From NCBI GenBank assembly GCA_013287025.1, contig JABDEN010000011.1:1-40558 (forward strand): a stretch of DNA of 40,558 nucleotides, written 5' to 3'. Shown piece after piece: positions 1 to 40,558 of the stretch; positions within the stretch are counted from its first letter, which is position 1; each line of letters opens with the position of its first letter. Made by a program: the position numbers and the translations under genes. The notes below the pieces were generated by a model. The model was not told the DNA's origin and ran no database searches. It was given only the letters and a program-made list of their open reading frames with translations. The stretch is from Gammaproteobacteria bacterium (GTDB lineage Bacteria > Pseudomonadota > Gammaproteobacteria > DSM-16500).

Positions 1-816
1 ACTTTAATTCCCCTTGGTGCAAATCCTGATGCAGTGGATACAGATAATAATAGTGCTTTGCATGTAGCAACTATGTTGCCAAAAAGTCAAGAACCAACAA
101 TTAATGCATTAGTCAAAGTGCTTGTTCGTGCGGGCGCAGATGTTAATTTGGTAAATGCTGACGACAAAACCGTATTGATGCTTGCAGCAAAAAATGGATT
201 ACATGATGTTGCGAAAGAGATTACTGAAGTCAAAACCTTAGATTTAAATAAACAAAATCAGAAGGGTATGACGGCTTTAATGTATGCTGCTAAACATTTT
301 TCTAAAAAAACGACACAACATTTACTTGATAAAGGCGCTGACATTACATTAAAAAACAAAGAAGATGATACAGCGGTTGAGATTTTGATTGATCAAATGC
401 TCCAAAATCCTAAATCAGATAAACTTTATAAAGCTTTTATATGTCTTGAAGCATTTTTATCTAAAGGTGCGGATGTAACTCAACATGCGAAATTTAAAGA
501 GTTACGAGAACTTATATCAAATCATTATTTAACAGATACGAATGCTAAAAAATGTCATAAAATTTTACAAAACCCAAGTCAGTATGTTAAGCCATTAGCA
601 TCAGTTTCATCATCTTCGTCATCGTCATCATCATCTTCTTCAAGCAGTATTTATGCGGGCTTAGGTGCTATTCCAGCATCAACTCCTGCGCCTGTAATGC
701 CGACGCCATCAACTCCGTCATCGGATCCAGTGCCAGCATTTACGATAGTTCCTTCGACATCAGATGAAGAGGAAGAAAAAAATCAATTCACTGGTCCACG
801 AAAATTAGGTAGATAA
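1..816 (+). CDS. Ankyrin-repeat protein, 5' end outside window
   Basis: The reading frame is open from base 1 and the first codons already read as ankyrin sequence (LIPLGANPDAVD, then NNSALHVA), so the GTG at 34 is probably internal and the gene begins upstream. Ankyrin repeats follow (GADVNLVNADDKTVLMLAAKNG; GMTALMYAAKHF; LLDKGADITLKN; FLSKGADVT). The C-terminal third is different: a run of 15 serines (TCA/TCT/TCG/TCC codons, about 604-650), a Pro/Thr/Ser-rich stretch and an acidic patch (SDEEEEK). Ankyrin proteins are protein-binding scaffolds and common type IV effectors in Legionellales; that this is an effector is inference. No catalytic domain is visible in the part present. A REP-like palindrome follows the stop codon. 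Confidence 0.85.
   Translation, partial: TLIPLGANPDAVDTDNNSALHVATMLPKSQEPTINALVKVLVRAGADVNLVNADDKTVLMLAAKNGLHDVAKEITEVKTLDLNKQNQKGMTALMYAAKHFSKKTTQHLLDKGADITLKNKEDDTAVEILIDQMLQNPKSDKLYKAFICLEAFLSKGADVTQHAKFKELRELISNHYLTDTNAKKCHKILQNPSQYVKPLASVSSSSSSSSSSSSSSIYAGLGAIPASTPAPVMPTPSTPSSDPVPAFTIVPSTSDEEEEKNQFTGPRKLGR
604..654 (+). repeat. Serine-codon microsatellite inside ankyrin gene
   Basis: Near-perfect trinucleotide repetition of TCA, TCT, TCG and TCC codons encodes an uninterrupted polyserine linker between the ankyrin part and the proline-rich tail. Such tracts can change length by slippage in steps of three bases, which would change linker length without breaking the frame. Confidence 0.7.
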
Positions 817-839
817 TTTTCTCAAAAAAAATCTACCAC

Positions 840-900
840 TGTCATCTCCGCGAAGGCGGAGATCTATTCATAATGGATTCCCGCCTTCGCGGGAATGACA
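840..900. repeat. REP-like imperfect palindrome
   Basis: The outer ends are TGTCAT and ATGACA. Each arm contains the core CCGCGAAGGCGG or its exact complement CCGCCTTCGCGG, and each core can also fold on itself. The loop is about 10 nt (ATTCATAATG region). The pattern TGTCATTCCCGCGAAGGCGGGAATC is a familiar dispersed palindromic repeat in proteobacterial genomes. It lies 24 nt after the ankyrin stop codon and may serve as its transcription terminator. Confidence 0.8.
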
Positions 901-919
901 ATTCCTTTTACAGAGGTTT

Positions 920-931
920 CGTCATTGCGAG
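920..931. repeat. Left fragment of palindromic repeat split by the IS element
   Basis: CGTCATTGCGAG matches the outer end of the long palindrome whose remainder lies at 2599-2668. Joining 920-931 to 2601 onward gives an uninterrupted left arm that pairs with 2635-2668, so this is the other half of the repeat interrupted by the transposon. Confidence 0.8.
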
Positions 932-974
932 TGCCCTAACCCTAAAGGGTAAATATCAGAAAAGAACCTTTTAG

Positions 975-1165
975 AGTACAATTGCCGCCGGTATGTTTGT
1001 GTTGGAAAAGCCGGCGCTGCAGTAGTGCTACGTGCCTGATCGCGAGTATGGTTACAGGGGTTTACGACAATATCACTGGTGAAGTGCAATCGCACTATCC
1101 CGTTTGGGAGATAGTTTTGTAATCAACCCCTGCTTCACACACATATCATGATTCAACTAATAGGA
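975..1165 (+). ncRNA. Candidate bridge RNA (seekRNA) of the IS110 element
   Basis: This non-coding stretch between the left end and the transposase folds readily. CGCCGG (986-991) pairs with CCGGCG (1011-1016). CAGGGGTT (1055-1062) pairs perfectly with AACCCCTG (1125-1132) and encloses two hairpins: AGTGC-aatc-GCACT (1083-1096) and ACTATCCC-gttt-GGGAGATAGT (about 1094-1115, competing with the end of the first). IS110 transposases are known to use an RNA from the element's non-coding end whose loops pair with target and donor. Exact RNA ends are not determinable here. ATCGCGAG (1039-1046) matches the target half ATTGCGAG at 7 of 8 positions and is a possible target guide, which is speculative. 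Confidence 0.6.
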
Positions 1166-1175
1166 AGAAAATGAT

Positions 1176-2582
1176 ATGCGTAAAGATACTAAAAAAAAGT
1201 CCCTTATGTCAAAGAAAAAGCGTGTTAATAATCTACCTAAACATTTAGAACATATTAATAAAATGGCAGCGGGTATTGATATTGGCTCGAAATCTCACTG
1301 GGTTGCAGTACCCGAAGGATATGATGAAGCTTGCGTGCGCGAATTTCAAAGTTTCACAGCGGATTTACATGAATTAGTTTCATGGTTGGAAAGATGTGGG
1401 ATTGAAACGGTAGCCATGGAGTCCACCGGCGTATATTGGATCCCGTTATATGAACTACTAGAATCACGAGGCTTTGATGTTAGATTAGTTGATGCACGTC
1501 ACGTAAAAAACGTCAGCGGACGAAAAACAGATATATTAGACTGCCAATGGATACAGCAGTTGCATACCTACGGATTATTGAATGGAGCTTTTCGTCCAAA
1601 TGAGCGGGTATGCATGCTGCGATCTTATCTACGACAAAGAAGTATGTTAGTTGAACGAGCGTCTCATCACATACAGCATATTCAAAAAGCACTGAGCCAG
1701 ATGAATATACAGTTGAGTAATGTAATAAGTGATATTACGGGCGACACAGGGATGAAGATTCTTCGTGCAATTATTTGTGGTGAGCGGGATCCAGAATTAC
1801 TTGCGGCTTATCGCAATAAGGCATGTAAAAATCCAGTTGAAGTAATCAAAAAATCATTAGAAGGAAATTACCGAGAAGATCATATTTTTTCACTGACCCA
1901 AGCGGTAGAACTATATGATGTATACCAGGAGAAAATAGCGGCGTGCGATAAGAGCATTGAAAATATGCTGTTAGAATTTAATGAACAAAAAGAAATTGAT
2001 ATGGAAAAGTTAAGTAAACGTGCCACTAAACGAAAAGGAGGTGGCAGAAGTAAAAATGCACCATTATTTAATTTAAAATTACATTTGATTCGCATCACAG
2101 GTATAGATTTAACAGCAATTCCAGGTATTGAAGCAACGAGCGCGTTAAAAATTATTTCTGAAATAGGGTTGGATTTAACTCGATGGGAAAGCAGTAAGCA
2201 TTTTGCTTCTTGGCTTGGACTATGTCCTGGAAATAAAGTATCAGGTGGAAAGCGATTAAGTGGTAAAAGTAAACGTACCGGCAACAATGCAGCGTCTGCC
2301 TTACGTATGGCAGCAAGTACTTTGCATCGAAGTCAAACGGCATTAGGGGCCTTTTTCCGACGTTTGAAATCTCGTTTAGGCGCACCAAAGGCAATTACTG
2401 CGGCAGCACATAAATTAGCGGTGATTATTTTTAATATGCTTAAAAACGGGGTAGAGTATGTTGAGACTGGCCAGCATTATTATGAAGAGCAGTATCGCGA
2501 ACGGTCAGTAAAAAATTTAATTATGCGTGCAAAAACATTAGGATTTACTCTTGTTGAAACCACAGCTTATTCAATAAGTTAA
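1176..2582 (+). CDS. IS110-family transposase (DEDD / RuvC-like N-terminus)
   Basis: The N-terminal RuvC-like DEDD domain opens with GIDIGSKSHWVAV (D35), then AMESTGVYW (E82) and RKTDILDCQW (D119, D122). A helical, basic middle region follows. The C-terminal IS110 domain (AIPGIEATSALKIISEIG ... WLGLCPGNKVSGGKRLSGKS ... GNNAASALRMAA) carries the expected catalytic serine at S374. At 468 residues it is somewhat longer than many family members; the extra length is a Lys-rich N-terminus and a basic insert (KRATKRKGGGRSK). The ATG at 1176 is preceded by GGAAG at a usable distance. The recombinase excises and inserts the element guided by its RNA (known for the family). No frameshift or missing motif is seen. 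Confidence 0.95.
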   Translation: MRKDTKKKSLMSKKKRVNNLPKHLEHINKMAAGIDIGSKSHWVAVPEGYDEACVREFQSFTADLHELVSWLERCGIETVAMESTGVYWIPLYELLESRGFDVRLVDARHVKNVSGRKTDILDCQWIQQLHTYGLLNGAFRPNERVCMLRSYLRQRSMLVERASHHIQHIQKALSQMNIQLSNVISDITGDTGMKILRAIICGERDPELLAAYRNKACKNPVEVIKKSLEGNYREDHIFSLTQAVELYDVYQEKIAACDKSIENMLLEFNEQKEIDMEKLSKRATKRKGGGRSKNAPLFNLKLHLIRITGIDLTAIPGIEATSALKIISEIGLDLTRWESSKHFASWLGLCPGNKVSGGKRLSGKSKRTGNNAASALRMAASTLHRSQTALGAFFRRLKSRLGAPKAITAAAHKLAVIIFNMLKNGVEYVETGQHYYEEQYRERSVKNLIMRAKTLGFTLVETTAYSIS

Positions 2583-2598
2583 CGGGAGGTTCTTTGGG

Positions 2599-2668
2599 AG
2601 GAGCGCAGCGACGTGGCAATCCAAACTGTCTTCTGGATTGCCACGTCGCTTCGCTCCCCGCAATGACG
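2599..2668. repeat. Long palindromic repeat, target of the IS element
   Basis: GGATTGCCACGTCGCTTCGC and the bases after it (2635-2668) pair with 2601-2622 and, across the IS, with 920-931. The restored repeat has arms of about 34 nt with only a few mismatches around a 12-nt loop (AAACTGTCTTCT). The motif CGTCATTGCGAGGAGCG...GTGGCAATCC is a type of dispersed repeat common in intracellular proteobacteria. It separates the IS from the reverse-strand J-domain gene and could act as a terminator for that gene. Confidence 0.8.
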
Positions 2669-2687
2669 AAAAGCATTGGTGAAAAGT

Positions 2688-4094
2688 TTATTTTCTATTT
2701 CTGATTGCTGCTAAATAATTTGGTGATTGTACAGAATCTTTTGAGTGATAAAACAACGAATATTTTCCTACAAAACCTGCTTTTGTCACCGTTGAAAAAG
2801 ACCGTTGATTCGGATCTTTCTTTGTTTGCCTAATTTTTTTTAATAATCCGTCTTTCACATAAAATAATTCCTCTGTTTCTTCTCTTGTTCCTCCTTGATC
2901 TGGATGTTTAATAAGAATTAATTTGTTAAAGGCGGTACGAACTTCTTCTTCCGTGAGTGGTTTTTTAGGATCTAAATCCATTTTCTTACAAAAATCTATC
3001 CATTCGGGATCTTCATTTTCTTTAATAAATATAGGTTTAAAATCGCGGGCAGTTTCTTCAAAACGAAGTCGATCAGAACTCGTTTCATAAACGGTTTCGT
3101 TTTCGGCTTTTTCTCTTTTAAGCTGATTTTCTTGCGAATAAAACTGTCTCGCAGGTCGGTACTTTGCCCACAATCCGGTAAGCGTAGAAGATCCTATAAT
3201 GAATGCAGCTCGCAAAGGCAATGCAATTTGCGGCATTAACGCTGAAAGAAGAAGCGTCGTACCTCCCGCAAATGCCATGCATTTTGAAACTGATAAAGGC
3301 GAGCTACCATGCACTTCAGTAATATTCTCAAATAATGCGGGTAAAACTTGAGGTGGTAAGTCAGGATATTGCAAAATATAAGCGGGTAAAAGAAAACTCT
3401 TGAGTTCAAAAGAGAGATAATTTGTTTGATACGAACTCACTCGCGCTTGGGAATGTCCACTTCGTTTCCGAATATCTTTTCGAATATTTTCTTCAATTTC
3501 ATTATCAAGACGTTTCGATGCAACCTTTGTTGCAATGTTCACACGTTTGAGAAAAGGATCAATATGCACAGATTTATGGATAGAATGCACATTAAATGGC
3601 TCTAAATATGCATTAATTTTATAGCCTTGATGCGCATATTCAAGAATTTTGCTACTCCAGCGAAAACCTGCATAAATGATCATGTAAGGCATTTCCTGAT
3701 TAAAAGAGAGCGGCTTCAATGTACCTGAAATGTAGTGCCAATCGGTTTCAATATGATAGGTTGTAATCGTTGTATTATTCGGACCTGGCGTATGTGTCGT
3801 CACAGGCCTATCGACACCGTATTGGCCACTATAATGTGTAACATCAAAACTTGCATTAATACCATAGAAAGGAATAAGCGCTTGGGTGATAGGATCTTTA
3901 TCCCGAATGACGAGCTCATCGCGTGATTGTTTGATAGGGGCAAAAAAACGTCGACTCTCTGCTTCAACAAAACGTTTTGACGCTTCCGTCCGATCAAAGG
4001 CATGCTGAATATAGGTTAAAAGTGAGGTTTGGGTTGAGAATGCAGAGGTGTTGTATTTGATTGTCGGTGATATTTTAATTATTTTTCTAAGCAT
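2688..4094 (-). CDS. J-domain membrane protein with mitochondrial-presequence-like N-terminus
   Basis: The frame opens with TTG at 4109, but GGAA sits 9 nt before the ATG at 4094, so 468 residues starting MLRKIIKISPTIKYN is preferred. This start is basic, amphipathic and without acids, and is followed by AFSTQ, much like a mitochondrial presequence. The middle (about 60-245) resembles a bacterial membrane-protein family with patterns such as TDWHYISG, YLEPF, ENIRKDIRKRSG and FLLPAYILQY (recalled pattern, distant). About 270-305 is hydrophobic with Gly/Ala, probably a membrane segment. The C-terminal quarter is a J domain with HPD at 397-399 (LILIKHPDQGGTREE), the Hsp70-stimulating motif. A bacterial-inner-membrane co-chaperone is the alternative to a host-mitochondrial effector. 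It diverges from the gene at 4289. Confidence 0.7.
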   Translation of the reverse strand: MLRKIIKISPTIKYNTSAFSTQTSLLTYIQHAFDRTEASKRFVEAESRRFFAPIKQSRDELVIRDKDPITQALIPFYGINASFDVTHYSGQYGVDRPVTTHTPGPNNTTITTYHIETDWHYISGTLKPLSFNQEMPYMIIYAGFRWSSKILEYAHQGYKINAYLEPFNVHSIHKSVHIDPFLKRVNIATKVASKRLDNEIEENIRKDIRKRSGHSQARVSSYQTNYLSFELKSFLLPAYILQYPDLPPQVLPALFENITEVHGSSPLSVSKCMAFAGGTTLLLSALMPQIALPLRAAFIIGSSTLTGLWAKYRPARQFYSQENQLKREKAENETVYETSSDRLRFEETARDFKPIFIKENEDPEWIDFCKKMDLDPKKPLTEEEVRTAFNKLILIKHPDQGGTREETEELFYVKDGLLKKIRQTKKDPNQRSFSTVTKAGFVGKYSLFYHSKDSVQSPNYLAAIRNRK

Positions 4095-4248
4095 TATAAT
4101 CATTTCCAAAAGAAAGACCGCGCATAATATAAATAATTATGAAAGAAATCAATCTTTTGCATTTAATTTCTTATTTATTAGAATTGCTCAAAATGTGTCT
4201 AATAATTTATAATTAAAAATTTATAAATGATCAAATTTATAAATATTG

Positions 4249-4257
4249 TGTTATAAT
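4249..4257 (+). promoter_or_regulatory. Extended -10 promoter for the large coiled-coil gene
   Basis: TGTTATAAT is a perfect TGn-TATAAT extended -10, 32 nt before the ATG at 4289, in an AT-rich divergent intergenic region of 190 bp. No convincing -35 is seen, which extended -10 promoters do not strictly need. GGA at about 4276 acts as ribosome binding site. Confidence 0.55.
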
Positions 4258-4288
4258 TCTACACATTTTTTAAAGATGGAATAAATCG

Positions 4289-7200
4289 ATGTTTCCCCGT
4301 ACGAGAAAAGTTTTACAAGTCATTGATGAATCTTTACAGATTAGTAATTATTTTAAAAGACTCTATTTAAATTTTTTCTTTAGTCCAAGTGAAATTAATG
4401 ATCTTTTAGATGAAGAACATTTGACATTGGAACTAGATGACCAAAATGTAAAATTACCTAGGGAACAAAAGAAAAGTGAGGAAAAGGAATTTTTTTCTAA
4501 AGAAGGTTTTGATGAGTTACATCGATTACCCATCATGACAGGTGATTCAAAATTAGATATTGCTTTTGTATATTTTCAAGAAGCACAGGAAAGTTTTGAT
4601 CAAGGTAAAATTACCGATGCTTTTGAATTGTTTAAAACAAAAGTCATCAAATCAATAAAAGATTCGGAAAATGAAGAAGCACGCATAATTTGTTCCAAAA
4701 CACATTATTACTTAGGCTTATGCTACATGAGGATAAGTAATAAGCAAAAACAAGAAGCTTTAATCCAATTTACAACAGCAGTAGAATTAACGAAAGATGA
4801 TGATAAAAACAATGATCACTATTTTTGTTTAATTATATTAGAAATACTAAAATTATTGCATTCGCCTGAGTATTCTACTAACTATGATCGTGTAGATAAA
4901 GTTATCGAACTTAATTCAACGTATCTTTTGGGTCTTAGAAAAGCGCCCGCTGGATCCGCTGTAAAAAAAGAATTATCAAAAAAAATAGTTACCGAATTCG
5001 GATATACTCCGAAAGATATGATTCGATTAATCGATGAATCTTATCTACCAGAAATTGGAAAAATTGAACGTCAAGATGCCGAATTAATGAATAGATTTGT
5101 TAAGTCTATCGTGCTAAATGATTTTAAGGATTTTACTTATAAAGAAATTGTGCGAATTTTTACTCTAATCAGTGTAGGATTTAAAATTAAAAGTTTTGTC
5201 ATGCAAGAAGAAGAATTGAAAAGAAAATTATCGAATGTTGCTGTCGAGATCGGAAAGTTATTAACAAAATGCCAAAAAGAAAAAAATCCTATTGTTCAAA
5301 AAGAAATTGCGCGTATGGGAATAGCTTTGTGCTTAATTTTAGAATTGACTCAATTTCCGGCAATCGTATACAAGAGCAAAGCTTTTAAACGCAAATTTAT
5401 GCCTTATGTAAAAAATGACAAACCACATTTGGACATACCATTAACCATTAGTAAACTTACAAAAGCGGAACCTATTTTTGAATTTGTTGATCCCAAGGAT
5501 TCAATTATTGATATAAAAGAAGAGCCGTCCTATAAGACAAAAGAAAGTGAAAAAGAACCTATAAAAAAAGAGAAAGTAGAAAAAAAAGTGGAGGTCCAGC
5601 AATTTGTAGCGAAAGAGAAGTCACCCGAAGAGAAAAAAATAATCTCTACAAAAGAAAAAAAATCTGAAAAACAAGAAATTTCTGTGTCAGCGCTTGAAAA
5701 AAATGCTAGACCTATTCATCTTATCACTACTGAGTTACAAGAAGTTATTAATTTATATAAAACCAAAACCGCAGCGACTCTAAAATCATTCCAAGAATTA
5801 AAAAATATTTCTGAATCAAAACCAACGCGAGAAAAAATAGCGCAATTAAATGCTGAATACGAAAAAATGAAAGAAGAATATTTTAAAAATATTCAAAAAA
5901 TAGAAAATGAAAAAAGAGAAATGAAGGCGTCGAGAAAAAAAGATAAGACTAAATTAAAAAATTTAGATTTAATGCTTCACAAAAAACCAGAAATTGAGAA
6001 AGATCACGATGAAATAAAGAAATTGTCTAGCGAAATCAATGATAATTCAAAAAAAGCAATGGATTTTAGTTCTAAATTTAATGTGATAAAAGAAGAATTT
6101 AAATTAATGCAAAATTTCGAATCTGCTATTAAATTTGAATTAAAAAAAATGTCAACATTAAATGTCAAAGAAGCAACTGATGTAAAATCTATAGAGTTAG
6201 AATTAAAACGAATTCAAAGTAAAATAAATGATGATTTATTAAAAGAAGCGACCAAAAAATTAGATACCATTAAAAAAATCATGCAAAAAATTCAACAATT
6301 GACTAAATCTTTTCAATCAGAAGTCATTGTAGAGCCAAAAGTTATAAAAAATATCGATCAAATAAAAATAGAGATGGCAAGCGCTGAAAAAAGAATAAGT
6401 CGTCTTAAAAAAGATGTATCAAGGAAGCAAAAAAACATTCAAAGTCAACTTTCAGAAATAAAAAGATCACAAGCTTCAATGAAGCATCAATTAAAAGAAT
6501 CAAGAAATAATCTAAAAAAATCTATGAAAGAAATAATTTCGGTAACAAATGAAGAAGTGCTGAAAATAGAGTTAGAAAAGAACAATAATGAAGTGGAGCG
6601 TATTCGTAATTGTGAAGCAAAGTTAAGTGTTATTTTGAATGAAGAAGATAAAAGTGCAATAGCATCGGATTTAAAAGAAGTTAAGGAAAAACAAGATAAA
6701 GCGCTAAATTATGCCACTGAATTTAGTAATATATATAGTGATGTTATGCAAGCGAATAAGAAAATGGAAATTCATATCTCGAAATTGGAAAAGCTCGCTT
6801 TAAAAGTAAGTGAATTAAATTATTCGCGTGATATTTCTACAAAAACAAATACCCAAGCCGCTAAAAATCAATTAAACCAATCGTTTAATGGAATAATGGC
6901 GCAACTTAAAAAGGATAAAAAAATTATTCAAAAAACGAAAACAGCTATACTCAATTTTGAAAAGTTTAACCAAATATTTTCTAAGGAATTTAGTTTAGCT
7001 AAAACAACACAATCTGATGCATTGTTTTCGACATATCAGAAATTAAAACAAGATGTTATCAATACAGAAGATTTGATATTAAAAATTGAATCTGATGCAA
7101 ATGCAAAATTCAATTCAGCATCACGCCTCATCGAAAAGGATGAGACGTTATTGGAAATTTTAGAAGAAGGTTTAACAGATAATTTAGCTGATTTAAAGCG

Positions 7201-8860
7201 CCTCCAGTCTTTGCTTCACGATTTAAATAAAATGGTAGTCAAAACGCATGATGATATCAATAAAAAAGTGGAACTAATTGGAAAAATAAGAGAACAAATT
7301 TCAAAATTAAATGTCACCATCGATCAAATAGAAAAATACGATGTTGGTATGCAAAAGATTAATATAAATAACATACGTGATCAAATTGATTCTGCAAATA
7401 ATGATTGTCTAAAAACCGATAAGGATATTGCTCTGCACCAGGAAGCATTTTTAGAAGTTTTAAAAATTAATGAAGACCTATTAGAAATACGCGAAATTTC
7501 TCATGAAATCCCTGATCATACCATTGAGATAAAGGGCGGAGCGGTATTGCTTCTTGGCTTATATCGTTATGCAAAACAAGAATATAAAGTTGGAAACATT
7601 GATGATGTTGATTTACTTATTTTATCTGATAACCCAAAAGAATTATCCATTCGCCTACAAAAAAATGGTTTTATCGTAGTCGCAGAAGATAAAGATGGAA
7701 AATATATTCAATTAAGAAAGAAAGGTCGATCAGGAAAATTTCTCGATGTTACTATTGGCGATAAGACCAAATATGAAGGAGATGAATTTATTACAGGAGC
7801 TGCCAGTGGTAAAGCAATAATAGTTGACGATATCCAAGATAAAAATATCGATATTCAAACAGGCATGGGCTTTGGATTAATGTTCAAAAAGGAGTTAAAA
7901 GAAGATCCAGATTTTAAAGACAGTCTCGATTCCAAGCAATTGAAAAAAGATTCGAAAGAAAAAATTTACTTTAAAGATTTTCATAATTCCATAGAATATA
8001 AAAAATATGTAATTCAAAAATATAATCCAGAAAAACATGAGAAATATTTTAAAAATATCGTGAAATACAAGAAAAAAATGGTTGAAATATTTGGGCCTTC
8101 CTGTTTGCATTTAGATAAAGGATCACCATTACTTAAGGATAAAACTAAAGTAACGTATGGAATGATTTTATCCGAGATAAAGCAACATTGTATTGATGAG
8201 TTAAAACTTCCTAAGCCTAAAGATCGTAGGATATTTTTAGAAATAAACGCTTTAATTAAATGTTTTGGTATTAATGATGAGGATGTTAAACCTTATTTAG
8301 AAGCATTAATAGAGGCAATGATTCAAAAAGAATTTAAAAACACAAGCGATAATGATTTGCAAGCTATTACTTGTCTAGCACTCGAATCAATTAAATTAAA
8401 ATACAAAGATAATCCATTTCTTTCAGATAAAAATAATCCTTTATTAAGTTCTCGAAAAAATATCGGAACCGCGCAAATGCGAATGGATTTCAAAAAAATA
8501 GTTAGGGATTCTTATAAAGATTTTCACATTTCGCAGGTGCCAAAAAATTATTCGCAGTCAAAGCAAATACATTTTAAACCACCCTCTTATGTTACTCGGT
8601 TTTCTCAATTTACTCAATTTTCTCAATGTCTTATTACTGATGAAGGAGGAAGGAAGCGACAAATTTCTCCAGAGGAAATTTGCAGATCGCCCCAGGTTTT
8701 TAGTCTTCATCAAACTTTAGGCTTTACCCCTGTTAGCAAAGAGCAGTTAATTCAATGGTATCAACAAAATAAATTTACTGAACTCTACCAATTATATTGT
8801 CCTACATTAAACGTCAAGTTGGATGATAGGCCTGAGTATTATCAAAGTTTTCGACAATGA
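4289..8860 (+). CDS. Giant TPR / coiled-coil protein with nucleotidyltransferase-like domain
   Basis: A protein of 1523 residues with several parts. Residues about 85-180 look like TPR-type helices (AFVYFQEAQESFDQGKITDAFELF; THYYLGLCYMRIS). About 410-470 is a Lys/Glu-rich charged linker. About 480-1060 is almost continuous coiled coil. About 1078-1160 carries a nucleotidyltransferase-like signature: GG at 1083-1084, DVD at 1106-1108 followed by LLIL, and a third acid at D1153 (FLDVTIGD). This resembles the GG...[DE]h[DE]...D metal site of MNT/AbiEii/PAP-type enzymes, with a long gap between the GG and DxD. The rest is helical, ending in a Gln/Phe-rich segment and a conserved-looking tail (LIQWYQQNKFTELYQLYCP). 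No signal peptide is seen. Large coiled-coil proteins with embedded enzymes are frequent Legionellales effectors; function here is unknown. It has its own promoter and no close partner. Confidence 0.75.
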   Translation: MFPRTRKVLQVIDESLQISNYFKRLYLNFFFSPSEINDLLDEEHLTLELDDQNVKLPREQKKSEEKEFFSKEGFDELHRLPIMTGDSKLDIAFVYFQEAQESFDQGKITDAFELFKTKVIKSIKDSENEEARIICSKTHYYLGLCYMRISNKQKQEALIQFTTAVELTKDDDKNNDHYFCLIILEILKLLHSPEYSTNYDRVDKVIELNSTYLLGLRKAPAGSAVKKELSKKIVTEFGYTPKDMIRLIDESYLPEIGKIERQDAELMNRFVKSIVLNDFKDFTYKEIVRIFTLISVGFKIKSFVMQEEELKRKLSNVAVEIGKLLTKCQKEKNPIVQKEIARMGIALCLILELTQFPAIVYKSKAFKRKFMPYVKNDKPHLDIPLTISKLTKAEPIFEFVDPKDSIIDIKEEPSYKTKESEKEPIKKEKVEKKVEVQQFVAKEKSPEEKKIISTKEKKSEKQEISVSALEKNARPIHLITTELQEVINLYKTKTAATLKSFQELKNISESKPTREKIAQLNAEYEKMKEEYFKNIQKIENEKREMKASRKKDKTKLKNLDLMLHKKPEIEKDHDEIKKLSSEINDNSKKAMDFSSKFNVIKEEFKLMQNFESAIKFELKKMSTLNVKEATDVKSIELELKRIQSKINDDLLKEATKKLDTIKKIMQKIQQLTKSFQSEVIVEPKVIKNIDQIKIEMASAEKRISRLKKDVSRKQKNIQSQLSEIKRSQASMKHQLKESRNNLKKSMKEIISVTNEEVLKIELEKNNNEVERIRNCEAKLSVILNEEDKSAIASDLKEVKEKQDKALNYATEFSNIYSDVMQANKKMEIHISKLEKLALKVSELNYSRDISTKTNTQAAKNQLNQSFNGIMAQLKKDKKIIQKTKTAILNFEKFNQIFSKEFSLAKTTQSDALFSTYQKLKQDVINTEDLILKIESDANAKFNSASRLIEKDETLLEILEEGLTDNLADLKRLQSLLHDLNKMVVKTHDDINKKVELIGKIREQISKLNVTIDQIEKYDVGMQKININNIRDQIDSANNDCLKTDKDIALHQEAFLEVLKINEDLLEIREISHEIPDHTIEIKGGAVLLLGLYRYAKQEYKVGNIDDVDLLILSDNPKELSIRLQKNGFIVVAEDKDGKYIQLRKKGRSGKFLDVTIGDKTKYEGDEFITGAASGKAIIVDDIQDKNIDIQTGMGFGLMFKKELKEDPDFKDSLDSKQLKKDSKEKIYFKDFHNSIEYKKYVIQKYNPEKHEKYFKNIVKYKKKMVEIFGPSCLHLDKGSPLLKDKTKVTYGMILSEIKQHCIDELKLPKPKDRRIFLEINALIKCFGINDEDVKPYLEALIEAMIQKEFKNTSDNDLQAITCLALESIKLKYKDNPFLSDKNNPLLSSRKNIGTAQMRMDFKKIVRDSYKDFHISQVPKNYSQSKQIHFKPPSYVTRFSQFTQFSQCLITDEGGRKRQISPEEICRSPQVFSLHQTLGFTPVSKEQLIQWYQQNKFTELYQLYCPTLNVKLDDRPEYYQSFRQ

Positions 8861-8917
8861 TAAGTTAAGGACTAATAAACAAAGTACAAAATTTCCTGAG
8901 TTTGTTTCATGAAATAC

Positions 8918-8946
8918 TTGTTTATTTGTCTTTTCAATACTATACT
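8918..8946 (+). promoter_or_regulatory. Sigma70-type promoter of rdgC
   Basis: TTGTTT (8918-8923), a 17-bp spacer and TATACT (8941-8946) lie 78 nt before the rdgC start, after the end of the preceding gene. Spacing and sequence are close to consensus. Confidence 0.6.
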
Positions 8947-9023
8947 GCCGAAAATAGAATTCTTCTTTAAGATAATCCATTCAATCAAACGAAAAAACAA
9001 AGCCAAATCATAGGAATTTAAAT

Positions 9024-9968
9024 ATGTGGTTTAAGCAAGCTCAATTATTTCAATTAAAAAATATCAAGCATTATTCCCTCACAGAATTGTGCGAAAAATT
9101 AAGCGAACTTGAATTTAGAGAGTGTTCACCTTCTATACCCTTCGGCGCAGGCTGGGTTTCTCCCATCAATGAGGAGGGAGCTCCACTTGCACAATCTGTT
9201 AATGGATATATCATGATTTGTTTGAGAATTGAAGAAAAAATACTACCTTCCGTTGTCATTCGCCATGAGCTTGATAAAAAAATTAAAGAAATTGAAAATG
9301 CAGACAATAGAAGAGTGGGGCAAAAAGAAAAATATTCGCTGAAAGATGAAATTACTATTAATTTACTTCCACGTGCCTTTAGCAAATTTACAGAGGTTTA
9401 CGCTTATATTGATACCAAAAATCACTGGCTCATTCTCGACACCATTAATAAGAAAAAAACACTTTTTTTTACCTCTGCTTTTAGAAAAGTTCTGGGGGAT
9501 AATATCTATCCATTTTCTAATAAACTAATTTCAGACATGATGACAGTATGGCTTACGCATGAAAATTATTCTTCTTCTTTCTCAATTGAAAAATCTTGCG
9601 TTTTGCAAGGGACAAATCATGAAAGCCGAATTATTCGTTGTAAAGAGCAAAACTTGTTTGCCAACAGTATTCAATTACTGATTAAAGATGGCTGCAAAAT
9701 TAAACAGCTCGCACTCGTCTGGCAAGATCGTATTAATTTCGTCTTATTGGATGATTTCACTATACAAAGTATTAAGTTTACCGATGAAATCAAGGCTCAA
9801 ATAAAAGATATGGAAGCGGGGACAAAACAGCAGCAATTTATCGCAGATTTTTTATTGATGACAGAATCATTTGCAGGCTTGTTCAAAGATTTACTACATT
9901 TAACGAATGATCCATCAATCGAGGCTAATGATCACTTAGTACCAATGATGCAAAAATTCGGTTCATAG
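9024..9968 (+). CDS. rdgC: Recombination-associated protein RdgC
   Basis: It matches the RdgC family along its length (314 residues; E. coli about 303). MWFKQAQLFQL corresponds to MLWFKNLMVYRL, and GWVSPI, NGYIMICLRIEEKILPSVVI, KYSLKDEITINLLPRAFSKF, IDTKNHWLILD, LALVWQDRINFVLLDD and FIADFLLMTESFAGLFKDL all have counterparts. RdgC is a ring-shaped double-strand DNA-binding protein of the nucleoid that restrains RecA (known for E. coli and Neisseria). It is one of the few clearly conserved chromosomal genes here and is not in an operon: it has its own promoter at 8918-8946, and the next gene also has one. AGGAA precedes the ATG. Confidence 0.93.
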   Translation: MWFKQAQLFQLKNIKHYSLTELCEKLSELEFRECSPSIPFGAGWVSPINEEGAPLAQSVNGYIMICLRIEEKILPSVVIRHELDKKIKEIENADNRRVGQKEKYSLKDEITINLLPRAFSKFTEVYAYIDTKNHWLILDTINKKKTLFFTSAFRKVLGDNIYPFSNKLISDMMTVWLTHENYSSSFSIEKSCVLQGTNHESRIIRCKEQNLFANSIQLLIKDGCKIKQLALVWQDRINFVLLDDFTIQSIKFTDEIKAQIKDMEAGTKQQQFIADFLLMTESFAGLFKDLLHLTNDPSIEANDHLVPMMQKFGS

Positions 9969-9975
9969 AAATATT

Positions 9976-10003
9976 TTGATTTTAGAAATGATGTAGGTAC
10001 AAT
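9976..10003 (+). promoter_or_regulatory. Sigma70-type promoter of the U-box gene
   Basis: TTGATT (9976-9981), a 16-bp spacer and TACAAT (9998-10003) lie just after the rdgC stop and 63 nt before the next ATG. A strong AAGGAG ribosome binding site follows at about 10053. Confidence 0.5.
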
Positions 10004-10065
10004 GATGATTTAAACAATGCATTTATTTCATCAAATAATAATAAAAATAATCAAGGAGATATTCT

Positions 10066-10557
10066 ATGCATCGTAATAAAACCGAAATTCCACGATGCCC
10101 CATTTCATTGGAAGAAGTCACTGAAATTCCACCTAGTAATCTTGTATTGTTATCTGACGGCCAATTATATGATAAAACAGTCATTGAAGATTATCTCACG
10201 GGAAAAAATAAAAACAGTCCAATGACGAGGCTAGAGTTAACGTCACAAATTGCACATACAGGAAAATTTGCTGTGTATGATCTTATCAATGTTATTAAAG
10301 AGCTCCAACAAGAGGTACATGAAAAAGATTTATTAATTCAACACCTACAAAATAAAATCGAATTAGCTCAACATGTATTAAGTAAAAATGACCCTTTGGA
10401 AATAAAAAAAAATAATAAACCCATCACCCACCATTTAAAAAGAAAAATTAAAGTAAATAATCATCCACTCGTGAAAACGTTGCTAAATGCTCCCGAAATA
10501 AAATCAAATCAAATAAATGAACTAAAAACAATAAAAGAAAATGAGCTAAATAAGTGA
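10066..10557 (+). CDS. U-box domain protein, candidate E3 ubiquitin ligase effector
   Basis: Residues about 9-75 form a U-box: RCPISLEEVTEIPPSNLVLLS, then DGQLYDKTVIEDYL and NSPMTRLEL, matching the CPI...G..Y....I..WL......P.T pattern of eukaryotic E3 ligases (RING fold without zinc ligands). A short coiled coil (about 80-115, NVIKELQQEVHEKDLLIQHL) and a basic tail follow. Bacteria have no ubiquitin system, so a U-box protein is expected to act in a eukaryotic host, as LubX does in Legionella (known). Here there is one U-box and no substrate domain beyond the helical part. Strong ribosome binding site; 163 residues; monocistronic. The tail is rich in Lys and Asn. Confidence 0.85.
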   Translation: MHRNKTEIPRCPISLEEVTEIPPSNLVLLSDGQLYDKTVIEDYLTGKNKNSPMTRLELTSQIAHTGKFAVYDLINVIKELQQEVHEKDLLIQHLQNKIELAQHVLSKNDPLEIKKNNKPITHHLKRKIKVNNHPLVKTLLNAPEIKSNQINELKTIKENELNK

Positions 10558-10716
10558 TGATTATTCATTTAAAATTGAAACGATTAGTTAATAAGGATTT
10601 CTCAAAACGTTTGTTTTAAATCCTTAATTTATTTGAATATCCGACATATATAAAAGAAAAAAGAAATTTAAATACAGAATATAAAATTCCAATTTCAATT
10701 TTTATATTAACTGATA

Positions 10717-10746
10717 TTGATTTTATAGCAATATTTGGATTATATT
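10717..10746 (+). promoter_or_regulatory. Putative promoter of the DHCR24-like gene
   Basis: TTGATT (10717-10722), an 18-bp spacer and TATATT (10741-10746) lie 45 nt before the ATG. The rest of the 233-bp gap after the U-box gene is AT-rich with no other recognisable element. Confidence 0.4.
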
Positions 10747-10790
10747 CGCTGAGATCACGGATTGGAAATCAAAAATATAAGGACATAACA

Positions 10791-12344
10791 ATGAACTTCA
10801 GAAATATAACTCCTCTAGAACGTGTAATAGATGCAAGCGAAGCACTCTATACAATAGGGGCTTTATTACTTAAATGCAGTATGGATTTCTCCTGGTGGGT
10901 GATGAAATCAACATACTCTGTCGTATGGACATCAGATGAAGATACCAAAGATGCAGTTTTTCAACATCAAAAAAATACAGAAAAATTAATAAAAGAATTT
11001 CAGCAAAAGAAAAATGGTGGACAACTTGCACTAGGTGGTAAATCAACAAACTATTTATTTCGCCCGCGCGATCAGCAAACCATTAAACTTAATAATCTTG
11101 GTCGTTTTAATAAAGTTCTTGAAATAAATCCGGAAGAAAAAATTGCCCATGTCGGTGGAATGACTACATTTTACGATTTGTCAAAAGCATCACTAAAGAT
11201 AGGATTGCTTCCAGCAGTTACACCTGAACTCAGAGGAATTACGATCGGAGGCGCGGTTGCAGGAATGGCAGTTGAGTCATCCAGTTTCAAATATGGATTG
11301 CTGCATAACAACATAAGTGAAATGGAAATATTAACTGGAAAAGGTGAAATCCTTAACTGCCGACGCGACAATGAACACAGTGATTTATTTTATGGTGTAC
11401 CAAACTCTTATGCAACGATGGGCTATGTCATCAGTGCAAAGATAAAGTTAATACCCGCAAGTCCATTTGTAAAATTGACGCATACCAAATTTGATAATTT
11501 CGAAACTCTTTTTTTCGAACTCGAAAAGTTCAGCAAAGAAACTAAAAAATATGATTTTATTGATGCCACTATTTTTTCATCGAACCAAATGATAATAACA
11601 ACCGCCCAATTTGTGAATCAAGCGCCTCATACCAGTAATTACAAACAGAAAGGAATTTACTATAAAAGTCTTCAACAAAATAATGAAGATTATCTTACTA
11701 CTTGGGATTATATTTGGCGATGGGATGCGGATTGCTTTTGGGCAACCCAAACTAATGATGGAAAACCAACGATATTACAAAAAGCATGGTTCCGAAATTT
11801 ATTTGGAGAGATTGTTCTTCGCACGGATCGTTTGAAGATGCTTGGGAAAATTGCGGGGGAGTTTCATGAAAACATTATGAAATTTTTTCACTCTTTAACT
11901 CCATCAAAACAGAACTCAAAGCATTATCATGAATCCATTATACAGGATATCGGTATTCCCATTGAAAACTGTGCTGATTTTGTCAGATGGGTAGATAAGA
12001 ATTTAAGTATTTATCCCATTTGGGTTTGCCCTATACTTGATCCAAGTTCTCCAAAAGAGTATCCATTATGGAAATTTAGTGAAGATAAACTGGCATGTGA
12101 TATAGGAATTTTCAGTGGCAAAAGTTCCAAAACAACTCATGAAAAAGGTTTTTATAATCGTCAGTTAGAATGTGAAATCCAAAAGCAAAATGGCAAAAAA
12201 TCACTATATTCACGTTCTTACTTTAGTAGAGATGATTTTGAACGAATTTATTATGGTGGAAATGCTTATAATAAGCTGAAAGAAAAATATGATCCAAATA
12301 ACTGTTTTCCCACGCTTTATGAAAAGTGTGTACTTAACCGTTAA
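10791..12344 (+). CDS. FAD-dependent oxidoreductase similar to delta24-sterol reductase (DHCR24/DIMINUTO)
   Basis: A 517-residue protein. Residues about 15-45 include a hydrophobic stretch. The FAD-binding PCMH-type domain (about 70-230) contains LALGGKSTNYLFRPRD, VGGMTTFYDL, LLPAVTPELRGITIGGAVAGMAVESSSFKYGLLH, and DLFYGVPNSYATMGYVISAKIKLIPASPFVKL. The last two blocks match DHCR24 ([47 protein letters not shown]) very closely. The C-terminus ends YDPNNCFPTLYEKCV, typical of the family. DHCR24 reduces the side-chain C24 double bond of sterols with FAD. Legionellales generally do not make sterols, so host or acquired sterol is the likely substrate if the activity holds; Coxiella also encodes sterol-reductase homologues (known). 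A generic FAD-linked oxidase is the alternative. Confidence 0.85.
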   Translation: MNFRNITPLERVIDASEALYTIGALLLKCSMDFSWWVMKSTYSVVWTSDEDTKDAVFQHQKNTEKLIKEFQQKKNGGQLALGGKSTNYLFRPRDQQTIKLNNLGRFNKVLEINPEEKIAHVGGMTTFYDLSKASLKIGLLPAVTPELRGITIGGAVAGMAVESSSFKYGLLHNNISEMEILTGKGEILNCRRDNEHSDLFYGVPNSYATMGYVISAKIKLIPASPFVKLTHTKFDNFETLFFELEKFSKETKKYDFIDATIFSSNQMIITTAQFVNQAPHTSNYKQKGIYYKSLQQNNEDYLTTWDYIWRWDADCFWATQTNDGKPTILQKAWFRNLFGEIVLRTDRLKMLGKIAGEFHENIMKFFHSLTPSKQNSKHYHESIIQDIGIPIENCADFVRWVDKNLSIYPIWVCPILDPSSPKEYPLWKFSEDKLACDIGIFSGKSSKTTHEKGFYNRQLECEIQKQNGKKSLYSRSYFSRDDFERIYYGGNAYNKLKEKYDPNNCFPTLYEKCVLNR

Positions 12345-12416
12345 AAATACGCTGGCATGACACGGACGATGAAGACTGGTAAAATTGCTGCAATACTTAA
12401 GGGATAGAAGGTTCAT

Positions 12417-12746
12417 ATGCTACAAATTCATAAAAAAAGATTTTTCTTTCATTTAACACGCAATATGTTATTTGGATGTATTAGTATCTGCATTGCACTT
12501 TATATCGGAATGCTTGGATATCATTTTTATGAACATATGAATTGGGTAGATTCTTTTTCTAATGCATCCATGATCTTATCAGGCATGGGACCGCTCACTC
12601 CACTAGTTACGACTAGCGGAAAAATATTTGCAGGATGTTATGCGTTATTCAGTGGCCTTGCCTTTATCGTTTTAGTTGGCATGATGTTTGCGCCAATTAT
12701 CCATCTTTTTTTTCTAAAAATTCATATTGAAAGTAAAAATGAGTAA
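12417..12746 (+). CDS. Small two-TM protein with K+-channel-like pore region
   Basis: It is 109 residues with two membrane segments (about 17-37 and 75-100) and a re-entrant-looking stretch between them (WVDSFSNASMILSGMGPLTPLVTTSGKIFAGCYALFSGLAF). The layout TM-pore-TM resembles Ion_trans_2 channels, but the selectivity filter position reads GMGP where TVGYGD is usual, so potassium selectivity is doubtful. The same degenerate pattern occurs in a family of small proteobacterial membrane proteins of unknown function (recollection). AAGG precedes the ATG. The gene follows the DHCR24-like gene by 72 nt and precedes a small orphan gene by 36 nt, so the two small genes may be co-transcribed. Confidence 0.65.
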   Translation: MLQIHKKRFFFHLTRNMLFGCISICIALYIGMLGYHFYEHMNWVDSFSNASMILSGMGPLTPLVTTSGKIFAGCYALFSGLAFIVLVGMMFAPIIHLFFLKIHIESKNE

Positions 12747-12782
12747 TAAATTTATCATATAAAAATTAAAAAGGAGCTGTAA

Positions 12783-13112
12783 ATGAGTACTACACGAATA
12801 CCGAAAGAAGAAAATAAACCAACCGGTTGGGGATCATTTTTTTCTTTTCCGCAATGTCATGTAAAATTAAGAATAATTGGTGATAAACATCATGCTGTCA
12901 CTATAGAAAGTCCTTGCGATGAACTCGAAAATAGATTGAAAGATCCACTTCCTTCTGCTTCTTTGTTAGAATTAGAACCAACTGCTGATTTAGAGATAAC
13001 TGAAAAAAATTCGTGGTTTTTTAAAGAAAGCAGTAAAATTGTATATTCAGAACAAAATTTACCTGCAAGAAATGCATGTGAAATATTAAGAGCTATTAGC
13101 AAACGGTATTGA
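12783..13112 (+). CDS. Small hypothetical protein
   Basis: A 109-residue soluble protein, not recognised. It has no signal peptide, membrane segment or clear motif. An early aromatic/Gly segment (TGWGSFFSFPQC) is followed by alternating beta-like stretches (VKLRIIGDKHHAVTIE; SSKIVYSEQ) and a short C-terminal helix. A good ribosome binding site (AAGGAG) lies 8 nt before the ATG, which supports translation. It follows the channel-like gene closely. Overlapping reverse-strand reading lacks such support. Confidence 0.6.
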   Translation: MSTTRIPKEENKPTGWGSFFSFPQCHVKLRIIGDKHHAVTIESPCDELENRLKDPLPSASLLELEPTADLEITEKNSWFFKESSKIVYSEQNLPARNACEILRAISKRY

Positions 13113-13277
13113 TAATTATCTTTCAATAACATTTCGTAATATTTGATAATGCGAGCCATTGCCTAACTGCAGAGCAGAACAGCGCTGTGCCATATTTTTT
13201 GGTAGACAAAAAGAATAGAATCAGTCAAAGTTTACTTCGGCATCTAAGTCGTTTGTATCGAGATCAATAAAAGGAAT

Positions 13278-16133
13278 ATGATGATGAATGGATTCGTCAG
13301 TAGAATTTTAATTTATGCGCTGGTCATTTTTGCGATTTTTGGTTTAACTTCGCCACTCTATGCTGCCAAACCACAAACGATTCCTGCGCTTCAACAATGG
13401 ACAGATGGAACGGGCAGTTTTACTTTCGGATCTACTAATCGAATTGTTTTAAATCAGACAGATGCCGCAACACTGACTACCACAGCGCAAGTTTTTCAAA
13501 GTGATATTGCTGCATTGAAAGGTTCTACTTTGCCTATTGTGAATGGTTCTTTATCAACTTTACAGGCGGGCGATATATTTCTTTCTCTAGGTGCGACGAA
13601 TTCTACCTTGGGAACGGAAGGGTATAACATGGTCATCACTGATAGAATTATTATCAGTGCTCCCGCAGACGCAGGTGCTTTTTATGCAACGCGAACCATA
13701 CTGCAATTATTAAAACAAAGTAACACGATAGCAGGCGGTACTGCTGTCGATTATCCTCGTTATCCCGTGCGCGCTTTACACGTAGATAATGGCAGATTAT
13801 TTGTGACTGTTGATTGGTTGGAAAACCACATTAAAGAACTTGCCTTTCTTAAGATGAATATTTTTCATTGGCATCTTGCAGAATGGAACAATTTCCGTTT
13901 TCAAAGTGATACCCATCCAGAAATTGTTGCTAAACAATATTATACCAAAGCACAAGTGGCACAAATGATGGCGCTTGCCGCTCAGTATCATGTCACGATC
14001 ATTCCCGAATTTGAAATGCCGGGTCATATGAATTGGTTATTGGATGTTCACCCCGAATTGGGAGTTGTCGATAATCAAGGAAATGTAAATTCCGATGATT
14101 TAGATTTAACAAATCCAGCTTCTTATACCTTCGTAAGCGATTTGTTGAATGAGTGGCTTCCTTTAATTCCCGGACCTTATTTTCATATGGGAAGTGATGA
14201 ATACATCACAAATTATGCGCCGTATCCTCAGTATACCACTTACGCCCAAGAAAATTTTGGGCCAAACGCGAATGCGCAAGATGTCTATTTACATTTTCTT
14301 AATTGGGTAGATGGGATTGTTAAGAGTTATGGCAAAAAAACCTGGGCCTGGGACGATAATAAAACAGGTGGGTCAGCCTTTACACTGAATAAAGATTTCA
14401 TGTTAGATTCTTGGACTTTTGCCGCGCAAACAGAATTAAGTGAAGGTTTTTTTCTGACTAATAGTGCGCAAGCTTCATTATATTATGTTTGGTATACCGA
14501 TTGGCAGCCGATGCAAACAGAGCTTTATCAGCAATGGGCACCCAATCAATGGTCCTATGGTAATGCAGGTCCAATAGCGCCTTATGCTTCTGGATTACTC
14601 GGCGCAAAAATGGAATTGTGGTTTGATAATAATCAGTGTGAAGAATATTCTATGGCATGGGGCATGCATTATGCCTTGCGCACGATGGCTCAGCAAACGT
14701 GGGCTTCTTCACAAATATTTACGCAATATACAGACTTTCAAACATTCTCTGATAACTTAGGACATGCACCGGGTACAACTTTCCCGACGACTTTACCTCC
14801 CATCGTCAATCCTAATGGACCTTATACCGCTGAATTAGGTAGTAGTATTGCTTTCAGCAGCGCAGGAACTTCTGCCCGAAATGGCACACTTGCAAAATAC
14901 AGTTGGAATTTTGGAGATGGCGGAACCAGCACGCAAGCGAATCCAACTTATACCTATACTAAAGCAGGTAATTTTACAGCAGAATTGATTGTCACTGACA
15001 GCAATGGGATGACTGCAGGGAATCAAGCGATAGTTTCTATCGTGACGGGAGTCGCAGTCAATATCAGCCCTTCCACTGCAAAGTTGCTTCCTAATGGAAC
15101 GCAAGCTTTTACGGCAACTGTTACTGGCAGTTCAAATGCCGGTGTTACATGGGCCGCTACCGGTGGTACGGTTTCTAGTGCTGGTTTATATACCGCGCCA
15201 GCTGGAACCGGCTCTTATACAGTGACTGCGACTTCGGTTGTAGATAATACGAAATCAGCTTCAGCGGCTATCACTGTTGCGACAGCACCACCTCCTGGTA
15301 GCAATTTAGCTTTGAATCAACCCACGACGGCAAGCAGTTCTTACAGTACTGCCTATGCTCCTTCGATGGCAACTGACAATGATCCTAACAATACACGTTG
15401 GTGCGCAAGTGGTGGAAACAATGGTGAATGGTTAGTGGTGGATCTTGGTGCCGCTTATACTTTGAATGGAACACAGGTCAAATGGGAAAGTAATGGCGTT
15501 TGGCAATATAAAGTAGAAGTTTCAACGGATAATGTTAATTGGAAACTGGTGGTTGATCGAACCGCAAATACTGCTGCAGCACAAATCTATAATGATGCTT
15601 TTTCTTCGTCTGGTCGGTATGTGCGTATCACTGCAACCACCAATCAACCGGGACATTGGGCATCCATTTATGATTTTGAGGTTTTTGGTAATTCCACTGT
15701 ACCACCTCCACCGCCTCCGCCACCACCACCAACCTCAGTTGATTTAGCATTAAATCAACCGACAACGGCAAGTAGCATCTATAGTTCGGCATATAGTGCG
15801 GCAATGGCGACTGACAATGATCCTGTCAATACTCGCTGGTGCGCAAGCAATGGTACGAATGGACAATGGTTAATCGTCGATTTAGGTGCGGTTCACAATC
15901 TCACGGGTACTTCCGTAAAATGGGAAAGTAATGGCGTTTGGCAATATAAAATTGAAGTCTCTAATGATCATTCCACATGGCTTCTCGCTATTGATCAAAC
16001 AGCCAATTCGACTGCAGCACAAACTTATAATGATACCTTCACTTCATCAGGAAGATATGTACGTATTACTGCAACAACCAATCAACCTGGACATTGGGCA
16101 TCTGTTTATGATTTTGAAGTGTATGGATCGTAA
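13278..16133 (+). CDS. Secreted GH20 beta-N-acetylhexosaminidase with PKD, Ig-like and two discoidin domains
   Basis: An N-terminal signal peptide (hydrophobic IYALVIFAIFGLTSPLYA, cleavage near AAK) starts a 951-residue protein. A GH20 N-terminal domain (about 40-155) leads into the catalytic barrel (about 160-490): YPVRALHVDNGR, MNIFHWHLAEWNNFR, IIPEFEMPGHM, and HMGSDEY with the catalytic Asp-Glu pair D307-E308. Next come a PKD domain (about 515-595, YSWNFGDGGTSTQANPTYTY), a BIG2-like Ig domain (about 598-668), then two F5/8-type-C/discoidin (CBM32) domains (about 675-805 and 820-951) separated by a run of 10 prolines. The discoidin domains are near copies (NQPTTASS, MATDNDP.NTRWCAS). GH20 enzymes release terminal GlcNAc/GalNAc from chitin fragments or glycans. 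Base composition is visibly richer in G+C than the neighbours, suggesting acquisition. Confidence 0.9.
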   Translation: MMMNGFVSRILIYALVIFAIFGLTSPLYAAKPQTIPALQQWTDGTGSFTFGSTNRIVLNQTDAATLTTTAQVFQSDIAALKGSTLPIVNGSLSTLQAGDIFLSLGATNSTLGTEGYNMVITDRIIISAPADAGAFYATRTILQLLKQSNTIAGGTAVDYPRYPVRALHVDNGRLFVTVDWLENHIKELAFLKMNIFHWHLAEWNNFRFQSDTHPEIVAKQYYTKAQVAQMMALAAQYHVTIIPEFEMPGHMNWLLDVHPELGVVDNQGNVNSDDLDLTNPASYTFVSDLLNEWLPLIPGPYFHMGSDEYITNYAPYPQYTTYAQENFGPNANAQDVYLHFLNWVDGIVKSYGKKTWAWDDNKTGGSAFTLNKDFMLDSWTFAAQTELSEGFFLTNSAQASLYYVWYTDWQPMQTELYQQWAPNQWSYGNAGPIAPYASGLLGAKMELWFDNNQCEEYSMAWGMHYALRTMAQQTWASSQIFTQYTDFQTFSDNLGHAPGTTFPTTLPPIVNPNGPYTAELGSSIAFSSAGTSARNGTLAKYSWNFGDGGTSTQANPTYTYTKAGNFTAELIVTDSNGMTAGNQAIVSIVTGVAVNISPSTAKLLPNGTQAFTATVTGSSNAGVTWAATGGTVSSAGLYTAPAGTGSYTVTATSVVDNTKSASAAITVATAPPPGSNLALNQPTTASSSYSTAYAPSMATDNDPNNTRWCASGGNNGEWLVVDLGAAYTLNGTQVKWESNGVWQYKVEVSTDNVNWKLVVDRTANTAAAQIYNDAFSSSGRYVRITATTNQPGHWASIYDFEVFGNSTVPPPPPPPPPPTSVDLALNQPTTASSIYSSAYSAAMATDNDPVNTRWCASNGTNGQWLIVDLGAVHNLTGTSVKWESNGVWQYKIEVSNDHSTWLLAIDQTANSTAAQTYNDTFTSSGRYVRITATTNQPGHWASVYDFEVYGS

Positions 16134-16136
16134 GAA

Positions 16137-16177
16137 TATTTCAAGTAGACTACTCGCGGCGTTTGCCGTGAGTGGTT
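16137..16177. repeat. Palindromic 3' element, copy 1
   Basis: TATTTCAAGT leads into a hairpin, ACTACTCGCGGC-gttt-GCCGTGAGTGGT (10 of 12 paired), starting 4 nt after the GH20 stop codon. A related element follows the next secreted-protein gene (17535-17575). Likely a terminator or a dispersed palindromic repeat; no U-tract follows. Confidence 0.65.
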
Positions 16178-16263
16178 CGTGTTTAACGAAGTCTTGACGG
16201 TATCTCCTTTGCAAACTCAAGCTTTAATGTTTACTTTCCAAGCTTCTATCTAGGAGAAAAGTT

Positions 16264-17523
16264 ATGTTTCAATGGAAAAAAAGAGCTTTTATTTCGGGTA
16301 TATTTGTACTAGCAAGCACACAGGCTTTAGCTGGACAACCGATTATGATTATTACCCCTAACATGACCTCTGTTGATTTGCCTAATTCAGGAACCGCTAC
16401 GGTAAGTTATACAGTAACTAATAATACACCGCAAAATCAGAAACAATTTAGCATTTTTGCTGATTCAAATATTAGTGATAAGGCGGCAAAAAAAGCCATC
16501 AGCGTACAAAACAATACTTGTACTGGCGTAGTCTCTCCACAACAAAGCTGTGGATTTGATATATTATTAACAAGTAATTCTAATTTAAAAAGTAATTTTG
16601 TATTATCACCTAAAGTATGTGCCTATAATAATTTGGTGTGTTCAGAGCCTGATGTACAAAACCGCGTACAAGTGAATCTCGTTAATGCCCCTCCTCCTGT
16701 ACCTTTAAAAGCATACGTATGTGATGGTTCGGATAATTTGGTGTTTGAATGCACAGTTTCGGCTGGCAGTCTTACCAATTGCGTATCTACTGGGTCAGAT
16801 TTTTCTGATCCAGGATATAGCGCAATTAATGCAGACAAGACACTTTTTTATGTGGTGCAACCATTTACAGATAATATAACAGTCTGTAGTTTTTCTTTGA
16901 CTGGCGATTTGAATTGTTCTGTTGTTACTGTTCCTGTTCCTATGTCAAACTTACTTTCTGGCGCTATTGCGGTTCATCCTTCCAATCAATTTATCTACGT
17001 AGCTGATACGCATAGCCCAAGTAACATTTATAAGTGCGACACAGATTTTAATGTATGTGAAGTCTCCTCCTTAACAATGGATAGGAACAGCGATCTCACC
17101 ATTGATCCCACCGGGACTTATATTTATATACCTCAATCCAATGGTTCGTTGAAAAATTGTAGTTTTCTGGGAAATGGGGATATTAATAATTCTTGCGTTT
17201 TTTCACCTGCACCTGGACCGAGTCAAACTCTTAAAATTGCTATCAATGATACTGAAACATTAGCTTATGTCGTAGGTCAGGGAACACAAGAGGTTTTTTT
17301 ATGTGAGCTAGCGATAGACGGAAGTCTCAGTACATGTAGTCCACAAGCTTCTGTGCCTGCACATATGTATACGGATATAGCGCTTACTCCCGATGGAACC
17401 TACGCTTACATATCGACAGACACTACTATAGTTCAAGGTTGCCCAATTTTACAAAATGGTACATTAGGCGTATGTGTTGAGAATTCATCTTTCTCAGAAT
17501 CTGGCGGTATTGTTTTTCGATAA
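16264..17523 (+). CDS. Secreted Cys-rich beta-propeller-like protein
   Basis: A signal peptide (KKRAFISGIFVLASTQALA, cleavage near AGQ) is followed by an Ig-like or choice-of-anchor type domain (about 25-140, PNMTSVDLPNSGTATVSYTVTNN). Then come about six repeats of 40-50 residues with a recurring pattern of aromatic strand, Cys, short turn, Gly-x-Leu, Cys (AYVCDGSDNLVFECTVSAGSLTNC; ITVCSFSLTGDLNC; LKNCSFLGNGDINNSC; VFLCELAIDGSLSTC; VQGCPILQNGTLGVC). Interspersed are ADKTLFYV, PSNQFIYVAD, PTGTYIYIP and PDGTYAYIS strands, as in YncE/lactonase-type propellers. Paired cysteines imply an exported, disulfide-bonded protein. Function unknown. AGGAG precedes the ATG. The 3' end overlaps the end of the convergent UGT gene by 91 bp. 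Confidence 0.75.
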   Translation: MFQWKKRAFISGIFVLASTQALAGQPIMIITPNMTSVDLPNSGTATVSYTVTNNTPQNQKQFSIFADSNISDKAAKKAISVQNNTCTGVVSPQQSCGFDILLTSNSNLKSNFVLSPKVCAYNNLVCSEPDVQNRVQVNLVNAPPPVPLKAYVCDGSDNLVFECTVSAGSLTNCVSTGSDFSDPGYSAINADKTLFYVVQPFTDNITVCSFSLTGDLNCSVVTVPVPMSNLLSGAIAVHPSNQFIYVADTHSPSNIYKCDTDFNVCEVSSLTMDRNSDLTIDPTGTYIYIPQSNGSLKNCSFLGNGDINNSCVFSPAPGPSQTLKIAINDTETLAYVVGQGTQEVFLCELAIDGSLSTCSPQASVPAHMYTDIALTPDGTYAYISTDTTIVQGCPILQNGTLGVCVENSSFSESGGIVFR

Positions 17524-19598
17524 GCAGAAGCGCTTATTTCAAGTGAACTACTCACAGTTTTAGCCGTGAGTAGTTGAGTTGATTGATTAAAAAATCCATG
17601 TGGATTTATTTGGGCTGATTTTTCTTGTAATTCCTTTTTAAATTGATCCCATATTTTATGATTTAATTTTTCGGGAGCAACATCAACTAAAGAGGGTGTC
17701 GGTCTTATCTTCGAAAACCAATGCATTTTAACTGGATCAACTTGTTTCAATAATCCATTATTAAGGACGTAAAATTTAATATGTTGTTGAACATTTCGAT
17801 CATGCCAATGTTGTTTGACCCATTGTAATTCTTTTACAGTTGCATCACTCAGTTTGTCATTAAACATGCCAATGACAAAATGAATGGTTTTGTTTTTCAA
17901 AGTTGCAAAAAATTCTAATCCACCTAAACAGATATTCCATAGAGTTTTAAGACGAAGGTCATCATTGTCATTTTCATGCTGATCAATTCGACCTAAGGGT
18001 TCCAAATATTTAGGATTTTTTGATAGAAATGCATGATATTCTTTTAATATTTTTTTATAAGCTTCCGACTGAGTTTCAGTGAGTTCTTTTGATAAAGTTG
18101 ATGGATATTTAATAACATCATGATATTGATCAACAATACGGGGTAACATATTTTGTTTTTCGGGATTGGGAAATAAAATTGAAAAAGGCCGTTTATCACC
18201 AATACGAAAATAATGCTGTTTCAAAGCAATTTCTGCTAATTTCCGCCGATCCTGCGAACAGCCATAAAGCAAATCACCTTCTTGCCAATTCAATATTTTC
18301 CAATTTTGTAATGCTTTAATCAGTTGTATAGAAGAAGTAGGTTGAATATTTTTAATTTTCTTAATAGCTTTATTATATGTATCATTATGTAAAATGGTTT
18401 CAATGGCTGCGACAAAATTCTTTTCTGTAAAACTAGGCCGTGAAAATAATTTTGATTGTGTGTTGATGACTAATTCACGATTTTTTTCTTCATGCAAAAA
18501 TGAAATACCAATCTTGGCATTAGAAATATATTCAGCACAAATATGTTGATCACCAAAAAAAGGAATTGCTATCATCGGGGTATTTGTATGAATCGCCTCA
18601 TTCATGCTGTTACCGCCTGCATGTGTAATAAATAAGTCACAATCCTGCAACAATTCTGATTGAGGTATGGACTCATAAATATGAAAATTTTTAGGTGTTA
18701 TATTCAAGACGTTCAATTCCTTGATAGGTCTACCCGTAGAAATAATAAATTCATAATCGGGATGGTTAGCATAATTTTTTAATAATATTTCAAAAATGTT
18801 ATTTACAAAATGTTTTACTGAATCTTCGTGATCCCACAAATTTTTTGTAACAACCGTGCCGAGCGAAAAATATATTATTTTTTTATTCTTCAGTTTTAAA
18901 TTCTTGATTTTTTTCAAAATCGAATGTTCATTCATATCATTATTCATCTCAGGACGCATAAACACGTAATTTTCCGTATTTTTTCTTTCTTCCTGATATT
19001 TTTTTTCATTCATTAATCCTGGCCATGTCCAGATGATATTGTTAAAATCAGAAGGGATAAAAAAACCATCAGAAACCATTTCCAGATGATTGATTAAATC
19101 GATATGATATTTTTTTTCTAATAATTCAAAATATTCTTTATTTTGTTCCAAGCTTTGTTGAAACAAAATATTATGTTTATTAAAATTGCCAAGAATGGCG
19201 GGTACCGAACAAATGACTGGAATGTGTAGCTGTTTTCCAGCGATAAAGCCTTCCGGAGAAAAAAAATCATAAATAATATAATCACTCCCTTTAGCATTTT
19301 CTATTACAGAATCTGTTAACTTGATCGCACGTGGAAATGTGAAATCCATCGGCGCACTACTTTGAATATCTTTTTCATCATTCAAGATGATAATTTTAAT
19401 CCCACAACTTTTTAGTTTTTCTATTTCAGTTTGTGTCAGATTTACATTTTTCCAACCCGTAATGATCATGGTAATTTCAATGTCTGGATTTGTTTTTTTA
19501 ATTTCTTCCCCCCATTTTGCTAGAATCTTATAATGCCCATAAAACGGCACAGTAACCATTGTTAATTTAAGCTTTTGTTTTATAGTTGATGCAAACAT
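17433..19598 (-). CDS. UGT-type glycosyltransferase (GT1) with unusual C-terminal extension
   Basis: Residues 1-about 430 are a GT-B glycosyltransferase like eukaryotic UDP-glucuronosyl/glucosyltransferases and bacterial macrolide transferases: N-terminal MVTVPFYGHYKILAKWGEEI, then KKIIYFSLGTVV, and the donor-site signature THAGGNSMNEAIHTNTPMIAIPFFGDQ (H326). It transfers a sugar from a nucleotide-sugar to a small acceptor (family knowledge). About 435-670 is a further domain not found in ordinary UGTs (WNICLGGLEFFATLKNKTIHFVIG; ELQWVKQHWHDRNVQQHIKFYVLN). The last roughly 50 residues run through the palindromic element and into the antisense of the propeller gene, which suggests loss of an earlier stop codon. 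CGGAG precedes the ATG. It lies 20 nt after the P450 stop, so the two form an operon. Confidence 0.85.
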   Translation of the reverse strand: MFASTIKQKLKLTMVTVPFYGHYKILAKWGEEIKKTNPDIEITMIITGWKNVNLTQTEIEKLKSCGIKIIILNDEKDIQSSAPMDFTFPRAIKLTDSVIENAKGSDYIIYDFFSPEGFIAGKQLHIPVICSVPAILGNFNKHNILFQQSLEQNKEYFELLEKKYHIDLINHLEMVSDGFFIPSDFNNIIWTWPGLMNEKKYQEERKNTENYVFMRPEMNNDMNEHSILKKIKNLKLKNKKIIYFSLGTVVTKNLWDHEDSVKHFVNNIFEILLKNYANHPDYEFIISTGRPIKELNVLNITPKNFHIYESIPQSELLQDCDLFITHAGGNSMNEAIHTNTPMIAIPFFGDQHICAEYISNAKIGISFLHEEKNRELVINTQSKLFSRPSFTEKNFVAAIETILHNDTYNKAIKKIKNIQPTSSIQLIKALQNWKILNWQEGDLLYGCSQDRRKLAEIALKQHYFRIGDKRPFSILFPNPEKQNMLPRIVDQYHDVIKYPSTLSKELTETQSEAYKKILKEYHAFLSKNPKYLEPLGRIDQHENDNDDLRLKTLWNICLGGLEFFATLKNKTIHFVIGMFNDKLSDATVKELQWVKQHWHDRNVQQHIKFYVLNNGLLKQVDPVKMHWFSKIRPTPSLVDVAPEKLNHKIWDQFKKELQEKSAQINPHGFFNQSTQLLTAKTVSSSLEISASAYRKTIPPDSEKDEFSTHTPNVPFCKIGQP
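17535..17575. repeat. Palindromic 3' element, copy 2
   Basis: TATTTCAAGT, then a perfect 10-bp hairpin AACTACTCAC / GTGAGTAGTT (17546-17555 and 17566-17575), starting 12 nt after the propeller-gene stop codon. It shares its leader and stem sequence with the copy at 16137. On the other strand it is translated as part of the UGT tail. Confidence 0.65.
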
Positions 19599-19618
19599 AA
19601 ATTTCTCCGAAGAATGTT

Positions 19619-20995
19619 TTAATGATGAATAGATGTGTTGTCACAATGTTTTGATGCAACAGATGAATCAGAACATTCCAGTCGAGTAAGATAATAATCT
19701 TGCGTCCAGCGTGAGCTCGTGGCATCGATAGGAATGATTTCAATATCTTTATCAAGTTCGATATCGTATTTAACAAGTTCTGATAAAGCTGTTTTGAAAA
19801 CAATCTCATTAAAATTAGCAGCTGCTGGACAAGAACGCTGTCCTAGAGAAAAAGGCATAAAATACTTATCTGCTTCTTTTTTTAAGAAACGCTCTGGCGT
19901 AAATTTTTCTGGTTGATCCCAGTATTTTGGATCATGATGAATGCGACGAATAGGTGCGAATAATAATGCACGATTTGACATTTGATATGTTTTATGATGA
20001 CCTTTATTATCCGTAATATTCATATTGATAGGTTTAGATATCTGTCGTATGATGACTGCTGTCGGCGAAATATAGCGTAAACTTTCTTTATAAATACAAT
20101 GCAAATAAGGTAAGGCACGTAGCGTAGTAAGATTATATTCTTTAACTTCTTGCAATTCTAAACGAAGTTTGTTTAAAATCTCTGGATTTTTGCTAACATA
20201 AATCCATGCTGCCATTATTAATGTTGATAAATTTGCTTCAACTAATAAATTGGAAACACTGCGGGTTTTTTGTAATTTATCTAAGGTATCTTTTCCCTCG
20301 GTTATTTTGGCTTTTTCATTGCTGTAATTATCTCCGTGTAAAATATTTTCAGAGAACTTTGCCAGTAGTTTATTGTTCAGCTTACTCATTTCTTTAACAA
20401 AATGAGCAAACTTCTCTGTGTTTGGATTTTCTTCAGACAATGCGCATCCCGCCTGACGAATGACTTCTGCATCTTCAAATGAAATCTCAGGAATCCCTAG
20501 CACACAATTACCGATAACATTAGCAGTAAAATAGCTAATATTCGTTTGTAAAGAATATTCCAACTTCCAATTTTCTAAGACTTTTTTTATTAAAATGCGA
20601 CTTTGGTTAAATGTATTCTCAATGGCATGTATATCAGATAAAAACGGTTTAATTCTTTTCCTATTTTCTATCGCTTTTTCACCTTGCATATTGATAATAT
20701 TTTCTGTGCCAGCCATTTTTTCTATCATTACGAGAGGCTTCCGTGCTAATAAATCAGGATGGGGGCCATTGCCTTGTTTAGTCACCTCCATTATGTTTTT
20801 TTTATCCCCCGCCACAACCACTAGCGAATTTTCAAATGGAAACAGGCCAACATTTTGAGATAGACCTTCTGCTGTAGCCTTTTCGTATAGTTCATTTAAT
20901 GCAAAATGCTCATTTCCTTCATAATAACGTTTCCATTCATCCGTAATCATTTTCGGTGTTAAAGTAAATAAAGCACTTTGTATTCTACTAATCAT
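19619..20995 (-). CDS. Cytochrome P450
   Basis: A 458-residue heme monooxygenase, the usual length for the family. The K-helix ExxR is KESLRYI (E304, R307). The meander gives DPKYWDQPEKFTPERF. The heme loop is PFSLGQRSCPAA, with the cysteine ligand at C389. The I-helix region (VEANLSTLIMAAWIY) lacks the usual acid before Thr of AGxDTT, so oxygen activation may be unusual. There is no clear N-terminal membrane anchor. P450s insert an oxygen atom into lipophilic substrates using electrons from a reductase; no reductase or ferredoxin is encoded nearby. A strong GGAGG lies 8 nt before the ATG. It is co-directional with the UGT downstream, which could glycosylate the hydroxyl it creates, and is divergent from the PAS-LuxR gene. 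Confidence 0.92.
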   Translation of the reverse strand: MISRIQSALFTLTPKMITDEWKRYYEGNEHFALNELYEKATAEGLSQNVGLFPFENSLVVVAGDKKNIMEVTKQGNGPHPDLLARKPLVMIEKMAGTENIINMQGEKAIENRKRIKPFLSDIHAIENTFNQSRILIKKVLENWKLEYSLQTNISYFTANVIGNCVLGIPEISFEDAEVIRQAGCALSEENPNTEKFAHFVKEMSKLNNKLLAKFSENILHGDNYSNEKAKITEGKDTLDKLQKTRSVSNLLVEANLSTLIMAAWIYVSKNPEILNKLRLELQEVKEYNLTTLRALPYLHCIYKESLRYISPTAVIIRQISKPINMNITDNKGHHKTYQMSNRALLFAPIRRIHHDPKYWDQPEKFTPERFLKKEADKYFMPFSLGQRSCPAAANFNEIVFKTALSELVKYDIELDKDIEIIPIDATSSRWTQDYYLTRLECSDSSVASKHCDNTSIHH

Positions 20996-21046
20996 TTTTT
21001 TTCCTCCAATTGATGACTTATCTTAAGAGTAAAATTAAATGATGTG

Positions 21047-21067
21047 TCCCCGTAGTAGCTACGGGGA
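21047..21067. promoter_or_regulatory. Perfect inverted repeat, candidate operator
   Basis: TCCCCGTAG-tag-CTACGGGGA: two 9-bp arms, exact, with a 3-bp spacer. It is strikingly GC-rich within an AT-rich 126-bp divergent gap between the P450 and the PAS-LuxR gene, and it overlaps where the -35 of the LuxR promoter would lie. Dyads of this size are typical sites for dimeric LuxR-type regulators. An RNA hairpin is the alternative. Confidence 0.5.
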
Positions 21068-21076
21068 TCAGCTTCA

Positions 21077-21085
21077 TGCTATATT
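21077..21085 (+). promoter_or_regulatory. Extended -10 of the PAS-LuxR gene
   Basis: TGCTATATT fits the TGn-TATAnT extended -10, 37 nt before the ATG at 21122 and 10 nt after the inverted repeat. Confidence 0.4.
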
Positions 21086-21121
21086 TTTAAGGATTTATAT
21101 TATCCATATGAAGAAGAAGTT

Positions 21122-21850
21122 ATGGGACCAAAATTAACTAAAATAAATCCAGAAGCATTGCTTATACGCCATCATGATGGCATCAAATTTATATCGTCCT
21201 ACAATGATTACAAATCACCCAATAAACAGACAGTTGAATCTTTATCACATTTACCTTTCAGCTTCTATTTGTTAGACGGTCACGGACGTACAAATAGCAT
21301 TAATAAAGAAGGTGCCATCATTTGCGGTTTTAATTCCGCTGAAGAATCGATTGGAAAATCAATTGTAGACGTAGGTACAAAGGAAAGCGCCGAAAAGTTG
21401 ATTGAAAACTGCCATTCAGTAATCACAAACAAATCTTCTAAAATATTTGAAGAAATACATATACGAAAAGATGGCTATCAACATCAATTTCTTTCAATAA
21501 AATATCCCTGGTATAATGAAAAAGATGAAATAATTGGAATTTGTGGTTTTTCTATTGCGCTCGGCAGACATTCATTGGCAGAGTCACTCACCATACTGAC
21601 AGAAATAGGTATTTTCAATCATCCCACCAACTATCAACAATCAACTTTCATTTTAAATAACACCATGATGAATAAACTGACAAAAAGAGAAATGGATTGT
21701 TTGCATTATACGGTAAGAGGATTCAGTGCTAAACGAATTGCTCGTGTATTAAATATTTCTTTTCGAACCGTTGAAGAATATATAGCAAACATACGTTTTA
21801 AATTCGGTGCTTCCTCAAAAGCTGAGTTAATTGATATGGTATTAGAATGA
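21122..21850 (+). CDS. PAS-LuxR family transcription regulator
   Basis: A 242-residue protein. The N-terminal PAS-like sensor domain (about 45-150) includes FYLLDGHGRTNSINKEG, GKSIVDVG, IRKDGYQHQFLSIKYPWYNEKDEIIGICGFS. The C-terminal LuxR/GerE helix-turn-helix (about 178-240) reads LTKREMDCLHYTVRGFSAKRIARVLNISFRTVEEYIANIRFKFG. There is no phosphoacceptor receiver domain and no autoinducer-domain signature, so the ligand is probably sensed by the PAS fold (inference). AAGAAG precedes the ATG. Its stop overlaps the next start as ATGA, so it is translationally coupled to the kinase-like gene. It is divergent from the P450-UGT operon, an arrangement typical of a local regulator. Confidence 0.85.
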   Translation: MGPKLTKINPEALLIRHHDGIKFISSYNDYKSPNKQTVESLSHLPFSFYLLDGHGRTNSINKEGAIICGFNSAEESIGKSIVDVGTKESAEKLIENCHSVITNKSSKIFEEIHIRKDGYQHQFLSIKYPWYNEKDEIIGICGFSIALGRHSLAESLTILTEIGIFNHPTNYQQSTFILNNTMMNKLTKREMDCLHYTVRGFSAKRIARVLNISFRTVEEYIANIRFKFGASSKAELIDMVLE

Positions 21851-23712
21851 GTCAACGACATAATTTTTTAACCGATACTACGATACCGTTTGCAGGTTCT
21901 ACTGCTAAGATTTTCGATCTGTATTTCTCTACACCAGACGATATTGATGAAAGAAAATTTTCAGAAAAATATATATCTATGAATCCAGAATGTCCTACTG
22001 ATTTTAAAAATATTAATTCTATAAACCCTAAGAAAGGAGGAGCAAATATTGGTAGCAATATTTCAGTATACGATAAAAAAGGTAAAAAAATTACATTTAC
22101 CATTAAACAAGGGAGAAATATAGGACATACCTTAGCAGATATTTTTGGATTTCTGGTGATGAATAGATTGTTACAAGAAAATAAAAGCGATTTTAAAGAA
22201 ACTAAAAAAACAATCATTGCACCATCATACATGGTTTTTAAAGCTGAAGAAAAGAAGCCAGTGTTAATAGAAGAAGAAACTAAGAAAATTTGGTCCGCGA
22301 GTGAATGGTCAGAAGATCAATTATCATTTGCAGCTTGTCAATTATTTGGCTTAGAAAAACGTACATTGATGGCAGGCACCTTTAATAAATATTTATTTGT
22401 TAATCTTCGTGCACTAAATGAAAAATGCCAATTAGGGTTAGAATTTGTGGTACTCGCAGCTATCTATACTGCAGATTTTGATCTTCATTTAGAAAATATT
22501 TTATTTAAGATGAATACAACAAAAGTTGAATCAACTCACAAATTACAAGTAGATACTTTAATAGAAGAATTTAAAAATATTCTTAAAATGCGTGCTAAAT
22601 TCACCGAAATAGAATATTTGAATAAACTGATAAATTTGATTCAAGCGCTTCAAGTATTGGGTGTTTATTGCTATTTTCAAAAAATTGATCATGACAATGC
22701 ATTCAGACACTTTTGCAATTCACACAAAAAGGTTTTATTAAAAGATGATAAAACATCTCCTCTATATTTTTCTAAGCATGGTATCGAAACGCAAGCCACC
22801 CTACATATCGCTGAATTAACTGGACTGGATGAAAAAGCTATTGATCAATTGTTATTATCCGATAGTGCTATTAAATTTTTGAAAAAAAATACTTTGCATA
22901 AATATATCGATATTATTAAATTATCTGCTGAAATACAATTTCAACATATTCAGAATGCGACATCTTATATGAATATATCGATAGAAGATAAAAAAATAGT
23001 TGAATATCAATTATTAAGTCAATTTTATTATTTCATATCTGAGCTAACATTTGAATTAAACAAAGATATGCAAATAGATGCGCAAATTCAATTATTAAAA
23101 CATCAGATATTAGAAAAATTAATTATCGGCGCAACTTACAAAATGAATGATCTTTATATTCAATTATATGAAAGACTGAAAAAAAAGAAAATAGGTGAAT
23201 TTACAATAAATCTAACTTGTTTCGAATCTTTTTTATTGGAACAATTAAAAATATGTCACGCCGAATATATACAACGACAATGGAAAAACATTAAAGATCA
23301 ATATATGAATGGAAAGAAAAAGATGTGCGGAATTTTTACATCATATAGCCATGACTCTCAGGTGTTAATATATCATTTAGAAGCCATTTTTTTGGTTCTC
23401 AATAAAAAATCCGAAATGTATAATGCAATATCTTATAAAAATACTTTATTAATAATGATCTTTGATATGACTTCCACTTATTTACTTAACAACAGCCATC
23501 GCAGACTTGGCAAAATCATGAGTCAAGAACTCAATGTGTTAAATTTTAAAAAATTGAGCAAGATTATTCAAGATGAAAGGGCTCAAATGACAAGGCTAAC
23601 AGAAAAAGCAGAAAAATTTAGATTGAAGCGAGATAAATTAAGGAAAGAGTTTCGTCAACATCTCCTTCAAAGAGAGGATTCATCCATAAAATTTTATTCA
23701 CCAGGAATGTAG
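21847..23712 (+). CDS. Kinase-like protein, candidate effector
   Basis: A 621-residue protein, not recognised with certainty. The first half reads like an atypical protein/lipid kinase: Gly-rich GGANIGSNISVYDKKG (about 63-78), a candidate ATP-binding lysine in TFTIKQG (K87), a catalytic-loop-like ADFDLHLENILF (D212 and N217 with the D-x4-N spacing of kinases), and QKIDHDNAFRHF (D281), which could be the metal-binding DFG equivalent. The D-F-D-x-H-x-x-N and KIDH pattern is seen in several Legionella effector kinases (recollection). The C-terminal half is helical and Lys-rich without motifs. There is no signal peptide. The start codon lies in the ATGA overlap with the PAS-LuxR gene. A regulator coupled directly to a putative effector is notable. 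Confidence 0.55.
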   Translation: MSQRHNFLTDTTIPFAGSTAKIFDLYFSTPDDIDERKFSEKYISMNPECPTDFKNINSINPKKGGANIGSNISVYDKKGKKITFTIKQGRNIGHTLADIFGFLVMNRLLQENKSDFKETKKTIIAPSYMVFKAEEKKPVLIEEETKKIWSASEWSEDQLSFAACQLFGLEKRTLMAGTFNKYLFVNLRALNEKCQLGLEFVVLAAIYTADFDLHLENILFKMNTTKVESTHKLQVDTLIEEFKNILKMRAKFTEIEYLNKLINLIQALQVLGVYCYFQKIDHDNAFRHFCNSHKKVLLKDDKTSPLYFSKHGIETQATLHIAELTGLDEKAIDQLLLSDSAIKFLKKNTLHKYIDIIKLSAEIQFQHIQNATSYMNISIEDKKIVEYQLLSQFYYFISELTFELNKDMQIDAQIQLLKHQILEKLIIGATYKMNDLYIQLYERLKKKKIGEFTINLTCFESFLLEQLKICHAEYIQRQWKNIKDQYMNGKKKMCGIFTSYSHDSQVLIYHLEAIFLVLNKKSEMYNAISYKNTLLIMIFDMTSTYLLNNSHRRLGKIMSQELNVLNFKKLSKIIQDERAQMTRLTEKAEKFRLKRDKLRKEFRQHLLQREDSSIKFYSPGM

Positions 23713-23810
23713 TTTTTTTAATAAAATGATTCATAATTAAAAATGAGGATGCTAAATCATCTCAGCCGAGTAAATCAAATCAACGCTGATTTTAATAGCA
23801 GGGTTACAAT

Positions 23811-23847
23811 AATCTTGACTGTCTTTGTTGAGAGACAAGTCAAGATT
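23811..23847. terminator. Long hairpin between convergent genes
   Basis: AATCTTGACT and AGTCAAGATT form a perfect 10-bp stem, with a further GTCT/AGAC inner stem and a TTGTTGAG loop. It lies between the kinase-like gene and the convergent carrier gene and includes the carrier's stop codon. No strong U-tract follows, so factor-independent termination is uncertain. Confidence 0.55.
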
Positions 23848-24697
23848 TATTACAAAGCGCCTTATTATAAGTATTGTTTAGTAGATTAAACCCAATCATT
23901 TCAATATTACACGCTAATAAACGTAAAAGTGTTCCTGCTTTAAGTGCTGCTATTCCATGCTTGTTATAAGCTTTTTTCATTGCTTGAAAAGATGAATGAA
24001 ATGCTTCTTCAGATGGATCTGATTGTCTCATGACAGCAGCAAGATCAAAAGGAACCACCATACAGGTAAATAAAGTCGCTGGAATTGCTGCACCTAAAAC
24101 AGTTGTTGCGAGATGATGTGATGGTCCAGATCCAGGTATTGATTTATCGAGCATAATTTTAAGTTCGGGCGAAGTGACTAATAAACTACTGACAAAAGCC
24201 CCATTTCGAATTGCCATTGGAAGCACGCCCGTATAAAAACCTTTTGGTCCAGATTCATTCAATACCCTCATAAATGCTTTGATTGGAGATTCGCAATACT
24301 TTTGAGCAGCAATATTTGTAGCTTCGTAAGGATTTGCAAAAATAGCCGTTGCACTGCCTGTAATAAAACCAGCAGAAAATTTTTCAGCTAAATTTGGATC
24401 TCTTTTGTTTATCGTTTGTATCTTCGTAAGTAATGTATTCAGCATCCACTCAGCAGCAGGTATCAGTGGTTGCATAGTAAAAATATTTGCAGTAATTCCG
24501 CGATAGTAATTACGCTTACGAAAAAAAAAGTTAGAGTGAGATAAATCGCCAGGGGATTTACTTTGCAAAATTTGTGCTCGTTGATAAAGGCTTCTTTCAA
24601 AAAATGGGTACCAGAAAGGAAGAATAGACAATGATGCTGCTGATGCCGAAATTTCTTTTCCCCAAGATTCAGTTATTTTTTTCCTTGATTCAGACAT
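23840..24697 (-). CDS. Mitochondrial-carrier-family-like protein
   Basis: The ATG at 24706 directly abuts AAGGA, while the ATG at 24697 has the same AAGGA 9 nt upstream, so 24697 is preferred (285 residues, the usual carrier length). The protein shows three carrier repeats of about 95 residues, each with a degenerate signature at the end of its first helix: YPFFERSLYQRAQ, NPYEATNIAAQ and PFDLAAVMRQ (consensus PxDxxKxRxQ). Short glycine turns such as ALKAGTLLRLL and GFYTGVLPMAIRNG follow the pattern (GxxxGxxPRxxR). This family is eukaryotic and carries metabolites or nucleotides across the mitochondrial inner membrane. Legionella LncP is a translocated example (known). Substrate unknown; the loss of charged signature residues makes transport activity uncertain. 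Confidence 0.8.
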   Translation of the reverse strand: MSESRKKITESWGKEISASAASLSILPFWYPFFERSLYQRAQILQSKSPGDLSHSNFFFRKRNYYRGITANIFTMQPLIPAAEWMLNTLLTKIQTINKRDPNLAEKFSAGFITGSATAIFANPYEATNIAAQKYCESPIKAFMRVLNESGPKGFYTGVLPMAIRNGAFVSSLLVTSPELKIMLDKSIPGSGPSHHLATTVLGAAIPATLFTCMVVPFDLAAVMRQSDPSEEAFHSSFQAMKKAYNKHGIAALKAGTLLRLLACNIEMIGFNLLNNTYNKALCNKS

Positions 24698-24784
24698 ACT
24701 TAACATTCCTTTTTTACAAAAATTTTTCGGTTACGAAAACATTTTTACATATCTTAATATTAATTATAAGTGTATCACAATGCC

Positions 24785-24816
24785 AACCCTCTTTTAAAAA
24801 GTTTCAAAAGAGGGTT
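24785..24816. terminator. Rho-independent-type hairpin
   Basis: AACCCTCTTTT (24785-24795) pairs perfectly with AAAAGAGGGTT (24806-24816) around a 10-nt loop. It lies 16 nt beyond the reverse-strand ankyrin gene's end and before the carrier gene. On the forward strand it is followed by a T-rich stretch; on the reverse strand the T-run is inside the stem. Confidence 0.65.
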
Positions 24817-24831
24817 ATATATTAATATTTT

Positions 24832-25602
24832 TTATTCGGGGGAGTGTGTTTTAATCTCCGAGCGAAGTTGAGAGATTGTGGGTAATGTTGGGTTTGCTTT
24901 GAATAAATTATTTAAAAATCCTCCACAAGAAGGTGTTTCCGGAGTTGCTGCTTTAATCAGAGCCTTGCATGTTGCATTGGTCGCCAAATCAATCGCCGTT
25001 CTTCCAAATTTCGGATAATGTACTTCAGCTTTATGACTTAATAATATTTCAATGCCTTCAATGCTGTTACTCTGCGCTGCGTTCATCAATGCTGTTGTAC
25101 CATAATTGTCTTGAATATTAGGATCGGCTTTCGCTTCTAATAAAATAGTCAAAACCTCGGGATAATCTTTTTTAAAATCATAAAGAGAAACTTGATGAAG
25201 CATGGTCCTACCTTGACTGTCCTTCCTATTTGGATCTGCTTTAGCTTCAAGCAATGCTTTTATACACGGAACTTTTTTAGTGGCATCTTTAGTCTTAAAA
25301 GAAGAATGATATCCTGCTAAATTCATAAGCGCCGTCACTCCTAAATAATTCGCAGTATCCAACTCAACTTTAGCATCTAACAAACATTTTAACATCGTGA
25401 AATCACTATCCTTAGCAGCCAACATCAAGGGAGTATATCCATCTTTTGTAACTTCAAGATTAGGTTTAGGCAGAACCTTAGTCAAAAAAAATTCTAATTC
25501 TTCTATTTTTTTATTTTCAATTAAATAAAAAAGATCAGCTTTTTGCAATTTTTGTTGATTATGTTGATTAATTTTTTCATGAAATTCCCTATAACTTATC
25601 AT
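24832..25602 (-). CDS. Ankyrin-repeat protein
   Basis: A 256-residue protein built of about five ankyrin repeats: DGYTPLMLAAKDSDFTMLKCLLDAK; LGVTALMNLAGYHS...CIKALLEAKADPNRKD; GRTMLHQVSLYDFKKDYPEVLTILLEAKADPNIQD; GTTALMNAAQSNSIEGIEILLSHKAEV; GRTAIDLATN. A short helical cap lies at the N-terminus and a Pro/Ser-rich tail at the C-terminus. No enzymatic domain or signal peptide. It likely binds a partner protein; a host partner is inference from the effector-like context. Monocistronic, ended by the hairpin at 24785. It is divergent from the acyltransferase gene across a 192-bp AT-rich gap in which I see no confident promoter. Confidence 0.9.
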   Translation of the reverse strand: MISYREFHEKINQHNQQKLQKADLFYLIENKKIEELEFFLTKVLPKPNLEVTKDGYTPLMLAAKDSDFTMLKCLLDAKVELDTANYLGVTALMNLAGYHSSFKTKDATKKVPCIKALLEAKADPNRKDSQGRTMLHQVSLYDFKKDYPEVLTILLEAKADPNIQDNYGTTALMNAAQSNSIEGIEILLSHKAEVHYPKFGRTAIDLATNATCKALIKAATPETPSCGGFLNNLFKANPTLPTISQLRSEIKTHSPE

Positions 25603-25794
25603 ATTGTTACTCCAATAGTTAAAAACGTCATCTTTGTGTTAAATAAATCAATTGCAAAGTTATATAAAAAATATAACATTGGCGAAGAAAAAAATACTTA
25701 ATAGTTAATTATCTTTGAATAAAGCATTAACTTAAATATTTTAAAGCTACCATTATTAATAATACATATTTAATTTTTTAAAGGAATAAATAAA

Positions 25795-26784
25795 ATGTAT
25801 AGCAATTCCAATCTAACTTATAATTCTGATGCTGATTCTTCATCTAGTTCGAATAATTTATTGTTTTTTCTTTTTTTTGCTACTATAAGTATATTTGCAA
25901 TTGCAAGACTCGCTGAGTCAAGCAATCGACTGAATTATGAAAGTCGTAGTACGCGAATAATAGCAGGTTTATTGCTATTTTTTACTCGTATGATGCATGT
26001 GAAAAATGAAAATTTAGAAATTCCTGATGCCAAAAAAACATTAATCACAGTAGGCCCTCATCGAACTGGTTGGGAGCCATTTGCTTTAGCCTCAGAAATG
26101 AAGGGTACGGCACCACAATTTCTTGCGACAGATGCTTTTAATTTTATTCCCGGCATTCCTCAATTTATGAAAATGTTTAAAGCGATACCGGTAAAAATAA
26201 ATCGCATTAAAACCGAAAGTGGCAAAAGTGCCAACTCAAGTGCGATAGAACAGGCGAGTAAAGTTCTGAGTGATGATGGTTGTGTTGCACTTTTTCCGCA
26301 AGGTAATTTTTCAAGAATAGATCAGGCGCCGCCGATCGTTTATCCGGGCGCAGCTAGGATTGCATTAAAAAATAATATACCTATTCTTGTTGTTAGACTA
26401 GATGGTTTTTGGAGTTTACAAAATCCAATCATTCCTTTATGTATTCGTAATAGTATTTCTTATCGTGCATTTTTTTCTTTGCTTCATATGAATAATATCA
26501 GTGTCACATTGTGTTCTGTCATCGATTTTCATTTAAGACCTGAGAATGCGCATCTCACTGATGAAGAAAAAATCGAAGAAATATGTGCAGAACTTTATGC
26601 TTACTATCGTCATACAGAAGATTTAACGAAAGAAGAAATTCATTCTATTAAAACAGAAATATCTCATAAAACTCATCTTTTAACTTGGAATAATGCCAAA
26701 GAAAACAACTTAAAAGAACTGAATAACTTAAAAAAAGAAGATACGGAAGACAAGTCTATGATTGCAACGAAAAAGAATCGATAA
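25795..26784 (+). CDS. PlsC-type acyltransferase
   Basis: A 329-residue protein. An N-terminal Ser-rich segment precedes one membrane helix (about 22-42, LLFFLFFATISIFAIARLA). The PlsC-like domain (about 75-220) has LITVGPHRTGWEPFALASEM, where NHxxxxD is replaced by H-R-T-G-W-E (HX4E), FLATDAFNFIPGIPQFM, VALFPQGNFSR (block III, usually FPEGTRS), and NIPILVVRLDGFW. The family transfers acyl chains to lysophosphatidic acid or related acceptors at the membrane. The Asp-to-Glu change in the first motif and the FPQGN variant suggest a specialised acceptor or reduced activity. The C-terminus is a Lys/Glu-rich helical tail (about 260-329) absent from housekeeping PlsC. Good AAAGGA upstream of the ATG. 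Confidence 0.8.
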   Translation: MYSNSNLTYNSDADSSSSSNNLLFFLFFATISIFAIARLAESSNRLNYESRSTRIIAGLLLFFTRMMHVKNENLEIPDAKKTLITVGPHRTGWEPFALASEMKGTAPQFLATDAFNFIPGIPQFMKMFKAIPVKINRIKTESGKSANSSAIEQASKVLSDDGCVALFPQGNFSRIDQAPPIVYPGAARIALKNNIPILVVRLDGFWSLQNPIIPLCIRNSISYRAFFSLLHMNNISVTLCSVIDFHLRPENAHLTDEEKIEEICAELYAYYRHTEDLTKEEIHSIKTEISHKTHLLTWNNAKENNLKELNNLKKEDTEDKSMIATKKNR

Positions 26785-26821
26785 ATATAGATTTAATTAA
26801 TTTTTTATTTATAATAACATC

Positions 26822-26843
26822 AACGATAAGGATATTTATCGTT
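26822..26843. promoter_or_regulatory. Inverted repeat upstream of ankyrin gene
   Basis: AACGATAA (26822-26829) and TTATCGTT (26836-26843) flank a 6-bp spacer, and a further ACGATAAT lies just downstream (about 26851). It sits between the acyltransferase stop and the next start. It could be an operator or a terminator of the acyltransferase gene; no proof of either. Confidence 0.4.
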
Positions 26844-26896
26844 CTATTATACGATAATAAATAGAAATAATTATTACAACAACTAAGGATTTAATA

Positions 26897-27742
26897 ATGC
26901 CAATAATAAAAAATGATGATGGTTCATCCACAATTTCAGGAAAAGAGTACGATCAACTACATGCATTGCAAAAACAAATTGAAAAAAAAGAATCTATTTT
27001 AGGTATCGTTAAAGAAATTGATTCTGAAAATTTAAAAATCATTTTAGATTGGCATCTGCCCTATATCACAGATGATTTACATAACACAGACTATCTTAAA
27101 CCAGTTCATATAGCGGCGAAATACGGCAACTTGATTGCCACGATAGAACTTGCTGCCTTAGGCGTAACATTTAATACATTTTCAGGAAGTTATGGAGAAA
27201 GTCCACTGCATTTTGCCGCAGAATATAATCATCCTGAAATAATCGAATACTTAGTCAAAGGAAAACATCTCCCCATTGATATTACAACAAAAAAAACAGA
27301 CTATTATGATAGCAAAGCAGTGACTCCACTATTTAAATGCGCCGTGCGTGGATCGATAGCAGCCGCCACAAGATTAATTTCATTAGGCGCTAATGCAAAT
27401 TATCAAGATTCAAAAGGTAGCACCCCACTACATTATGCATGCGAATATGGTTTTTTCTGGGAAAAACCAGAAGTTGTTTTTCAGTTTATCAGCATGTTGC
27501 TTGAAAAAGGCGCTGATCCTACATTAAAAGGTCACGATAATCTTGGTTATATAAAAACGCCGATTGAAATGATTAATAAAAATGAAGATCGTATTAAAAT
27601 GCAGCAATTACAAAATAAATTTTATCCGAAACAGATTTCACTCATTCCAATGTTTAAGAGAGAAGATAAAGCGCCTGAATCTACATCAAATTCCGAGCCA
27701 AAAATGGAAATTGATAAGAGTTTTGCAAGACCAGGTCAATAA
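26897..27742 (+). CDS. Ankyrin-repeat protein
   Basis: A 281-residue protein. A short N-terminal segment with a coiled helix (KEYDQLHALQKQIEKKESI) is followed by ankyrin repeats: YLKPVHIAAKYGNLIATIELAALG; GESPLHFAAEYNHPEIIEYLVKG; VTPLFKCAVRGSIAAATRLISLGANANYQD; GSTPLHYACEYGF...FISMLLEKGADPTLKG. The C-terminal 50 residues are a disordered Ser/Glu/Lys tail containing SNSEPK, close to the tail motif of two other proteins in this window but lacking the arginine. No catalytic domain. Candidate host-interacting protein by context. AAGGA lies about 10 nt before the ATG. Confidence 0.9.
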   Translation: MPIIKNDDGSSTISGKEYDQLHALQKQIEKKESILGIVKEIDSENLKIILDWHLPYITDDLHNTDYLKPVHIAAKYGNLIATIELAALGVTFNTFSGSYGESPLHFAAEYNHPEIIEYLVKGKHLPIDITTKKTDYYDSKAVTPLFKCAVRGSIAAATRLISLGANANYQDSKGSTPLHYACEYGFFWEKPEVVFQFISMLLEKGADPTLKGHDNLGYIKTPIEMINKNEDRIKMQQLQNKFYPKQISLIPMFKREDKAPESTSNSEPKMEIDKSFARPGQ

Positions 27743-27777
27743 GTGAGGTAAATTCCATTACAATTAAATGTGATACC

Positions 27778-27826
27778 TGTCATGCCAGCGTGTTTTTATG
27801 CCACCTAGAAACATTGCTGGCAGGCA
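27778..27826. repeat. Degenerate palindromic repeat
   Basis: TGTCATGCCAGCGTGTTT (27778-27795) pairs imperfectly with AAACATTGCTGGCAGGCA (27809-27826). A partial further copy, TGTCAGCCAGCGGA, lies near 27858. It resembles a decayed member of the TGTCAT...-type dispersed repeats also seen at 840-900. The remaining 278-bp gap to the next gene is AT-rich with no other recognisable feature. Confidence 0.55.
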
Positions 27827-28020
27827 TCCAAGGGGCTTTTGTTAGATACCGATTAGATGTCAGCCAGCGGACCAAGAAAAACAATAAATAATTATTGTTT
27901 TTCCATAATTAATTATATATAAACACAATCCGTCCATATTGCACTACATTACATATACTACTATGATTAACATTTAAAAAATTTTAAAAAATTATTATAA
28001 AACAAGAAAAAGGAATTCTC

Positions 28021-30222
28021 ATGCAATCCCAACAAGAATTAAAAAGCAGAAATGAACAAATTACGTTACTTTTGAAAACGATTTTTAAACATCCCACAGA
28101 AATAGAAAAAATCAATTCTTTATTTTATTCATTTACTAAAGAATCAGGACAAATTGCCTTATTTACAGCAGACTATCAAAAAAAAATTGATGAATACATC
28201 ATACTGAAGCTATTAACAAATGATGATGGGATTGATTCTGAAATTCAATTGCTAAAATCACATGGCTTGATTTCCCCAGATGCCGAAGAAATTTTTTATA
28301 CTTCACAAAAAAATGGTTGCAATTTAAAAAATATTTACGCGAAATTTCCCGAAGCATTGCAACAATTTATAGTAAATATGGCTAAGGATAACTTTACTGC
28401 AATATCAAATAGAGAAGTTTTTTTTAATCTATTCAATCAAATATTTTCTTCTCCTGAAATCAGTATGCTCGCAGCCCCGCATTTTGCGAAATTAAATTGG
28501 GTGCGTTTTGGTGCGAACGGCGCATGTTCTGAAAGATGGTCGACATTAGCTGATGCGGTGATTCGTCAGAGTAATTTGCATAAGCATCACCCGCAACTTT
28601 TATTAAAACCCGCAAAGGTTTCTGTAAAGATCCCCGACACTTACCATTTTGATAGTAAAGAATGGAAATTGGAGTGTTTATTAGGAAGAACAGTTCTTTT
28701 TAAAAATTCCCATAATAATATGGTAGCGTTTAAAATCCAAAAAAAGGATGAAAGTGAAAAAGAACTTCAACGAGAATTTCATACTGCTTCTTATCTTAAA
28801 AAACATGCAAATGTCATAAAATTACAAAGCGCAATTCACGAACCAAAAGCAATCGTTGCTATTCCTGATATGAAAATTTGGTTAAATGAAAATGCTTTAA
28901 CAACTGAAGAAGCAAAACAACTTTCGCTTTTAGTTGATTTTAATAAAACTAATATGGCTTATATCTATGAGGTGCCGCAAAAGGAAAATGGTTGTTTTAC
29001 CTATTTACATGATATTACTATTTCAGATCAGGATTTTAGAAAAGCAAATCGAATTATTGTCAACGATTTAATTCGACTATTAAAATATGGATTTTATTAT
29101 CATCAACTTGCAGATATATTTCATACACAAGATAAATCTCGTTATGATAAAGGTCGATATCGAATGTTTGTCAATCTCATTAATAAAACCAATTACGGTA
29201 AAGGACGTTTAGATCAATGGCTGAAGGCAGTCGAATGGTGCAATTTACGTAAAACAGGATTAGTTGATTGGGGTGACTGGATTCCATTGGCAGAATTATT
29301 CAATAATCAAAGTGATTTTGTTCGTAACAATTTTGGGATTCCTTATTCTGGTAGATGGGTGCATGTTCTGACTCCTGAAGATAACATCGGCAATCTTGCT
29401 CTCGTTAATACGATTGCTGAGTATTTATTTGTTTTGGAACTTTGCGCCGGACGTAGAGGTCGTATGCTAAGCCAAATCCATCCCGAATCCCAGAAAATAA
29501 TTTGGGCAAATTTGGCTGAGCTAATGCTAGATAATTGTGCGCAAGCGTTAGGTATATTTTTTAATATTTCAGAATATAAAGTCCGTGATATTTTAACTCA
29601 ATGGATCAGCTTAGATAGATATGCTGAACAAATGCAATTTTGGATGACGGATCAATACATTCCTTATGTTGCAAAAGACACTCCTTTTCCTTCTTCATTA
29701 TATGGACCTGAAGTCGATGCATTGAGTGTAATTGCTCGATATCACTGGGGTACATTTAATGAAAAAACAGGTTGTGCTTGTAATGAAAAAGATCCGGATC
29801 TAGGGCCTTATAATGGACAATTTCCTATTAAAGAAGAAGACAAGCTTTTCCACGTGGTCGCTATTTTCCTGCTTATTATTCAAAATCAGCACGATTTAAA
29901 TTTAGAAAAATTAGCCCAATCTGATAAAGCTATCTCAGAAAAAGATTATTTTGAAGCTAAAAAAAGCTTAGAAAAATGCAATGAATTATTCAAGCAGGCT
30001 CCACGCAAGCACGTAAAAACATTGCATCGTTTAAACGAATTAATGAAAGAAGAAAAGCCTGGGCAAAAACGAGATGAATTGAATCAGTTAATACAATTTC
30101 ATCGAGATGGACTAACAAAATATTATGGCAATAAATGGCTTAGTTGTTATCGAGCCAAATCAGTATCCAAAGATATTACTCCAAATAATCATGGCCTAAA
30201 AAAAAGAAAAAGTTGTCTTTAG
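28021..30222 (+). CDS. Large protein with kinase-like core, candidate effector
   Basis: A 733-residue protein, not recognised by name. After an N-terminal helical region (about 1-190), residues 215-275 look like a kinase small lobe: LECLLGRTVLFKN (Gly-poor P-loop), MVAFKIQKK (K238, VAIK-like), LQREFHTASYLKKH (E252, helix-C-like), then VIKLQSAI and IVAIPDM as hinge strands. Residues 340-425 could be the large-lobe core: RLLKYGFYYHQLADIFHTQ and LRKTGLVDWGDW (D416...D419, DFG-like). The fit is visual only; a true HRD loop is not evident. The rest is helical, with Cys-rich KTGCACNEKDPDLG and a C-terminal coiled region. No signal peptide. AAAGGAA precedes the ATG. Strong isolation by flanking gaps indicates a monocistronic unit. 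Confidence 0.5.
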   Translation: MQSQQELKSRNEQITLLLKTIFKHPTEIEKINSLFYSFTKESGQIALFTADYQKKIDEYIILKLLTNDDGIDSEIQLLKSHGLISPDAEEIFYTSQKNGCNLKNIYAKFPEALQQFIVNMAKDNFTAISNREVFFNLFNQIFSSPEISMLAAPHFAKLNWVRFGANGACSERWSTLADAVIRQSNLHKHHPQLLLKPAKVSVKIPDTYHFDSKEWKLECLLGRTVLFKNSHNNMVAFKIQKKDESEKELQREFHTASYLKKHANVIKLQSAIHEPKAIVAIPDMKIWLNENALTTEEAKQLSLLVDFNKTNMAYIYEVPQKENGCFTYLHDITISDQDFRKANRIIVNDLIRLLKYGFYYHQLADIFHTQDKSRYDKGRYRMFVNLINKTNYGKGRLDQWLKAVEWCNLRKTGLVDWGDWIPLAELFNNQSDFVRNNFGIPYSGRWVHVLTPEDNIGNLALVNTIAEYLFVLELCAGRRGRMLSQIHPESQKIIWANLAELMLDNCAQALGIFFNISEYKVRDILTQWISLDRYAEQMQFWMTDQYIPYVAKDTPFPSSLYGPEVDALSVIARYHWGTFNEKTGCACNEKDPDLGPYNGQFPIKEEDKLFHVVAIFLLIIQNQHDLNLEKLAQSDKAISEKDYFEAKKSLEKCNELFKQAPRKHVKTLHRLNELMKEEKPGQKRDELNQLIQFHRDGLTKYYGNKWLSCYRAKSVSKDITPNNHGLKKRKSCL

Positions 30223-30277
30223 GATACGTCGACGATCCATTATAATTGTACCCATATCAGGATATAAGGACATTCCT

Positions 30278-31474
30278 ATGTTAAATACACGTTGCTGCAT
30301 TGTCGGCGGTGGTCCTGCCGGGATCATGTTAGGATTTTTATTGGCAAAAGCTGGGATTGATGTCACTGTATTAGAAAAATATCCTGATTTTTTTCGAGAT
30401 TTTCGAGGGGACACTATCCATCCTGCTACTTTAGAAATTTTATATGAACTTGGTTTACTCGATGATTTTTTAAAACTGCCGCATAATAAAACTTATCAAT
30501 TGTCGGGGGAGGTTGGTGGGAAGAAAATACAAATGGCGGATTTTTCTCATCTTAAAGTGCATTGTCCTTTTATTGCTTTTATTCCACAATGGGATTTTCT
30601 CAATTTTATTGTGAAAAAAGCAGCACAATTTCAAAACTTTCATTTATTAATGCAAACTGAGGCGACCGATCTTATTGAAAAAGATGGGCGTATTCAAGGT
30701 GTGTGCGCAAAAAATCCGAATGGAAATGTTGATATTTCTGCTGAGTTAGTGATTGGTGCCGATGGTCGGCACTCACTGGTTCGAGAAAAAAGTGGATTAG
30801 CCGTAAAAACATTGGGTGCGCCTATGGATGTTTTATGGTTTCGAATATCGCGCAATACCACTGACCCTAAACAATCTTTAGGAAAAATTGACATGGGTCG
30901 TATGATGGTGATGATTGAACGCGGAGATTATTGGCAATGTGGATTTTTAATACGTAAAGGTGAATTTGATCATATCAAACGTGACGGTTTGCATTCTTTA
31001 CGTGAAAATATTTTGCAGCTTGCGCCTATATTGCAAGATCGGATTCAAGAAATACAATCATGGGATGATATCAAATTACTGACAGTCACCGTGGATCGTT
31101 TAGAGAAATGGTATCGTGCAGGGCTTTTATGTATCGGCGATGCCGCACATGCCATGTCTCCCATTGGTGGTGTGGGAATTAATCTTGCTATTCAAGATGC
31201 AGTTGCGACTGCTAATATTTTAATTCCTGCATTTTTAAAAAATTCAGTACAAGAAAGTGATCTTGCCAAAGTGCAGAGTCGACGATTATTGCCGACTAAA
31301 ATCATTCAAAAAATTCAAGTATTCATTCAAAATCGCGTGATCGATTCTGTTTTAGGAAATGCTAAACACCCTAAAATTCCTTTTAGTATTCAGCTCATGC
31401 AAAAAATTCCTTATTTACAGAGAATTCCTGCATATATCATCGGCATTGGTGTGCGGCCGGAGCATGTTGAATAA
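30278..31474 (+). CDS. FAD-dependent aromatic monooxygenase (UbiH/PHBH type)
   Basis: A 398-residue flavoprotein of the usual length. The N-terminal dinucleotide-binding motif is CCIVGGGPAGIMLGFLLAKAG with VLEK ending the second strand. The DG motif is VIGADGRHSLVREKSGL. The second FAD motif is LLCIGDAAHAMSPIGGVGINLAIQDAVATANIL. This is the signature set of class A flavoprotein monooxygenases, which hydroxylate aromatic or polyketide-type rings with NAD(P)H and oxygen. The substrate cannot be read from sequence. It starts 55 nt after the preceding gene and is followed, 55 nt on, by the DUF5996 gene, which has its own promoter. It may belong functionally with the peptide-synthetase operon downstream, though this is inference from position. 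Confidence 0.9.
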   Translation: MLNTRCCIVGGGPAGIMLGFLLAKAGIDVTVLEKYPDFFRDFRGDTIHPATLEILYELGLLDDFLKLPHNKTYQLSGEVGGKKIQMADFSHLKVHCPFIAFIPQWDFLNFIVKKAAQFQNFHLLMQTEATDLIEKDGRIQGVCAKNPNGNVDISAELVIGADGRHSLVREKSGLAVKTLGAPMDVLWFRISRNTTDPKQSLGKIDMGRMMVMIERGDYWQCGFLIRKGEFDHIKRDGLHSLRENILQLAPILQDRIQEIQSWDDIKLLTVTVDRLEKWYRAGLLCIGDAAHAMSPIGGVGINLAIQDAVATANILIPAFLKNSVQESDLAKVQSRRLLPTKIIQKIQVFIQNRVIDSVLGNAKHPKIPFSIQLMQKIPYLQRIPAYIIGIGVRPEHVE

Positions 31475-31492
31475 TAAATAGCCATATTAGTA

Positions 31493-31501
31493 TGCTATAA
31501 T
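31493..31501 (+). promoter_or_regulatory. Extended -10 promoter of the DUF5996-Pls operon
   Basis: TGCTATAAT, a perfect TGn-TATAAT extended -10, lies 28 nt before the ATG at 31530. No matching -35 at normal spacing. Confidence 0.5.
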
Positions 31502-31529
31502 ATTTCAATATTATAGGGACGATATTCTT

Positions 31530-32438
31530 ATGACAACACATATGGATTTATGGCCTGAGTTAGAATATACCCAATTTAAGTCCACGGGATATTTATTACA
31601 TAGAATTGTGCAAATTATTGGTAAATTGAAATTAAATACCCCTTTTGAACCGCACTGGTCTAATGTTCCCCTATGGTTAACAGCCAGAGGTTTAACCTCT
31701 GGATTGATTGCTTATCAATCCGGTGTGTTTTGCGTCGAACTTGATATGCTTGATCACAAAATTATTGTCACGACTAGTTGGGGAAAAATGAAGAATTTCG
31801 CAATTGATTCTATGTCGGTTGCTGAATTTACCCATCAATTTTTTAGTCTTTTAGAACAATTGCACATCAATCTAAATATTAATCTCATGCCGCAAGAAAT
31901 TCAAAATCCTATTCCATTTAATCAAGATACGGCTTCGCGACATTATGATAAAACATTAGCGAATGCGTGGTGGAGAATTTTATTAAATACTTACTGTGTT
32001 TTACAAAAATATCATTCACATTTTTCGGGAATAAATCCGCCTATTGGATTAATGTGGGGAACCTTTGATTTGCGCGACGCACGATATAATGGGAAACGAG
32101 TACCCACCACTGGAGACAATGCAGGATATATCAGACGCAATGCAATGGATGAAGCTCAAGTGGAAGCAGGATTTTGGCCTGGGAATGAAATGTATGAAAA
32201 ACCGGCGTATTTTTCCTTTATTTATCCAGCGCCCGATCGTATTGAACTTAGTCAAATAAAACCAGCAAAAGCACGTTGGGATGCAAAATTAATGGAATTT
32301 GTACTAGATTATGATGATGTGCGAACGTCATCACATCCTGAAAAAGATTTACTTGCATTTTTTGAATCAAGTTACAAAGTTGAAAGTGAACTGGCTGGAT
32401 GGAATCATGAGTATATACGGAAAGGCGAGCCGGTATAA
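31530..32438 (+). CDS. DUF5996 family protein
   Basis: A 302-residue protein matching the DUF5996 pattern as I recall it: WPELEYTQFKSTGYLLHRIVQIIGKLKL at the start, PHWSNVPLWLTARGLTSGLI, CVELDMLDHKIIVTTSWGK, MSVAEFTHQFFSLLEQLHINLNI, PIPFNQDTASRHYDKTLANAWWRIL, then INPPIGLMWGTFDLRDARYNGKRVP. The conserved His, Trp and Asp residues suggest a metal or small-ligand site, but no activity is established. It has no signal peptide or membrane segment. It ends 15 nt before the Pls-like synthetase, so the two are very likely co-transcribed from the promoter at 31493. Confidence 0.75.
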   Translation: MTTHMDLWPELEYTQFKSTGYLLHRIVQIIGKLKLNTPFEPHWSNVPLWLTARGLTSGLIAYQSGVFCVELDMLDHKIIVTTSWGKMKNFAIDSMSVAEFTHQFFSLLEQLHINLNINLMPQEIQNPIPFNQDTASRHYDKTLANAWWRILLNTYCVLQKYHSHFSGINPPIGLMWGTFDLRDARYNGKRVPTTGDNAGYIRRNAMDEAQVEAGFWPGNEMYEKPAYFSFIYPAPDRIELSQIKPAKARWDAKLMEFVLDYDDVRTSSHPEKDLLAFFESSYKVESELAGWNHEYIRKGEPV

Positions 32439-32453
32439 AAGGAATCTAAAGAT

Positions 32454-35400
32454 ATGGATAGTCTTCATGCATTCTTCGAACAACAAAGTCATAAATTTCC
32501 TAACAAAATTGCCTTGATCTGTAATGGCATAGAAATGACTTATCGTGAAATTGAAGAATCTGCGAATCAATTCGCTCATTGGTTAATTGCTAAAGGAATC
32601 AAGCCTGAGGATAAAGTGGGTGTCCTCATGGATCGTTCGCCGGATTTGTACATTAGTATGTTAGGAATATTGAAAGCAGGTGGCGCTTATCTTCCCATTG
32701 ACTCAGAATATCCGGCTGAAAGAGTGAAATATATTTTAGAAGATTCAAATCTCACCTTATTGTTAACTTCGAAAATACATCCAGCCGAAGAATTTCAATC
32801 TGATAAAATAATAGAAATTCAAAAAATTAAACCACACCTAGTCCAGCAATCAAAAGACCGTCCACAATTTTCAGGTTTTTCTCCTGATAACGTATGTTAT
32901 GTCATTTATACTTCAGGCACGACAGGTTTTCCTAAAGGTGTGGCTATTACGCATCGCGCAGTAACAAACTATCTGCAATCGGCATTGAAAATTTACGGTA
33001 TGACTGATCAAGATCGAGTTTACCAAGGATTTACCGTGGCTTTTGATGCATCGATGGAAGAAATTTGGCTCGCTTTAGGAAGCGGTGGGACATTGATTAC
33101 AACGGCATCGAGCAAAGTGCAAAAAGGAGCGGCCTTAGTTAAATTTTTAAATTTTCATAAAATAACTTTATTTTCAACAGTGCCCACCATGCTTGCAATG
33201 TTGGAAGACAAAATTCCTTCTTTACGTGTATTAATTCTTGGCGGTGAATTTTGTTCGGAGGAGTTACTTGCGTCTTGGTTTCGGCCTGATCTTCGTATAT
33301 TTAATACTTACGGTCCGACTGAGGCGACCATTATTGCCACTTATCAAGAATGTCGACCCCATCATCCAGTCAACATTGGAAAACCCTTACCAAATTATGA
33401 AGTTGTCATTTTAGATAAACAATTAAAACCGGTGATGGCGGGAGAACAAGGAGAATTATGTATTGCCGGCATTGGCTTAGCAAAAGGTTATATTAATAAA
33501 CCGGAATTAACCGCAGAAAAATTTATTCCATATCCACATGATTTGACTAAGCGACTTTACCGTACGGGAGATATTGCATCCATAACAGATTCCGGAGAAA
33601 TAGAATATGTTGGACGTATCGATGAACAAGTAAAAATTCGCGGTTTTCGCGTTGAACTTTCTGAAATAGAAAACGCTTTAAAAAAAATACCAGATGTGCG
33701 TAATTCCGTCGTTGTAGAATCTCAGGAATTACATGCATTAATTGGTTATGTGGTGCTGAAAAATAATTCCACGCTGACCTCTGATCAGATGACCAAATTC
33801 TTACGTAAACAGTTACCTCAATATATGATTCCTTTAACAATCATTATACTTTCTGAATTTCCTAAAATGATAAATGGTAAAATCAATAAAAAATTATTAC
33901 CTCCTCCAAATATAAAAGAAATTGAGGCGAGCCATCAATATCAAGCACCGACAACTCACCTGGAGAAGAAAATTGCTGCGATTTGGGAAAAAGTATTAAA
34001 TGTTTCATCCATCTCTATTAATGCAGATTTTTTTGCTGACCTCGGCGGTCATTCTCTAGCTGCAGCCACTGTGATTTCTGAAATGCGGATGGATAAAGAA
34101 ATGCGTACGGCTTCATTAATTAATATCTTTGAGAATCCGACCATAAAACAACTCGCAGAACAAATACATGATTCAACGCAGCAAGAAGAAACAAAAAAAG
34201 TGCATTATTATGCAGGACCTAAGAGTATCTTCGAAAAAATTCAATATTATATTTGTGCTTTTTTTCAAGCATTAATCGCTTTAGTGCTTGTCACTATTTC
34301 TCCCTGGCATTTTTTAATTATTACAGTCATTGTATTTACATTTACGATGAATGCAGGTTTTACCTTAGAGCAAATTATTTTATATTGGCTGGCTTTTTTA
34401 TTTTTGTTAGAACCCGGGCTTATTGTTTTTAGCATCGCTGTCAAATGGCTAATCCTAGGAAAAATAAAACCAGGCCAACATAAATTATGGAGTTGGTATT
34501 ATTTACGTTGGTGGGTCGTCAATCAATTACAAGATCTTGCACCAATTGATCATTTGGTCGGTAGTCCTTTTATTATTCTTTATTGTAGAGCAATGGGTGC
34601 AAAGATCGGTAAAAATTGTTATATCGGCACCGATCAGTTTAGTTCTTTTGACTTATTCAGTATGGGAGATAATTCCAGTATTTGTGCCGACGTTATTGCC
34701 TCAGGTTATAAGGTGGAAAATGGTTGGTTAAAAATAGGTGCAATTACCATTGGACAAAATTGTTTTGTCGGTGCAAATTCTGTATTAAGCATTAATACAA
34801 CTCTTGAAAATAATAGTAAATTAGGCGAGCACTCTTTACTTTCTGCGGGACAAACCATACCAGAAAATGAAAGCTATATTGGTTCTCCATCTCGACCCGG
34901 ATTTATCAAACTTTCAGAAGATAACATCCAACCACTTCCCAATTCTTACTTAAAAAATTTTTTACTATGGCTATGTCAATATTCACTATTAATGCTTTTA
35001 GAATTTACCTATGTAATTGCAGCGCTCCCGGGTATTGTGATGATCGTTTATTTTTCCTATATACAAAAAAACTATTTTAATTGTATTTGGGCGATACCGC
35101 TTGCGGGATGTCTATTTATCATTTTATTAGTTTTGCAAATTTCGCTCTTAAAAAAAATTTTTGGTCCAATCAAACCAGGAAGTTATTCAATCAAAAGTTT
35201 TGGTTATCTGAAAATATGGTTTGTTGAACGATTATTAGGACTGAGCTTAGGAGCGATGGAAGCGCTTTATGGCACCATATATACAGCTAAATGGTTTCGT
35301 TTAATGGGTGCTAAGGTTGGTAAAAACTCTGAAATGGCAACAGTCAATTTTAGTCTTCCTGATATGATGGAGATTGGTAAGGAATGTTTTATTGGTGATA

Positions 35401-36350
35401 GTGCGATATTATCTCCTGCGCGTATTTTTCAAGGCTATATTCATCTGCATCCTGTACATATTGGAAATCATGTATTTATTGGCAATGGTGCAGTTATTCC
35501 CGCTGGGGCAAGACTTAGTGATGATTGTTTAATTGCTTCAGCATCATTATCACCAATCGATGTACCAGAAAATAGTAATTGGCTGGGAACGCCTGCTGTC
35601 TTTTTACCTCAGCGCGATATTCATTCTGGTTATTCCGCAAGTGACACTTATAAACCTTCTTTTAAATCTCTTATCATTCGTGGCATTATTGAATTTATTA
35701 AAATATTTTTACCTGCAGCATGTGTCTATTTAATTTTATCTTTAGATGTCATGACATTTGTATATTTGAAAGATAAATATTCTTTATTATTTGCCATTTT
35801 AATATTTCCACTTTTTTCAATTTTATATGTGCTAGCTGAAGTTTTTTTAATAATATTTTTAAAATGGATATTGATTGGTAGATATCAAGAAACTGAAGCA
35901 CCCATGTGGAGTTCTTTTGTTTATCGTAGTGAATTAGTTACTTCTTTATATGATAATATAGTTGTTCCGCTTTTTTTAGAAGCCTTCTTAGGTAGCCCTT
36001 ATATCGTTTATTTTCTTCGTCTTTTCGGGGTCAACATTGGCAAATATGCTTTTATCAATACGCCTTATTTTTCTGAATTTGATTTAGTAAAAATCGGGAA
36101 TAGCGTATGTTTAAATAAAGACTCTACGATACAGACGCATTTATATGAAGACAGAATTTTTAAGATGTCGACGATAACAATTGCAGATGGTTGTACCGTA
36201 GGAGATAGATCTATTTTACTTTATGATACGGTGATGCAAAATCATTCTTCCTTAGGTAATTTATCACTTTTAATGAAAGGAGAAATATTGTATCCTTCGA
36301 GCGATTGGGAAGGTATACCTTCGAAAAGAGTTTACCGATCAAAATTTTAG
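32454..36350 (+). CDS. Pls/PosA-type single-module peptide synthetase (A-T-membrane domains)
   Basis: A 1298-residue protein. The adenylation domain (about 1-480) shows all core motifs: YVIYTSGTTGFPKGVAITHRA, NTYGPTEATI, GELCIAGIGLAKGYI, LYRTGDIA, GRIDEQVKIRGFRVELSEIE and NGKINKKLLP. The carrier domain (about 500-575) has DLGGHSL with phosphopantetheine serine S534. Then come six membrane helices in three pairs (about 598-675, 840-905, 1080-1145), each followed by a soluble domain with hexapeptide-repeat-like strands (MGAKIGKNCYIG; MGAKVGKNSEMA; FGVNIGKYAFIN). This A-T-TM layout, without ordinary C or TE domains, is that of epsilon-poly-L-lysine synthetase (Pls) and relatives, which make homopolymers of diamino acids. 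Aligning by eye to GrsA gives pocket residues D-A-E-S-I-G-T-I-I-K (first three at 198, 199, 202), very close to the published lysine code DAESIGSVCK. Partner: the DUF5996 gene 15 nt upstream. Confidence 0.9.
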   Translation: MDSLHAFFEQQSHKFPNKIALICNGIEMTYREIEESANQFAHWLIAKGIKPEDKVGVLMDRSPDLYISMLGILKAGGAYLPIDSEYPAERVKYILEDSNLTLLLTSKIHPAEEFQSDKIIEIQKIKPHLVQQSKDRPQFSGFSPDNVCYVIYTSGTTGFPKGVAITHRAVTNYLQSALKIYGMTDQDRVYQGFTVAFDASMEEIWLALGSGGTLITTASSKVQKGAALVKFLNFHKITLFSTVPTMLAMLEDKIPSLRVLILGGEFCSEELLASWFRPDLRIFNTYGPTEATIIATYQECRPHHPVNIGKPLPNYEVVILDKQLKPVMAGEQGELCIAGIGLAKGYINKPELTAEKFIPYPHDLTKRLYRTGDIASITDSGEIEYVGRIDEQVKIRGFRVELSEIENALKKIPDVRNSVVVESQELHALIGYVVLKNNSTLTSDQMTKFLRKQLPQYMIPLTIIILSEFPKMINGKINKKLLPPPNIKEIEASHQYQAPTTHLEKKIAAIWEKVLNVSSISINADFFADLGGHSLAAATVISEMRMDKEMRTASLINIFENPTIKQLAEQIHDSTQQEETKKVHYYAGPKSIFEKIQYYICAFFQALIALVLVTISPWHFLIITVIVFTFTMNAGFTLEQIILYWLAFLFLLEPGLIVFSIAVKWLILGKIKPGQHKLWSWYYLRWWVVNQLQDLAPIDHLVGSPFIILYCRAMGAKIGKNCYIGTDQFSSFDLFSMGDNSSICADVIASGYKVENGWLKIGAITIGQNCFVGANSVLSINTTLENNSKLGEHSLLSAGQTIPENESYIGSPSRPGFIKLSEDNIQPLPNSYLKNFLLWLCQYSLLMLLEFTYVIAALPGIVMIVYFSYIQKNYFNCIWAIPLAGCLFIILLVLQISLLKKIFGPIKPGSYSIKSFGYLKIWFVERLLGLSLGAMEALYGTIYTAKWFRLMGAKVGKNSEMATVNFSLPDMMEIGKECFIGDSAILSPARIFQGYIHLHPVHIGNHVFIGNGAVIPAGARLSDDCLIASASLSPIDVPENSNWLGTPAVFLPQRDIHSGYSASDTYKPSFKSLIIRGIIEFIKIFLPAACVYLILSLDVMTFVYLKDKYSLLFAILIFPLFSILYVLAEVFLIIFLKWILIGRYQETEAPMWSSFVYRSELVTSLYDNIVVPLFLEAFLGSPYIVYFLRLFGVNIGKYAFINTPYFSEFDLVKIGNSVCLNKDSTIQTHLYEDRIFKMSTITIADGCTVGDRSILLYDTVMQNHSSLGNLSLLMKGEILYPSSDWEGIPSKRVYRSKF

Positions 36351-36448
36351 TGCTAAAACGTTTCCTGCGAAATAACGCAAATGAAATCTCAAAACAGCCA
36401 TTATCATCAGAATTTTAAATTAACAAACAACAGTTTAGCGGTTTTTTT

Positions 36449-36973
36449 ATGAAAAAATGCAGAAATATTAATTTTTTACCTAAAGATGCGACTTATGACG
36501 AAATGAACTCCCCTGTTGGTACATTAACAATTATATCATCAATCAAAGGGTTGCATGCTGTGTTATGGGATATTGATCGTGAATTTAAACAATATGAAAA
36601 AATTATTAATAATCTTTCTCAGTCTAAAAGTGAAAAGACAATCGTGCAAACAAAAAAACAATTAGACGAATACTTCCAAGGTAAAAGAAAAATATTTGAT
36701 TTGCCGCTTGCTATCAATGGAACTGATTTTCAAATTCAAGCTTGGAATCAATTAACTAAGATACCATACGCCACTACAATTACCTATGCTGAACAGGCTG
36801 AGAAAATTGGCAACAAAAATAAAGCACGAGCAGTAGGGCTCGCAAATGGACTTAACCCAATTTCCATTATTATTCCTTGCCATCGCGTGATTGGAAGCAA
36901 TGGACATTTAGTTGGTTTTCGCGGAGGCCTTGAAAAAAAGATGTTTTTATTAAAATTAGAACAAATAAAATAA
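36449..36973 (+). CDS. ogt: Methylated-DNA--protein-cysteine S-methyltransferase
   Basis: A 174-residue protein that removes O6-methyl (alkyl) groups from guanine by suicide transfer to its own cysteine. The active site PCHRVIGSNGHLVGFRGG is intact with Cys in IIPCHRV, preceded by FQIQAWNQLTKIPYATTITYAEQAEKIGNKNKARAVGLANGLNPISI, which carries the recognition helix and arginine finger. The N-terminal Ogt-like domain (NSPVGTLTIISSIKGLHAVLW) is present, without the Ada regulatory part. The annotated start has a poor ribosome binding site; the ATG at residue 18 (DEMNSPVG) is a possible alternative. It ends 9 nt before the next gene, so the two may be co-transcribed. Confidence 0.92.
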   Translation: MKKCRNINFLPKDATYDEMNSPVGTLTIISSIKGLHAVLWDIDREFKQYEKIINNLSQSKSEKTIVQTKKQLDEYFQGKRKIFDLPLAINGTDFQIQAWNQLTKIPYATTITYAEQAEKIGNKNKARAVGLANGLNPISIIIPCHRVIGSNGHLVGFRGGLEKKMFLLKLEQIK

Positions 36974-36982
36974 GAGGGGTAT

Positions 36983-38056
36983 ATGCTAAACCATAGAGAA
37001 TCAAAAAAAATTCCAACGACTACGGACACTCCTAATATAGGAAGTCGTCTTCTTGGTACATTTGTAGGAGGCTGGACGGGGGCTGCTGCCGGCGTACGAA
37101 GATCACATCAAATATGTAAAGATACAATCGATATTTACCCCATTGGACCAGTTGTATATCTCCTTGGAGTTATTGGAACTACTGTGGTTACTGCTCCTTT
37201 CCATGGTATTAAAGGAGCGATCACAGGTGCTACTCATGGATTAGTTGCCTCCACAAAATATCCTGCGATGGTAGAAAATAAACGCAATGCAAAAGAAATT
37301 CAAGAACACTTTACTAATATGAGCCAACATTTCTACTCATTTACAAATACAACAATATTAACAGCAAAAGAAGAAAAACGATTTTCTGATTATTTGAATA
37401 TACATTCTTCTAGTAAAAGTAGGAGCATGGAAAAAAAAGCGCAGGAACTCAATTTAGCTTTTAATCAATACCTACAAAACGTCCAAAAAATTAAAGACAC
37501 TAAAAATCCACTATTTGTTTCGGAAGAAGTATGGGACTTTGTAGAATTTAAAAAATTTGTAGATGAAGCGAGAAAAAATGGTACTCCAATTGGATGTAAC
37601 AAAAAAGATATCACTTTTAAGCTTCCAGAAAAAATTTATACGTTTGTCCAATGCGCTAGAAATTGTATTCGTGACCTACCGCGAGAATCCGTAGAAAATT
37701 CTTCAAAAAATAAAAAATCAACTTCAACTGAAGATATGCTAACTCATCTTACTTCGGTTTCTAAGGATTCCACCACAGAAAATTCTGAATTTGTAATTGC
37801 TCCCCCTCCAACAAATCCTTATGCTGAACTGTCACCAGAACAGTATCATCAATTATTTCCTCATCTAAGTATTAAACCTTCAGCACCGCCAAAAGAAGTT
37901 GGCCATGTTCCACACGCTGAGCCTAAAGTAAAACGCTCAAATTCAGAACCAGATATCCTTTTATCAAAAAATTCATCGAGTCATTTCCATAAAAAAACTA
38001 TACGAGATAATACTTCATTAGACATACCAAAAAGAAAGACTGTTATTTTGGCTTGA
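36983..38056 (+). CDS. Hypothetical protein with Gly-rich hydrophobic region and RSNSEP tail
   Basis: A 357-residue protein, not recognised. Residues about 20-95 hold two Gly/Ala-rich hydrophobic stretches (RLLGTFVGGWTGAAAGV; PVVYLLGVIGTTVVTAPFHG) with GxxxG spacing, likely membrane-inserting hairpins. About 100-235 is helical. The last 120 residues are disordered and rich in Ser/Pro, with PSAP at 299-302 (a late-domain-type motif in eukaryotes) and KRSNSEPDI at 317-325, which fits the mode-1 14-3-3 consensus RSxSxP at 318-323. A nearly identical tail motif occurs in the partial gene at the right edge. Good AGAGGGG upstream of the ATG. Candidate effector by composition and context only. Confidence 0.65.
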   Translation: MLNHRESKKIPTTTDTPNIGSRLLGTFVGGWTGAAAGVRRSHQICKDTIDIYPIGPVVYLLGVIGTTVVTAPFHGIKGAITGATHGLVASTKYPAMVENKRNAKEIQEHFTNMSQHFYSFTNTTILTAKEEKRFSDYLNIHSSSKSRSMEKKAQELNLAFNQYLQNVQKIKDTKNPLFVSEEVWDFVEFKKFVDEARKNGTPIGCNKKDITFKLPEKIYTFVQCARNCIRDLPRESVENSSKNKKSTSTEDMLTHLTSVSKDSTTENSEFVIAPPPTNPYAELSPEQYHQLFPHLSIKPSAPPKEVGHVPHAEPKVKRSNSEPDILLSKNSSSHFHKKTIRDNTSLDIPKRKTVILA

Positions 38057-38128
38057 GGATATTCTTCAAATAATCTAAAGTGATTCTCCAATGATGATTA
38101 CCGTACATTAACAAAGGAAATTTAATTA

Positions 38129-38157
38129 TTGAAAAAATTAACTTTTTATATTATATT
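38129..38157 (+). promoter_or_regulatory. Sigma70-type promoter
   Basis: TTGAAA (38129-38134), a 17-bp spacer and TATATT (38152-38157), 38 nt before the ATG at 38196. Confidence 0.55.
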
Positions 38158-38195
38158 TCTTCTCAAATTAAAATAATAAGAAAGGAAAACAGCAG

Positions 38196-39050
38196 ATGCT
38201 CCATAAAAATAATCCTTCCAAACATGATCCAGAACAAAAAGAAAGAAAAATTGATAGAACGAGAATATCTGTATACCCTAATTATAATAGTTTACAATTT
38301 TATAAAAACATCTTTAACGATGTAAGGAAATTTATAAATATCGTTGTTTCAGGAAATCAAAATACAGCTGAGACATTTTTAACTTCGATTGAAAATCAAA
38401 AACAACTTTCCATTATTTTATCAAAAAAAACCTCCGTGACCGATAATTCTGGAAGACAGTTTAGAGAGCTTACCGCTTTTCAATACGCGTTGTGGGCGCT
38501 TGATATAGGCATGTGGCAAATGATGTTAAAGTATATTCCATCGGAGGTGGCAAAAACGCAAATAATAGATCTTGAAAAAAATGGCGTTTATTATAAAAAA
38601 GCTGATGGAATCATTGTTAAAGGTGAAGAAATATTTGATTATTCAGTTTTATTATACGTATACGATGAATACTGCAGAGGACATTACGATAGCTATCCTC
38701 GTGATGCATACGATTTATGGAAGAAGATTGCTAAAGAACAAAGAATGGTACCTGCACACTTTGCAAATTTCTTTTGTGGTAATCAATCTCACCACTTTTC
38801 CTATATTACGGAAAATAATGATAAACAAAGAGTGGTTGATTGGTATGAATATCCCTATGGAAAATTTAGTGGCATCGGTTGTGTGGGAAGCATGGGACCT
38901 CCAAAGATATGGCGTTGCATGAATGACCATGACTCTTTAATGCATTTAGCTAAATCAAATCATGAGAATTATTTAAAACTCAAAATGGAACAACTACACC
39001 TGGTCGAATCTATACCTACTCAAAAACCCGATTCAATCAGACCGAAATAA
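38196..39050 (+). CDS. Hypothetical protein with VTDxSGRxF..FQYALWALD motif
   Basis: A 284-residue protein of unknown function. After a basic N-terminus, residues about 55-110 read NTAETFLTSIENQKQLSIIL, TSVTDNSGRQFRELTAFQYALWALDIGMWQMMLKYI. The SVTDNSGRQF...AFQYALWALD...MW pattern recurs in proteins of Legionellales as I recall, sometimes linked to ankyrin proteins. The remainder contains aromatic and Cys/His-rich segments (HFANFFCGNQSHHF; GIGCVGSMGPPKIWRCM) without a known catalytic signature. No signal peptide. A good AGGAAAA site and its own promoter support it as a real gene. It ends at a hairpin shared with the convergent GNAT gene. Confidence 0.65.
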   Translation: MLHKNNPSKHDPEQKERKIDRTRISVYPNYNSLQFYKNIFNDVRKFINIVVSGNQNTAETFLTSIENQKQLSIILSKKTSVTDNSGRQFRELTAFQYALWALDIGMWQMMLKYIPSEVAKTQIIDLEKNGVYYKKADGIIVKGEEIFDYSVLLYVYDEYCRGHYDSYPRDAYDLWKKIAKEQRMVPAHFANFFCGNQSHHFSYITENNDKQRVVDWYEYPYGKFSGIGCVGSMGPPKIWRCMNDHDSLMHLAKSNHENYLKLKMEQLHLVESIPTQKPDSIRPK

Positions 39051-39105
39051 GTTAGCTATAATATGGGTTTTTAATAGCTTCAGCTTCTTTCATTGCAGAC
39101 TCGAA

Positions 39106-39129
39106 GCAACACAAACTACTTTGCGTTGC
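39106..39129. terminator. Hairpin between convergent genes
   Basis: GCAACACAAA and TTTGCGTTGC pair at 9 of 10 positions around CTAC. It lies between the hypothetical gene ending at 39050 and the convergent GNAT gene ending at 39204. No long T-run follows on either strand, so terminator function is tentative. Confidence 0.45.
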
Positions 39130-39203
39130 TATCATTGATTAATAAAAATAACCGACCAGCATTTAATGTTTTTACCATTACCGCTTGTCTATCCTTCAAT
39201 GGA

Positions 39204-39677
39204 CTACGTATTCCCCATCTTCCATTCATATAACACCGCGGGACAATTTTCTTCATTCTCTGAACCATCATTAAATTCAATTGCCAGAAATCCATGTCGT
39301 TCATAAAATCGTCTTGCTCCAATATTCTCCTGGAATGTATAAAGCTGAATTGGAGAACCTAAAATCGATTTTGCCATTTTAATCATTGCAGAGCCGATTC
39401 CATGCCCAACTGCTGAAGGGAGAATATAAAGTTGTCTGATTCTACCAATTCCTTCGTGTTTTGTTAATGACATCATTCCAATAATAGCTTTATTTTCTTC
39501 AGCAACGATCACATGTTCATTAAGAAGAAGATCTTTGCAAATCCACTGATAAACACTTTCGTCCGAGTGAACTAATGGAGCAAACGCAACTAATTTTTTA
39601 CGAGAGGTTAGATAAACATTTGCAATGTCATTAGCATCCGATGTAGAAGCTTTTCGTAGTATTAGCTTATATGTCAT
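39204..39677 (-). CDS. GNAT-family N-acetyltransferase
   Basis: A 157-residue protein, usual for a single GNAT domain. It starts LILRKASTSDANDIANVYLTS (first strand and helix), followed by HVIVAEENKAIIGMMSL, then the acetyl-CoA loop RQLYILPSAVGHGIGSAMIKMA (Q/RxxGxG/A variant AVGHGIG) and the final strand-helix LYTFQENIGARRFYERHGF. The family transfers acetyl from acetyl-CoA to an amine; the acceptor is unknown and may be a small molecule or protein N-terminus. It lies downstream of the DUF2845-like gene on the same strand with a 35-nt gap and may be co-transcribed with it. Confidence 0.9.
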   Translation of the reverse strand: MTYKLILRKASTSDANDIANVYLTSRKKLVAFAPLVHSDESVYQWICKDLLLNEHVIVAEENKAIIGMMSLTKHEGIGRIRQLYILPSAVGHGIGSAMIKMAKSILGSPIQLYTFQENIGARRFYERHGFLAIEFNDGSENEENCPAVLYEWKMGNT

Positions 39678-39712
39678 TTTGAAAGTTGACCTTCAAGAAT
39701 CAAGATATTTTT

Positions 39713-40201
39713 CTATTTCCAGCTTGATAATTTATTATTTTCAAAAATCAAAATATTTGGACTCATACCTTCATATTTCAATTCGGTAATTTCCGTTGAT
39801 TCAGTTTGGAGAGTATTTTGCAACGTAGGTTTGTCACAAACAGATTGTACATAATTCATGGTATCACCAATCTGAATTAGGTTATTGCAGAGCTTAGTTG
39901 ATTGAACATTTTTTTCTTTTTTGCCACCTAAAAAAATATTGATGTTAGCAACGCGTCCACGGTCATGCAAAACTGTCATCTTTGTCATGTTATTATCGGA
40001 AGTGTTCGTTATATAATATATCCATTCACCTGAAATAATTTTCGTATTTGTAAAGTTATTCGATGAAATAGCTTCTCCACATCGCTCAGTTACTTCCTGG
40101 ATAGAATCACCGGCTTTTAACATGCTACCATTATTCGGGCATGTTAAAGAAAAAGCAGAAATCGGCATCAAAAGACTGAATATTATGATTAAGTTACGCA
40201 T
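39713..40201 (-). CDS. DUF2845-like exported protein
   Basis: The frame opens further upstream (40255), but GAAGG lies about 9 nt before the ATG at 40201 and that start begins a clear signal peptide (MRNLIIIFSLLMPISAFS), so 162 residues is preferred. The mature part has two copies of a Cys-containing unit, CPNNGSMLKAGDSIQEVTERCG and LCNNLIQIGDTMNYVQSVCDKP, matching the pattern C..G..I..GDs...V...CG.P of DUF2845, separated by a beta-rich WIYY...MTVLHDRGRVANI segment. Each unit's two cysteines probably form a disulfide in the periplasm. Role unknown. Confidence 0.75.
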   Translation of the reverse strand: MRNLIIIFSLLMPISAFSLTCPNNGSMLKAGDSIQEVTERCGEAISSNNFTNTKIISGEWIYYITNTSDNNMTKMTVLHDRGRVANINIFLGGKKEKNVQSTKLCNNLIQIGDTMNYVQSVCDKPTLQNTLQTESTEITELKYEGMSPNILIFENNKLSSWK

Positions 40202-40276
40202 TATTTGCGACCTTCGCTGTAATAGATCTAGAAAAATACCATAATGCAAAATCATTTTACAATCAATTTGTACTAT

Positions 40277-40558
40277 TTAAGGCTTTGGCTTGGTTATATG
40301 CTTTGTTAAATGATGCAAATCAGGCTCCGATTGTGAACGTTTAAAAAAGCTATGCTGTTGCCCCGAGCGCACATCAGATGCTGATGTCGTACGGACTCGA
40401 GGTTTGGTATTAGGAGTTGATCCTGATGACGCTTTTAATTCATTTGGTAGTTCTTTTTCTTTCGCGGGAGATTTCTGCGTTAAAAAATGATTTTTTGCTT
40501 CACGTCCTACTTCGCTCGCAGCGATAGCACGTTGGTCATTGAGTACAATGACTACATT
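40277..40558 (-). CDS. C-terminal part of a hypothetical protein with RSQSEP tail
   Basis: An open reverse-strand frame runs from the window edge to a TAA at 40277-40279 (93 residues, 5' part outside the window; too short to stand alone as a gene prediction). Sequence starts NVVIVLNDQRAIAASEVGRE, then becomes a disordered Ser/Thr/Lys/Pro tail ending in FKRSQSEPDLHHLTKHITK. The RSQSEP motif at 40322-40339 matches the mode-1 14-3-3 consensus and the tail of the protein at 36983. Its stop lies 76 nt from the divergently oriented position of the DUF2845 start, on the same strand. Product unknown. Confidence 0.55.
   Translation of the reverse strand, partial: NVVIVLNDQRAIAASEVGREAKNHFLTQKSPAKEKELPNELKASSGSTPNTKPRVRTTSASDVRSGQQHSFFKRSQSEPDLHHLTKHITKPKP

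What the first reader, a model, noticed from the sequence alone, without database searches (positions are those of the whole stretch)
32454..36350. Pls-like synthetase with a lysine-type pocket: possible poly-lysine-like polymer
The architecture is that of epsilon-poly-L-lysine synthetase and the ten pocket residues read by eye are DAESIGTIIK, differing from the known lysine code DAESIGSVCK at three positions. A cationic polymer from an intracellular bacterium would be unexpected; it could be an antimicrobial or a surface or effector compound.
Basis: partly seen in the sequence, partly recalled or inferred. Interest (0 to 1): 0.75.

Follow-up and report, generated by a model that had tools for sequence, protein, structure and literature searches.

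The report
Likely lysine-polymer synthetase from uncultured gammaproteobacterium
This gene encodes a complete one-piece enzyme of the family that makes chains of positively charged amino acids, with a ten-residue substrate pocket that differs from that of the known lysine-polymer enzyme only by two valine-to-isoleucine swaps, so this probably host-associated bacterium is predicted to make a poly-lysine; the enzyme kind is already known, while its occurrence here would be unusual.

Summary
ORF 32454-36350 (+, 1298 aa) is an intact adenylation-carrier-membrane polymerase of the Pls/PosA family (TIGR02353, 554 bits, cut-off 423). Its ten pocket residues are DAESIGTIIK. The best yardstick is not the bacitracin code but the crystallised epsilon-poly-lysine synthase, DAESIGTVVK: two conservative changes. 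The same extraction returned the published code of the Acinetobacter ornithine enzyme PosA letter for letter. The nine closest homologues have DAES(I/V)GTIIK. The modelled C-terminal half (pLDDT 92) shows three pairs of membrane helices and three beta-helix lobes, as published for PosA. Across 123 relatives most strictly conserved polar residues sit in the third lobe, so that lobe is the predicted site of bond formation. The host is an uncultured gammaproteobacterium, probably of an order in which 31 of 36 genomes carry the Dot/Icm gene dotH/icmK; 1 of those 36 has this enzyme. Relatives in many phyla, Proteobacteria included, are published, so this is a new member of a known kind. Lysine as monomer is likely, though a wider pocket shell does not separate lysine from ornithine enzymes; polymer, length and role are untested. 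Neighbouring genes are not conserved and give no role.

The parts
32454..36350 (+). Pls/PosA-family synthetase, 1298 aa, A-T-(TM/C1-C3)
32460..33899 (+). adenylation domain, about residues 3-482
   Evidence: PDB relatives by sequence include 7wew (epsilon-poly-L-lysine synthase), E 1.1e-73
33045..33881 (+). substrate-pocket residues D198 A199 E202 S241 I261 G263 T285 I293 I294 K476
   Evidence: PosA control
33969..34163 (+). carrier (T) domain, attachment Ser534 at 34053-34055 in motif GGHS
   Evidence: Ser in 123 of 123 aligned rows
34227..36347 (+). membrane polymerase part: helix pairs 592-633/638-668, 832-870/874-903, 1070-1108/1111-1140 and beta-helix lobes C1 672-824, C2 906-1059, C3 1142-1298 (lobe limits set by me from the model)
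   Evidence: AlphaFold2 model, pLDDT 92.1, pTM 0.91; best 19-residue helix hydropathy 2.06-2.61; fold matches
35877..36347 (+). C3 lobe with R1189, E1208, H1229, D1233, E1277, predicted condensation site; His1229 at 36138-36140
   Evidence: each in at least 122 of 123 rows and in 16 of 16 reference rows, window included
31530..32438 (+). DUF5996 gene, 15 bases upstream, probably co-transcribed; not a constant partner
   Evidence: found in 6 of 36 order genomes, none of which has the synthetase over the cut-off, and not in the L001 genome, which has it

Best explanation
The gene encodes an intact Pls/PosA-family synthetase with a ten-residue pocket two conservative changes from that of the known lysine polymerase, and it likely activates L-lysine and joins it into a short epsilon-linked poly-lysine at the membrane. 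Predicted steps: the A domain would adenylate L-lysine, Glu202 holding the side-chain amine and the small Ala199 leaving room for six carbons; the lysyl group would pass to the phosphopantetheine arm on Ser534; the membrane-anchored triple beta-helix would bring a free lysine or growing chain to the thioester; and the C3 lobe, with His1229 as likely base, would form the isopeptide bond. Shown here: domains, pocket letters, conservation. Predicted: the fold. Inferred: monomer, polymer, linkage, catalytic lobe. Unknown: when it is made and what it is for.
For: Family score over its curated cut-off. Pocket 8 of 10 identical to Pls, 5 of 10 to PosA (ornithine), 5 of 10 to the beta-lysine enzyme, 3 of 10 to a DAB-type sequence. 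Published rule for position 2 (F for DAP/DAB, M for Orn, A for Lys; PosA M218A raised lysine activation) and for Glu at position 3 (PMC10522769, passages): the window has A and E. The DFE-type Streptomyces reference sits beside a diaminobutyrate transaminase and an aspartate kinase gene, as the rule predicts. Of the nine closest homologues eight have DAESIGTIIK and one has V at position 5, at 53-64% identity. Carrier serine and H1229 in 123 of 123 rows. Modelled C-terminal topology as published for PosA. An Sfp-type phosphopantetheinyl transferase gene is in the genome of the 63% relative.
Against: The window's clade of 36 sequences holds none of the reference rows that stand for characterised enzymes; the Streptomyces Pls-type sequences are only 29-30% identical over the full length. 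Over a wider 34-position shell (recalled position list) the window is as close to PosA (22 of 34) as to Streptomyces Pls (22-23 of 34), so only the inner ten residues favour lysine. Positions 8 and 9 are I and I, not V and V. PosA also activates lysine without polymerising it (PMC10522769), so activation need not mean a polymer. No degrading-enzyme or exporter gene was recognised beside the gene.
Confidence: 0.75

Rival explanations
1. The enzyme activates lysine but transfers one or a few lysyl groups to another acceptor, such as a surface glycan, instead of building a homopolymer.
For: Each C lobe resembles sugar or serine acetyltransferases in the fold comparison; in two of three unnamed or MAG gammaproteobacterial loci with a lysine-type code the gene lies beside polysaccharide genes: glycosyltransferases and a sugar transferase in L001, O-antigen ligase-like and heptosyltransferase genes in L066. 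Recombinant Pls can esterify glycerol and PEG (PMC9606270, passages).
Against: No family member met in the passages read is described as doing so; the genes scanned beside the synthetase in the window, L064 and L065 (code not read) form no polysaccharide cluster.
Confidence: 0.1
2. The monomer is another basic amino acid (beta-lysine, arginine, ornithine, a hydroxylysine), so the polymer is not epsilon-poly-L-lysine.
For: Only a ten-letter code supports lysine; the 34-position shell does not separate it from PosA. A FAD-dependent oxidoreductase gene lies two genes upstream.
Against: The ornithine (M at 2), DAB-type (F at 2), beta-lysine (G at 2, S at 6) and Bdellovibrionales (weak arginine activity) codes all match worse; no homologue of the FAD gene was found in L001.
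Confidence: 0.12
3. The gene is intact but silent, or without a role in this host.
For: Patchy: over the cut-off in 1 of 36 order genomes and 8 of 369 class genomes; the G101 match carries an in-frame stop; Corynebacterium variabile showed no epsilon-PL under the culture conditions used though its enzyme works in Streptomyces (PMC8117764, passages).
Against: Open frame with core residues kept and base composition like its surroundings (34.9% against 34.1% GC); the closest relatives keep the code at 53-64% identity.
Confidence: 0.1

Closest known systems
[quoted passage not shown]
   Same: A-T-TM/C1-C3 architecture, DAESIGT pocket start, invariant C3 residues in the Streptomyces homologues compared
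   Different: two pocket positions I for V; 29-30% identity to the three Streptomyces Pls-type sequences compared; no degrading-enzyme gene recognised beside it
PosA, delta-poly-L-ornithine synthetase of Acinetobacter baumannii (PMC10522769)
   Same: architecture, predicted triple beta-helix on six helices, gammaproteobacterial
   Different: pocket DMEHNGTVSK (Met at position 2) against DAESIGTIIK; 35% identity
Legionella jordanis amino acid adenylation protein (P0105)
   Same: family, pocket DAESIGTVIK; the genus has a Dot/Icm system (recalled)
   Different: 38% identity over the C-terminal part, 41% over all aligned positions; no study of it found in the searches
Centralia soil MAG homologue (L001, 98% identical to P0002)
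   Same: 63% identity, identical pocket
   Different: lies inside a glycosyltransferase cluster; no DUF5996 match in that genome

Membership tests
Pls/PosA cationic homo-poly(amino acid) synthetases (TIGR02353) | terminal membrane polymerase domain over the curated cut-off | tested here: met
   554.4 against 423.1 bits
Pls/PosA cationic homo-poly(amino acid) synthetases (TIGR02353) | A domain plus carrier domain with attachment serine, no canonical C or TE domain | tested here: met
   Ser534
Pls/PosA cationic homo-poly(amino acid) synthetases (TIGR02353) | three helix pairs and three left-handed beta-helices | tested here: met
Pls/PosA cationic homo-poly(amino acid) synthetases (TIGR02353) | Asp at position 1 and Glu at position 3 of the pocket | tested here: met
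   rule from PMC10522769
Pls/PosA cationic homo-poly(amino acid) synthetases (TIGR02353) | homopolymer product | not testable with these tools
   needs enzyme assay and LC-MS
[quoted passage not shown]
   DAESIGTIIK against DAESIGTVVK
[quoted passage not shown]
   22-23 of 34 against 22 of 34; position list recalled
[quoted passage not shown]
   in all three trees the window's clade of 36 excludes the Streptomyces Pls-type and PosA rows; sampling biased to the window's relatives, root chosen
[quoted passage not shown]
   no experiment possible

The most novel reading that the evidence does not exclude
A host-dwelling Dot/Icm bacterium makes its own epsilon-poly-lysine, a membrane-active, cell-penetrating polycation, either to clear rivals from its host cell or to coat its surface, and the whole enzyme family forms the bond in one lobe (C3, His1229) of a pseudo-threefold acetyltransferase-like membrane barrel, the other two lobes being scaffold.
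Probability: 0.25. Interest if true: 0.6.

Novelty: new member of a known kind. Interest (0 to 1): 0.36.

Why it matters
If the product is confirmed, it would put a food-preservative-type polycation in a lineage whose relatives carry the Dot/Icm host-manipulation machinery, where its role could be studied. The conservation pattern names a testable active site (C3, His1229) for a polymerase whose chain assembly is described as not completely understood (PMC9205021, passages).

Tried and rejected
Operon partners: DUF5996 and the FAD oxidoreductase were considered as tailoring genes and rejected as constant partners. Around DUF5996 in five of the six order genomes that have it (the sixth, L057, was not examined) none of the 26 window proteins searched matched besides DUF5996 itself, except one partial FAD match of 31% in L059. 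Sequence search of C3 alone against the PDB gave only weak matches, best E 0.017 to a hexapeptide transferase. A search for defence genes among 8 unannotated window ORFs gave nothing. The window's own genome is not held, so Dot/Icm and a phosphopantetheinyl transferase could not be looked for in it. No phosphopantetheinyl transferase showed among 28 of 32 window ORFs of 100 aa or more, each scanned in at least one of Pfam and NCBIfam. Papers on Pls in Legionella: nothing on the point in the listings. Two paper searches on the polymerase part and two more showed no residue-level mechanism in their listings; most subscription papers are not held.

Full report
What is there. ORF 32454-36350 encodes 1298 residues with no interruption. 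Pfam gives AMP-binding, AMP-binding_C, PP-binding and hexapeptide repeats; NCBIfam gives TIGR02353 (Pls/PosA family) at 554.4 bits, over its cut-off of 423.1. The architecture is adenylation, carrier, membrane polymerase, with no canonical condensation or thioesterase domain.

The pocket. By alignment the code is DAESIGTIIK. Two checks support the method. The same columns give DMEHNGTVSK for the A. baumannii enzyme, the published PosA code. A Streptomyces relative whose gene sits beside a diaminobutyrate transaminase and an aspartate kinase gives DFECLSAVTK, the Phe-at-position-2 type that PMC10522769 assigns to DAP/DAB enzymes. The crystallised epsilon-poly-L-lysine synthase 7wew reads DAESIGTVVK in the printed alignment, as do three Streptomyces homologues. 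The window differs at positions 8 and 9, valine to isoleucine in both. The position-2 rule in that paper, backed by its M218A result, points to lysine. Against this, a wider 34-position shell (list recalled) does not separate Pls (22-23 of 34) from PosA (22 of 34).

Relatives. One search listed 120 of 771 matches, itself from the 7994 candidates scored. In the 112 proteins longer than 1000 aa, window included, the code was DAESIGTVIK in 66, DAESIGTVVK in 18, DAESIGTIIK in 10, DAESIGTIVK in 4, and others in 14, four of these wholly or partly gapped. The later set of 123 sequences is 107 of the 119 other proteins (12 of 1150 aa or fewer dropped), the window and 15 further loci; one pair in it, L001 and P0002, is 98% identical. 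There position 2 is Ala in 110 and position 3 is Glu in 123. These sets were drawn mostly by likeness to the window's C-terminal half, so they say little about the family at large. In trees of the A part, the C part and both, rooted on the DAB-type reference, the window sits in a clade of the same size, 36 (support 1.0, 0.91, 1.0); 35 of 36 have Ala at position 2 and one has Gly, and the Streptomyces Pls-type and PosA rows fall outside.

A pattern worth testing. Counting polar or charged residues kept in at least 97% of 123 rows and in all 16 reference rows, C1 has 0 of 153 positions, C2 has 1 of 154 (N1011) and C3 has 5 of 157 (R1189, E1208, H1229, D1233, E1277). With the looser rule of at least 97% of 123 rows and only H, D, E, K, R or C, the counts are 1 (R685), 2 (E960, R1006) and 9. 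H1229, E1208, D1233 and E1277 are in 123 of 123. I infer that C3 holds the bond-forming site and C1 and C2 are mainly scaffold. All three lobes are reported essential in Pls, second-hand in PMC4668381 (passages); that fits a scaffold role but equally a shared one. The primary mutational paper is not held, so I cannot say the point is unpublished.

Host and context. The window also has a SidJ-like gene (230.9 bits, below the 400 cut-off) and ankyrin-repeat genes. Other orders were not compared, so membership of that order is an inference. In that order 31 of 36 genomes carry dotH/icmK and 1 of 36 carries the synthetase over the cut-off. In 369 genomes drawn from the class, 8 do, and a ninth, G057, has it in two pieces below the cut-off. 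Of the 8, seven were read: three lysine-type codes, two PosA-type, one DAB-type and DLEDIGSVVK; the eighth has an in-frame stop and was not read. Two of the lysine-type ones, L064 and L066, are 60% and 66.5% identical to the Legionella jordanis protein. The family is also on plasmids: 65 of 72,556 plasmid records hold a place covering at least 80% of the query. Neighbours are not conserved: L001 lies among glycosyltransferases, L066 beside O-antigen ligase-like and heptosyltransferase genes, L064 and L065 among other genes (7 neighbours scanned in each). DUF5996, 15 bases upstream in the window, occurs in 6 of 36 order genomes, none of them the one with the synthetase. GC content of the gene, 34.9%, is close to that of the window, 34.1%. 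The genome of L001 has an Sfp-type phosphopantetheinyl transferase.

Mechanism. Lysine would be adenylated, loaded on Ser534 and joined to a lysine or growing chain that stays unattached, as described for Pls (PMC9205021, passages). The substrate step rests on the inner pocket; polymer, linkage and active site are inferred.

Verdict. A sound observation, read correctly by eye, of a new and divergent member of a known enzyme family. PMC10522769 already reports such enzymes across many bacterial phyla, fungi and other groups (section 10). What remains of interest is the host lineage and the single-lobe active-site prediction.

Noticed in passing
28021-30222 (+): 733-aa protein matching the SidJ polyglutamylase family over residues 198-660 at 230.9 bits, below the family cut-off of 400: a divergent SidJ-like candidate effector.
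   Followed up: no
34-816 (+), 24832-25602 (-), 26897-27742 (+): Three ankyrin-repeat proteins; the last two have weak matches, far below cut-off, to Dot/Icm Ank effector models, the first was scanned in Pfam only.
   Followed up: no
10066-10557 (+): Short protein with a weak U-box match (23.6 bits, cut-off 21.4), a eukaryote-type ubiquitin ligase fold.
   Followed up: no
17433-20995 (-): A protein with a macrolide-glycosyltransferase-like match (107 bits, cut-off 260) beside a cytochrome P450-like gene, possibly a second small-molecule locus.
   Followed up: no
4289-8860 (+): 1523-aa ORF, 29.1% GC, with no Pfam or PADLOC match.
   Followed up: no
35469-35471 (residue 1006): The window has His where 120 of 123 aligned sequences have Arg in the C2 lobe.
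   Followed up: partly
L021: A Streptomyces Pls-type gene is followed directly by an M1 metallopeptidase gene, possibly the matching degrading enzyme.
   Followed up: no
P0017, P0043, P0050: Relatives of 1759, 1722 and 1059 aa carry a phosphopantetheinyl transferase domain in the same protein.
   Followed up: no
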